Assembly: GCF_026151205.1 (NCBI RefSeq)
Contig: NC_087084.1
Coordinates: 7,799,394-7,863,393, forward strand
DNA: 64,000 nt
Source of the DNA: Bolinopsis microptera
Lineage: Eukaryota > Ctenophora > Tentaculata > Lobata > Bolinopsidae
Direction: 5' to 3'
Below are positions 1-64,000 of the stretch, piece by piece. The translations under genes and the position numbers were made by a program. The number at the start of each line of letters is the position of its first letter. Position 1 is the stretch's first letter. Below the pieces are notes generated by a model. That model ran no database searches. It saw only the letters and a list, made by a program, of their open reading frames with translations, and was not told the origin of the DNA.

Positions 1-73
1 TTAATAATAAGCTAGACGGTAGAAATGCTCGCCATTCAACATCAAATTTGTTCTAAATTATTTATCAGTATAC

Positions 74-1511
74 CTCTTCCATAGAACTTAGTCGGATAAC
101 TTTAATGGTCTTGTCAAGACTGATCGTAATCAGCAGTCCTATCCCAGTGTGAACCTCCAGCCCTGTCAACTTAGCCTAAAAATAAATCGTAGAAACATAA
201 ATGTTTTGTTTATGTTTGGATCTTCCGAGCACGATATCATTGAAGGATCTTTAACCTTTTAAAGTTTTAACGATAGTACATCTAAATTTGAAAATAAGTC
301 TCCAAATATACCTGATGTGCCTTCAGTCGGTGGAAATTTTGGTGGGTTGCTGTGCTCCAAATGTTTACTGTACCATCTTGATGACCTGTGGATTTGTTAA
401 CTTTGAGAGGAATCGCAGCTTTAACTCATAAGAAAGTTTACCAAAATTGAAATTGTAAACCCCGAATTTATAATCATAGTAATTAAATCATTCATTCAGT
501 ATAGATCTCGTTTAAGTCTAAGTGTACAGCTATACTGCTGTCGCTGAGATGAATTTAAAGTCTAGATATACGCTATTACCGGTAATGGTGTAGTCCATGG
601 CATTGTAGAGGGTGCACTGGGTGATGGTCGAGCAGGTGTCGGTCCTGATGAGGTTCTTAACTATGTAGGTGTTTGCGTCTACTATCGACACCAGTGTCTC
701 CGCTGCTATAACAACCTTTTCGAGAGTAATAACACAGTAAACATTTAGCAATAAGTTGTTGCTAAAACTAAACATTAACTCATTAAGAATCGGTGCTGAA
801 TATTTCGCCACTTAATAATAATAAACTAATTTTCTGTTAACTTGTAATGATGTAAAAACTTACCTGAGAGGACTTCTCGTTAATTGTAATACACGTCACC
901 CACTGATCACCTAGACTCGGGTTAAACGATTGGCCCCGCTCCAAGTTCATTCTGATCACTTCGGAAAGCGGATTCTTCTTCTCCCCCTTCCGCTCCTCTC
1001 TAAAACACCACACGTTGACCTCGCTGATGCCGCCCAGGAGGATGTCTTTGTTGAAGGGATTGTAAACTGGATATGTGGCAGGTTTTACGAGTTCAAATGC
1101 GGCCACCTCTACAAGAGTAGGCACGCTAGTGTAAACTCGGAGTTTACCATCTCCGCACAGAGCCACGCCGATCATCAAACTGTTCACGATTATGAAGCTG
1201 TTTATTCGGTACTGCAGCTTCACTTTGCAGTTTTTGTGTTGAACTGTGTTCCAGATGTGAACGATTGATTTCGAGGACAAGCTTTGGACGGCTATGAATG
1301 TCTCACCGCCAAAACTTGTTGTTGCTGCAAGGTAATCGATCGCGTGATTGAAATTGAACGTTTTTCTGAGCTGGAGCCCCGAAGTCGATGAAATGCTGTA
1401 TAAGGGATCCATGTGCATTGCTTGGAGATCGATTTTGGTATTTTTCCATGACCAAACTTTTTCATCAGTCAAAAGGGTCGAAATATTTCTTTCTTTCGAA
1501 TCCTCGTTCAT
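74..1511 (-). CDS. WD40-repeat protein, 3'-partial (runs off the left edge)
   Basis: Four exons join in consistent phase: 1511-864 (starting ATG, ending phase 0 at a GTAAGT donor), 715-580, 385-312 and 175-74. The spliced product runs as a beta-propeller: the second-exon end plus the third exon give ITGHQDGTVNIW, a standard WD40 blade, followed by HQNFHRLKAHQ. The fourth exon gives LLITISLDKTIKVIRL, the next blade. The first exon (216 codons) holds more degenerate blades, for example GETFIAVQSLSSKSIVHIWN and DILLGGISEVNVW. WD40 propellers are scaffolds for complexes, so no enzymatic role is implied. The degenerate blades and an X-box-like site upstream fit a ciliary/axonemal WD protein, but that is inference. 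An acceptor-like AG near 1575 leaves open that the ATG at 1511 is not the first coding exon. The last intron runs off the window. Confidence 0.8.
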
Positions 1512-1716
1512 TGTTAGATTGTTGAAATCGTACTTTGTCTGTTTCGCTAATCGTTCCTTCTCAATTGTCTAAGCCTAACATATCTGTTCAGTGTTTCTAA
1601 TTTTGTAACATAATGAAATAATGAACAATCATCAATCTAAATTGTATGTGATATAACGAACTAAAATGCGAACTGTGTCTGTGACTTGGCTGAATTCGTA
1701 TGCACGATTACGCGCG

Positions 1717-1730
1717 GTTGACATAGCAAC
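1717..1730. promoter_or_regulatory. X-box-like (RFX-binding) motif
   Basis: GTTGACATAGCAAC matches the palindromic RFX consensus GTTGCCATGGCAAC at 12 of 14 positions. It lies about 206 bp upstream of the start codon of the WD40 gene, the usual distance for X-boxes of ciliary genes. Binding is inferred from the sequence only. Confidence 0.45.
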
Positions 1731-2141
1731 ACGTTATAGCACACGTGATATTGCATAAGGCGCGCGTTTAATGTTAAAATATCCCGGGCCCGTGATCATA
1801 TATATACTGTTTGTCAAGTGTTGTAACCTTATCAGACTTTATTTGGGCGTAAATAACGTATACGCTGGTTGCTGGAGGGCTCAACGTCCACATATTAATG
1901 TCCGCCCAAATTAAACTTAAAAGCTTAAAGTCCAGCTAACTGTTCCAAATAATATCAGATAAAGTAGTTTAAGTTATGATCTGAAAATCAGATTATTGTA
2001 TCTTTGTATAATCATGATGTCTCTGCGATTTCAAACTTGGGCTCAAAAGACAAAACAGATCCAACACAACTGACAACAAAATTATAGCAAATAATTATGG
2101 CAAATTATTATAGCAAATTATTATAGTAAATTATTATAGAT
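1731..2141. other. Gene-free stretch with an old pogo-like element end
   Basis: No coding exon was seen. Positions 1826-1849 (ACCTTATCAGACTTTATTTG and on) resemble the terminal inverted repeat of the element at 50738-51519, and AATGTCCGCCCAAA follows at about 1907. This suggests a decayed relative. Positions 2085-2140 hold short AT-rich iterations of AAATTATTATAG. Confidence 0.4.
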
Positions 2142-2474
2142 ATATTTGACCAAAACCCATAATCATGGGTAGAGTGTACCGCTGCCAGTGTCTCTCTTTT
2201 CCAAACAAAAGGAAATGATATTAATTTAAGGAACCGTCCGCTAATGCAAATTGATACCGAGAATGAAATCGGTCGCTCGCTTTTTCAAATCAATAAGCTT
2301 TATTACAATTCGTAAGCCGTGATCGAATGGAAAAATCGAGCGACCGATTTCATTCTCGGTATCAATTTGCATTAGCGGACGGTTCCTTAAATTAATATCA
2401 TTTCCTTTTGTTTGGAAAAGAGAGACACTGGCAGCGGTACACTCTACCCATGATTATGGGTTTTGGTCAAATAT
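2142..2474. repeat. Long perfect palindrome (fold-back element)
   Basis: The left arm 2142-2279 and right arm 2337-2474 are exact reverse complements over 138 bp. After one mismatch the match continues for 6 more bases on each side (2281-2286 with 2330-2335), leaving a loop of about 43 bp. No open frame spans it. It could be a fold-back/MITE element or a palindromic duplication. I saw no clear target-site duplication. Confidence 0.9.
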
Positions 2475-3493
2475 CATCTCTTTTTGATTATAATGTCAGG
2501 ATAATTTACACAGTCGAAACTTCATTAACAAGGAGGTAATTTCGACGATTTCGAAATTCTGCCTTTGAAAACGTTTCCTTGTGTTTAGTTAGGTATATCT
2601 GTCGATAACCGACTGAATATGGCACTTTTTACTCATTCAAGTTTGCATTAAATTCATATATAATGCCATTTAAATATCGTGGAAAGCAGAATATATTCGA
2701 AATCACGAATGAGCAAAATTCTCGCCTTTCGCACGTGCAAACTTTGAGCGGACGTTGCGTACGCATACAATATTGAATCACCGTAAAATTTTGCATAGTG
2801 GTATTTAATATATGGTTTGATAAGCATGCAAAGTTTCAGAAGATTTCAAAAAGAACTTGGATCACAACGGGACTCCAAAATTGATAAAAATCGTGAAAAT
2901 CAAAATTTTTAGTGATTTTAGCTATTTTAAATCAGTTTGGTCGTGTCCCCACGTGTGCAACTTTTCGATTTTTAACTTTAAAACTAGCCTATAACACAAT
3001 TTACACCTTTAAGAAGCAAAATTGAGCTCCACAACCCAAGGGATGGCCCAACACCAGAGAATACTAATTCACAACTTTTGTGTTTTTATAAAATTATTCT
3101 TTAAAAAAGCACTAACTTCAATAGCAAATATCTTTATGAAGGAGCAAGGTAGGAAACTATTCCGGTAGATTTTCGGAATGCTTGAACAATTATCTAAGGT
3201 AAAAATGTCCTCAGATTTTGAATAAAATTACTTCTTAATAGTGTAAAATCGATTTGAAAAGTTGTTACTTTGTCAAAAGTCAAGTTTTAAAAACACTTAA
3301 CTTGATGACGTCATCAAGTGATGATGATGAAGTTAAATTATTTTTCAATACAATGTAAACTAAAGCTTAAACGATTATTTTCAAAACCTGTGGTTCGAGA
3401 TGACTGTATCGTTTATACTTTCGAATCTACGGACACTTAAATGTAGGCTACAATTGACTGCAAAAAGCGTCTATACATACATATATATATAAT
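2475..3493. other. AT-rich gene-free stretch
   Basis: No open frame, splice-supported exon or repeat shared with the rest of the window was recognised. It ends in a short TA-rich run (3479-3499) that abuts the repeat copy starting near 3494. Confidence 0.5.
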
Positions 3494-3923
3494 ATATATC
3501 TTCACGACAATCTGTTGTAAAACAGGGGTTCCAGAAAACCCACTTCCCGATACTCCTGAAACATGAAATTTTTTTTACAGTCGATTTGGACAAGGTCTAG
3601 ACGCCCTGCAAAGTTTCATATCTCTAACTCAATTTTAACATGGTTTTTAAGGCACCTGAATATGGCGATTTTGGGTTTTTTACCTAATTTCGTATAACAT
3701 GCTGGCGCGTATTTTGCGCAAATTTCTTAAAAACCTCCACATAACTATTTCTTATTCCTGTCATCTTTAACATTGAATTAGAATGTTTTAAACTTAAATA
3801 TGCCTGCTGAACTACTTTCGATGAGTCTTAATGCCTGGAAAACAATAAAGGGGATATACTAGTATAGGGGGTAAATAGTATTGTGAATATAAGGGCGACG
3901 GTAATGCTTGCCAGCATTGTGAT
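3494..3923 (+). repeat. Dispersed 430-bp repeat, copy 1
   Basis: This segment starts TATATCTTCACGACAATCTG and ends GCTTGCCAGCATTGTGAT. It recurs nearly unchanged at 21086-21519, and a shorter, more diverged copy lies at 6300-6668. There is no open frame, and the family is not identified. All three copies start beside TA-rich sequence. Confidence 0.85.
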
Positions 3924-5262
3924 TATCACATTGCAAAATTGCAAAAAGTTTGATGTTCAAATTCTGATCACAGTTATAAAAGTTATTTGCTATATGTTTA
4001 AAGAAATAGTGAATTAAAAGATTCGATAAACACGCGCATAAAATGTAAAGCAAAGCAACACTCAACAGCACGCTAACAACACACAGAGAAGAAACAATTA
4101 ACACTACACGGCGCTAGCCCTGTGGGGGGTCTCCATAGCAGCGATCATTTCATCTAGTGTCTAACCTGTACTAATATCAACCTCCTCAAGCTAACAGCAA
4201 CGGTGTTCGGTCCTTCGTGTTCAGTGTTCCTCCAATAAGATGCTTACAATTTTTTTAAGTTTAATATCCGGTTCCGGTTCCGGTCCGGTTTCCAAAAATT
4301 TTGCCGAATATTCAACGGGGAAATTTCTGTTTTAAAGGTTCCTGAAATGTATATATTTGTTTAAATTCTTGCTAAGGAGCTAAGGGGCATCCAGTTAGTG
4401 CTCTCAGTGACCAGTGAATTCCACGGTCGCTTGTTATCTGACAGCGAATGTTATAGAGTTATAGAGTTATAGCCCCGTTCATGCGAGATGATGTGTAACA
4501 CAGAGAGTCAAAACAGCTGCCATTTATGCTTTATTTATGAGCATTTCAAGAAGAGGGTTCCTGCTTTATTGTGGTTAGCAAACCCGTCGCTAACTCCCCT
4601 TATAACTTTATAATGTCAAGGATCGAAACAAAGTCCATTATGCCATTCAAAACTTTGGACATTATACTCGGTTATGCCGACGCCACAAACTTATGAGAGC
4701 TGGATTTTGGAATTTAGTTATAGAAAAGAATTTGTATATTTGTGCTAGGTAAAGCGCAGTAAATTCTTGTAATGTGAGTTTTGGTTTTATTCCAACTCGT
4801 TTCTAGCTCTACTCATACAGTGAATCAATCAGTGACCTCTGCACTGCTCGCACAGCAGATCAACCAGTGACCTCTGCTCGCAGTTAGTCGGATTGTAAGC
4901 ACTTTCTTAGTGTGTCCACATGGCTTTTAATATTATGATTGATAAAAACCCACAATTAAGGATTAATATCACTTTTCTGGAAATTTCCAGCTGCCTTAAA
5001 TTTCCTCTTCTTACTTTCTTATTATCCGGTTCCGGTCTGTCAAAATGCGGCAAACTAGAACTGGAATATCCGGTCGTTTCCGGTTTGGCAGCCAAAAACT
5101 TAAACTGTTCAGTCCCATCGTCACAGGTACAAAAGAAAATCGCGATTATTTTCCCCAAAAATCGCGATTCCGCGATTTTTAACAGACTATACAGTATACA
5201 TAAGAAGTGATAAGACAAATTCATGCTAGCATATCTGAGCATTACTAATTATGACTCCCTGT
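3924..5262. other. Gene-free stretch with short repeats
   Basis: No convincing exon was found. It contains CCGG-rich iterations (GGTTCCGGTTCCGGTCCGG at about 4269 and similar sequence at 5025-5090) related to 61565-61675. There is also a triplicated GAGTTATA unit near 4455 and a twofold repeat of CAGTGACCTCTGC near 4830-4880. Confidence 0.4.
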
Positions 5263-5876
5263 TTATGACAATTCATGACTCGATTCACTTATTTGGGTGC
5301 CAAAATTACATCAGATGGCAAGATTGATAAAGAAATAAATGTCAGGATTGGGAAAGCAACCGGAGCTTTTAACCAACTCAACAACATTTGGAAGAATAAG
5401 AACATAAGCATTAACAACAAAGTGCAAATCTACATCGCAGCTGTTCTTACCATTCTGACCTATGGATGTGAGATATGGAACACGACTCAAGTGCAGACAA
5501 GAAGATTGGAGTCTTTCCATCAGTACTGCTTAAGAAGAATCCTGAGAGTGAGGTGGTTCCATCGAGTAAGTACTAAGTAATGAGGATGTTTTAAGAAGAG
5601 CATCAATAACTGCAAAACGGCTGCGTTGGTTTGGACATGTCAGTAGAATGCCTGAAGATCGGTTACCCAGCTATTTACTTGAATGGAAACCCAAGCATGG
5701 GAACTGGGAAGAGATCAAGAGGCAGGCCTAGGAAGAGCTTGAATGATGTATTTATTGAGGATGCTGAGCAGAGATTGGATCGGAATGGACTCACGATTGA
5801 TTGTATGATAAGATTAGCTGCAGACCGAAAGGGATGGAGAAATGTTACCCGCCGAAGTTGTATAATAAGATAATAC
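5263..5876 (+). pseudogene. RTE-type LINE reverse transcriptase fragment (C-terminal part)
   Basis: Translation reads TYLGAKITSDGKIDKEIN, then LTYGCEIWNTTQVQTRRLES, FHQYCLRRILRVRW, then RLRWFGHVSRMPEDRLP and finally GKRSRGRPRKS with RLAADRKGWRNVTRRS. This order is characteristic of the region after the RT domain in RTE/BovB-like non-LTR elements. The reading frame shifts near 5575 and again near 5700, and the endonuclease and RT core are missing. It is therefore a 5'-truncated, dead copy. It belongs to a different LINE clade from the minus-strand LINEs elsewhere in the window. Confidence 0.85.
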
Positions 5877-6044
5877 AAAGTAATGACGCAGTCGACGCAG
5901 ACTAATCCTTTTGGATGGAGATCTCGCCATGTAACATGTATGTATGTTCATGACATAAAATCCCTGTAGTATAACACAGTACTGTATTTACAGCAGACCT
6001 ACACCATGCAAAATGTTTTATCCATTTACTCACGCGGGGTTCTT

Positions 6045-6236
6045 CTATCCAATTTCTACAAAGTCCTTGAACCAGTTGGGTCTCCCGAAACGAGTTTTTG
6101 CCCCGGGAAGGGTGGTGATAGCATCCTCCTCATTGTCCGTGTTCATTGCTACGTTCTCCATCATATTCGTGTCGTTGTTGAAACGAGTCAGATGAGGTCG
6201 TACCTCCAGATACTGACTACGTTCCAGCTCTTTTAG
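6045..6236 (-). CDS. Terminal exon of an unidentified host gene
   Basis: On the minus strand a good acceptor (TTTGATTTTGACAG) is followed by 63 open codons. They begin LKELERSQYLEVRPHLTRF and end TRFGRPNWFKDFVEIG before a TAG. The composition is balanced and acidic in the middle (NTDNEEDA), unlike random AT-rich sequence. The frame starts in phase 0. Upstream exons should lie above 6236, where the intron has received a repeat and a LINE (6300-8116); I could not find them. The family is not recognised, and no signal peptide or membrane segment is visible in this exon. Confidence 0.5.
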   Translation of the reverse strand, partial: LKELERSQYLEVRPHLTRFNNDTNMMENVAMNTDNEEDAITTLPGAKTRFGRPNWFKDFVEIG

Positions 6237-6299
6237 CTGTCAAAATCAAATAGAGCACTGTTAGAATACTCAACTACTGACTACATATTACAATATATA

Positions 6300-6668
6300 G
6301 ATAGATATACTTCACCACAATTTGTTGTAAAACAGTGGCTCCAGAAAACCCACTTCCCGATACTCCTGAAACTTGAAAACTTGTTTGAAGTTTTGAAAAA
6401 TGTTTCAGATCTCTAACTCAATTTTAACGTGGTTTTTAAGGCATCTGAATATGGCGATTTTGGGTTTTTTACCGAATTTCGTATATAACAGTGCTGGCGC
6501 GTATTTTGAGCAAATTTTCTTAAAAGCCCCCACATAACTATTTATTATTCCTGTCATCTTTGAAATTGGATTAGAATGTTTTAAACTTAAGATATGCCTG
6601 CTGAACTTCTTTCGGTGAGTCTTAATGCCTGAAAACAGTAAAAGGGGTATAATAGTATAGGGGGTAAA
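6300..6668 (+). repeat. Dispersed 430-bp repeat, copy 2, interrupted by a LINE
   Basis: Matches 3494-3923 from CTTCACCACAATTTGTTGTA up to AGTATAGGGGGTAAA, with many more substitutions than copies 1 and 3. It is cut at GGGGGTAAA by the LINE at 6669-8116, and sequence like the rest of the repeat resumes at 8117 (GGGGGTAAATAGTAT). Confidence 0.75.
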
Positions 6669-8116
6669 CAGGAATTAAACAGGAATTAAACATGAAATTA
6701 CCAAGGAGAACACTAACGAACTCGTTTTGGCTATACATCAATTCGTAAATACGTTCAGATATAAAACAAAAGTCGAATACAATTGTGGAAATAAAATCTT
6801 AAAATTTAAATGCGTTACAATATCACGAAGTGAAAATAAAATCAAATATAATAATTTAAATGCTAATAAAAAATTCTGGATGTGTGCATGAAGGCAAGAC
6901 CAAGGAGATAGGTTAGACTTAGAGACTACGAAAAGTTGATTGGACGATGAAGGATATGAGTAGGGGACGTGAAGCGAGGATTAGGACTTATTCTTAGGAT
7001 TTCGAAGGTTTGAAGAGTCTGTTAGGCATTTCCCGAATTCTTTTGTGTGACAAGAGTTCATTATGATCCTATACTCTTTTAGCATTACAAGGCTTTTCAG
7101 GTTATCAGAAAGCTTTGAGCGGAGGGAGTGGTATCCAGGGCATTCGGTTATGACATGGTCCTCAGTTTCTAGGATAGGTGTTTCAAAGAAAGGTAGCTCT
7201 TCGAAAAAGCGAATGACGTCTGTGTCAGGAGAGCAGCAAAAACGACACGTTTTCAATGCTGTGTTGTATCGATCACTAGTATATCGACCTTTCTCTACCC
7301 TCAGATCATGACTGCTAGAGCGAAGTTTAGCAATGTTAGCTCTCTTAAGCCTGCACGGAATCTGTAAGTACTGTTCTTCACCAAACTCAGATTTGACCGC
7401 AGTGTAGAACTAGAATGACATCTTCGGCTGGTTGTGAAGATCCTTTCTCCAGTGGTTCACAAATGTTTCGTGTATGTGCTCACGTGCTGCAAGAGCGGGG
7501 TGTAAGTTTGGTTTAGCGGAGGTGCTCATCTTGATGATAGTGGACCAAGTGTCATACCAGGTAAGGTTCAGTTGTTTCTGCTCCTGAAATGTATGGTGCA
7601 GAAGTGTGTTCAATTTACCTACTACCGCTTGTGATGCTCTATAGAAGTAGGCAATACATTGAGGGAGGACGGTCACTGTCCAGGGGGTTCTTCCTGTGTC
7701 GCCGTAACAGAAGTTGTTATTTGCCTTTTTGTGGACACCCAATATCCATTTAAGAATTTTTAGGTGAGTAGATTCGAGAGCATCTTTTGCTGCTGCTTTG
7801 GGGAGACTCACTTCTTGGTTTTTTGAGAGAATGGCTTTCGCGATGTTGGTTGATGGCAGCCAAACAGGGCATCCGTATGTAGCTGCTGGTTTGACTAAGC
7901 TATCGATGAGTTTTAGCATCGTGCTAGTGGAGAGTGCTCTCGTGTCAATAATTCGTCTCATAGAGAAGAACGAGCGTAGAGCTTTTTTCCTAAGCTCATC
8001 GATTGCTTGTTTGAAGGAACCGTTCAGAGAGAATTGGATTCCAAGGTAGCAGTATTTTCTTACTGGTGCGATGTCCAAGTTTCCTAGTTTAAAGCCGTAA
8101 GCACATTTGAGTATTC
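6669..8116 (-). mobile_element. 5'-truncated APE-type LINE, copy 1, with target-site duplication
   Basis: The minus strand encodes the last part of an ORF2. At 8116-7410 it covers the post-RT region (KYCYLGIQFSLNGSFKQAID, then SLVKPAATYGCPVWLPSTN). At 7256-6981 it covers the C-terminal cysteine/histidine knuckle (CRFCCSPDTD, then HVITECPGYHSLRS). A short indel between them breaks the frame near 7410. The 3' end carries tandem copies of GTTTAATTCCT. The insertion is bracketed by GGGGGTAAA at 6660-6668 and 8117-8125, a 9-bp duplication. It is closely related to the element at 34652-38700. Confidence 0.9.
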
Positions 8117-9627
8117 GGGGGTAAATAGTATAGTGATCCATACTGATCTTATTTAGCTAGAATGTAAAGTAAATATTAAAACGAATTAGCCCTATAAGCA
8201 CTCAGCAACATCCTGGAAGAGTTTATAACACAAAACGCCTGCACGCTTAAAGTTATATTAAAATAACCTCTCGTGCTAAAGCATAAAGCAAGTCAGCGTT
8301 ATTTTCATAACAATCCCTCGTGCTTCGCACTCGTCGCGGGAAATTAAAATGTAATCCTTGTGCGTGTCTGCGTTATGTGTTTTATAAACTTATAAATTGA
8401 CCTGCAATTCTCCGCACAGCTTTTAAAGGACATCATTATCCTCCAATCAAGGGTTTAGTTCACTAATCTGCGTCGAACAGGCTGCAACCAACAATTCCAC
8501 CACTCCAATAATTCACGGTATTACGTTGCTTAGTACATAAGCTCTAAAACTAAACTGTCAACATATTCAATATTGGAGTCTCATGTTAATAAAGTGATAA
8601 ACAGAGTTTATCCTGATTTAATTGGCACTTACCATTACATTCATTTTAGCATATCAAGATTGTCTCATGACGTCTAATAATTGTGTTTTCGAGCCACACG
8701 CAAAAATTCTCTGCTACTCTCTGTAATTACAGAAGTCTTCATAAATCTTAAAGTTAAACATTAGCATTGGGCTACAAGGAAATGACACTATCTGTAATTA
8801 CATAATTCTTCATAAACTTAAAGTTAAAGTTAAACAATCGCATTGGGCTACAAGGAAATGACAAAAAATGAGTACCTATAAGTATAACATATAATAATTA
8901 GACGAATCTTGCGAGCACAGCTTGGCTCTCTCATTGCACACCTTTCCTGTCTTTACTAACTGGCTCGTTTATACTTATAGAATCTTAATGTTCAGATTAT
9001 TTTCTTTTACTTTAAAAGAGAAATTAAGATTTTGTGACAATAAGCACGTAGAATAATTGTAGGTATATTATCATTTTTTCATTATCTTTTCTTACAATAA
9101 TAAGATTAAGAAAAGATAATGAATAAATAATATTAGGTGTGTAGGATTTCTGAAATTTCACAACTCACATAATTATTGTGAATTAAATTTCTATTCCGTT
9201 AACATTGGTTAGCACTTTTTGGCCAGTCCCAATCAACAATCAAAATAACCCTCATAACTGGACCATAGTTAGATATATATTGTTTGGACTGTGGTCTCTG
9301 CATATTACTATATTATATTTATAGAGCTGAGTGTGACCTACAATTCTACAGGACCACCTGAACTCTTAAAGGACACAATTATCTTCCAGATCAAGGATTT
9401 AGTACAATAAGCTGCGTTTTGTAGACTGGGCCGGCATGTCCACCACTTCAATAATTCAAGATTTCAAGTTTCTTAGTACAGTAAGCTGCGTCTTGTAGAC
9501 TGTGCCGGCAATTCCACCACTTCAATAATTCAAGCTACCAAGTTTCTTAGTAAAGCAGCTCTTAAAGTTAACCGTCCGTTAGACAAGGAGTCCCATGTGG
9601 ATGAGCATAGTTTATCCTATTTTAATG
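8117..9627. repeat. Diverged internal duplications, no gene
   Basis: A segment at about 8400-8660 recurs in diverged form at about 9345-9615. Shared landmarks are TTAAAGGACA, ATCAAGG(G)TTTAGT, CTGCG and CCACCACTTCAATAATTC. The last of these is itself tandemly repeated at about 9400-9545 with a unit of about 75 bp. Sequence from ATGTGGATGAGCATAG to GATTTGTCCCT recurs at 9597, 10854 and 11269. No open frame was found. Confidence 0.6.
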
Positions 9628-9713
9628 TTGTAGCGCGATGCGTTACTGTGCCGCGCCGCGCACTCAATGAGGCTTCTCACAGATCGGCAAGATGAATTGA
9701 CATCGTCAATTAA
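9628..9713. mobile_element. 86-bp short insertion with 9-bp target duplication
   Basis: TTGTAGCGCGATGCGTTACT through ATCGTCAATTAA is flanked by ATTTTAATG on both sides (9619-9627, 9714-9722). Paralogous sequence at about 10874-10890 and 11290-11305 lacks it, giving natural empty sites. Related sequence occurs at 55315-55377, and a looser match to its second half at 56522-56588 and 63691-63757. It has no obvious terminal inverted repeat. Confidence 0.75.
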
Positions 9714-9790
9714 ATTTTAATGCCAATGGGTGCTTGCCATGGCATTAGTTTAGCATATTAAGATTTGTCCCTCTCTGCTCTCTCAATGCC

Positions 9791-9937
9791 TTGTATCATG
9801 TCGTGACCCCCAATTGCCAATGTCGTTTCACTATAGACCCTGTCATGTAAAGTTTCTACAATACAGAGGGAGCCGCGCACTCAAAATACAGTTGGAGCCG
9901 CGCACTCGTGCGCGGCGGGTCATACAACGTATGACAA
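9791..9937. mobile_element. MITE-like element with TTGT...ACAA ends, copy 1
   Basis: Starts TTGTATCATGTCGTGACCC and ends with GGTCATACAACGTATGACAA, giving imperfect inverted termini. An 8-bp near-duplication flanks it (TCAATGCC at 9783-9790, CCAATGCC at 9938-9945). Its GC-rich core holds CCGCGCAC motifs and the palindrome CGCGCACTCGTGCGCG. A second copy is at 42158-42266. There is no coding capacity, so it would need transposase from elsewhere, possibly hAT-like given the 8-bp duplication. Confidence 0.8.
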
Positions 9938-10223
9938 CCAATGCCCCAGCCCTTGTATGTAGGTTTACAACCTATCAGGACGCGCACCGAGTTGGACTCG
10001 TTGAAGGTCCTAATATATGAAACAAATATTTGACGAGTATCACCCGTTAACCCAGCCGGAAACCTAGCCCGAAACCAACCACTTTCGGAAAAATCTCCAA
10101 GTTGGCAATGTAAATCAGAATTCTAAACAGTCAAAGTTTAAACAAGGAATCTTATGTCATATGTGTAGCATGTAGGGGACAAGCGCGCCCGCAGTGGCGC
10201 GAAAGCACATGGTTAGGTGAAGG

Positions 10224-10830
10224 GGTGCACGATAAAAATAAACTTGCTTGGATTTTTAAAATTTGTGTACAATTAATTGTTTTCTAGAGACTGTGATGTG
10301 TGAGAATTTTCACAATACCAAATTTGTTATACCTTTTTGGAAAGATCAATTAGTTTCGCCTAGGTGCCATATTTGATGGTGCGCGGCTTTTGGAGCAAAA
10401 GTAGCTGTAAAAGTCGCGTAATTTGACCAAATTTGACCAAATTCGTTGATTTTTGTCGTATTATTTAGATATATCTTCGGTTCCTTGAATGAGATCATTC
10501 TGAAAATTGGCGACGACCTTCCAATAAGGCTTTCACAACTGTCCGAAAAATTTGGTGGATATCGGAGTTGATGTAGTAATGAAAATGGGGCTAAATGCGC
10601 TGCTTTTACATTTTAGCTGTAAGTGAGTAACATAATGTTTGATGGTTCTGGTTGAATATGCTTAAATTTTTTGAACACTTCCCTTGTAAGTCAATTATGA
10701 GTAAGAATATAACCAATTTTTGTTGCAATCGGAGGTCGGGAAGTATACTGAATATCTATTTGTTTGAAGAAAATTGTGCTGGCCGAAATTAGCGCTAAAA
10801 AACCATCAAACAGTCAGCACGCGCGGCTCA
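10224..10830 (+). repeat. Dispersed repeat shared with 43097-43431
   Basis: From GGTGCACGATAAAAATAAAC to GGTGGATATCGGA (10224-10565) this aligns with 43097-43431 at high identity. The copy here continues to about 10830. No open frame and no terminal repeats were found. The family is unknown. Confidence 0.75.
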
Positions 10831-10955
10831 CTGTCGATGACGCACTACCTAATATGTGGATGAGCATAGTTTATCCTACTTTAATGGGTGCTTACCATTA
10901 GTTTGGCATATTAAGATTTGTCCCTTTTTGCTCTCCCAATGCCCTAGCCCGAAAC

Positions 10956-11090
10956 TTGACGGATGTTACTCGTTTAAATTTCTTCGAAGTAGCGCGCGCC
11001 GCTTTCTTCTCAAAATGTTGCCCGATGGCAAGTGCTACGAAGTTCGAAGTAGCGCGCGCCGGGCCAAACCATTAACACGACAATGGTCAA
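10956..11090. mobile_element. MITE-like element with TTGAC...GTCAA ends, copy 1
   Basis: Begins TTGACGGATGTTACTCGT and ends CAATGGTCAA. CCCGAAAC flanks both sides (10948-10955, 11091-11098). It contains the AGTAGCGCGCGCCG motif twice. A second copy at 22020-22130 has its own target duplication and an empty paralogous site. Confidence 0.8.
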
Positions 11091-11689
11091 CCCGAAACCA
11101 ACCACTTTCGGAAAAAATCTCCAAGTTGGCATTACCTGGGGACCTCAGGCTATTATGTTCATAAACATAGAATAGAGATTAGGCGGAATGACAGGCTGAG
11201 CGCGGCCCAGTAAAGTTGGCAATGCAAATCAGCTCTAAACGGTCAACGTTTGGACAACGAATCCCATGTGGATGAGCATAGTTTATTTTATTTTAATGGG
11301 TGCTTACCATTAGTTTAGCATATTAAGATTTGTCCCTCTCCCAATGTCCGGACACAATTAACCTGGCCAGAGTTCTCTTAGAGAGTTAGCAGTTAGAGTT
11401 GTGCCTGACGTTTGGTTTTACCTCCCGCTCTCTGGAAATCTAAATTTACCGCGGACGTTTTCTCTCGGGTAAAATCGATGACAACTGATTTTGGTAACGA
11501 ACACCAAGGACACAGCAAGCAGGATGATGCCATAAGGCCCACTGGTCGCTCTGTTTTGTGATAGAAAATTCTAGTAGCTTTACCACTCATTGGAATTTGG
11601 CATTGAGTATGGTTTTTATGAACTGTCAGTCTTCAACTTTTAAGTAAGCCAATTCAAAACATTTGTAATAAGTTTTTAAGTATGGTGAC
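11091..11689. other. Repeat remains, no gene
   Basis: Contains the third copy of the ATGTGGATGAGCATAG repeat (11269-11345). The following 300 bp hold no exon that I can support on either strand. Confidence 0.4.
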
Positions 11690-12302
11690 TAACAGATTGC
11701 GTTCATGCTAAGTGCTGTGTACGGCACCCTCTTAACCCCCTCTCTGGTTTCCAAGTGGAGTGAAGATGAGGATGGAAAATGCAAGTTATGTGAGGAGAGG
11801 ATGAGTACTACTGTATTTAGCACATTTTGGCTGGATGTAAAGTAGCTCTTAGTCGAGGAAGATATAGATGACGGCACGGCAAGGTTCTGAAGCAGATCTC
11901 TCCGAGTGAACACTTATAACTTTATAAGAACAAGGCCAACGATGGAAGACAGTTCATTGACTTTGTCCCTACTGAGAGGAAAAAAGCAGGTACAGACGAC
12001 CGAAAGGAGAGTCGTGGTTTTGGGATTCTGAGTGGGTCTCGAGATTGGAAATCGCTGTCAGTCATTGAGGAACAGCTTAAGTTTCCCAGTGAAATTTTGG
12101 AATTCTTAAGGTCCGCAAAGAATGTTGTTTGATAGGACTTAACGGTACCATCTGAAGAGTGGATTGCTGAATCACATGAGTACAAACTCGACCGGTAGAG
12201 CACTCTTCAGATTGAGATTCAAGCAAAAGGATGGAGCTGCTATAATTCTGCGGTTGAAATTGGAGCACGGGGAGTGGTTGCTCAGAGTTTGAATAGAGCT
12301 TG
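11690..12302 (+). pseudogene. LINE C-terminal fragment: zinc knuckle plus restriction-like endonuclease-type domain (copy 1)
   Basis: Reads AFMLSAVYGTLLTP, then KWSEDEDGKCKLCEER. Further broken segments align with the intact frame at 52252-53022: RGRYR.RHGKVLKQI, then a GFGILSG-like stretch, then AVEIGARGVVAQSLNRA. Several stops and frameshifts are visible. It ends abruptly at 12302, where an inverted-repeat element is inserted. The cysteine knuckle and RPD...ELTVP layout of the intact relative resembles the C-terminus of R2/NeSL-type LINEs; here it is a fossil. Confidence 0.7.
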
Positions 12303-13428
12303 CCCATATAGTATAGTTGTGTCTCAACTATACTGCCGTTCCCTGAGAAAAGGCAGTAAGTCACATCGATGCCATTTTGAGAAAATGGGACAAACGTGTT
12401 TGTCGTTTTTTAGGTAATATTATTCGTATAAACGGGGTTAATTTTGACATCTATGTGTGAATAAATCATTGTCATATGTCCTAAACATGCTTAAAAGCAT
12501 AAATTCACCAACACTGATCTATAAAAACCATTTTTCTTCAGAATAACTGAACTATTTTCCCATCCGCATTGGACTTACTGCCTTTTCTGAGGGAATCGCG
12601 GACTTACTGCCTTTTATTAGGATCGATGTCAACCGATTCCTCTCTAGAAAGGCAGTAAGTCCATTTTTCCTCAGATAAATTCAACACAAAAATACAACAT
12701 TTCTATATTTTTGATCATATCCTTGCAATATAATTATGTGGGCCTCCTGTGCATTGCAAGTGTGTAATATTGACGAAAAATGGATAATTTCTCGCTCAGA
12801 ATGCATATAACTCCTTAAATATCGAATATTTTGGAATAATTTTTAGAGCATCGTATTTAGCTTGGTCAGACGCATTAATTTGGAAAAAAAAACATTTGAA
12901 CATACAATATTTAAAGCACCAAATTTTTCAAAAAATGTTTCAATAATTCACACAAGGGGGGACCCTTGTGTTCAGGTTCAAAAATTTTGAAAATAATATT
13001 TTTTTAAATTTTGAATTATTAGTACCCAAATTTTTTGCTTGCTGAGCTGATTACGACCACATAAAAATTATTTCGATATAACTAAAACTGTGGAAGTTAT
13101 AGTCCAAAAACTATAAAAAATGCAAATAAATCTGGACTTACTGCCTTTTCTCAGGGAAAAAGTTCCCTCACGGAAAAAGTTCCCTCAGAGAAGGCTGTAC
13201 AAATGGACTTACTGCCTTTTCTCAGGGAAAGTTTTGGGATTACGTGCCAAATTGTCAAGTTATGTGTGACTTACTGCCTTTCGTGACAGCTAAAACAGTA
13301 TTTTTATAACGTGATTCATAGCTTATGTTGTAGAGAATCTTCTCCTGAAAATTTTGGTACCAATATCTCAAAATTTCGAAAAATGGACTTACTGCCTTCT
13401 CTCAGGGAACGGCAGTATACTATATGGG
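12303..13428. mobile_element. Unclassified inverted-repeat element with iterated sub-terminal motif
   Basis: It begins CCCATATAGTATA and ends with its reverse complement. Just inside both ends is TACTGCCGTTCCCTGAGA followed by AGGCAGTAAGTC. A core motif, GGACTTACTGCCTTTTCTCA, or its complement, recurs at about 12345, 12573, 12601, 12649, 13133, 13205, 13266 and 13384. No open frame longer than about 60 codons lies inside, so it is non-autonomous. The left end carries an extra 13-bp insertion (GTTGTGTCTCAAC). A target duplication is not evident. It sits at the end of the endonuclease fossil. Confidence 0.75.
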
Positions 13429-14232
13429 CAAAGAAGTTCCACATGGAATTAGAGTGAAATAGAACAACAGCAATTAGGCATATCTCGTGAGCAGGGCTCT
13501 CCCACCCCACACTTCTAGTTCTACTATTTTCACTGTCTCACTTAATGTACCAGTTCGTTTGCTTTTTGTTTTTAGAGCTTTAGAGAGAAATCCAAATACC
13601 ACTCGTCCTTAAGGGCAATACATTTGGTTCACGATAAAAGTTGTTACAAACCTTTTGGTTACCATAAATTTCGCACATTTTTAGTTTACATCAATTTTAG
13701 TCACATTTTTTGACTTTTCGAGACCATTTTCAATTCTATTTATCTGATTTTTCCATTATCTATCTAGTTTAAAAAATGAAAACTATCTAAATAATCTAGA
13801 TGTAGATACTACCTGATGGGAAAAGGAAGTAAGAGAATGTGAAAACATAAAAGCATTGGATTAAACATGTAACAGTTAAAGTAGTTCAGCAGTAGGAAAG
13901 GTGATGTCATTATAATAATTATAAACAATGTAAACTAAATAACATTTATGTCATATATTATGCTCTACTGAAAGTTTAGTCTGCTTTTAAATTAGTCGCC
14001 GAAAAATATAGTCTCAATAGATTTGGTTTACAACAAAAGTTTGATTAAATCTTTGGTAGAATAACTTTGAGGGCGGTTTCAGGTGTCGTTAGATCTGTGA
14101 TCATTATAAAACTTGCGATATTAATTATTTTGTTGAAACTTGGTAAACCAGAGACTTTTCCATAAACGGTATTTAAACAAATTTCCAATAACCTTTAAAT
14201 CTCATATTAATTAACATATCATCTATGCAGCT
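13429..14232. other. Upstream region of the receptor gene
   Basis: No coding exon was recognised. The region is AT-rich and should hold the promoter and 5' UTR of the receptor starting at 14233. The phrase AAACTTGGT(A/G)AA next to TAATTATT/TAATATTA occurs at about 14120 and 14230, suggesting a small local duplication. No clear TATA box can be assigned. Confidence 0.4.
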
Positions 14233-17200
14233 ATGAAACTTTTAATATTACTGATCCTGTTGAAACTTGGTGAATCAGATACATCCTTGTCACCACAGAT
14301 TACTAGAAGCTCACACATTGCAGACGCTGATCGGCCTGAAGGTAATTATTACTTATATCATAACGCGTAAAAATTAAAATCGACTACATCAGTTTAAAGA
14401 TAGTAATTTTTGGTTTAAGTAAATTATGAATAAAGACCTTATATTAGCTTATCGCACATCGCTCATGAAAACACTTTTCAGAAAAAACGTGCACTTTCCA
14501 AGAAGAAAGTGGATTCTTGAGACAGGTATGTCTGTGGAATGACAGGAGGCTCTATAAGTGTCACAACACAGAGGAGTATTATCAGAGTTACGGTACTGTA
14601 AGGTCAGCTTTATGTTCAGATGATCCACACTACTATCAGGTATGTGGTTATTACAAGAGCACTGTAACAAATCGCAACCTTCTTTGTGGAGGATTTCTGT
14701 GTAAGGGACCGAGGGGCAGCATCGTGAACTCATTAGATTTTAGTAGATTTATTTGTAATGGAGAAAATGACTGTACTAATACAGAATTAGATGAGGAAGG
14801 ATGCAGCGAACTGATAACTATGCCGAGTGGGGAAAAGATAGCGTTCAATCTAATCTGTAATGATGATTGTGAGACAAGATCCTGTGAGGACGAGGCTACC
14901 TGTAACGGATACAGATACCGTATATATTGTGAGGTTTTTTATATACCAAGAATAATACACTGCTTAACACCAGCCTCTATATGTGATGGATATAAAAACT
15001 GTGTTAACGGAGAGGACGAAGCTAACTGTACCGTTACTAATGAAACACAGTACACTTGTGAACATTCCAGGACTAAACTTACAGTACCAGTACACAACTT
15101 TACAAGATGTACAGTACTGTTAAACCATTTCAACACGTACTGCAGTGATTATTCTGCATATCAGACAAACTGTTCAGATCCCGCCAGAGTAGGGGTAAGA
15201 TGTCTTGTTAACGGATACTTGTCCTCTGTATCAAAATATATGATCTGCTCCGGTAGAAAGGCAATATGTGACGATAACTTTGAGAACCAGTGCATAACAA
15301 CTTCTAGTCAGTGTAATGTTCACAGGCACTTAATGTGTGATGGTCAACCAGACTGCAATGATAAAAGTGATGAAACTGATCATATCTGCATCACCATGAC
15401 AGTGGTAAAGTGTGAAAGACGTGTCGGCCAGAATGGGGAACTCCCAATACCTCTAGCTTGGGTAAGAGATGGGTTTAAGGACTGTTTGAGTGGAATCGAC
15501 GAAGATGACAGTTGGCCTACTTGTGGGAGCACCAAATCTTTAAGATATGTTATCAGCAAAGACACGTCGTGTGAAAATGTGTACCTTTGTCCATGGGGTG
15601 ATCCTGGATATGTGGAATTTAGTGAACTATGCGATGGAGTTGAAACATGTGGAAATGAAAATAAGATCTGCTCTGAGTCCCGCAAACAACTAAAACTGTC
15701 CACAACTGTTTTATCAACTGACAAAAGCCTGGTAAAGCATTTATCATACTGCATAAAGGGGATAAAAAACACTCAAAACTTCAAAAATCATTGCTTCACC
15801 ATCAGTACGTTTATATTTTCAAATGAAAACGTTTACGGAGGAACCAAAACAACGGTTTTAATGCCACATTTTACTCAAAATTGTGACCACATGTTTGGAG
15901 AACAATATTTTTACACTAGTTGTGCAGGAAAGTGTATCAGCTCTTCCTGTCCACTGAAAAATATTCCTAGATATGAGGCGTGTCCAGGACAATATCATAA
16001 AAGAATAGGGACGATAGCCAATAACGAATTCCTAACATTTGTCACAAAATCATATGGAAATATTTATACGAATAGATATTTCGTCTGTGACAATAATATC
16101 ACCTGCATTGATTATTCCCAAGTATGTAATCTCATCAATGATTGTGGGGATGGTTCGGATGAGGACAGCTGCACAAATAACTTCAAATGTAACGGTAGCT
16201 ACATACCAGTGACGAAGAAATGTGACGGATCATTTGACTGCCTGGATTTGACAGACGAATGCAATGACCAGTGCTCAAGACAACTTCTAGAAGGGAATGC
16301 TCTCAAATGGTCATCGTGGGTTATAGGATTTCTAGCCGTCATGGCAAATCTTATCATCCTGTCCAAAAATGCTGGAACTTTGAAGAAATGTAGAACTACC
16401 GTAGCTCTGTTTAATAAGTCCCTTATCATGATGATATCTTTTGGAGACCTTTTAGTTGGTATCTACTTATTGGTCATATCAATTTATGATGGCATAATCT
16501 TCAAGGAAGAATATTGTACCCAACAGATCGGATGGATTACCAGCATCCAATGTTCAACTATTGGAGTTCTAAGCACCATAGGATCGCAAGTCTCGCTTTT
16601 TGCTATGTGTGCATTGAGCCTCACCCGAATTTACGGAATACACAACTCCATGAGAATTCCGGGAGAAGTTACCTTAGTAAAATCACTACAAGTTGCAGGA
16701 GGTGTTTTAATGATGACGTTGGCGTCCATTGTCATTGCTGTAATCCCAATTATCTCCAAATTTGAGGATTTTTTTGTTAACGGAGTGAAGTATGCAGAAG
16801 AGATAAAGGTATTTATTGGAACAATGAACAAGCAGACACTATTTGCCGTCTTTCAGGGATACTTTGGTAGAATGAAGGAAAGAACACTTAGCTGGCGCAT
16901 GATCAACAAAATGATGTACGAGATGTATTCTCATGATAATGGTTATCAAGACTACACAAAAAACATTGAAAAGGTAGATTTCTTTGGAAACGATGGAGTT
17001 TGCCTCTTCAAATATTTTGTCAAAGAAAATGATCCACAGAGGCACTTGGTATGGGCAATTCTTGCCCTGAACTTTGTGTGCTTCTTTTTCATTACAGCCT
17101 CATACTTGATCATTAGCATCATATCTTGCAAATCTTCTAAATGTTTGACACAGTCAGGAGGGAACCAACAGATTTCACAACGCAATAGGAAAATGAACTA

Positions 17201-17570
17201 AAGAATCGCCAACATTATCACTACCGATTTCCTTTGCTGGGTACCTTTCATAGTGATCTGTGTACTACATTCCCTTGAAGTTCTTGATGCAACACCCTGG
17301 TATGGCCTGTTTTCAATGATTATTCTACCGATAAACTCAGTCATAAACCCACTTATCTATGATGACACTGTAACGAACCTTATTAGCGTACCTGCTCAAA
17401 GACTCGAAACCCTAATCACTGGTTCAAGAATTTACCGAGAGTTAAGGCTAAGATTACAACGATCATCACCAGTTGAGACCATTGAGATGAATTGTGTGGC
17501 AGTACAAGACGGTGAAGTTCCAGGTACAGCAGAGATGACTGAAATACGAGACAAACAAAGAAATGATTAG
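14233..17570 (+). CDS. LDLa-module 7TM receptor (GRL101/LGR-like) interrupted by one in-frame stop
   Basis: The first exon 14233-14341 encodes a signal peptide (MKLLILLILLKLGES). A phase-1 intron leads to the second exon at 14482, running to TAG at 17568-17570. The ectodomain of about 600 residues is cysteine-rich with LDL-receptor class A modules: CDGYKNCVNGEDEANC, CDGQPDCNDKSDETDHIC, CNLINDCGDGSDEDSC and CDGSFDCLDLTDEC. From about residue 646 seven membrane segments follow: TM1 WVIGFLAVMANLIIL, TM2 with GDLLVGIYLL, TM3 ending ALSLTRIYG, TM6 DFLCWVPFIVICVL and TM7 with NSVINPLIYD. Such receptors are plasma-membrane, G-protein-coupled and of the relaxin/GRL101 group; this one lacks leucine-rich repeats. 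TAA at 17199-17201 falls in frame between KMN and RIANII, in loop 3. TM6, TM7 and the tail stay open after it. The copy may be a young pseudogene or null allele, or the base may be a sequencing error. Confidence 0.88.
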
Positions 17571-17850
17571 CTGAGACAAAGAAGGAAGCTTATGACGGCA
17601 TTTTGGGAGACAAAGCAGCATAAAAACGATCAAGTTAAATGAATTGTCTTGCAACATCCGATATTATGGACTTGAAGAATATGCTGCACAAGCAGATGAG
17701 TGATGGAAGAAGAGAAGAAGAGACAAAGAAAATATGACATTTGATAAAATTCATAAGGGGAGTCACTTTAAGTTTAACAGAACTACCTTGTCAACGTGAA
17801 AATTAGCTTTGAAAATTTGTTTTATTACTTATTGTAAAATCATTGATCGC

Positions 17851-17856
17851 AATAAA
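17851..17856 (+). terminator. Polyadenylation signal of the receptor gene
   Basis: AATAAA lies about 280 bp downstream of the receptor's TAG in otherwise non-coding AT-rich sequence. Just after it a 220-bp repeat begins (17873). Confidence 0.5.
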
Positions 17857-17872
17857 GTTGATTTTGAATAAG

Positions 17873-18090
17873 ATATTACTAGACACTAGTATCGTTATTT
17901 TTTAATAAAACCAACAAAAAATTACTTTTAAACGAAGGGGAAAAAAGAAAACAAAAAAAGAGAAAATCTTTTCGTCTGTATAACGGACAATTTATACATT
18001 TGGTATTGATTATAATGCTATGTTATTTTAGAATAATTGGCACATTTATTGAATAATTGAATTATACTGATATTTTAGTATTTAGTATTT
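17873..18090 (+). repeat. Direct repeat of about 220 bp, copy 1
   Basis: Starts ATATTACTAGACACTAGTAT and recurs at 19254-19472 with several small indels. It abuts the receptor's 3' end, so the second copy may be a local duplication of downstream sequence. TG...CA ends were not seen, so it is not a typical LTR pair. Confidence 0.75.
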
Positions 18091-18120
18091 GATTTTGAAT
18101 AAGATATACTTGTTATAACC

Positions 18121-18123
<3 letters not shown>

Positions 18124-18151
<28 letters not shown>
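18124..18151 (+). repeat. Homopolymer run of 28 cytosines
   Basis: An uninterrupted C run; the other strand is G28, which can form G-quadruplexes. Its exact length is likely variable and error-prone in assembly. Confidence 0.9.
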
Positions 18152-19253
18152 TCGTTAATCATCAGCCTAATGCCAAAAAACTGTTTACGGATTAAAACAA
18201 AAGATAACTGGCGAAATTTTTGTTTCAAAACAAGTTTTCCAAAAACTACTCGTAACCAGAAATATTTACAACTGGGTTAACTTAAATTATTATCGAATGA
18301 AATGGCGAATTTGCGTTGTCGCAATCTTATTACTGTATCAACCAAGGTTAACCGCGCCAGCAACACCAAACCACTGTGGACCCTTCTCTCTCACTTAACT
18401 CCCTAATGTCAACTCTCCGTGTCAACTCTCCAATTCCAGCATCGCAGATGGACTCCTGGCGGAGCAATCTGGGAGACCACCCGAGGATGGCGAACTTCTG
18501 GTCACCTCACTTCGACTTTTTCAACTCCGATTCCGGCCACTCGACCTCCTGTTCCTGCACTGACCCTCCCGAGTCCCTCCAGATCTCGTCTTCTTGGCGA
18601 CTGATAGACGAGATCAGACTCATCTTCGGAATTGCAAAAGGATGCCGACTCATTGAGCTGTAGATGGCGAATGCAGATCAATCTAGAACGAGCACGTCAA
18701 CTCTCACACCCAACTTGTCCTAGGTCGGTTAACTCGGTCGATACTTATATATTCTATTGTACTATAACATGATACTCGATACTATTTACCTTGATGGTCA
18801 GACGTTCTGCTGGTCTTTTTACGAACTGTCATTAATCGTTTACACTACAAACCGCTAAAACTACTATACTCCGAATCTTCAAAGCTATGATTGAAAGTTG
18901 AGCCGTAACAATTACCAGGAGTGTTGATTGTTGAATGCAACAAGTAAATTTGAATCCTTGACACAGAATGCCGTATTTAATTACGAACTTAACTCGTACA
19001 GTTTCAGAGGGATACAAGTTCTTGGCGAATAAGAGTACCACCACACTGGTGGGGACTATCGATCCCAAAGACCCTCACGCTAGTCATCATTAGAGCGCTC
19101 TAGCTACTAGTAGTTAGGCAGCAAGTCATTAAACTTGTAGTCGGCACTATATACCAGGCGTAGTTAGATCCTATACTGGTTCTGATAGGATGGAGCCCTA
19201 TAAATTGCGTAGACCTAGTGACTAGCTCGTAGGTACTCCTACCGGAAGTTCCT
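18152..19253. other. No supported gene; one GC-richer open stretch
   Basis: Positions 18370-18660 are clearly GC-richer than the surroundings and stay open in two plus frames (for example MSTLRVNSPIPASQMDSWRS). I recognise no family or splice sites, so this may be a decayed transposon ORF or an orphan exon. Confidence 0.35.
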
Positions 19254-19472
19254 ATATTACTAGACACTAGTATCGTTATTATTTAATAAAACCAACAAAA
19301 ATAAAGAATAAATACTTTTAAAAGAAGGGGGAAAAAAGGAAAAAAAAAAGAAAGAAGAAAATCTTATCGTCTGCATAACGGAAAATGTATACATCTGAAT
19401 TAAAGTATTGATTATAATGCTATGTTATTTTAGAATAATTGGAACAATTATTTAATCATGAATTATGCTGAT
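19254..19472 (+). repeat. Direct repeat of about 220 bp, copy 2
   Basis: Second copy of 17873-18090, with A-rich indels in the middle (GGGGGAAAAAAGG region). Confidence 0.75.
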
Positions 19473-20641
19473 AGTATTTAGAGCATTAATAAAAAAATAC
19501 AACTTTTAACTATTGCTTACATTAATCTAATAATATGGAAGCTATCGACTAGCACGTTAGATTGGTTAAACAATAAAAATTACAATTGTGCAGTGGTGAC
19601 TGGTGAGAACAGTTCAGATTATCATTGAGTAATTGGGCTCCAATATCAACGTGGATAAGTGCTAACCCCACACTTTGTGATGCTTTGTCAAGCCCTGGTA
19701 TAGAATTCATTTCAATTTCATGTTAACGATCCGATGATCAGGGCATATTAAAGCTTTTCAGCTAGAAGTGTTCTTGAACAAACTCTTCATATTATAAATC
19801 TAGGATGTGGACTAGATACACCCGGTTAAGACAGTAAGACGTTTCCATCTCATTACACAATCTATATTAAAAATCTCAATAAATGTGTATGTGCGTGTGT
19901 AATTTACAAACAGAAAACGGAACGGGGCTGATTTATTTTCGGTATAGTGCCGACAAAACTCTGAAGGTGCCTAATTTGAGCTTAAGTTTTTTAATTGGAG
20001 GTGGTAAGTGCCAAGTGGTTAATTTATTGATTTTATGACCCAAATGTGATACTAAAGTGTCTCACGTTCTCTCCCTCCCTCCCACTCTCGCGTGTTTTCG
20101 AATAAGTGGCATTATACTTTTGTATTTTAACGGCGATAATGAAGTCATGACCGTAGGCCTGGGTTACACTAGAGCACTAGTACTCAATAAATCTAATAGA
20201 CTTGAAGTGATGCTATTAGTTTATGTTATAGGAGTGGTGCCACCTTGGAAGTAGAGACCCGACCTTATCCATGAATACTGGATAGTTTCACGGTTACATA
20301 CAACATATTTTAAACTGATTTCACAACTATAATTAAATACATTTATTGAGGACGTTACAGAAGGAATTAATTTGATGTAGTCCTAACTCTCCTCACGTCC
20401 GAAAATGGCGTTTCTCTTGTATCAAATATAAGTGCGGTACAATTTTGCGAATAGTGAGATTCCGCCGCACCTGCCTGAATTTACTTTATGTGCAAAGAGT
20501 GCGGCAAACTTGGCCAATATTGGGATTTGATAGGCGATAGCAGGATTAGTTTAAAAATTGCGCGGAAAAGTTGTTTAATTAAACAGGCTATCGTCGGACG
20601 GTTATCCATGCACTTATTCAATTCAGTTTCCGCAATCCCAG
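19473..20641. other. Gene-free stretch before the membrane-protein exon
   Basis: No exon with both a good frame and splice signals was found. A short ACATTTATTGAG sequence at 20340 is shared with 30450 and 39630. Confidence 0.35.
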
Positions 20642-20968
20642 GTGATAGTTGCTTTACTGAATGTGGCTAGTTTTGGAGGGATGTTTGCACAGGATTATCT
20701 TGCGGTAATTGTTACAAGCAACTTCGTCGTAAAGTTCTTGTTTGGGATCGGTGCTATATCTATTGGTTATATTCTCTATGACGTAGATTACTTCGGAGCG
20801 GAGAGGTTTGCCCTGGGCTCCAGTGTTGCACTTGCTGTGGGCTTGGTGGGTGGTGCAGTTGGACCGGCCATGGTGGCCTTTGCACTGTTTCTCCCTGTTA
20901 TCATCACTACGTTAGTGCTCAGTGATCTCCAGATTATGGTGGTTCTCTCAATGACTGAGGTTCGTTAG
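20642..20968 (+). CDS. Exon of an unidentified multi-pass membrane protein
   Basis: An acceptor-like CGCAATCCCAG at 20631-20641 opens an uninterrupted frame of 108 codons, VIVALLNVASFGGMFAQDYL onward. It has three or four hydrophobic segments: VVKFLFGIGAISIGYILYDV, VALAVGLVGGAVGPAMVAFA and LFLPVIITTLVL. The frame stops at TAG 20966-20968, but a possible donor (GAG|GTTCGT at 20959/20960) means coding could continue elsewhere. The glycine- and small-residue-rich helices suggest a transporter or channel-like protein, but I do not recognise the family. Flanking exons were not found; a repeat begins 120 bp downstream. Confidence 0.5.
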   Translation: MIVALLNVASFGGMFAQDYLAVIVTSNFVVKFLFGIGAISIGYILYDVDYFGAERFALGSSVALAVGLVGGAVGPAMVAFALFLPVIITTLVLSDLQIMVVLSMTEVR

Positions 20969-21085
20969 ATACCAAGAGGGGGATGTAAAATTCATTTTTC
21001 ATAAACGCAGTCACTCCAACACCCTGAATGATGTCAATATCAGCTATAAAGTGCTTGTCACTATATAGTCCTGTCACTATATAAG

Positions 21086-21519
21086 ATATATATACTTCAC
21101 GACAATCTGTTGTAAAACAGGGGTTCCAGAAAACCCACTTGCCGATACTGCTGAAACATGAAATTTTGTTTACAGTCGATTTGGACAAGGTCTAGACGCC
21201 CTGCAAAGTTTCAGATCTCTTACTCAATTTTAACATGGTTTTTAAGGCACCTGAATATGGCGATTTTGGGTTTTTTACCTAATTTCGTATAACATGCTGG
21301 CGCGTATTTTGCGAAAATTTCTTTAAAACCTCCATATAACTATTTCTTATTCCTGTCATCTTTAACATTGAATTAGAATGTTTTGAACTTAAATATACCT
21401 GCTGAACTACTTTCGATGAGTCTTAATGCCTGGAAAACAATAAATGGGATATAATAGTATAGGGGGTAAATAGTATTGTGAATATAAGGGCGACGGTAAT
21501 GCTTGCCAGCATTGTGATC
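21086..21519 (+). repeat. Dispersed 430-bp repeat, copy 3
   Basis: Nearly identical to 3494-3923 over its whole length, including the end GCTTGCCAGCATTGTGAT. It is preceded by TATAGTCCTGTCACTATATA (21064-21083), which also occurs at about 30330. Confidence 0.85.
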
Positions 21520-22868
21520 AATTTTGAGGGATAAGGAATTGTTTATATGTTCTGAAACCTAGTTAAATCGATTTTTCGTGCAATTTCTGATCAGAAACAG
21601 TCATCAAAATGAGTTAATAAAAAGGTCGATTTCTCGGTAAATTTTGAGTTTTCGTTCAAATAAATATTTTGCTAAGAAGTAAGAACTTAAAAACGCGCAT
21701 ATTCAATCCTCGCGCGAATAAATCATAAGGAGGCGAATATATTGCTAAGAAAACGTAGATGTAACTCTCGCGCAAATTAATTATAAGGAGGCGAATATTT
21801 TGCTAACAATGCGAAGATTTCATTCTCGTGTAAACAAACTAAAAAGGAGCGTGCAACGCGCGTCAGACCGTTATTAGGCAAATATTTTTTAAAGAATTCG
21901 AGTAAAATCGATTGAAATATCACGAAGTTTTAAGTTTAGAGAGAAACTGGATCATTTGCATATCCATGATTGACGAATTAGTTATTTTACTGTTTACAAA
22001 CATAACTTAGGTAATTCACTTGACGGATGTTACTCGTCTAAATTTCTTCGAAGTAGCGCGCGCCGCTTTCTTCTCGATGGCAAGTGCTACGAAGTAGCGC
22101 GCGCCGGGCCAGATCATTAACAATGGTCAAGTAATTCACAAGAAGTTTTCTTCGAGTTTGACAAAATATATTTTTCAATATATTTCCCTGGTGGACTTCA
22201 GTGCGTGTTCAGAAGGTAGTTGACTTTAGTTCGGGTCAACTTACGGTCATATCACGTGATCGATGTTAGTAGTACCTGTTCGATCATTGAAGGTGAGGAT
22301 TGCCTCGATCTTTCGGTCTCATCTTAAGTTCAACTCCGTAGGTCATGATTAGGGCTGTAAAACCAATTTAAATCGATTTCTCGTGCAACGTTGTACAGGT
22401 GAGGAACAGTCACAAAAATGAATTGCTTACCTGCTGTGTTTTGTCGTACTCTGCTCTCCGATCAAGTTCGATCAGTTGAGGTGAGGATTGCCTCGATCTT
22501 ACGGTTTCAGCCCTAGGTCAAGAGCTGTAGAACCGAAGGATCAATACAATATACCTACATGTTGGCGTTGCTTGTTGCTCGTATTAACTATAAAACATAA
22601 GTTTTGAGGAATAAGGATTTGTTTATAGGTTCTGAAACCTAGTTAAATCGATTTTTTGTGCAATTTTAGGTCAGAAACAGTCATCAAAATAGATTAATTA
22701 GACGGTCAATCTCTCGGTAAATTTTGAGCTTTCGTTCAGATAAATATTTTGCTAAGAACTGCGCGAACATAAAAAACACAAATTGAATCCTCTCGCAAAT
22801 AAATTATAAGGTGGCGAATATTTCCCTAAGGAAGCGAAGATTTATTTGCGTCGCGCAAATAATTATAA
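21520..22868 (+). repeat. Compound repeat with 58-bp-type minisatellite units
   Basis: Two diverged direct copies of a leader (21521-21680 and 22602-22745, with CTGAAACCTAGTTAAATCGA) are each followed by units of the AAGGAGGCGAATATTTTGCT minisatellite. Between them, 21950-22262 matches 28250-28430 in the same direction apart from the insertion at 22020-22130. No gene was found. Confidence 0.75.
22020..22130. mobile_element. MITE-like element with TTGAC...GTCAA ends, copy 2
   Basis: A 111-bp relative of 10956-11090. GTAATTCAC flanks it on both sides (22011-22019, 22131-22139), and the paralogous site near 28298 has GTAATTCAC once with no insertion. This directly shows the element's ends and a 9-bp duplication. 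Confidence 0.9.
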
Positions 22869-23350
22869 CACCCTACGCGCGTGGGGTGGACTCCTGGGGT
22901 GGACTTTTATTCAGCGCGTATTTTGTAGCCTGTTCAACTTGACGTTTTGAATCGTTACTATCTCAATGTCACAGATACACAGAATGTGAGGTGATCATCT
23001 TAAAGAGAAACGTCTCAGCTTTCACCTGGTGTAAAGTTTATCTTTGTTCTCAAAATATAGCTCGCTCAGTGTGCAACAGAAGTTGACATTACAATAACCA
23101 CGTCCGCGACCGGTCGTCAGATACCGGAGTCTTGCACAAAATTGGGTCCCTAAATTAAAATTTTATGACACAGTTACGATGAACTAGTGTCTAGGGAAAC
23201 ATTTGGTGAAAATTTGAAGGGTCTACTGTTAATATTGCAAAAGTTATTGAAAACAAACTAGCTTAGTCAGAAGTTTTTGGGAAAATTTCAAATTTTGTAC
23301 GTAGTGGGGTCTACTAGACTGGGGTGGACTCTCGTGACGCGCATCTGATG
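22869..23350 (+). repeat. Repeat with a 342-bp inverted partner at 27724-28065
   Basis: Starts CACCCTACGCGCGTGGGGTG. Positions 22869-23210 are almost exactly the reverse complement of 27724-28065. It continues to about 23350, where GGGGTGGACT, present twice at the start, recurs (23318-23327). No open frame. The two copies bracket the ankyrin-type gene in opposite orientation. Confidence 0.85.
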
Positions 23351-23781
23351 GCGTGGCTTTTTCAACAGCAGTCAGTACGGCCAATATCAGAGCACGAATT
23401 ATTGTGAGTAAGACCTTAATGGTCAGCTATGAACCCCTCACTAGAATAGTAACCGTATCTAAAAACAAGGAAATGTTATTCCGTCAAAGCTCAAATTTTT
23501 TACTCTTCTCAGCTCAGTGCAGTTACTATGAATGTACTAGCTAAGTATCGTTGATCGTAGCTGCATTACACAGTAGAAGGTAACCAAGGAAGACTGCTGA
23601 TTAACGAAGCAATTTCAACGTGAACAGTTCCAAAATACATAATCATGGCGACGATAGTTCAACTTGAACCTTTATAGTTTTTACAGTCTAAGATCACAAT
23701 AAAATCACGTGAACTGCGAATCACAAAATCAAATCACTCAAATCTGATACAGTCCCGTTACAGTACGCTTTCGTGACAACC
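23351..23781. other. Region downstream of the ankyrin-type gene
   Basis: No exon recognised. It should contain the 3' UTR of the minus-strand gene ending at 23782. Confidence 0.4.
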
Positions 23782-26788
<3,007 letters not shown>

Positions 26789-27509
26789 CTGCTGTAACAG
26801 CAAAAATTAGAATTATGTCGGACATAATTCTAAAAAATTGGAACATTGTAGTTAATCAGTGTGGTGCTAACAACAGAGAGCGATTTGAACGGTAGGCAAT
26901 TTCATAAATTTCATTAACTCGATATAAGGATGATTGGAACAGGCTAAAATCTACAATGTGGCATTAATAACTGGCTATATCGCTGCATTAAACGATTAAA
27001 GTATTGCTAACTATGGATATTCTAAGTGATCTAGGCAGAGGGGAACCGGCACAGCCAGATTGCGTTGTCTTCACTTTCAGTGACTAAGTTTCACGATAGA
27101 AAAATTGACCTTATGTATTTTAAAAAAAGGATGCACAGTTCAAGCAATAAATCGATCGGCTGCTCATATGATATTTGCATTTAAAGGAGGGCCCAGTGCA
27201 GTGACCAGTAAGTCTGTTAAGGCAACATTTAGATCTGAGATGAGCTGAGTCTTGACAAAGATAAGTGAGTTTCGAGAAAGTGCACACGGATAAAGTTATC
27301 AAGTGACAATGATAAGACTAAGTTAGGGTCAAGTCAACAGAATGGCAGCTGTAACAGAAACAGTTCATTGGATAGGGGAGTAGGGGATTATGACGGAGTG
27401 AAATTTATTTAGCAGGGCAAACAAAAAACAACTGACAGCACTGAGCAAGTGAACTGGAAAATTGAGGAACGAAAATAACAGTGGTTGTCAGCCCTTTCCG
27501 TAGCAATCA
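26789..27509. other. Upstream region of the ankyrin-type gene
   Basis: No exon with convincing coding content was found. It probably holds the promoter or a 5' UTR exon of the minus-strand gene. Confidence 0.35.
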
Positions 27510-27621
27510 GGATTTCCCAGGAGATCGATCAGCCTATCAGGATTTCCCACGAGAAAGGTCGACCAGATGCGCGCACTTGTGTCACGTGACGGCCACGTGA
27601 CGCTCTAATCGTTGTCACGTG
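27510..27621. promoter_or_regulatory. Cluster of NF-kB-like sites and E-boxes
   Basis: GGATTTCCC occurs at 27510-27518 and 27540-27548 inside a roughly 30-bp tandem duplication; its complement GGGAAATCC fits the Rel/NF-kB consensus. Three CACGTG E-boxes follow at 27583, 27594 and 27616, the first in the full palindrome GTCACGTGAC. The cluster lies about 0.8 kb upstream of the ankyrin-type gene. Function is inferred from motifs only. Confidence 0.35.
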
Positions 27622-27723
27622 GTACAGAAGGGATGTTCTGATAACGTCGATCCCGACAAGAGGAATTTTCTCACGGTTTATCTTCAATAACTATAGCTAT
27701 TTTTATAGTAGAGAGTTGAAACG

Positions 27724-28430
27724 TTCACCAAATGTTTCCCTAGACACTAGTTCATCGTAACTGTGTCATAAAATTTTAATTTAGGGACCCAATTTTGTGC
27801 AAGACTCCGGTATCTGACGACCGGTCGCGGACGTGGTTATTGTAATGTCAACTTCTGTTGCACACTGAGCGAGCTATATTTTGAGAACAAAGATAAACTT
27901 TACACCAGGTGAAAGCTGAGACGTTTCTCTTTAAGATGATCACCTCACATTCTATGTATCTGTGACATTGAGATAGTAACGATTCAAAACGTCAAGTTGA
28001 ACAGGCTACAAAATACGCGCTGAATAAAAGTCCACCCCAGGAGTCCACCCCACGCGCGTAGGGTGTATAAGGATGCGAATATTTTGCTAATAATGCGAAG
28101 ATTGCATTCTCGCGTAAACAAACCAAAAAGGGGCGTGCAACGCGCGTCAAACTGTTTGGCAATTATTTTTCCAAGAATGCGCGAGTAAATCGATTTAAAA
28201 TATTACGGAGTTTTAAGTTTAGAGAGAAACTGGATCATCTGCATATCCATGATTGACGAATAAGTTATTTTACTGTTTACAAACATAACTTAGGTAATTC
28301 ACAAAAAGTTTTCTTCGAATTTGACAAAATAGATTTTTCAATATATTTCCCTGGTGGACTTCAGTGCGTGTTCTGAAGGTAGTTGACTTTAGTTCGGGTC
28401 AACTTACGGTCATATCACGTGATCGATGTC
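27724..28430 (+). repeat. Inverted partner of 22869-23210, minisatellite units and copy of 21950-22262
   Basis: 27724-28065 is the inverted copy of 22869-23210, 342 bp in both. It is followed by about two minisatellite units (AAGGATGCGAATATTTTGCT). Then comes a direct copy of the 21950-22262 block ending ATATCACGTGATCGATGT, here without the 111-bp insertion. Confidence 0.85.
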
Positions 28431-29572
28431 AAGAGGGGTTATTCGGAATCAGCGTTCGAAAATACACCGATTGAAGTTGGTTTAAACAGTCGGGGGCCCT
28501 TGTAGAACAATCTCGAGGCGTCCATCTCTCAATCTTCAGGTATCCACTGATTTCACAGCAAAAATTTCTGGTCAATAACAGCATGAATCGTATACCTAGC
28601 TCTGGGTGAATATATTCGGGGCGACGTAAAACGTGCCGTCTGCAATCCAGTTGCTACCATGCCAGCGTAGCAAGGTTCCGGGCTGTAGAGAAGGCAACGA
28701 CTCGTACATTCCGATTTGTCTTCCCGCCGAAGATAACAAAGGGCTCGTCCCGTCTCGTGGAGGTGCATGTAGAAGGAAGGAGGAATTCTTCTGAGGTCTT
28801 CGCTTCAGAGTGCTGTGCAGATCCGGACGCCTTGGCTCTACTGCCTTGGGCTGTTCAGCAGCTTTCCGCTTCAGTGCATGCTCGGCTCACATCCTTGGAT
28901 ACGAGAACCAGCCCCTTTTGGACCTGGCTCACGTCCGTTATGTAAACACATGCCGAGAGCTCAAACACTTCTCAAACACAACTACTTACTAAACTGTCAT
29001 GTGAATAATATGGATCACATCACAAATGATACGTCACTGATTGGGCCATGTCATGTGATACCTAGCTGTGGGAGGCCGGAATGAGAGGTTCCTAGTTGTC
29101 GGTCACCGCTAAGTTCTAACACTAAAGTTCGCTAGGTAGATTCGCTACTGTCCAATTGTTTAAATTTGGTTGTTTCTAGCGGAGTAAAGTCTAAGTCATA
29201 GGTACCGCACTCTAGTTCGGAAAATGATGTTTTGTTAAACAAATCGAAGCGGTTACTGTTAGGTAGGTAGTCGTACTCGTACACAGTTATAATTAACAAG
29301 TTAACATCAACTAAAGTTTAATTGGTAAATATAAACACACTTTAACTTTGAGCGTGTGTTTTAGACCTCATTATAACCGGCATTAGTGCAATAATTCGTA
29401 CTGTGGTTTGATATTTGAAACGGGATGAAGTTTAGATTTTTAACTGCTAACACTATAAAAGTAATCTTTCGCACTATAACACTGACTACAGTATGTGTCG
29501 CACTACAATCCAGGTAGCGTACTCTATTATATTCAGTGCGACACAATATCCTATCTTATTTCCAAGTTCAGG
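28431..29572. other. No supported gene
   Basis: 28550-28940 is GC-richer with modest open frames on both strands (minus: MHLHETGRALCYLRREDKSE), but there is no recognisable domain or splice support. Positions 29470-29540 contain GTGTCGCACTACA and CAGTGCGACACAA, related to the array at 54340-54545. Confidence 0.35.
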
Positions 29573-29800
29573 TCAGATCCTATCCTTCTTTTGGATCATA
29601 AACTCATCAAGTGATTCGTCAGGCCGGTTCACGTTACTTATTTCGAAGTGATCTTGTGGACGCGATTCGTCGGTCACGTTATGTATTTCGATCCACTGAT
29701 CATAATTCCTTCGGGTCAGTTCAATCCACGTATACAGTATGTGATCCACTGCAGAGTCGTAAGCAGCATATGATCCTAATTCCTATCACAAATGAAGTTA
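29573..29800 (+). repeat. Repeat with inverted partner at 63775-64000
   Basis: Positions from TCCTATCCTTCT to CAAATGAAGT correspond, as reverse complement and with moderate divergence, to the right end of the window. The partner there continues past the edge. Confidence 0.7.
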
Positions 29801-29806
29801 TGTAAA

Positions 29807-30320
29807 ATATAAGGTGGCAAAGATTTTTCTAAGAAAGCGTAGCTAGATTTAACTCTCCCGCAAATAAATTATAAGGCGGCAAATATTATGCTAAGAAAGC
29901 GTAGATTTAACTCTCCCGCAAAAAAATTATAAGGTGGCGAATATTTTTCTAAGAAAGCGTAGATTTAACTCTCGCGCAAATAAATTATAAGGTGGCGAAT
30001 ATTTTGCTAAGAAAGCGTAGATTTAACTCTCGCGCAAATAAATTATAAGGAGGCGAATATTTTGCTAAGAATGCGAAGATTTCATTCTCGCGTAAACAAA
30101 CTAAAAAGGAGCGTGCAGCGCGCGTCAGACCGTTTGGCAAATATTTTGCTAAGAATGCGCATTTTCCTAACGTAAAATTCGCCTCCTTATAAAATATTTG
30201 CATCATCACGCGCAGCTTGGCAAATACATCATAACACGGCGCATATTTTGCTAAGATGGCAAATATTTCGTTAGCGCGGCAATTATTTGCGTAACATGGC
30301 AATGTTGCAACCCGGGAGGG
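29807..30320 (+). repeat. 58-bp minisatellite array
   Basis: About five tandem units of AAGGTGGCGAATATTTTGCT + AAGAAAGCGTAGATTTAACT + CTCGCGCAAATAAATTAT, with GG(T/C/A)GG variants. The array degrades after 30080 into shorter fragments (GGCAAATATTTTGCTAAGA) up to about 30300. It has the same unit as the arrays at 21.6-22.9 kb and 28.1 kb. Confidence 0.9.
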
Positions 30321-30586
30321 GGCTTATATAGTCCTGTCACTATATAGAGCGATACTGATGACAATAAGTGTTACAAATTACAATACGTCTTGATAAATTT
30401 ATAGTTACATCATAGGTTTTAAACTAATTACAACACTATAAATCTATTACATTTATTGAGAAAATTATGTTCAGTATTACACTAATTGCATACGTTGCTC
30501 TTTTCTTACTCTTTTATCTTAGTGCTTATCTCTGTTGATTGTAACGTGCAGCTACAGTGGTTTGTGTATCACCGTGTTACACGACC

Positions 30587-31468
30587 ATGACCATCCCGCC
30601 CAGCGAGTATGGTGAAAAGGAGATCAACATGTTAAGGGGTGACTCAGTTGAACTTCTCAGCAAGGCTATGTACGAGATGGAGATCACAGCAATGAAGCAA
30701 CTATCCCCTTCGTGCGTGAAGAAGATGAACAAGAACACTGCGTGTGACTTGTTGCACGATGCATTAAGATATTTGGAGGAGTTCACTGGTGTCGTATCCA
30801 CGGACTACAAGATGGCCTCAAACTCAGTTAAACATCTTATGTTCGAGACACAGGAGACCATCATTAAGCTGCAGTCAGAACTACTAGCCTGCAAAAATGA
30901 ACAGTTGGAATCGTTGCAGACGTCAGTTAAATCGTCAGTCGGAGAGTCTGTCAAGGCTGAATTCCAATCCTTCAGCTCGGTATTACAGGCGAATTGTCCA
31001 GAATCTCAGAAGCCTGTCAGTTCTGAAATGATCAAGAAAGCTGTGAAAACTGTGGTACAGGAGGAAGACCGAAACAAAAATCTGATGATTTTTGGTTTAT
31101 CGGAGCAGGACAATGAGGAGCTCAGCACCGTGGTCAGTGAAGTGTTCTCAGCAATCGGAGAGAAACCCAGAATCGAAGCTAGTAGAGTCGGAAAGCTCAA
31201 ACCTGGCAAGGCTGTGAGACCAGTTAAAGTGACTGCGGCAAGTGCAACAATTGTTAATCAGATTCTCGCTAAATCGAGAAACCTGCGAGCAACGGAAAAG
31301 TTTAAAACTGTTTTTATCAGCCCAGATCGATCTCCAGAACAGAGAGCCAAGCAAAGAGAACTCGTCAGGGACATGAAAAAACTGGTAACTGAGCAGCCTG
31401 ATAAGCTACACTTTATCAGAAACGGTACTATAAAGAGTACTGATAAGACTAATAAGACTGCAGAATGA
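30587..31468 (+). CDS. LINE ORF1-like RNA-binding protein
   Basis: An intact 293-residue frame from ATG 30587 (MTIPPSEYGEKEINML) to TGA. The middle part (ETQETIIKLQSELLACKNEQ) looks coiled-coil. It is followed by an RRM-type segment with NKNLMIFGLSEQDNEELS and KAVRPVKVTAASATIVNQIL, then a basic tail (SPEQRAKQRELVRDMKKL). This layout is that of L1/CR1-type ORF1 proteins that coat LINE RNA. No plus-strand ORF2 follows, and the LINE ORF2s nearby are on the other strand. It is therefore an orphan ORF1, a truncated element or a domesticated copy. The absence of stops suggests youth or selection. Confidence 0.7.
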   Translation: MTIPPSEYGEKEINMLRGDSVELLSKAMYEMEITAMKQLSPSCVKKMNKNTACDLLHDALRYLEEFTGVVSTDYKMASNSVKHLMFETQETIIKLQSELLACKNEQLESLQTSVKSSVGESVKAEFQSFSSVLQANCPESQKPVSSEMIKKAVKTVVQEEDRNKNLMIFGLSEQDNEELSTVVSEVFSAIGEKPRIEASRVGKLKPGKAVRPVKVTAASATIVNQILAKSRNLRATEKFKTVFISPDRSPEQRAKQRELVRDMKKLVTEQPDKLHFIRNGTIKSTDKTNKTAE

Positions 31469-32565
31469 GCTTGTGTGTTTTTAATAATTGATTATTATTA
31501 GTGTATTCAAGTTTTTGTTGTGTGGAGGATGTTTTAACTCACTCTTGTGTGCCCAGTCTTGCACTGTCAGTATTTCTCGACACTTTGAGCACACAAAACT
31601 GTCAGTTTTCGCGACAATTGTCAGATTTCGTTTTCAGTTCTGTCAATTTCAAGCGCTACTAGCTCTACTACTAGTAGTCTACTTCAGCTCACATTAAAGG
31701 GAGTTTTCGTCGTGCGTGTAGCGCCCTTCAAGTTTAACTTGGACGGATAGGATTTATAAAACTTCTGATTATAATATTTATACTATATTGTATTTTGTAT
31801 CTATGTATTTTAGTAAATGGTCATTAGAACCACCGGCACCGTCCGGGCCCAAACAAACAATGTAATGTAACGCGATGGAAGTTCTTTAAGCGGGCAATTC
31901 CAGTCCAAACCCTGGATACATGATAATATGATAAAAGATTCGTTTTCACTTGTTTGCATGAAAAGCATTAATACATTCTTACCCTGTTATTCATGGTAAA
32001 TAGATTGAAATATGGTTTTCATTTGTATATTTGTAGGTGCAGAATTCAAAGAACCAAAAAAATATTTTAGGATAATAATGAACAGGGAAGCATAAAACGT
32101 GGAGAAAAGTGGTTTCCAGAAAAACTGTGAAAAAATTGTTACTTAGAAAATTTTCGGTCCGAGTCATTCTCGATACGTACCTCCCGTATCGAGAGCTCCT
32201 GCTTCATGATTCCGAGCTCGTGTTGTAAAGGGGAGGCCTGCCTTCCGAGATCGCATTATACCTTCCTCGATCGCATTGCCTTCCTCGAGTCCAAAACCTA
32301 TGTAGTATAGAGGAGAACCGAACCTTAACTCTAGTAGACTAGTAATGCTCTTTATCACATTTTCTTATTATGATCCAGTTTTAGCCCCGAGTTAACTATT
32401 GTGCAGACAGCAGATTACTGTCTAGTAAAAACGATCCAGTGATAGAATATGCCTGCATGCTAAAAAGTTGTTCTCATGACAAAAAGGGAACAACTGTGTC
32501 TCACACGTGCAATCGCGGGGAGGCCGACTTAGGGGACCCCCGATTATCACCAATTAATGACGTAA
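31469..32565. other. Gene-free stretch with a dispersed repeat
   Basis: 31862-31982 (GTAACGCGATGGAAGT and TTTAAGCGGG, then TTGCATGAAAAGCAT) recurs at 39646-39757 in the same orientation. It may mark the 3' part of the element carrying the ORF1. No exon was found. Confidence 0.5.
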
Positions 32566-34640
32566 ACTGGAATTAAACTGGAATTAAACTGGAATTAAAC
32601 TTAAATAGTCAGAGGGAACACTAACGAACCCGTCGTGACAATACATCAATGAAATAAATAACATAATTATAAAAAAATCATAAATAAGACCCAAAACACG
32701 TAAAAAAATTAACTTCAAGACAATCTGTACGAAAAGGAAACAAGATCAAATATAATAATTTAACCGGATTAAAGTGGGTAATGCACCGATAAGGTAATAA
32801 ATTATGCAGGAGAGGTTCATAAAATTCACAAAGTTACTCCAAAAGTCGAAAATACACTATCAAGAAAGATTACACACAAACTCAAAGACGGGCGTAAGTT
32901 ATGCAACTGTAACTCCGAATGAAAACAGTTCGAACACTCATTAAAGGGACACTGGGGTAGTTAGAATGTCCTTAAGACAGTGACTCGGAATCATTACCGG
33001 ATGTGTTAGATCAAGTGGAAGACGATGTTGGTGTCTTTTTCGGATTTCTGATGCGATGACAGCTGCTGAGAAACTTGCCCAGTTCTTCTATGTGGGCTGA
33101 ATTCATCATGTCTTTGTAGTTCCTGAGAAGTAAAAGCCCTTTGAGGTCATCTGAGAGAGAAGATCGTACTGAGTGGTACATGGGGCACTCAGTAAGGCAG
33201 TGTTCCTCGTCTTCAATAATCGTGCCTTCAAAGAAGGGAAGGTATTCGAAGCCGAGAACGTGATCCCTATCGCAGCAGAATCTGCATGCTCTTGGCCAGA
33301 CTCCGGCCTCCTTCGTGTAACGCCCTCGTTCTATCATCAGGTCGTGGCTGCTGGAGCGGATTTTAGCTGTATTCGTTCGGAATTGCCTGCTCTTCAGATT
33401 GAGGTACTGCTCTTCTCCAAATTCCTCCTTGATTTGGTTGTAGAACTGCATCTTGGTTTGCGATCCCAGGTCCACCCTCCAGTCACTGATAAAGACATCC
33501 CTCATGGTGCCATGAGCTGCTTCTGTTTCATAATGAGCCACAGAGCTAAGTTTCTCGTACCAGGAGAGGTTAAGATTTTTCTGTTCCTGAAACGCTTGAG
33601 ATACTAAAAAATTGACACTGTTCATCTCAGAAGAAGCTCTGGAAAGTCTTCCAAAGTATCTGAGGCATTGTGGCAGAACTGAGAGGGCCCAGGGCATCCT
33701 TCCTGTATCCCCGTAACAGAAGTTGTTGTTAGTTTTCTTGTGCACACCCAGTACCCATTTCAGCATTTTGAGGTGTGTTGTCTCAAGACTGTCTTTTGCT
33801 GCAACTTTTGATAGGTTGTGTCTTTGGCTGGGTTCACGCGCCATTTCTTTCATGAGGTGAGTCGAGGGTAGCCATATCTGACAGGCGTAAGTTGCTACCG
33901 GTTTCACCAGACAGTCAATTAGCTTTAGCATGGTTTTGGTGGTCAGAGCTCTGGTGTCTACCATGCGTTTTATCGAAAAGAATGCTCGAAGCGCCTTCTT
34001 CCTCAGTTCGTTCATGGCGCATTTAAAAGATCCATTGAGGCTGAGCTGGATACCTAGATAGCAGTAGGACCTTGTTGGAGAGATGTCGAGCTGTCCAAGC
34101 TTGAACCCGTACGAGCAGTTTAGCACCCGCGAGCTTGAGTTGAAGACCATTATTTTAGTCTTATCAATGTTGATAGATAGCTCCCATTTGCTTGCAAATT
34201 CATTTAGGCAGTCAAGCTCTTTTTGAAGGCTTTGGTGGTCGAGAGCTAAAAGGATGAAATCGTCGGCCCAGAGCAGGTGGTTGACTGGGAAGCCATTAAG
34301 TTCAGGGACAGAGAGATCCTCTAGGGCTGCTAGATAGATGGAGAGGTCGTAGATGTATATTTTAAACAATTCAGGAGACATTGGATGCCCTTGCTCTGTT
34401 CCAATGGTGACATCAATGGTCTCCGATAGTTTTTGGATCAGTTTGATGCGGGTCACCGAGTTGCTGTACATGTTCTTAAGGCAAGCGAAGAAGTTCCCTC
34501 CGATACCAAAGTGATTGAGTTTATACATGAGTGCTTCTCTGCACACCGTATCGAACGCTTTCCGGTAGTCAACAAAACAAGCAAACACTCTCTTTTTGAG
34601 CTTTTTCGTGTATTTCTCAATGATTGTGGTAATTGACGTA
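32566..34640 (-). mobile_element. 5'-truncated APE-type LINE, copy 2
   Basis: The minus strand holds an open ORF2 fragment 34588-33011 (525 codons, plus a short open lead-in to about 34636). It begins inside the RT domain at FACFVDYRKAFDTV, with IGTEQGHPMSPELFKIYI and HLLWADDFILLAL (active-site aspartates in ADD). It ends with the knuckle CRFCCDRDH...HCLTECPMYHS and a TGA. The 3' end at 32566-32602 is a run of AGTTTAATTCC units. Endonuclease and early RT are missing, so the copy is dead although its frame is open. It abuts the 3' tail of copy 3. A clear target duplication was not resolved (TGACGTA occurs at both ends). Confidence 0.9.
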
Positions 34641-34651
34641 TAATTAGTGAT

Positions 34652-37600
34652 AAACTGGAATTAAACTGGAATTAAACTGGAATTAAACTTGAAATTACCA
34701 AGGAGAACACTAACGGACTCGTTTTGGCTATACATCAATTCATAAATAAGTTCATATATAAAACAAAAGCCGAATAAAAGTATGAAAATAAAATCTTAAA
34801 ATTTAACCGCGTTACAATATCACGAAGTGGAAATAAAATCAAATATAATAATTTAAATGCTAATAGAAATTCTGGATGTGTGCATAAAAGCAAGTCCAAG
34901 GAGATATGTTAAACTACATAAGGTGATGGGACGTTGAAGGAGATGAGTAGGGGACGTGAAGCGAGGATTAGGACTTAATCATAGGATTTCGAAGGTTTGA
35001 AGAGTCTGTTAGGTGGTGATTGCTAGGACTTCATAGGAGGTGATAACTAGGACTTCTTTTCAGGAGGATGTCGAAGGTGAAAGGATTCTGTGAGGTACTT
35101 TCCAAATTCAGTAGCATGGAATGAGTTCACGATGGCCCCATATTCTTTGAGCATTATGAGGCTTTTAAGGTTGTCTGAGAGGTTGGACCGGAGGGAGTTG
35201 TAGCTGGGGCATTCATTTATAACGTGGTCCTCGGTTTCAAGGATAGGTGTTTCAAAGAATGGTAGTTCTTCGAGGAACCGCATGACGTCGGTGTCTGAGG
35301 AGCAGCAAAAGCGACATGTTTTCAGTGCTGTGTTGTAGCGATCTCCAGTGTAGCGACCTTTCTCAATTCTCAGATCGTGACTGCTAGATCGAAGTTTTGC
35401 AATGTTAGCTCTTTTGACCCTGCATGGGAGCTGTAACTCTGTAAGTACAGTTCTTCACCAAACTCAGCTTTGACCGCAGTGTAGAATGACATTTTAGGCT
35501 GGTTGTGAAGATCCTTCTTCCAGTGGTTGACAAATGTTTCGTGTATGTGTTCACGAGCCGCAAGGGTGTGGGGTAGGTGTGGCTTAGCGACAGTGCTCGT
35601 CTTGATGATAGTAGACCATGCATCATACCAGGTAAGGTTCAGTTGTTTCTGTTCCTGAAATGTATGGTGCAAGAGGGTGTTCACGTTACCTACAACCGCT
35701 TGTGATGCTCTACAGAAGTAGGCAATACATTGAGGGAGGACGGTTACTGTCCAGGGGGTTCTACCTGTATCTCCGTAGCAGAAGTTGTTATTTGCCTTTT
35801 TGTGGACACCCAATATCCATTTAAGAATTTTCAAGTGAGTAGTTTCAAGAGCATCTTTTGCTGCTGCTTTGGGAAGACTCGCTTCTTGATTTTTTGAGAG
35901 GATGGCTTTCACGATGTTGGTTGATGGCAGCCAAATAGGGCATCCATATGTGGCCACTGGCTTGACTAAGCTATCAATGAGTTTTAGCATCGTGCTAGTG
36001 GTAAGGGCTCTCGTGTCAATAGTTCGTCTCAGAGAGAAGAATGAGCGAAGAGCTTTCTTCCTAAGTTCATCGATTGCTTGCTTGAAGGAACCGTTCAGGG
36101 AGAACTGGATTCCTAGATAGCAGTATTTTCTGACGGGTGCGATGTCCAAGTTGCCTAGTTTGAAGCCGTAAGCACATTTCAGTATTCGTGAGCTTGTGTT
36201 AAAGACCATCACGCTGGTTTTGTTGATATTCACAGACAGCTCCCACTTTTCAGCATAGTCATGCAAGCAATTGAGCAGTTTCTGTAAGCTGCCCGCATCC
36301 AGCGCTAAGAGTACCAGGTCATCTGCCCATAGGAGGTGACTTACTTTTACACTGTTTAATAAAGGTACATCCAATTCCTCGATTTGTTCAAGTCTGATCG
36401 AGAGCTCGTGGATATAGAGTTTGAAGAGCTCGGGAGACATTGGGTGTCCTTGTTCTGTGCCGATGGTGACGTCAATGGCTGCGGATAGCTTTTGAATCAG
36501 CTTGACTCGGGTTGAAGAGTTCTTGTACATGTGGCTGATGCAGTCGAAGAATTTGCCTGTTATGCCCATGTTTCCCAGCTTGAACAGGAGTGCTTCCCTG
36601 CATACGCTATCGAAAGCCTTGCGGTAGTCGACAAAGCAGGCGAAAAGTCGCTTCTTCTCTTTCTTGGTGTATTTCTCAATAATGGTATTCAAGGTGAGTA
36701 AGTGGTCGTTACATTGGGCTCCCCTCCTGAATCCAAGTTGATACGGTCGGTCCGGACAGGCTGTTTCTCTAAATTCGATCAGCCGTTTAAGGAGAAGGTT
36801 CGAGAAGAGTTTGCCGAGACAGCTCCCAATAGTAATAGCCCGATAGTTATCAGGGTTTTGCCGGTCACCCTTTTTATGGAGGGGAGTTGTGATCGAGTTG
36901 TTCCAGGGGTAAGTTCCATGCTGGAGGCAGGCATTAAAGAGTTTTACCACGACGAGTTGAAGTGTCTCATTGGAGTTTTTCAACATCTCGTTCGATATCA
37001 GGTCATCGGACACACTCTTATTGTTTTGGAGTTTTTTAGTCGCATCTTTGATCTCCTGTAAGGTAAAGTCGCGATTCAGTTCATTGACCAATTCCTTGAT
37101 AGGCTGCGAATCGTTGGACGTAGGAGTAGAAGTGCCATCATCCTTGGAGTGATTGTTCACGCCACACTTTCGATTGTGGAGATCATTGAAGAATTTGTGA
37201 AAGAGGAGAAGATCGTAGATGTCGAAGGGTTCCTCATCTTTGTACTGATCAGATAGCCGTTTGAGCGCTGCCCAGTTAACCTCACCACATTCGTTTATCT
37301 TCTGGTTCATCTCGTACAGAAATTTCCCCTTTTTCGTCCTCTTGATTTTTCGGTACTCCTTTTTTCTGAGAAAGTGCTGGTCACGAAGGAAGTTGCTGTG
37401 TGGGTTACTGTTGGCATTTCTGTCAGCTCTGTTGGCTTCCCTTTTAGCATGTTTGCAGCTTTGGTCAAACCATTTTTTCTTGCTGGTGCGTTTGCCGCTT
37501 TTGGTCGTAGTAACCGAATTCGCAAGATTGTGGGATGTTGCGACTACGTCTTCATTAAGCTGTGCAGCTTCGTTTGCCGTATTCACTGGTTGATTAAGGA

Positions 37601-38700
37601 GGCAGTCCATTTTGTCTTTGAATGGCTGATCACTCTGTGCTAGCCGGAATTTAGTTGCTGTATCGGCAGAGAGGTTCTCTGATCTGTTCCATTTAAAAGA
37701 TTTAGGAGCATCTTGGATATCTGGTGATTCAAGACTGGTAGAAATCCTTCTTGAAGGATTTGTGGATATTGACATAGATAGCGCCCTGTGATCGGAGTAT
37801 TGAGAGATGCTCTCAATTTTCAGGTGGCGGACTCTGTCGTGAAGACTCGTTGAGACGCAAATGTAATCAACTGTGCTGACGCCATGGCGCTGAATACAAG
37901 TGGGTTCACCGAATATATCACCGAGAGTTCTACCATTGAGGATGACTAGGCCTGTCGTTTGGAGGAGTTCAATGAAGGGTCGCCCATTCGTGTTTAGCTT
38001 AGGGTCTGAGTTATTGCGTTTAGCCAACTGTTTAAAGAAATGGGGGTCGATCTCGGTGTCTTTCATTTGACTATGGTCAGACAACATGTCGTCCAGGGTG
38101 CCAGTTCTAGCATTGAAATCCCCGAGAAGGATGACATCCTCGTTGAGCGGTACACCCGCCAAGAATTCTTGAAGATACTCTAGAGTTGTCATACTGTCTT
38201 CAGTTTCTAGACCTTTTCTTCGCTTCTTGAAGGATCCATTAGTGGGTGAGTCATAGACGTTGATAAGATAGGTGTTTCGGTCTATGTCGAAGTAGTTAGC
38301 TTTCAGTTTAACTACAACGATATCTTCCGTGGAGTTCATACGAACATTGGTTACACCGGCTTTTAAGCTTTTGTGTACTCCTATACATACCCCTCCTGAA
38401 TTTGATCCCTTCCTGTTAGAATTAAAGCAACAGTAGTTACTTATGTTGATCTCCCCTTTTGTTTCTTGCAGAGCAAAAATATCGTGGTTGTCGAAGAGCT
38501 CACGAATTTCGGGAATGTCAACCTTGGCTCCTTCAACTTTGTCCCGAGAGTGGTTGATATTCCAGCACAGGAACTTAAGGGAGTGGCGGGACCTCGTTTG
38601 TGTGGGTTTAGTCATTGCTAAACCTGTTGGTGCTGCGTCTTGTAGTTGTTTCATCATTGTCGTGGTAGCTTATTCGGGGGAGGCGCAGGGTCTTCCTCAG
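34652..38700 (-). mobile_element. Nearly full-length APE-type LINE, copy 3
   Basis: Extends from the AGTTTAATTCC tandem tail at 34652-34690 through the 3' UTR and the C-terminal knuckle (35283-35047: HVINECPSYNSLRSN) to the ORF2 start near 38657. The exact 5' end is not determined. Shares its 3' UTR with copies 1 and 2 (TTAGTGTTCTCCTTGG on the element strand). Confidence 0.85.
35370..38657 (-). CDS. LINE ORF2: AP-endonuclease and reverse transcriptase
   Basis: 1095 codons. Residues about 28-300 form an AP-type endonuclease: FLCWNINHSRDKVEG, LQETKGE, LLGDFNARTG and YSDHRALSMSI supply the catalytic N, E, D and H positions. The RT domain follows: PLHKKGDRQNPDNYRAITI, FACFVDYRKAFDSVC, IGTEQGHPMSPELFKLYI and LLWADDLVLLALD. 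Then comes the thumb/post-RT region (YCYLGIQFSLNGSFKQAIDE). The enzyme nicks DNA and primes reverse transcription at the nick (target-primed mechanism). Near 35440 a short duplication around TTACAGAGTTACAG shifts the frame, so the knuckle CRFCCSSDTD...HVINEC lies in another frame (35320-35047). The element is therefore probably inactive as it stands. The clade (CR1/L2/Rex-like group) is not settled. Confidence 0.9.
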   Translation of the reverse strand: MMKQLQDAAPTGLAMTKPTQTRSRHSLKFLCWNINHSRDKVEGAKVDIPEIRELFDNHDIFALQETKGEINISNYCCFNSNRKGSNSGGVCIGVHKSLKAGVTNVRMNSTEDIVVVKLKANYFDIDRNTYLINVYDSPTNGSFKKRRKGLETEDSMTTLEYLQEFLAGVPLNEDVILLGDFNARTGTLDDMLSDHSQMKDTEIDPHFFKQLAKRNNSDPKLNTNGRPFIELLQTTGLVILNGRTLGDIFGEPTCIQRHGVSTVDYICVSTSLHDRVRHLKIESISQYSDHRALSMSISTNPSRRISTSLESPDIQDAPKSFKWNRSENLSADTATKFRLAQSDQPFKDKMDCLLNQPVNTANEAAQLNEDVVATSHNLANSVTTTKSGKRTSKKKWFDQSCKHAKREANRADRNANSNPHSNFLRDQHFLRKKEYRKIKRTKKGKFLYEMNQKINECGEVNWAALKRLSDQYKDEEPFDIYDLLLFHKFFNDLHNRKCGVNNHSKDDGTSTPTSNDSQPIKELVNELNRDFTLQEIKDATKKLQNNKSVSDDLISNEMLKNSNETLQLVVVKLFNACLQHGTYPWNNSITTPLHKKGDRQNPDNYRAITIGSCLGKLFSNLLLKRLIEFRETACPDRPYQLGFRRGAQCNDHLLTLNTIIEKYTKKEKKRLFACFVDYRKAFDSVCREALLFKLGNMGITGKFFDCISHMYKNSSTRVKLIQKLSAAIDVTIGTEQGHPMSPELFKLYIHELSIRLEQIEELDVPLLNSVKVSHLLWADDLVLLALDAGSLQKLLNCLHDYAEKWELSVNINKTSVMVFNTSSRILKCAYGFKLGNLDIAPVRKYCYLGIQFSLNGSFKQAIDELRKKALRSFFSLRRTIDTRALTTSTMLKLIDSLVKPVATYGCPIWLPSTNIVKAILSKNQEASLPKAAAKDALETTHLKILKWILGVHKKANNNFCYGDTGRTPWTVTVLPQCIAYFCRASQAVVGNVNTLLHHTFQEQKQLNLTWYDAWSTIIKTSTVAKPHLPHTLAAREHIHETFVNHWKKDLHNQPKMSFYTAVKAEFGEELYLQSYSSHAGSKELTLQNFDLAVTI

Positions 38701-39430
38701 GCCCTCCCGGAGGCGAAGCCAGAGCATGTTTTGACCTCTCTGTCTTAGTTCGAATCCTGTGTTGAACGAATAAAAGTTTTGATCGCCAATGATATGATCC
38801 ATCAGTAGAATTTAATTGAAATAGAAATGGGCTAGATATAGGTTAGAGTTCACATGTCAATTCTGTACATCATAGCTGTAAATTAAGAAGTAAAAATGAT
38901 CTTTAAGATTTGTCTGCTCGACTCGTAGATCACACAAGGGACGGGACCTCTTGCTAACGGGGGTGGTTTTCGTATTAAGGGACGTGAGACTTGCGTGTCG
39001 AAAGCATGCAAAGGGAGTATATATACTGGAAGATGAAAGACAATGCTATATAATATCGCATTTTATCAAAATGCCTAGTGCCTACCTTTTCCAAATTCAT
39101 CTTTGGTCGAACAGGATCTTAACAGCTAATTCACTTTGATGGATACATCTACTTTCGGAAGAAGGACAAGGATTCAGCCTGCCTCACAGATGCCTGGCGG
39201 TGCTGCAAGCACAAACTTCCTACGAAGTGTCCCTGTCTGTGCTATCTCTCCCTCTCAGACAATTCTCTCAATTCTCTCTGCGATCGATTTCATTCTATTC
39301 GGTATAGTTGCGGAAGGTTTTCCACATTCCAAAACTATACTGTTCATCAGAGTCATATGTAATGACTTCAGTGAAAAGGCTGGTGACTCAAGTGAAAGTA
39401 CTAGTGACGATAAGAACATTAGCTAGTGCC
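38701..39430. other. Sequence upstream of the LINE, with a small open frame
   Basis: On the plus strand 39139-39426 encodes a 96-codon frame (MDTSTFGRRTRIQPASQMPG) ending NDFSEKAGDSSESTSDDKN. A similar stretch, SSERAGDSSESAGDEEKDHK, is encoded on the minus strand at about 50650-50590. A shared repeat or old ORF is likely. I do not recognise it. Confidence 0.35.
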
Positions 39431-39560
39431 TTACATCTAGAGTTAACATTACCTTATGCCTTACATCTATATCTAACATTACAATATACAGATACCTTAC
39501 ATCTAAATTCTAAAGCTAACATTATCTTGTACCTTACATCTAGAGTAAACATTATGTTAT
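39431..39560 (+). repeat. Short tandem repeat of CCTTACATCTAGAGTTAACA type
   Basis: Four imperfect units, each CCTTACATCTA plus variable AT sequence ending TAACATTA, with spacing of about 30-45 bp. Confidence 0.7.
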
Positions 39561-39645
39561 TATATTAGTATTACTAATTACAACACTATTAATAATGTTG
39601 TAATTGACTCAATAAATTACAACATTATTACATTTATTGAGAATT

Positions 39646-39757
39646 ATGTAGTGTAACGCGATGGAAGTATTTTAAGCGGGCATATCCGGTCCAAACCCAG
39701 GATGCACGGCATAAAGAATTTGTTTTAACTTGTTTGTATGAAAAGCATCAATATATA
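39646..39757 (+). repeat. Second copy of 31862-31982
   Basis: Shares GTAACGCGATGGAAGT, TTTAAGCGGGCA and TGAAAAGCAT blocks in order with 31862-31982. Confidence 0.75.
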
Positions 39758-41070
39758 GATATATTGATCTATACTATATTTTAAACTTGACGAAATCCCA
39801 CCGGTAACGGGGACATGTTGTCGTCGTTGCCAAATAAAAGCCGTACTACAGTACAAAGCTAGATGATAGAGAGAAATTAAAACATAACTGATTTTTAAAA
39901 TTTCCTCGAACAAATCTTTCACGATAATGATTTGAATGGTCAATTGCATTCATAGGTCTGCTTTATAGATTAAAATAACCTTTCATTTAAAATAATTGTT
40001 CTATTAATTGTCTGGGACGAAGGTATGGGACGTGGTCAGTGGTCACGTCTAGCAAATGTTGAATAATGGTCACTAGCCGTATCAACCAAGACGTTGTTAT
40101 GTATAAATATAATAATAACGATCGAGTGCTTGTTATAGCGTAACGTTACTAATATTATCTGTCACCCACAGAGAGCCGAACTTGTACAGTAATGTCTTAG
40201 TAATTTTCATAATACTATGATAGTGGCTTCTTCATATGACTTACGATCATGAAAATCTATTTTTCAAAAAATCTAAAAGTAATCATTAGTCGAAAATTGA
40301 GAATAATTTTCATCTGCATGAACGTTTTTTGGAAAATTATCCCCAGCTCTATGCTTCGGCAATGGTACTTTTGTGGCTAAAGACATGATTTTCAGACAAT
40401 AATTACGGCAAAAAGGAGAGCAAATTATCGATTACGATTTTTTAAGTCGAGGCTCGGAAAATTAACTCGCTTAGTTTCTTACTTCACTCCTAGAATTATG
40501 CTCTGCAGGAGATTATTTTCTCAGTACCTGATGTTCAACTTTTCAACTCTTGGACTAACAAATATTTGTAATTGTAGATATATTTTATTTTTGTGTCCGG
40601 TCGGGCTGCTCATGCAGCTCGTGAGCAGATGACATGAAACTTAGAGTAATATCTTAAACTGACGTAAAACACGCCACAAACTATTCGAACATACAAAATC
40701 ACAAATTCACAAACTGCTCAAATTTTTGGGGCCTAAACTATTAAACTGTGACTATTACAAGACACGTACACCATATTTATATCACTGACACTACATCTTA
40801 ATGGTTCCCACGGCTCAAGGAATGCACTCTATCACTTCTCGGCCTCAGCCCCTATACCACGCAGCGCGATATGGTTGCCTGACATTGAACACGTGACGTG
40901 TTACTATGGTTGCAAAAATTCGTGGCGACAATAAGTCTAAGTTTATGTTTATTGTTTATACACGCTGCGCTCCACTGTTTCTTTTAACTGTTCTTTTCAT
41001 TTCTGCAATTGCTCTCTATTTCAGTTAATAAATCTTGAAATTTTCGGCCGCAATTTTGGCACTATCCGTC
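39758..41070. other. Gene-free AT-rich stretch
   Basis: No exon, shared repeat or structured element recognised. Around 40890-40915 there is a CACGTGACGTGTTACTATGG motif with half sites of E-box and X-box type, too weak to assign. Confidence 0.4.
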
Positions 41071-41424
41071 GTGGAGTAGAGTCCGCGGCGGAGCCGCCGG
41101 ACTCCGAGCGGACTCCGGCGGTGCTCCGCCAAAATGTATTTCGTTTGGACTCGAATACATTTTGGCGGACTCCGAGCGGAGCCGAGCGGACTTTAAAGTC
41201 CGCCGCAGACTCCGAACGGCTCCGCAGCGGGTCGGCGGAGTGTCCGCCGCGGACTAAGCCACTAGGCGGACTCCGGCGGAGTGGTCGGCGGACTCCGGCG
41301 GAGTCCGGCGGAGCTTGGCGGAGTCCACCGGGCTCGGCGGACTCCACTCGGAGTCTGCCGGCTTCCAACAGAGTCCACTGACTTCCGAGTTCCGACTTCC
41401 GACTTCCGACTTCTGACCCTCGGC
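41071..41424. repeat. GC-rich degenerate array of GGCGGACTCC units
   Basis: Units GGCGGACTCC and GGAGTCCGCC alternate in both orientations. Base composition is far from the AT-rich flanks. Near 41117-41168 it contains an inverted repeat, GCTCCGCCAAAATGTATT and AATACATTTTGGCGGA. The distal end decays into CCGACTTCCGACTTCCGA. Open frames on both strands reflect the biased composition, not genes. Confidence 0.85.
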
Positions 41425-42157
41425 TAAATTTGTCACGTGACATACAACATTTACATAGCATTTTGCGATATTGTGGTCAGATGAAAAGGTCGCTAGTGAT
41501 AAACCTTAACCATTACCCTCACAATGTCAATAGTGTACAACTCTAGTCCTAACTTTGACCCTATATATAATGTATAAACGTTGACCCTAACCCTCCACCA
41601 AACCGTCAGCAGCGAAATATCAATGTCATTGACTGGTCACGTGACCAAAACAATTTTTGTCATATTATCTCATATAGGGAAGCGTTTTTAGTTTTACCCT
41701 ACACGTTGCATGTGTGATGTGGCGTCATTCGGCCGGATCCCAGCAAGCAAAAATACGTCGACCATCACAGGACGACGCCAGCACTCTTTACGCTCTTCGA
41801 GCTCCGATCGTCCTGTGACGAAGTAAGACTAAGAACGAAGCCGGAGGTCCTCAGGTAACATAGACCACAGATTGAAAATTCAAAAATTTTTTGACATAAA
41901 GGTCAAATGTAAAACTAAAATCTTAATGTTGATTGATTAACGACGTCAATTTTTGAGCACAGCACGAGCGCATGCGGAAAAGGACCGCGTAGCTAGTCAA
42001 GATGTTGATAAATATTTGGCTTGTGGTGCGATGTGTTGCTCTAACTATAGCCCTCTCGCTTGCAGTAGCGCGCGACCGCCGGAGGCGGAAATGACCTGGT
42101 TAGCTAGGTGAACGCGATATGCCTTGTAAAATGAAATCCTACTAGCTGACGCCACTC
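41425..42157. other. No gene; one hairpin
   Basis: TCACAGGACGA at about 41766 pairs with TCGTCCTGTGA at about 41808, bracketing a 31-bp loop. No exon was recognised. The 3' part leads into the MITE at 42158. Confidence 0.4.
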
Positions 42158-42266
42158 TTGTATCACGTGGTGACCCCCACGGTCGCTTTACTATATATGT
42201 AGCGTCTTCGACGCTACAGGGGGAGCCGCGCACTTCGTGCGCGGCGGATCATACAACGTATGACAA
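42158..42266. mobile_element. MITE-like element with TTGT...ACAA ends, copy 2
   Basis: 109 bp, TTGTATCACGTGGTGACCCC to ATCATACAACGTATGACAA. CGCCACTC flanks both sides exactly (42150-42157, 42267-42274). The core CGCGCACTTCGTGCGCG is palindromic. Related to 9791-9937. After both copies GTATCACCCGTTAA occurs within about 100 bp, outside the duplication. Confidence 0.88.
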
Positions 42267-42274
42267 CGCCACTC

Positions 42275-43096
42275 GCAGCTGTGACGCTCGCTGTACGTCA
42301 GCGATCGAAATTTATACGCGTATCACCCGTTAAGATGTGCCACCCGACGCGCCACACAATTTTTCTCGTTGCTCGTCGCACGTCGACGAACAACGAAGCT
42401 CGTTGCGACGCGCCGCGCAATGAGCTGCCAGGCTAGGACATCGTCCTGGTCCAACAAATTTTGGCGAGCGATTTTCTCCAAAAATTTAATGAGGGCGCCG
42501 ACTTCCACTCTGGCTAGGTTTTTTCTTACCCAGCGCGCGTTCCTTAATGCTCGGTGAATTTTGCCGCGCCTCTGGTGAGAGAAACGACCTTGAGATTAGC
42601 TGGCTAAGTAACTGTAAGGTTTCTACTATAACGCCCACTAGAGTGATCTAGTATAAACTAAACTCCACCGTACCAACTTGGCGTAGTTTGATAATATAAT
42701 TTAGTTATCATAAACAATAAAGTTTATGAGCTGATATCAGATATACCTCACTGCGCGCCCATTATGCTTACATCTCCAATTTCAATTGCAGTGTGGTGCT
42801 TGCGCGGCGCGGCGGGTCGGGTACTCATGTACTTGATAATTATTGAGAGTACCCCATCTTATGACATGAACGATAGATGAACTTACAATATATTTTAAAG
42901 TTTTTGAAGTATATTATATGTATTGATTATTCTGTGGAAAATAAAATTATCTTTTTCTTAAATTCTCTTTTTCTTAATTCTTGTTCATTGAAATATTACC
43001 GCCAGCGAGGAGTCGCAGCTGCGACTGCAATCCGTGTTACCCACCTCCCTGTACTGTATTGTGATCAGCATGAGTTTAATCAAAGTAATGTTAGGA
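42275..43096. other. No supported gene
   Basis: Positions 42345-42425 carry CG-rich inverted motifs (GCGACGCGCC, GCGCGTCGGG-like). The rest is AT-rich without exons that I can support. Confidence 0.35.
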
Positions 43097-43431
43097 GGTG
43101 CACCATAAAAATAAACTTGCTCGGATTTTAAAAATTTTTGTACCATTGTTTTCTAGAGACTGTGAGAATTTTCACAATACCAAATTTGTCATACCTTTTT
43201 GGAAAGATCAGTGAGTTTTGCCTAGGTGCCATATTTGATGGTGCGCGGCTTTTGGAGCAAAATTAGCTGTAAAAGTCGCGTAATTTGACCAAATTTGACC
43301 AAATTCGTTGATTTTTGTCGTATTATTTGGATATATCTTCAGTTCCTTGAATGAGATCATTCTGAAAATTGGTGACGATCTTCCAATAGGGCTTTTACAA
43401 CTGTCCGAAAAATTTGGTGGATATCGGACAC
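43097..43431 (+). repeat. Second copy of the 10224-10830 repeat, truncated
   Basis: Aligns from GGTGCACCATAAAAATAAAC to GGTGGATATCGGA, then stops 20 bp before the inverted tandem array. Confidence 0.8.
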
Positions 43432-43452
43432 AGGAGGAGCTAAGTGCAAAGA

Positions 43453-43677
43453 AACTGTCACTAACTGCTACAAACTGCCACTAACTGCCACAAACTGCCA
43501 CTAACTGCCACAAACTGCCACTAACTGCCACAAACTGCCACTAACTGCTACAAACTGCCACTAACTGCCACTAACTGCCACTAACTGCTACAATCGCGCC
43601 CACGCATTTGCGCGCGACAGTAGCAGTTAGTGGCAGTTAGTGGCAGTTAGTGGCAGTTAGTAGCAGTTAGTGGCAGT
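43453..43677. repeat. Inverted tandem array of 10-bp units
   Basis: The left side repeats AACTGCCACT / AACTGCCACA about 13 times (43453-43592). After a GC-rich spacer (CGCGCCCACGCATTTGCGCG) the right side repeats the complement AGTTAGTGGC six times (43620-43677). The transcript or single strand would fold into a long hairpin. No coding potential. Confidence 0.92.
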
Positions 43678-44108
43678 TTTTATGCGCGTCGGGATTTCAA
43701 ATCGAGCGCTCATCAATTTTTATAATAGCAAGTCCGCAGCATTTAGAGCTGCATTGTTGATTATTGGGCAGCGCTCAGCCTGTCATTCCGCCGAATCTCT
43801 ATTCATTAATGAACATGATAGCCTGAGGTTCCCAGGTAATATTGTTGACTAAACCAGACTGTGCACGTTGTGCTAGATGTCAAATGTTGCAGATAGCGTA
43901 TACGTTTTTTAAAACTATGTTTTGATTTGATTTGACTTGACTTAACTTGTAGTGAACGGTCGGCCGTTTTACAACACGGCAATATGACTGCTTGTGTTAG
44001 TTTCGACACTAAATATTTTGTTCTCGCTGCATGAGTATATAAATGTTTGATATGAATTATGAAATGAGAAGTCGTGTATTATGTAATATAATAGATTCAG
44101 AAGGTAAC
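43678..44108. other. No gene recognised
   Basis: AT-rich sequence between the inverted array and the MULE-like element. Nothing supported on either strand. Confidence 0.4.
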
Positions 44109-45268
44109 ACGACTCCTGTCCGACAGCGACATCTGTCCGAATCAGGGTACCAGAAAAAAACGACATTCTCTCCGAAATTGTGACCTGATTTCAATACGAC
44201 ACATTTCCAATTAGAGACATGATCTAAACTGTTACTTGCTAAATTGTATACGTAACATGTCCAATTTGAGATACAAGATATGATCTGAGCCATAGTTTAC
44301 TACCACAGTTTATTTTAATTTGATGTCGATAAATTGGACAATAGTTTCAATGTTATTTAAATGTTATAAATTAATTCAATATAATACAATATCACAGAAT
44401 CAAATCTAAAGCATAGTCAAATTTCCGATAGCTTTAAGGAAATCCATAGGGTTGCTGGAGTTGTCGTAATCATCTACAATTCTCTGAAGTTGTCGATCAT
44501 AACGGATCCATTTGGGTGCACGTGGCTCAGGTAGTTCCCGCCCGTCTCTTTTGGTTTTCTTCACGTCTGTAAGGGCTTGTTCTGCTTTAAGGCAATCAAG
44601 GAATTTCCTTGATTGTGGGCTTCGAGCAGGACAGCATTGAATGGAATCCGTGATGCCAACCTTCTGCGATGTTGGATGAGCGAGGAATCCTCATCTGTGC
44701 AGCTTCGTGTTGGACGGTCGTTTCAGCATGGTGGACAGGGTGAGTGTGGTCAGGAGTAGGAGTGATCAGTTGTCTGTCCACGGTACGGATTCGGGCTCTG
44801 CAACCGTTTTGGAAATCCGAACATTTCCAGTAGGAGGTGTCGTCTCTTCGCTTGTCGAAGACGTATCTGAAGCCATTTAGGATAGGGTTCTCCGAGCCTT
44901 GTTTGCGTCCAGGGATAAACTGAAGATTGGTTGCCATTGTGAATTGCGATAAGTGATCTCCATACTGCTGTCCTATATGTACTCATGTCCTGTGATGTGA
45001 TCGACAGCTTGTTAGGGTACGGCTAGCACGATCCTGTTCTCAACTAGTCAATCACGTATCGATGGATCATATCTTAAGGGATCACATCAGCTTTAGAACG
45101 TCACGAGATTACCTGTGAGCTTGTGAAATGCGAATGTGAACCGAAATTACAATATGATCCGAAATTCGGACAGATGTCGCCAAAAACGACTCCTGTCCGA
45201 CAGCGACATCTGTCCGAAATCCCTAATTCAGCTTTCGGACAGATGTCGCTGTCGGACAGATGTCGCCC
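44109..45268 (-). mobile_element. Mutator-like (FLYWCH) element with iterated ends
   Basis: Both ends carry GACAGCGACATCTGTCCGAA: 44121-44140 on the left, and 45166-45268 on the right as a cluster of direct and inverted versions (CGGACAGATGTCGCTGTCGG). The interior encodes FLYWCH and transposase C-terminal pieces on the minus strand (44406-44937). The catalytic core is absent, so this is a deleted, non-autonomous derivative. The precise ends are uncertain because the motif is itself nearly palindromic. Confidence 0.75.
44406..44937 (-). pseudogene. FLYWCH-transposase remnant, core deleted
   Basis: The minus frame from 44937 starts MATNLQFIPGRKQGSENP and gives GFRYVFDKRRDDTSYWKC and CRARIRTVDRQLI...HTHPVHH, the C/H pattern of a FLYWCH zinc finger. 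It then jumps directly to NIAEGWHHGFHSMLSCSKPT, a motif normally found after the catalytic domain of Mutator-like transposases. A one-base insertion near 44610 shifts the frame. In the other frame the tail continues KFLDCLKAEQALTD to MDFLKAIGNLTML and TAG at 44408-44406. FLYWCH fingers bind DNA. No DDE residues remain, so catalysis is lost. Confidence 0.82.
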
Positions 45269-45756
45269 AATCGGTATTAGGAAAACTGCTGTGATAGACC
45301 GGAGCGCAGCAAAAAATTTAATAGCTTGTCCTGGACCGAATTCTACCAAATATTTACTACAAGTATGACACTTTTCGGATTTAGAAGGGTGCTGTCCAGA
45401 CTATGAGTATGTTAACGGTGCGCGGTGATATCATTGAAGCTAAAGTCGGCACTAAAAATTAAAGTAAATATACCTCACGCCACACACTAATTGCATACGT
45501 TTGTAATTTTATTGTCTCTTATCAGCTTGCTTATTTCTCCTACCCGAACGCCTAACGGAGAGATTACTTTGTTATTTTACGTATCTGACAGGTAAAAATT
45601 AATAACAATAAATTTCACCTACTGAACGTATTCATAATAGAAAAGTTGCTAGTTTGGTTCTCCACCGTGCAATAGGATCTGTTTCACGTTCCGGTTCACT
45701 CTTTAAGATAAAAGCCTCTAATCGATGATTTTGCCCTTATAGCTTAGTTGTACTTG

Positions 45757-45845
45757 TAGTGAATTCGTACGGAACGTTCACTAAAAATAGTTTGTGAACG
45801 CGTTCGCTAAAAGATTTTAACGTTTGGAACATAAGGAACGTTAAA
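45757..45845 (+). repeat. AACGTTC repeat, copy 1 (partial)
   Basis: Contains TCACTAAAAATAGTTTGTGA and ACGCGTTCGCTAAAAGATTT, shared with 47588-47765 (direct) and 53932-54125 (inverted). It starts near a GTACGGAACGTTC palindromic motif. Confidence 0.8.
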
Positions 45846-45849
45846 ACAG

Positions 45850-46050
45850 GGCCTCCCACGGATTAAACAGTTTTGTGCGGAGAAAGAAGTGAAGAGAGAA
45901 CGAAGCCAAAGAGTTCTCCGACAATTGTTCCAGCCAGCCTCACCGCAGCAACGCCAACAGCAAGCAGGGACTTATTCTAATCCATGCAACCTATACAACG
46001 CTGACCAAGAATGGACACAGGACATGCCACGGTACCACTATAATATTTGA
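45850..46050 (+). CDS. Possible terminal exon, unidentified
   Basis: After an AG at 45848-45849 the frame GLPRIKQFCAEKEVKRERSQ runs through QPASPQQRQQQAGTYSNPCN to RYHYNI and TGA, 66 codons. The charged and glutamine-rich composition resembles coding sequence. No family, upstream exon or pyrimidine tract supports it, so this is a weak call. Confidence 0.25.
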   Translation, partial: GLPRIKQFCAEKEVKRERSQRVLRQLFQPASPQQRQQQAGTYSNPCNLYNADQEWTQDMPRYHYNI

Positions 46051-46769
46051 TTTGATTCTCCGTGATAGCACTAGCAGTAGCAGAATTTGCTGCTTGTAAT
46101 TCCTGGGCGTTGCTGAACCTGTCATTCCGCCCTATCTGCTATAGGCATATTTTTAATCGCCATAATATGTTCAATGTTAAATCAATGTGTTTAACTTAAT
46201 AAATGCAAAAGCCTGAGCGAGGTACCGTACCAAGGTAAATTGATCTTTGCAAGTTGAATTTGCGTTTCTGAAACCACTCTCTGCACTGGTAATTGTATTT
46301 AAAAGGGAACACAAAATGATGAACGTGACCAAAATTATTCCCCGCGCGACGCGATAGCCGATAACTGATAAGATTCTCTTTCAGCATTCAGTTTCAGTTA
46401 ATTCTGGGTAATTCGCGCGTAAAATCATATTGACACGTGTGCGTTCCATGTTCTCAGAATTAGGCAACGGTAAGTTTATAATCTTTAACTTTAACTGTTT
46501 GGAAACAGGTGTTGTTATTTTATGCTGGGAATCCCAAAAAGTGCTTGATCGGCCAGTTCATCATTGTGTCTCGCTAAATACTTGGCTAGTTTCATTATGC
46601 TTCGACTAATCATCACTGTTGGCTTGGGGATGGTATTCAACTGTTGAGGGCCTACTGTAACAGCCATTAATACGCTTATATAGTTATCAAACAGCAACTA
46701 ACCGATATCCAATGGGTCTCAGCCATAGATTTAGAACAATATAGGCTCAATTAACGGTGGCTCGGAAAA
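46051..46769. other. No gene recognised
   Basis: Nothing that I can support on either strand. TTCCCCGCGCGA at about 46338 recurs at 49442, each followed by AGATTCTCTTTCA-like sequence, so a dispersed repeat is present. Confidence 0.35.
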
Positions 46770-47260
46770 GTAGGTATAATCTTCATGGTATGGTCTTATA
46801 TATGATTTTGGTCTATTAGAACGAGTTTTAAGTGAAATATATCCTCCAGAGATGATTATGAATAAAAATAATACTTCAGTTCGTGAAACTGACTTTTTAG
46901 ATATTAGTCTTACTATCACTATCAATATTTATAAGGGAAAATTTTTTTAAAAACTTTACGACAAGAGGAACGATTATAATTTTGATGTCATTAATTATCC
47001 CTATTAGATGGGAATAATCCCAAAGGCCAGTATTATGGTAAATTTATTAGTCAGTTAGTTCGTTTAGCTCGTATTAATAGTTCTTATAACAGTTTTATTT
47101 TGGATTGTAAAAATTTAGTTCGTAAACTTGCACGACAAAGTTTTAATATTGCTGCACCTTGCGCAAACGGTTTGAAATCTTTGTCGACAAGTATTTTAAC
47201 ATTTGGGGAAAATTTGGGATTAATTTTACTTCGGAATATGTATTTTAGCATGACGTGTCA
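46770..47260 (+). pseudogene. RT-associated protein fossil (Penelope/DIRS-like class uncertain)
   Basis: Broken plus-strand frames read LSEIYPPEMIMNKNNTS, RETDFLDISLTI, then FKLYDKRNDYNFDVINYPY and GQYYGKFISQLVRLARINSS and CKNLVRKLARQSF. I know this order (FLDL..., LYDKRDDFNF..NFPY.., YGVYISQLVRYAR) from the C-terminal half of a widespread class of reverse-transcriptase ORFs in invertebrate genomes. At least two frame changes and a stop interrupt it, and no RT active site is present. The element class is not settled. Confidence 0.6.
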
Positions 47261-47587
47261 TTCTTTTTTTTAGTTTAGTTCGTTTTCAATTTTTAATCTT
47301 AATTTTAATTTTCAGTACGTTTTACCTAACAAAATCATTTTTTACTTTTAGCTAGCAGAATGGTTTTCAGATTGCATTAATGAACTGTGCTATGAGCTGG
47401 TCCCAAGTCCAGACGCCATTTTATTCTTTGTAATTTTCAATAACCCTGTCTAGTCATTGACTACTGATTTATGAAATCACTAATCCTTTCGATTTCTGTG
47501 CCACTAACTGCCTTGATTTCATCAGTCCCTATATTGATAGGTTCATGCGCAAATTTACCTAGTTTAGCCGTCATTAATTAGGTACAG
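47261..47587. other. No gene recognised
   Basis: AT-rich sequence downstream of the RT fossil, without features. Confidence 0.4.
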
Positions 47588-47765
47588 ACCACTAAAAATA
47601 GTTTGTGAACGCGTTCGCTAAAAGATTTTAACGTTCGCAACATAATGGTAAAGGAACGTTAATCAGATTTAAAATATCAACACGTCGACACGCCATCGTT
47701 TCCCGCAATTTTACATGTTCTAGATGAGTTAGGAGAGTTTTAGCGCGCATGCATGCACGTTTCAC
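47588..47765 (+). repeat. AACGTTC repeat, copy 2
   Basis: From CACTAAAAATAGTTTGTGAA to AGCGCGCATGCATGCACG. It is the inverted counterpart of 53932-54125 over nearly its full length. Confidence 0.85.
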
Positions 47766-48579
47766 TTTTCAGGCCCTAAAACTCCGCTATATAGTGTTTC
47801 TGGATAGAAGTCGACTATTTATGCTCAATTCTCGAGCCGATAATAGTCTTGCTTAGATTTTCAGACAATAGTCTTAAGATTCCAGTTGGTTTCATTGGTG
47901 TAATTTATTACAAATATTATCTGTTCGCCTTAAAGTTAGCAAATTTTGCTTTTCGCAATTGAAACTATAAAAGCGATATGATTAGTCTTGCCAACAAAAG
48001 GTGGCTCGAGCTCCATTCCCCCCTACATTCAGTAGGGTTTTGTGTTCACCCGGCTTATATATCAGGGATTTGATCAACACACGAATCAGGATGTCTGGAA
48101 GGAGTTTCGGCAGTATCGAGATAGCCCGACCACTGTCCGCGGACAACTGTCCACGAACACCTGTCTACCAGATCATTACTGCATAATTACAGTATCCCCT
48201 GAATCAAGCAGGGTTCACATCATCCCCTGAATCAAGCAGGGTTCACATCATGGCACGCGAATTTCAATCAGCGGTGGTGTCAAGGCTTATTAAACGATTA
48301 AGCAACCTTACGGGAGGCGGTGGGTCCATTAATTTCGTCCATTAGACAGAAGAGTACCATGTCAGGAATTGGAATAGCTGTTGTTGTTGTTGTTGATGAT
48401 GGCAACTGATAATACTTCACCAAAAACGAACGACTTATATACCACATTTTAATCGTAATCATTTATTTCATTGATCAATCAATATTATTCTACTACTTGG
48501 AAGGAGTTTCTAGATGTCATGGACACGTGGTGTGACGGCGCAACAAAGAAGAAGATACTTTAATTACGCAGTACACGTT
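47766..48579. other. No gene; short tandem duplication
   Basis: A 28-bp unit, CCCCTGAATCAAGCAGGG plus TTCACATCAT, occurs twice at 48190-48245. A GTT trinucleotide run is near 48380. No exon was recognised. Confidence 0.45.
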
Positions 48580-48765
48580 CTACCGAGAGAAAAGAGGCTT
48601 ATTCTCTACTGACGCTGCCTCAAGTTTTAGCCAAGATTCTGACGGTCCAGTCTCTTGGTGGAGCAACTTCGGTTGAGAGGTACCCGAACTACAGAGTTTT
48701 CCAATGAAAGCGCTGTCGCAATCGACATCAGCCTCACCCTGTGAGACGAATTGGAGCTTGTACAA
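48580..48765 (-). CDS. Possible terminal exon, unidentified
   Basis: A pyrimidine-rich acceptor (TTTCTTTTTTTGTTTATCACCCAG) precedes an open phase-0 frame of 61 codons, LYKLQFVSQGEADVDCDSAF to SVENKPLFSR, ending TAG. ATTAAA lies about 35 bp downstream as a possible polyadenylation signal. No domain is recognised and upstream exons were not found. Confidence 0.35.
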   Translation of the reverse strand: MYKLQFVSQGEADVDCDSAFIGKLCSSGTSQPKLLHQETGPSESWLKLEAASVENKPLFSR

Positions 48766-50022
48766 CTGGGTGATAAACAAAAAAAGAAACCGCCCCACAG
48801 TTAACAAGCAGCGAGACCTTATTATTATTTATGTTATTATATTTATGTTATTATATTTATGTTAACACAAGTTTGCGTCTTATGAAAAATTCACGAATTA
48901 AGGAGCAATAATTTTATTATTATTTGCTTATTGCTATACTAGTGACTTATTTTTATTCATTGTTGTTTATTTACTGTCTAATTCCGACAACACAGTTTTA
49001 TCTCATTGTATCCATTTAAAGTTAAAAACGGACATTAAAATGAACGCTCGGAGCCCGGAGGCATTCAAACGTTTACGTACGGGCGTTGACTTGAACGTAA
49101 ATGGGCAGACTATTTAACTTTAAGGTTAAACGGATATTAATATATGTACGCTATGCCCTAGCTGGGGCCTCTTCTCAGACTCTCGAGCGTTCAATTTGAA
49201 TTGGTGTCGATTCAAAATTAAAGTTAATTAAAGTTCAATAAGATAAACTTATCATTGCTGGTTTGATTTTGGAACCTTCTCTAGACCTAGTAATTTTGGA
49301 TTCGTAAGTATGTGCGAGAATAGCTTCCCAGTCCCACGTCAAAGTGATTTATAGATTATCCTTATTTTTAAGGGAATCGTTAGGTATTCGTATACTTATA
49401 GTATAGTTTTATTATTACACGTACGTGACCAATACCTATTATTCCCCGCGCGATGTTATTACAAATTAGATTCTCTTTCACTTTGATCAGTTTCTTTCAA
49501 AAACAGATTCGCGCGTCAAATATATTTAGTTTGCGCGCTTTTGGTACTCCCAAAAGTACGTCAAAATGCAATTCTGTGAATTGCATTATTATAAATTTAT
49601 AGTCATAGGTAATAGGCTCCATGTCATTGTCCACAGGACTGGTCACCGTTAACCTTGTTTAACTTAAACTGGTCGGAAAACGCGGATGTGTTATGAAAAA
49701 TAATGTTTATCGCTTTGCCATTCGGCCGGTAGAATTAGATCAGAAAATCATGCGGATACCGATAAGACGATAAAACAGTTATCGAATTTTATACCTTTAC
49801 CTAAGGCTAATGGTGATGCAACGCTAATGGAATACCTTGATCAGAAAGAAGTAAGAACTTTTGCTTTTGGCAAATCTAACAACCACGGAAATTTTCAGTG
49901 ACATCAACGCTAAAATCGGAAACGATTTTCACTTCAAGATCTACTTAGAGAAAGTAATGACATGTCGGTGGGGATCGCGACGTGATACAAGTAGTATAGT
50001 ATGGTATCTACCTTAAGTTATG
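48766..50022. other. No supported gene
   Basis: AT-rich, with a triplicated TTATGTTATTATATTTA at 48825-48862. 49015-49135 has AAACGGACATTAAAATGAAC and related bits resembling the pogo-like element's ends, so a decayed relative is likely. Confidence 0.4.
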
Positions 50023-50167
50023 GAACTGCTGAAGGTAATTCGTTAGAAGGCTTACATCTCGATCCCGGGGTGCGGATAGAAGAAAAACATTATTTATAGT
50101 CTTGGACACTTATAACTAGCTGATAGCACAGACTACGTTTTTGTTAGGAAGAATTAGGGTCCGCAAA
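50023..50167 (+). repeat. 145-bp repeat, inverted partner at 54176-54320
   Basis: GAACTGCTGAAGGTAATTCG through TTAGGGTCCGCAAA is repeated as reverse complement at 54176-54320 with the same length. Confidence 0.9.
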
Positions 50168-50737
50168 AGATGACAGTCAGGATAAGTTCTATGTCTGTCA
50201 TGTACAATATATTATTATAGGAGAAACACTATTGTATAGAGAATATGCTATAGAAAGATATCATGTACATAAAGGTAAGTATACTTATTGGTAGAATTGT
50301 GGAACACAACAAGAAAATTGAGAATAATCTTGTGCGAGGGTAGGGACCCAGATGGCGTTTCCAACCCAAATAAACTTTAAGGAGACTTCTCATCAGTAGC
50401 CGCACCTCCTTAATCGGTTTCTGAACTGGAATTATATGGGCTTCCAGACGGCCAGACCGAGTATTACCATCCCATCCTTCTAGAGTTCATCACAAGTAGC
50501 ACCCACCTTGAAGATCTTTGACACCCAGACACACCCCATTGGCGAACAAACTTTGGATATAATCTTACATGCTCCCGAAGGAATCCCTGGTTTATGGTCT
50601 TTCTCCTCGTCACCAGCACTTTCGCTAGAGTCACCAGCCCTTTCACTGGAGTCATCAGCCCAATCATTGAAGTGTACAGAAGTACAGTTGTGTGTTAGAT
50701 CAATTTCTTGGTCTAACATTTAATACTAATTCGTGCG
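50168..50737. other. No supported gene
   Basis: The minus strand at 50719-50480 encodes an open stretch with SSERAGDSSESAGDEEKDHK, related to the plus-strand frame at 39139-39426. Otherwise there is nothing I can assign. Confidence 0.35.
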
Positions 50738-51519
50738 TACCTTATCGGACCTTATTTGGACGGACATTACTTGAACGCTGGAGGCCCTAGCGTTCATCTT
50801 AATGTCCGTTCAAATAAAGTCCGTTCAATTAATGTCCGTCCAAGTTAAAGTCCGTTGAAATGTTTTCAAAAACTTTTCCATTTCGAACTTTTTACCCAGA
50901 ATATGACAACTATGAGAACTTTATTGTGCCGTAAGTTAACGACGGAAAGGTTCTCCTTGGTCTGCCGGAGGCACAGAAAACTCTACTAGTATATGATGTT
51001 TTCAAGGGTCACTTGGAGGAAAAAGTCGACGAGTTCATATTACTGAGAGGATGTAATGAAACAGTGCTAGGAAAGCTCCACGTGATGTTAAGGTTAACCT
51101 AAAGTTGTCTAAGATAAAAACCACTTCACGCCGAATGGCTTGTAAAAGTTAACACTGAAATGCAGGACCGGGGTAGTTTGATAAAAAAGGTTTCCACAAA
51201 GCTAGAAATCACTGATGCTTGTTTAAGCATGGACTATTTCATGCACGAAAACCTATTTAATGAAGATGATATGTGATATTAGACACTAGCGCTGATCATG
51301 TACACATATTTTAACATATTTACTGCTTAATGACTGCTATTCTTACTTACTGTATAAAAAATGGATTAAAAAATCATTTGCTGAAATTTAAAAAAAGTCA
51401 AAAATTGAAAAAAATTCGGATTTTTGATGGTTTTGAATGCCTTCGAGCGTTCATATTAATGTCCGTTCACAATTATGTCCGTTCATGTAATGTCCGTCCA
51501 AATAAGGTCCGATAAGGTA
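50738..51519 (+). mobile_element. Pogo-like DNA transposon remnant with 40-bp inverted repeats
   Basis: The ends are TACCTTATCGGACCTTATTT at 50738 and its reverse complement at 51519. They match over about 40 bp with one mismatch, and the outer TA on both sides fits the TA target duplication of the Tc1/mariner/pogo superfamily. Inside both ends, ATGTCCGT(T/C)CAA motifs are iterated. The interior is a broken transposase, so the element is dead or non-autonomous. Related ends lie at 1826 and about 49015. Confidence 0.85.
50940..51280 (+). pseudogene. DDE_1 (pogo/jerky-type) transposase fragment
   Basis: Plus-strand frames read GLPEAQKTLLVYDVFKGHLE, with the conserved DVF(R/K)G segment of DDE_1 transposases. 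After a deleted and frameshifted middle, AEWLVKVNTEMQDRGSLIKK follows, corresponding to the region after the catalytic core. The ...PLD part with the last catalytic residues is missing, so catalysis is impossible. Confidence 0.7.
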
Positions 51520-52251
51520 AAATCAAATTCGCACGTGTGCACTCAATGCAGTTCTGGTCACGTACCGGTAACTTTAGTCTTTAACTTAAACTGTTTGGAA
51601 AACAGATGTGTACATGAAATATATTAATGTTTATCAGCCGGTAAAGTATTTGGAGGGAAAAATCTCACATACACCAGACGAAAAATGTGAATGATTGGAG
51701 TTACTTTTAGAGTAAAGATACAGTTAAACTGCGAAGGCACAACACCAAACCAACCCTACTCTATCTCCCAAAAACAACCTTCTCCTGGTCAGCCATGTCC
51801 CTCATCCTGCACTTGACCCCCGCAGAGGTCACAAGCCCATCGGAGCACAAATGAGCGAGAAACGGGGAAGCCTTAGCTACCGGGCCAAGGACTGCATCAC
51901 TAGCAGCGAAATACGGATATACCCTCCCTTTTACATGCGTTCAACCGGCACCCGAACCACACGCTGTTTCTTAGACATAACTTCCCACTTACATCAGTGT
52001 CTTCTCGCATCAACTGGCATCGGCAAGTGGCGACACTGTGTAGACTCAACCCTGAGCTTGATCAGAATCTTCAGTCACAAACCTGACACCGTTTCGGGGC
52101 TTTCATTGCGATACGGTTTTCTGTCAGGTGCCCCAGCAGTCTCTCTTGGACCACCATCTGATCTGACAATCACCCGAGGATACCTGCTAGAGCTCGCGTT
52201 TACGACGAGTTAGCTTATGGCACCTCTGGCTGTTAGGTGAAGTCATAAAGC
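51520..52251 (-). other. Probable 3' region of the endonuclease-bearing element
   Basis: This lies downstream of the minus-strand frame 53022-52252 and is GC-richer than the surroundings up to about 51740. The plus-strand 120-codon frame in it has no recognisable domain and is most likely antisense. Confidence 0.4.
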
Positions 52252-53022
52252 TCAAACAGCTCTCATCTCCCACTCTCTTTTCCTAGACAGCAGATAAATC
52301 CATCTTGAACAATGGGCTGCATCCTTCCCACAATCTCTGACCAACTTCTTGAGGGCTCTCCCAGTCAGACCAATCTTCCTTGATGCACACTCCAAACTTG
52401 CTGCGACCACACCTCTAGCACCAACCTCAACAGCAAAGCTGAAACATGACCACCCATTAGCTTGTATTTCCGCTTGTAGACTATTATACCGATCAAGCTT
52501 AAGCTCATGGGATGCAGCTATTCTCTCTTCCGACGGTACTGTAAGCTCCCACCAGATTACTCTCTTGGAAGCTTTCGAGAAAAGAACCAAATCTGGTCTT
52601 AATCTGGTCGTTGCTATATCCGACGGGAATTTCAGCTGCTTATCCAGGTCTGCTAATACTATCCAATCAGTGGCCCCACTCAGAATCCCAAACTCACTGA
52701 CTTTCGACCTCTTCACCTCCTTAAACCTCCCTCCTGCTGGAACAAACTCAATGGCTTTCCGAGTGACACAAGAGCTCTTCCTCTTGTTGACTCTCCGCTC
52801 ACAATGGAATTTCACTTGGTCTGCTATTTGTTTAAGCACCTTATCGTGGCGCCATCGGTATCTCCCTTGACTTAGTGCCACAGGACAACCAGCCAGAATA
52901 TGCGGCACAGTTCCCAACTTGTCACCACACAGCTTGCACATCCCATCCTCATCCTCGCTCCACTTGGATGCTAAAGCTGGTGTAACAAGCGTGCCATACA
53001 CAGCACTAAGCAGAAATAGCAC
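52252..53022 (-). CDS. LINE C-terminal protein: zinc knuckle plus restriction-like endonuclease-type domain (copy 2, intact frame)
   Basis: 256 open codons. Residues 20-60 form a cysteine knuckle (CKLCGDKLGTVPHILAGC) followed by QGRYRWRHDKVLKQIAD. Residues about 140-215 read TTRLRPDLVLFSKASKRVIW, WELTVPSEERIA, KLDRYNSLQAEIQANGWSCF and FAVEVGARGVVAASL. PD...E-x-T...K fits a PD-(D/E)XK nuclease fold, and knuckle-then-nuclease order is that of R2/NeSL-type LINE C-termini. The matching 5' boundary of all three copies (SAVYGTL region) may be a truncation hotspot or an exon edge. No RT is present here. It ends MRAV then TGA. It sits about 270 bp downstream of the Tudor-like exon. Confidence 0.7.
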   Translation of the reverse strand: MLFLLSAVYGTLVTPALASKWSEDEDGMCKLCGDKLGTVPHILAGCPVALSQGRYRWRHDKVLKQIADQVKFHCERRVNKRKSSCVTRKAIEFVPAGGRFKEVKRSKVSEFGILSGATDWIVLADLDKQLKFPSDIATTRLRPDLVLFSKASKRVIWWELTVPSEERIAASHELKLDRYNSLQAEIQANGWSCFSFAVEVGARGVVAASLECASRKIGLTGRALKKLVRDCGKDAAHCSRWIYLLSRKREWEMRAV

Positions 53023-53293
53023 ATATAGATATTACTCATACATTCATTTATTTCTCAATCAACGAAATATAACACTGATAAAATTTGACAATTGAACAAT
53101 TCATCGAATAAATAATCTGAAATAATTGAAGAAAAATAAACGAAATGTATAACGTTGAATAAATGAATTATAAATGCCCTTCTTAAAAGGATCTACTGCT
53201 AAAACTATGTCCCACTCAAGTTTACAATGCACGATGATTGCTTTTGAGATTCATAAGAGTGGAGAGTTGCTGCTGATATATCTTCCGTCTTAC
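53023..53293. other. AT-rich gap, probably intron of the Tudor-like gene
   Basis: No exon was recognised between the donor at 53293 and the endonuclease fragment. Confidence 0.4.
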
Positions 53294-53517
53294 TTCAATG
53301 GTTTTCTCCGGAGAATTGCATTGACATAATCATCAGATTTAGGAGTTTTACCAGTCCCTGAGACTGGTTTAGCACTGCTTCGTAGCGCACTTTCTATAAC
53401 AGCTAATTTCTTTCTATCCTCGTTGTTATATAACGGCTGTACCCAGAATTTGTCGATATCAATGATATGAGTAACCAGGGCTTCGAACGAGTGTGAGGGT
53501 TGCGGTTCCTCTCCCAT
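53294..53517 (-). CDS. Probable first coding exon with a Tudor-like domain
   Basis: From ATG 53517 the minus strand encodes MGEEPQPSHSFEALVTHIID, IDKFWVQPLYNNEDRKKLAV and further to NAILRRKPL. It ends in phase 2 at a good donor (GAA|GTAAGA, 53294/53293). The pattern VTHIIDIDKFWVQPL...KLAVIESAL is typical of the start of extended Tudor domains (a V..V.....FWVQ strand, then a helix). These bind methylarginine and often act in germ granules and the piRNA pathway. Which Tudor protein this is cannot be said from 74 residues. Downstream exons would lie below 53290, where an endonuclease-type LINE piece and a pogo-like element occur, or outside the window. They were not found. Confidence 0.5.
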
Positions 53518-53931
53518 TCTACAGCTCAAATTATTTGTTATATAGTAGTGTTGAAAGTATTAATTACTTATCATGTCTAAATATTAATAAGGTTTACTGG
53601 CTAAGTTTTTGAATGTATGGGAATGAAAATAATTTCACTCGAATTTCGACAGATCTTATACTAACTTGACTGTACTTGTAGCAAACCGCATGACGTTTAT
53701 TGATCATCAACTTTCAATAGTTCAAAGGTATTTTCATCCATAATTAATGATGACACATATATCTGTTAATGCTCGATACTTCATTCCGTGTACTATACAG
53801 TGTACACAATTACGTAGAGATGCTGTACTGATAGACATTGCGGATGCTGACCATTATACGATAATGAGACTAACATATTTTTTCATTAAATACCTAAATT
53901 ATTAGCATTTAAAATATTTTCTGCTGACACG
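53518..53931. other. Upstream of the Tudor-like exon, no gene
   Basis: AT-rich. It may hold the promoter of the minus-strand exon; no motif can be assigned. Confidence 0.35.
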
Positions 53932-54125
53932 TGCATGCACGCGCGCTAAAACTCTTCTAACTCATCTAGAACAAGTAAAATTGCGGGAAACGATGGCGTG
54001 TCGACGTGTTAATATTTCAAATCTGATTAACTTTCCTTTACCTTATGTTCCGAACGTTAAATCTTTTAGCGAACGCGTTCACAAACTATTTTTAGTGAAC
54101 GTTCCGTACGTTCACTACAACTAAG
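53932..54125 (-). repeat. AACGTTC repeat, copy 3 (inverted)
   Basis: Reverse complement of 47588-47765, extended to include AGTGAACGTTCCGTACGTTC at 54092-54111, shared with 45757-45845. Confidence 0.85.
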
Positions 54126-54175
54126 CCGGGTGTCTATCAAAGTAAATATACTCATACTTTGACAATGACATCATA

Positions 54176-54320
54176 TTTGCGGACCCTAATTCTTCCTAAC
54201 AAAAACGTAGTCTGTGCTATCAGCTAGTTATAAGTGTCCAAGACTATAAATAATGTTTTTCTTCTATCCGCACCCCGGGATCGAGATGTAAGCCTTCTAA
54301 CGAATTACCTTCAGCAGTTC
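54176..54320 (-). repeat. 145-bp inverted partner of 50023-50167
   Basis: Exact-length reverse-complement copy (TTTGCGGACCCTAATTCTTC to CCTTCAGCAGTTC). Confidence 0.9.
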
Positions 54321-54329
54321 GGTTCACGT

Positions 54330-54545
54330 ACTGTAGTGCGACACGTACTCTAGTGCGACATGTACCCTAGTGCGAAACCTCCAAGATCGACACTGTCGCA
54401 GTAGAGTACGCTACCTGGATCGTAGTGCGACACGTACCCTAGTGCGACAGAGAAATTTCAAGGCCGACACTGTCGCACTACAGTGCGCTACCTGGACTGT
54501 AGTGCGACACGAACTAAAGTGCGACAAAACACTTTACGCAATAAA
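54330..54545. repeat. GTAGTGCGACAC array
   Basis: Two units of about 95 bp, each with GTAGTGCGACACG(T/A)AC, CTAGTGCGACA and the inverted CGACACTGTCGCA(C/G)TA followed by GCTACCTGGA. Self-complementary motifs give strong hairpins. A diverged single unit lies at 29470-29540. Confidence 0.8.
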
Positions 54546-54654
54546 AATTTGACTTTCCATTTTAAGTTTTAATGATAAGAGTGTAGTCGTGTATGAGTAA
54601 ATATGGGGTTAAATATAAAATCAAAGATTACATTTACAATCCACGAAGATTAGG
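54546..54654. other. Short gap with CCACGAAGATTAGGT duplication
   Basis: A 15-bp unit repeats at about 54640-54680 (CCACGAAGATTAGGTCCACG), running into the MULE fossil. Confidence 0.4.
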
Positions 54655-55230
54655 TCCACGAAGATTAGGTCCACGAAGGCAATAGCACCGATCATCTTAA
54701 AGTACTTCCGTACTGCTGAGTTCTCTGCGTTGTATTCCGGGACTAGATCATGTTGCTGCATCTTCCTCCAAAGTGCTTGCTTGTGGTGGAAGAAGCATCC
54801 TCTCTTGGATGTATACAGGTTGTCTCCACAGCGTTTATCAGGGCTCTCTCGTAGTCACTCATGACAGATTGAGGGTCGACTCCAAAAGCAAGGAGCTCAT
54901 CCAAGAGGGCTTCATAATGTCCAACAGCATCAGCAATTAGGTGTTTCGTAGGGAGGTCAGTATCGGAAGCTTTCCGTTTCATATGCTGCTTTGCTGTGTG
55001 GACAGAGTTTGCTGCAGGAGTAGGAGGGTGGGAATAAGTCTTCGTACTGGTCACAGTAGTGTCGTTCATCAGTGATCAGACTGAGACGTCCGGAGCAGAT
55101 CTTCCCAGTGGATCGCCAGTAGGTCCTGTCGTCGCGCTTCTAATTATCCAGGCAGTAGCGGTATCCGTCGTGGATAACGTTTCTTGAACCAGTAGTGCGT
55201 CCAGGAATGGAGGTGATTGAAGAATACATG
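54655..55230 (-). pseudogene. FLYWCH / Mutator-like transposase fossil
   Basis: Minus-strand frames start MYSSITSIPGRTTGSRNVIH and continue DGYRYCLDN then KRDDRTYW, a degenerate FLYWCH finger aligned with the one at 44937. After a frameshift comes LLDELLAFGVDPQSVMSDYE then RALINAVETTC, the segment around the second catalytic aspartate of MULE transposases. After another shift, GCFFHHKQALWRKMQQHDLV and KYFKMIGAIAFV follow, as in the domain's C-terminal half. Frameshifts, a stop and large deletions make it non-functional. Confidence 0.8.
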
Positions 55231-55847
55231 TTGATGTTGTTCGATGCTTTGGTAGAATCATCGTGACTTTATATATGGCCCAAGAATATGAACTTGTTAT
55301 CCAAATCGGAGATTTGTAGCGCGATGCACTACTGGGTCGCGCGCGCATCAAATAATGCTTCTCGCAACCACAGTAGTGTGCAAACCAACATTCGAACCAC
55401 CAGCAGCTGGTGGTCAATTTCCTACGAACGCGACTTAATTTTGGTCCAGACTGGAGTCGAGCGCTACGTTATAGCTGTATATATAGCTCGTTTCACGACG
55501 AAATCTTCATTTATTGAGTTTGTCTGTCGATTATGTTGGAGTTTGTATTTTTAATTGTGTATTTGAATACTGTTCATTTATTTTAATTAAATAGTTGCTT
55601 TTCGTTTCAGCAAACTAGTACGTGTTTCTTTATGTTATATTTACACATTCAGGAAGATTTTTAACTACAATACTATGTTTCATGGTAATATAATCGAATA
55701 TCTACTAGTTCACCGATCATCGGTATATACCCATTATTGGTTAAAAAAGCCGTATGCTGAGCTGGATATCGATAAATTCAACTTGAAAGGCTGTCATTTT
55801 GTACTCGTTTAGGTGTATAGAACTAGGATCAACAACTTGATTGTTAA
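55231..55847. other. No gene; short interspersed insertion
   Basis: 55315-55377 (TTTGTAGCGCGATGCACTAC to TTCTCGCAACC) is related to the 86-bp insertion at 9628-9713. No exon was recognised. Confidence 0.45.
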
Positions 55848-56850
55848 GAAGAGATTTTAGTAATTATGACACTTTTAAGAATTTTAAAGAACCTTCCTAG
55901 TTGCTAGTGCTTTGTCAGAACAGTCGTGATCGCTGTATTGGAACTTAGAAAATATGTTAAGTTTTGTAGTTTGTAGCGAATACGAGCTAAAATGAGCTAA
56001 AATCATGTTGATCTACTATTCTGTCGGAGTTGGCGGTCAACATGAACAAATTTATTTACGTCACAAGTTCTGTCCATTTACTGTGTCAACCTTCCAAAGC
56101 TCATTGGCAGTTGGTCCTGGAGTAGATGCTTATCAGTTCAAAAACAGTAAAACTAAAAGTTGAGGGTTCAACTTCCTAATTAATTTAATTGTTCAAGCGA
56201 GTGTGAATATAATAATGTTATTATTTGTATCTGCTGCAGCAATAATGTTGATATGTAAATTGTAAGTTGTAAGTTGTTTAAAAGATCTTCGCCACTTCAA
56301 CTGTTCAACATTCAATAGATAATGGGTCGGCAATTTTGTGAGTGAGTGATTTTATAAATAAAAGATGTTTCTTTCGTACCTTCCGTAATTACCAAGAATG
56401 TGGCATGGAGATTAGTTAATTTGTCTTATTATATGGTTATTTTTAGATTAACTAACTATACCAGCATGGGATAACCTGAATTTGTGTGGTCGTATACATT
56501 TTTTCGCGATTAGTACTTCTATTCGGTAGATCGGCGAGATGCACCACTGTGCCTCACCGAGCTGCGAAGGATTGACATCGTGAATCAAGGAGCTAGGAAG
56601 AGATTTTAGTAATGATGACCCTTTAAACTTAAACTATATCTCTAGTGCACTTCGATCGGTTTTCTTTTCAATTTTGATAAAACCTAGTCGTGATCTTTGT
56701 TTCAGAACTTCACTAATTTATTAAGTTTTGTAGTTTATATAGACGGAACATGAGCAGATACCATTTGATTAATTATAATATATCCGATTTGAAATATTAT
56801 TCTGTCGGAGTTTGAGTTCAACATGGACACATTTATTAACATCCCGCATG
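55848..56850 (+). repeat. Diverged direct duplication
   Basis: 55848-56070 and 56598-56850 share AAGAGATTTTAGTAAT(T/G)ATG, TTAAGTTTTGTAGTTT, ATTCTGTCGGAGTT and CAACATG(A/G)ACA in order. The family is unknown. Confidence 0.6.
56522..56588 (+). repeat. 67-bp identical repeat, partner at 63691-63757
   Basis: TTCGGTAGATCGGCGAGATG through ACATCGTGAATCAA is identical at 63691-63757. It shares GATCGGC(A/G)AGATG and TTGACATCGT with 9628-9713. This is likely a small non-autonomous element. Confidence 0.85.
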
Positions 56851-57449
56851 AATTTGTGTCGTCTTTACAATTTTTGCGCTGAATTTGTATGCTTATTAAT
56901 ACTGCCGCATGATATCAGTAGCTGCTATAAAACTAGAGTGTATAGCATGTGTATTATACGATGTTTCCCACGTAAAAATCGCAGGTTGTTTTGGTGCGGC
57001 TGGGCACTCTACTGGTGATTGACACCAGAGACTGAGAAAAACTTTGACATAATTTTCAAGTTTGATATGACCTAATAACTACCACATTTACAGGAAGTAT
57101 GGTAATACATTCTTGTCAGCTGTCTGGGCAAATCTTCTCTCGCAGAATTGGATTAAAATTTAATGTATTTTATTTCTCACTTCCAACGATGTCGCAATTA
57201 TTAGGTAAGATTTGAAGTTATTTTGAGATTCAATTAATAAATTTTAGATTGCAGCTTGATATCACTTAGTATGTACATTGTACTCGGTTGCAAGGGTAGA
57301 ACTTATGAGAATACTATCATAGTATTATTGCACTATACTATTATGGGTTCATCAAAGTTCGTATCATGATTTGTCACAATTAAACCATCGAGTCACTTGA
57401 GGAAACCCGTTAAAGCTCGCAATTGGCGACGAGATAAAGTTTGTGGTAC
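56851..57449. other. No gene recognised
   Basis: AT-rich, without exons or structured repeats that I can support. Confidence 0.4.
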
Positions 57450-58165
57450 CTCTAGATGTTAAGTTAACTCTTAGGCTCCAATCTTCCTTACTATACCTAC
57501 CACTCCTTCTTCCTTGATAAGAAGTAGATCCATCTGGAACAGTGAGCTGCTTCTTCCCTTCTATCCCGTACGAGCCTACTCAGCTCTCTCCAAAATGTTA
57601 ACAACCACTCCCGGTGCTAGAACTTTAACCGCATAATTATAACAGCACAATTCTTTCGCTTGAATCTCAGTCTGCTGTAAGACTGCTGTACCGGTAGAGT
57701 TTTTACTCGTATGATTCAGCAATCTGCTCTTTAGATGGTACCGTTACCTCCCGCCATAAGACTGTGCCGTCTTGGTGACCTTGAGAATATCATAAGGTCC
57801 GATATATAAAAGCACTATCCAATATCGAGACCCACTCAGGATCCCAAACCACGACTCCTTTCGGTCGTCTGTACTTGCTTTTTTCCTCCCAGCATGGACT
57901 AAGTCAATGATACTGTCTTACATCGCTGGCCTTGTTCTTATAAGTGTTCACTCGGCGCTCACAAGATAACATGTTCAGAGATCTGTTGCAGAACCTTGTC
58001 GTGCCGTCATTTATATACTCCTTGACTAAGAGCTACTTTACACCTACAGCAAAAATGTGCTAAATGATACCCATCCTCTCCTCACACTACTGTACTTGCA
58101 CTTACCATCCTCATCTTCGCCATAGAGGTGGTTAAGAGGGTGACGTACACAGCATCTAGCACGAA
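57450..58165 (-). pseudogene. LINE C-terminal fragment with endonuclease-type domain (copy 3)
   Basis: Minus-strand pieces read GVYK.RHDKVLQQISEH, GILSGSRYWIVLLYI, EVTVPSKEQIAESYE, then REEAAHCSRWIYFLSRKKEW, aligned with KDAAHCSRWIYLLSRKREWE of 52252-53022. Many stops and frameshifts. Nucleotide phrases show it is closer to copy 1 (11690-12302) than to copy 2. Confidence 0.7.
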
Positions 58166-58999
58166 TCCAATAAGTGAGTCTACAGTGCGTGTCGAAATAC
58201 ATTGCATGTACCCTTATATATTAATTGAGACAGAATTTTAATAAATCAACAAATTCTTAGAATTTAAAAAGGTAGAATTTAATTCTATGGCATTTATTGA
58301 AACCTGCTTTTTTAAAGTTGAGAATTGGTTTCAATTTCTAGAATATCACGATAATGTTGACTCAAAACTGTTTCAGGCAGCTATCAAGTCTCAAGATATG
58401 ACATAATTTGATAGAATGTTAGTACCAACGCTATCAGTGCATTCAAGTCGAGTTCTCGATACAGGTATTATAATTAGGTTCTATCGACCGTTTTTGTAGT
58501 CTTAACTCATTTTTATTTGTTATTATACGACCAATTAAAACCTAGCAAACCAGACTTCTTTATGTGCTAAATGTTACTTTAACCTTAATTATAGCAGCAT
58601 TGTGGCAGATATCCAGTTACATTTTTTCCAGCCGTATATTATAAATATACAGGGTGGGCCAAAAGTCAGTGTGCAAACGTTGGCATTAATAGCTCAGTCA
58701 CTGAGTGCCCAATTGAAATAATTGGTTCTGGTATGACTTAGTACCACCACTGGTTCGAGAAATTTGTCAAATCGAAACATATTTGTGTTCATTGTTTTCA
58801 AAAGAAGGTTCATTTTCGCATTTATTTGATAGTTTGGATAATCGGATCGAGCCAAATTTTATTGAATTGTGTTTGGCCATTTAAATTACGTTTGCTCTAA
58901 AAAAAATGAGAGTATATATATATTACTCATGCAACTAAGATAAATTGAGTATAAATACTCAATTTATCTTAGTTTAAGTTGCAAGTTATATAACTCATT
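58166..58999. other. No gene; element-end-like motif and palindrome
   Basis: TA followed by CAGGGTGGGCCAAAAGTCAG at 58650 resembles a mariner-type terminus; a loosely matching inverted end is at 62175-62195. 58933-58974 is a perfect palindrome of 20-bp arms around AA (AACTAAGATAAATTGAGTAT and complement). No exon was recognised. Confidence 0.5.
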
Positions 59000-59267
59000 T
59001 TCTAAAGGTCTCGTAAACTTTAATCAATTACAGAGGGTGTGGCCTCTTTTTCACTGAAAAGACGCCATCAGATTTCATTGCATTCTGGGACCAATTTTGG
59101 TGTGATTTAAAGTATCCTACAAATTGGTGTTTACTGTTTCGACTTTTGTAAAATCACTGTAACAATATAATCTGTATTCTTATAGTTTCAACCATAATAG
59201 TGAAATAGAGGGGCTGGCCAATAGCCACACCCTCTGTAATTGATTTAAGTCTACGAAACTTTCAGAA
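59000..59267. mobile_element. MITE with 44-bp terminal inverted repeats
   Basis: Left 59000-59043 (TTCTAAAGGTCTCGTAAACT, then AATCAATTACAGAGGGTGTG) matches the complement of 59224-59267 with about six mismatches. The interior of 180 bp has no frame. Target duplication is unclear (ATT on each side). Confidence 0.85.
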
Positions 59268-59481
59268 ATTTGTGTGTAATTCGGAGATAAATTAAACAAG
59301 TTGTTATCGGCCACCATGTGTAAACGGAATGTTCTAGCAGACTGTATAATACTATAACATACATTTTCTTACACACACATAATCTAATCTCTGGAATGTT
59401 GCTATGATATCAATGGCAATGTTTTGATACTGTGTATTATCATGATTATGCCTTACAGGCCGATCTTCCGATGGAGTTTCG

Positions 59482-59495
59482 GTTGCCATGGCAAC
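59482..59495. promoter_or_regulatory. Perfect X-box (RFX-binding) palindrome
   Basis: GTTGCCATGGCAAC is the exact symmetric RFX consensus. No confident gene starts within 300 bp on either side. A short frame begins at ATG 59700 (MNEIEKTKYYMFHPEVLSSQ) but lacks a good donor. Confidence 0.5.
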
Positions 59496-59999
59496 ACATC
59501 AATATGATAAAGAATTTGTAAACGCAGTCACAACTCTGTCGTGTACGGTGCGAGCGGTTATTTTATGATAGGTAACATCTACTTTTTCAGCATTTGCGGG
59601 ATGACCAGTTCACACGTATATTTTCGCAGACACAACTTCGCATAAAATTATATCCAATTATTCTATAACCAATTATCTACACGGACTTCTGTCTAAATAT
59701 GAATGAAATCGAGAAAACCAAATATTATATGTTTCATCCTGAAGTGCTGAGTTCTCAGGCAGTATAATCATGATCCTGATAGATATCGAAGTCTCCTTAA
59801 ATGATTGTCTCTACTGCTTAATATATCTGGATTGTCGTTGGGAGGCGATGCAGATTTGTTTACTTTTAAGGGGGAGGTTCTGCTCAGCAGGAGAAAGAGG
59901 TGATGCACATTTTGTATTTGTCTGATATGTAGGACTTGATCCACGTTTCCGTAAGTGCAATTTAAACGGTAACGAGTGGTTTTTGGATTTCTCCTGAAT

Positions 60000-60935
60000 A
60001 GGATACAAGGATACAAGGATACAAGGATACAAAAGTGATAATTATTTTATTGAGTTCACAATAGTTATAATTCTGAAATAATTTAAGTTACACACTTCTA
60101 ATCATTTACAAATGTGTAGGGATAAAATAGAAATGTTATAATATAATGCTATTTTCTTTAAGTAAATCAAATTTGTATGGTTCATGAGTTTATTTTGAGT
60201 TCCTAGAGCATTATGCACTTGCCAGTATTTGAGTGGAAATCTGGGCTCTTATAATAGGCTGTATATTGTTCGTTCACAGAGAGAATTGAATGGATTGCTC
60301 TTGCTGTGGCAGTAAATTTGGTAGGATCTAGATTTTTGTTGGAGAGCAGACCGGCTAGGTCAGTGATGTATTGGGGATAAAAGTTGAATTTTTCCCTAAC
60401 TGAGGAGTAAAGCAAACAGTCAATTAATACATGGCTTTCGTCCTCGATAGGTTTGAGCCCTTTACTGAAAAAGCAGTAAGTGCACCAACGTTCTTCTCTT
60501 GGTACAAGAGGGGTTTCGTATCTGCCCCTTTCAACGTAGAGGTTGTGGCAGCTGATACGAAACCTTGTCAAGCTTTTTCGAAAATCAGGTACTTTGATTA
60601 TTCGTAGGTATGCCTCTGGTTCAAAATCATGTTTAATTAAGTTATAGAATTCTAGTTTTGGTGAGGAGGCCTTGGCAGATTTCCAGGTATTCACGAATTC
60701 TTCCCTCATATTATGACTGATTTGGGTGGAGAGCTTAGATTTTGATGAAGATGAGTGGGGGAAGTTGTATTTGGTGAGAAGCTTTGAGATGTTGGTATAC
60801 CAAGGAAGGCCCAGCATGATCTGCTCGTGAAATGCAGCACAAGGTAGTTCATTTTCGGTGCTTTCAAGGCGACTATAGTAATCTATTGAATAAGAGCTGA
60901 GATTTTTGGCACTTCCCATATACTCGCACTTGATG
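60000..60935 (-). mobile_element. 5'-truncated LINE of a second lineage
   Basis: Minus-strand 60919-60203 is open for 238 codons and corresponds to an ORF2 C-terminus: TRFRISCHNLYVERGRYETP, then CTYCFFSKG and DESHVLIDCLLYSSVREKF, the usual R..S H..E.GR / C..C...H...C block. The 3' end at about 60000-60032 is a tandem of TTGTATCC units, an 8-bp tail like those of CR1-group LINEs. It differs from the 11-bp tails of the other family here. The RT domain is missing, so it is a dead copy. Confidence 0.8.
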
Positions 60936-60954
60936 CACTAGGATTCATGGACTG

Positions 60955-61420
60955 GACATTTAAGACGAGGCATGAGGAATAACGGGCACGTGCAGTGTAT
61001 CCTCTGAGGCGGTAGGAACTGCTGGTAGTGGTATAGTGGGAGCGCTGTTCCTGGCTGAAGAGGTGGATGTGGTCTGGGGTAGTGGTAGGGCATTTGAGTT
61101 TGAGGGAGGCTGGACCGGTGGTCGACTATTTCTGATAGGAGTCCGATCCTGGTTTGCATCGTTTCCAACAGTCTCCGTAACTATAACAATCCTGTGATCT
61201 GGTATTGGTTACTTAAACTTATTTAATTGAACATGGTGTTTGACGTTGGAGCTTATCACTTTACAGTTTACATCACCTTACCTGAATAATTGAATAGGAT
61301 GAATACTGAATAGCATTTATTAATGCTTTCTTTACCCGGAGAACTCTGTTTTACTTGTTCCTCGGTAACACAAGACCGTGAGCCGTGACACTTAGTCACA
61401 ATAATTAAGTCATAAGTCAG
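60955..61420 (-). CDS. Weak exon candidates next to the LINE
   Basis: One stretch (about 61420-61285) ends at a good donor, TTCAG|GTAAGG, after KCHGSRSCVTEEQVKQSSPG. Another (about 61185-60955) is open as IVIVTETVGNDANQDRTPIR through NSRPPVQPPSNSNALPLPQT. The phases of the two do not join cleanly. They may be parts of one proline-rich gene or of transposon ORF1; I do not recognise either. Confidence 0.25.
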
Positions 61421-61564
61421 AAAGAAGTCCATAATTCGTACACCCATGATTATGTTAAATATAGATTGACTCCAGTCTCCATTGTTCAATGATTTCGTCA
61501 AAATGTTTTAGGAAAATGTTCACAGATTTGTTAATTTTGGACTCAAATTAACGTTGAGAAAAAC

Positions 61565-61675
61565 TGAATTTATTTTGGAAAAATCCCGGCTAAAACCAAA
61601 ATCCCGGCCGGTACCGGTACAAAATCGCCAAATACCAGCCGGTATTCCGGCTGCGCCGGTTATATCCCGGTCGAG
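61565..61675. repeat. CCGG-rich repeat
   Basis: AATCCCGGCCGGTACCGGTA and CCAGCCGGTATTCCGGCTGC show iterated, self-complementary CCGG motifs. Similar tracts lie at 4269-4293 and 5025-5090. Downstream, TTCTCGTGCAATTTTAGATC matches the leader at 21560 and 22660. Confidence 0.6.
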
Positions 61676-63690
61676 TTCTGTCTGAGACCTAATCTTATCT
61701 ATTTCTCGTGCAATTTTAGATCAGACACAGTCATCTAAATTATTTAATAAGAAGGTTTAAATTATAAGCAATTAAAAACAGTTGGGACTATCATTGTTTG
61801 TGAGTACATATTATACGAATATAAGGTGGTTAATATAATTATAACACATTTAATATAAAACATTTAAGACACATTTTTTTATTCCTGCATTGTACTCATT
61901 AATTTAACTAGTAATATTATATAAAAACCACATTTCTATTTGTACAGGGAGCTGCTGGTAAACTACCGTCGCTATACATCGACTATGACTACAATCCTAT
62001 TTTTAAAAACAAACTACATACATATCTCACATTTGCGAGGACTGCTTCATCACAAGCAAAAAATCGACATTGGTAAATAAAGGTAGGTTCTTTTCACTGA
62101 CTTCGTTAAATGAGTTACATATTTTCACACAAATTACGTGCGTGATCATTAAAGGGTTGCTTGTGTGCAGTTACTTTTGGGCCAGCGCCACCCTGTTGGG
62201 AGTTTTCACATAAGTAAATTTGCCGATAATACAATTTTACTCATTCTGGACATGTTACCTATATTATCATTATACTAGTATTTCTTCAGGTCTGTCTTCT
62301 ATAACCACGATGAAAAGAAAAGCTGGGCGAAAACATTTGAGACTGCAGATTGCAGAACTGGAACACTCTATTTGAAGACAGTGGCTGCTGAGTGCTGAGC
62401 TGCATCAAATCTATCAGCATCATGTAACTTCGATCAGGAACAGACTCCATTTCATTTCCGACAACTAGCACCTGTTTTCCCTAGACTTACCAAGTATTAA
62501 GTAACTGCATTAGTATTAGGTTAAATTAAAGGCCCTACATCGAACAAGTCTAACAATTAAAACTTAAATGCAAGAGTGCACAATTTATCACTAAATATCT
62601 TCCTCTTTTAATTCTAATCAACACACGGTTTCGTCTTTGTTTCACCCAATCGTGCTGATAATCAGTAATCATGCACTCTGCACTCTAACTTCGAGATGTT
62701 TCAAAAGGGCTCCCGACGAGTTGAATTAGATCAATATTTTCTTTTGATACATAGATACTGATTGGGAGGTTCATCATACTATTCTTGTCACATGGTAACA
62801 ATTAACGATTAGCTGATCAGCTTCCAGCATCGACAGGCCGAAATCCATAAATATAATCAGTTGTAATAATAATTATGCACACCTATTAACGATTATCCAT
62901 CTGCCGATGATCGATTACCATTTAATATTTATCATCGTCCGGATCATCATAATATTTTAATTTAAAGTTACAATTGAACGGTGTTAAGAAAGATAATTTA
63001 AGAGAAATGTTTTGAAAGTGCCTGATTTCGAGTATAAGATCTGTACTGATACATTAATTTTCAGATTGTTATTATAGTTTATTTGTATTTTTTATATTAT
63101 CTTATCCGCACAAGTTCGGAAGCCATCTGAACGCTATTGCCAGACACAGGCATATATTTATTTTGGGGTATCATGCTCTCAGAAATTTCAACTCAGTCCG
63201 ATATTATAGTTATACTAACCTGCATTGCATAAGGTTAATTGTCTCGCAGTCTAGTGCATAAACCTTTTATTTTGCATAAACCCTTTATTTTGATTGGGAA
63301 AACTTTAGTTTAATGTGGTTACCGTCTCTAAAGTTGGCATGATAGTTAATAAACTCTTATCTATTATGTCACTGAAGATGACGCCTTGCAACATGTTTGA
63401 CGATGGCCTGTAGATTGATAGTTTGATCTAAGTATTTACAACAATTCATCTAGTTTGATTGATTCAAAGGGAAACAAATTCCTCTCTTATCTATTATGAC
63501 TATATTTAAATTCAATCCTGTAAAGTGATACTCCTTTTTTAGTAATTTATACATGTGTTTTCTCCTTCTGATTTTTAAACTATTACCGGTCACGCTGAAT
63601 AATAATGACATCAGTGAATTTAAAGATATCGTTAACATCACTCAGAAAATGCGCGTCTTTAGCGCGTGTCTTGTTGTTATGCATCAATCC
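61676..63690. other. No gene recognised
   Basis: About 2 kb of AT-rich sequence with no exon that I can support. 62175-62195 may be the other end of the mariner-like element (ACTTTTGGGCCAGCGCCACC). TTATTTTGCATAAACC is duplicated at 63265-63295. Confidence 0.4.
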
Positions 63691-63757
63691 TTCGGTAGAT
63701 CGGCGAGATGCACCACTGTGCCTCACCGAGCTGCGAAGGATTGACATCGTGAATCAA
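63691..63757 (+). repeat. 67-bp identical repeat, partner at 56522-56588
   Basis: Identical to 56522-56588; followed immediately by the repeat that is inverted at 29573-29800. Confidence 0.85.
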
Positions 63758-63774
63758 ATCGGAGATATACCTTC

Positions 63775-64000
63775 ATACGATACGTGTGATAGGAATGAGG
63801 ATCATATGCTGCTTAAGAGTTACCCGGTGGATCACATACTGCATACGTGGCTTGAACTGACCCGAAGGAATTGTGATCAGTGGATCACTTCGAAACACGT
63901 GATGTGAACCGACGAATCGTATTCGCAAGATCAATTCGAAATAAGTGACGTGAACCGACCCGACGAATCACTTAATGGTCCATAAGAAGGATAGGATGTG
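63775..64000 (-). repeat. Repeat continuing past the right edge, inverted partner at 29573-29800
   Basis: Shares blocks GATCATATGCTGCTTA, GTGGATCACATACTG, GACCCGAAGGAATT and CGACGAATC in inverted order and orientation with 29573-29800. Ends within the repeat at the window edge. Confidence 0.75.

Follow-up and report, generated by a model that had tools for sequence, protein, structure and literature searches.

A private in-frame stop codon, probably a recent null, in one copy of a large LDLa-7TM receptor family of the comb jelly Bolinopsis microptera

Introduction

LGR-type class A GPCRs, including RXFP1, FSHR, LHCGR and TSHR, resemble the gene described here in their 7TM domain (FSHR, E = 9.8e-14; RXFP1, E = 2.7e-12, with X at the stop). 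The GRL101-like receptors of snails, including the SudRes2 cluster of Biomphalaria sudanica, combine LDLa with an LGR-type 7TM domain and are clustered, and excerpts of the study (PMC12297450) describe orthologs truncated in one genome or other as well as a nonsense variant in an adjacent non-receptor gene. In Aplysia, according to excerpts of PMC2700072, the chemoreceptor "flatliner" genes belong to large families whose members, even where disrupted in one genome, may be represented by intact alleles in other individuals, and a transcribed chemoreceptor copy with a premature stop has been reported. For ctenophores, excerpts of PMC13231562 describe GPCR clades of Mnemiopsis that radiated independently in this group, with copy-number differences and an "accordion" model. 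A limited search of the literature returned no publication on an LDLa-7TM family in Bolinopsis.

Here we analyzed a 64,000-nucleotide stretch of the Bolinopsis microptera genome (hereafter the window; contig C13, 7799394-7863393), in which an LDLa-7TM receptor gene is interrupted by one stop codon. The genome searched for its relatives was the 264,652,675-base assembly, comprising 232 contigs. The GC content of the window, per 2 kb, ranges from 0.33 to 0.46.

Results

The receptor gene lies at 14233-17570 in two exons and is complete apart from a premature TAA (Table 1). A sequence-only reading of the window had called this codon the sole lesion in the receptor frame, and frame reading confirmed the claim: the frame from 14484 contains 2 stops in 1029 codons (17199 and 17568), compared with 76 and 96 in the other forward frames. 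The intron 1 donor scored above 99% of the GT sites of the window, and the acceptor was middling (70th percentile), by general splice-site tables. Paralog homology reaches upstream to ~14160 in most copies compared. In the ectodomain, Pfam identified Ldl_recept_a in five stretches, and VLDLR/LDLR chains also matched. The 7TM part matched FSH, LH, TSH and relaxin receptors, and 7tm_1 (Pfam) scored 40.0 bits over the gene with X at the stop; the presence of an LGR-type 7TM sequence suggests that the gene belongs with the LGR/relaxin-type receptors. A scan of 17200-18300 found no AATAAA motif at 17202-17850.

Table 1. Features of the receptor locus and of its surroundings in the window
Feature	Position	Strand	Content	Basis
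Repeat upstream of the gene	12329..13419		young mobile element	34-base inverted ends; 12500-13420 part multi-copy genome-wide, best 99%
Second copy of signal-peptide exon start	14105..14155		127 bases upstream; ATA for ATG	78% similar; paralogs match this stretch too, 84-87%
Exon 1	14233..14341	+	start codon and signal peptide	ATG, hydrophobic leader, GT donor; joins exon 2 in frame
Intron 1	14342..14481	+	140 bases	GT..AG ends
Exon 2	14482..17570	+	LDLa ectodomain, 7TM domain, cytoplasmic tail	Pfam and receptor-chain matches
Premature TAA	17199..17201	+	third intracellular loop, directly before TM6	in frame with exon 2
Open frame 3' of TAA	17202..17567	+	122 codons; TM6, TM7, tail	homology matches
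Original terminal TAG	17568..17570	+		frame reading
AATAAA	17851..17856	+	candidate poly(A) signal	motif scan of 17200-18300
Element in 3' flank	17858..18107		SINE- or MITE-like, or an old flank element	~210 bases between perfect 19-base direct repeats; similar copy at 19254-19481 and in paralog flanks
Partial non-LTR retrotransposon frame	33011..34660	-	reverse transcriptase	
Longer non-LTR retrotransposon frame	35370..38669	-	reverse transcriptase and endonuclease	

The same reading had placed TM6, TM7 and a tail beyond the TAA in an unbroken frame, and this was borne out by the open codons running to the terminal TAG and by Pfam and RXFP1 homology. An open run of 122 codons has a probability of 0.00045 under an order-1 model of the window, and 29 of the 7529 stop-to-stop runs in the window are that long, including ORFs of genes and repeats. 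Codon usage by itself says little for the 366-base tail frame: it scores best of the six, but 9% of random stretches of 366 bases reach a score as high. Homology argues firmly that the tail is coding: taken alone, it aligns with positions 208-260 of Pfam 7tm_1 at 22.3 bits (E = 1.1e-4), short of the gathering score of 30.5 bits, and with the TM6-TM7 region of relaxin receptor 1 (E = 3.4e-4). In five receptor-structure alignments (two FSHR, one RXFP1 and two LHCGR chains) the TAA stands opposite lysine, unlike the leucine that its own family has at this codon.

In the window, we found no Rfam matches and no tRNAs, and Pfam searches of the frames of 1-7000 and 18000-24500 (the latter on the plus strand only) gave nothing above the gathering score. 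No relatives were found in bacterial and archaeal genomes or in plasmids, and no retrotransposon relatives in viral contigs.

The receptor is one member of a large family. A genome search with its last 122 codons gave at least 150 scored matches from 431 candidates, the window itself included, and 5 of the 150 matches listed contain a stop. For exon 2, we identified 17 other copies with 86-94% DNA identity, of which 11 lie on C13, two on C12, and one each on C4, C5, C9 and the unplaced contig C64; seven copies, the window copy among them, form an array on C13 at 7.586-7.883 Mb. Judged on exon 2 only, 10 of these 18 close copies are open over 1023-1147 codons, and eight are broken: the window copy (1 stop), L031 on C64 (8 frameshifting indels), L032 (2 stops near the N-terminus), L037 (a stop and a 7-base insertion), L038 (a stop), L042 (a 1-base insertion), L046 (first 1261 bases absent from the match) and L021/L045 (a 1-base insertion, with ~8.6 kb between the halves). 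The neighbours L037 and L038 have a common in-frame stop at window position 15636 that is absent from L039, the copy nearest to L038, suggesting possible gene conversion among array members. In L039 itself, the first ~630 bases of exon 2 are tandemly doubled, with the frame open over 1147 codons and the outer of the two copies only 77% like the window; this N-terminal doubling is ectodomain shuffling within the family.

To follow the codon across the family, we aligned the window copy with 20 relatives using MAFFT (17 close copies and the more distant L048, L049 and L050). All 17 close copies, together with L048 and L049, have TTA (leucine) at the codon, L050 has TTT within a decayed stretch, and none of the 20 has a stop. 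The exact local form with TAA occurs once in the genome, in the window, and when up to two mismatches were allowed the pattern matched 19 sites, of which 18 have TTA and one, the window, has TAA. The stop is therefore derived and private to the window copy. Origin by a C-to-T change from CAA, as had been proposed from the sequence, is rejected by the uniform TTA of the close paralogs, and the codon changed by T to A, from TTA to TAA. A second T-to-A change private to this copy converts an isoleucine of TM6 to asparagine four codons past the TAA. The 40 copy-specific changes counted without L031 are not clustered (at most 5 in 100 nt, P = 0.63), so that local gene conversion or a burst of errors at the TAA was rejected.

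The nearest relative of the window copy is L031 (support 100 in the tree that includes it). The contig that carries it, C64, is 37.6 kb long and reads TTA at the codon. It is colinear with window positions 13424-18745 at 84-97% identity, but its longer remainder does not match the window in this way, and genome searches with two 7-kb pieces from that remainder gave only weak, repeat-like matches of 63-85%. The ~1.1-kb repeat that ends at ~13419 in the window is absent from C64. On this sequence comparison C64 could be another haplotype or a duplicate; in the first case the TAA would be a segregating allele.

We estimated the age of the lesion from a tree of 17 sequences including L031 (L021, L046, L048 and L050 were left out). 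In an earlier tree that also left out L031, the terminal branch of the window copy was 0.062 substitutions per site with 40 specific changes; adding L031 shortened it to 0.043 with 29 changes and left our confidence in the preferred explanation as it was. These branch lengths may be disturbed by gene conversion between copies. Nonsense changes make up 4.4% of random substitutions in the coding sequence (transition/transversion weight 2), and at an assumed 0.08-0.16 indels per substitution a neutral copy would gather 333-525 disabling lesions per unit divergence, or ~14-23 on the branch of 0.043. Only one was observed, exon 2 having a single premature stop and no frameshift relative to open relatives, indicating that the loss is recent. 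The lack of a second lesion corresponds to less than ~0.006-0.009 substitutions per site since the loss.

Selection was examined on the same branch. The copy-specific changes comprise 18 nonsynonymous, 10 synonymous and 1 stop, a rate ratio of 0.47 that suggests constraint along most of the terminal branch, although 0.47 is not low and 29 changes cannot separate mild relaxation from constraint. Before the TAA there are 16 nonsynonymous and 9 synonymous changes (2004 and 504 sites), and after it 2 and 1, which are too few to show release. Pairwise dN/dS against 14 full-length copies (L030, L032-L044) ranged over 0.35-0.46 for the whole sequence and 0.12-0.21 for the TM part. The comparison with L031 gave 0.82 and 0.52, high values that fit a decayed or error-laden sister.

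Discussion

We consider it very probable that the TAA is a recent nonsense mutation, making this copy a young pseudogene or segregating null in a fast-turning birth-and-death receptor family. A very young pseudogene or null allele had been among the options of the sequence-only reading, and it is supported here by a lesion that is private and stands alone on a branch long enough for many to be expected in a neutral copy; the frequent breakage in the family also counted in its favour. A leucine codon, TTA, would have become TAA in one copy of a large LDLa-7TM (relaxin/glycoprotein-receptor-like) family, and the predicted product would comprise the LDLa ectodomain and the first five helices (TM1-TM5) but be deprived of TM6, TM7 and the tail. 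Because of this loss it should not signal as a GPCR, and the window copy has probably lost its function. Since the TAA is in the last exon, mRNA decay that depends on exon junctions would presumably not operate. The base call comes from one assembly of one individual, and the allele may be fixed or segregating.

An error of consensus or polishing, with a sense codon at 17199 in the animal itself, is unlikely. According to excerpts of PMC10232365, the B. microptera genome was assembled with wtdbg, haplotigs were removed by purging, and pilon was used for polishing with Illumina reads. Short reads would map poorly among near-identical copies, and the 8 frameshifting indels of the sister copy on C64 are as in an ill-polished contig; both points, like the short-read polishing itself, speak for an error. 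However, it would have to be a lone substitution to a letter absent from all paralogs, so it could not have been copied from one, and raw long-read errors would bring frameshifts that exon 2 does not have. We give still less credence to a functional truncation, in which a receptor of five helices, its LDLa ectodomain intact, would serve as a decoy, dominant-negative form or surface anchor. Constraint on the part before the TAA (16 nonsynonymous and 9 synonymous changes) and the lack of an exon junction downstream would suit it, but the same constraint is equally expected of any very young null, the three changes after the TAA (2 nonsynonymous, 1 synonymous) are too few to show release, and no other aligned copy has this shape. 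Just as improbable is a maintained allele, with a decoy or dominant-negative five-helix receptor standing beside intact sisters and both forms held in the population; if true, this would resemble the polymorphism that pathogen-facing receptor families may keep.

The least probable explanation, to which we assign almost no weight, is that readthrough, RNA editing or a short intron restores a full-length receptor. The frame is open past the TAA, and one 51-base GT-AG pair (17153-17203) would keep both the frame and all of TM6. Its acceptor, however, is in the bottom 12% of the AG sites of the window, and among the 9 frame-keeping pairs scored with the general splice-site tables the two best delete part or all of TM6; none is credible, which disposes of the proposed intron. 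RNA folds around and after the TAA do not surpass those of shuffled sequences (z = -0.29 and +0.64), and the window contains no inverted repeat of more than ~30 bases that pairs with the gene. By the usual decoding and editing rules, leucine would not result from UAA readthrough or from A-to-I editing. Because no aligned relative has the stop, recoding would also lack the conservation it would lead one to expect; with no stimulatory fold found, this suggestion was abandoned as well.

A recent null thus remains the preferred explanation, most likely an ordinary recent loss or null allele. The lone lesion matters little, and more interest attaches to the family around it. Ctenophores diverged very early in animal evolution, and this comb jelly has a very large LDLa receptor family with a relaxin-receptor-like 7TM domain and recent copies on several chromosomes. 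Nearly half of the close copies (8 of 18) are broken, and constraint is much weaker outside the membrane than inside.

Several differences separate this family from the systems it resembles. The leucine-rich repeats of known LGR-type receptors were not found here (Pfam, E up to 1); the ectodomain instead consists of LDLa repeats and other cysteine-rich sequence, and the second extracellular loop is long. The GRL101-like receptors carry LRR and C-type lectin domains (excerpts of PMC12297450), neither of which was found in this gene, and the "flatliner" genes of Aplysia represent other GPCR subfamilies with short N-termini (excerpts of PMC2700072). The pattern of family size, breakage and uneven constraint is that of chemosensory or immune receptor turnover.
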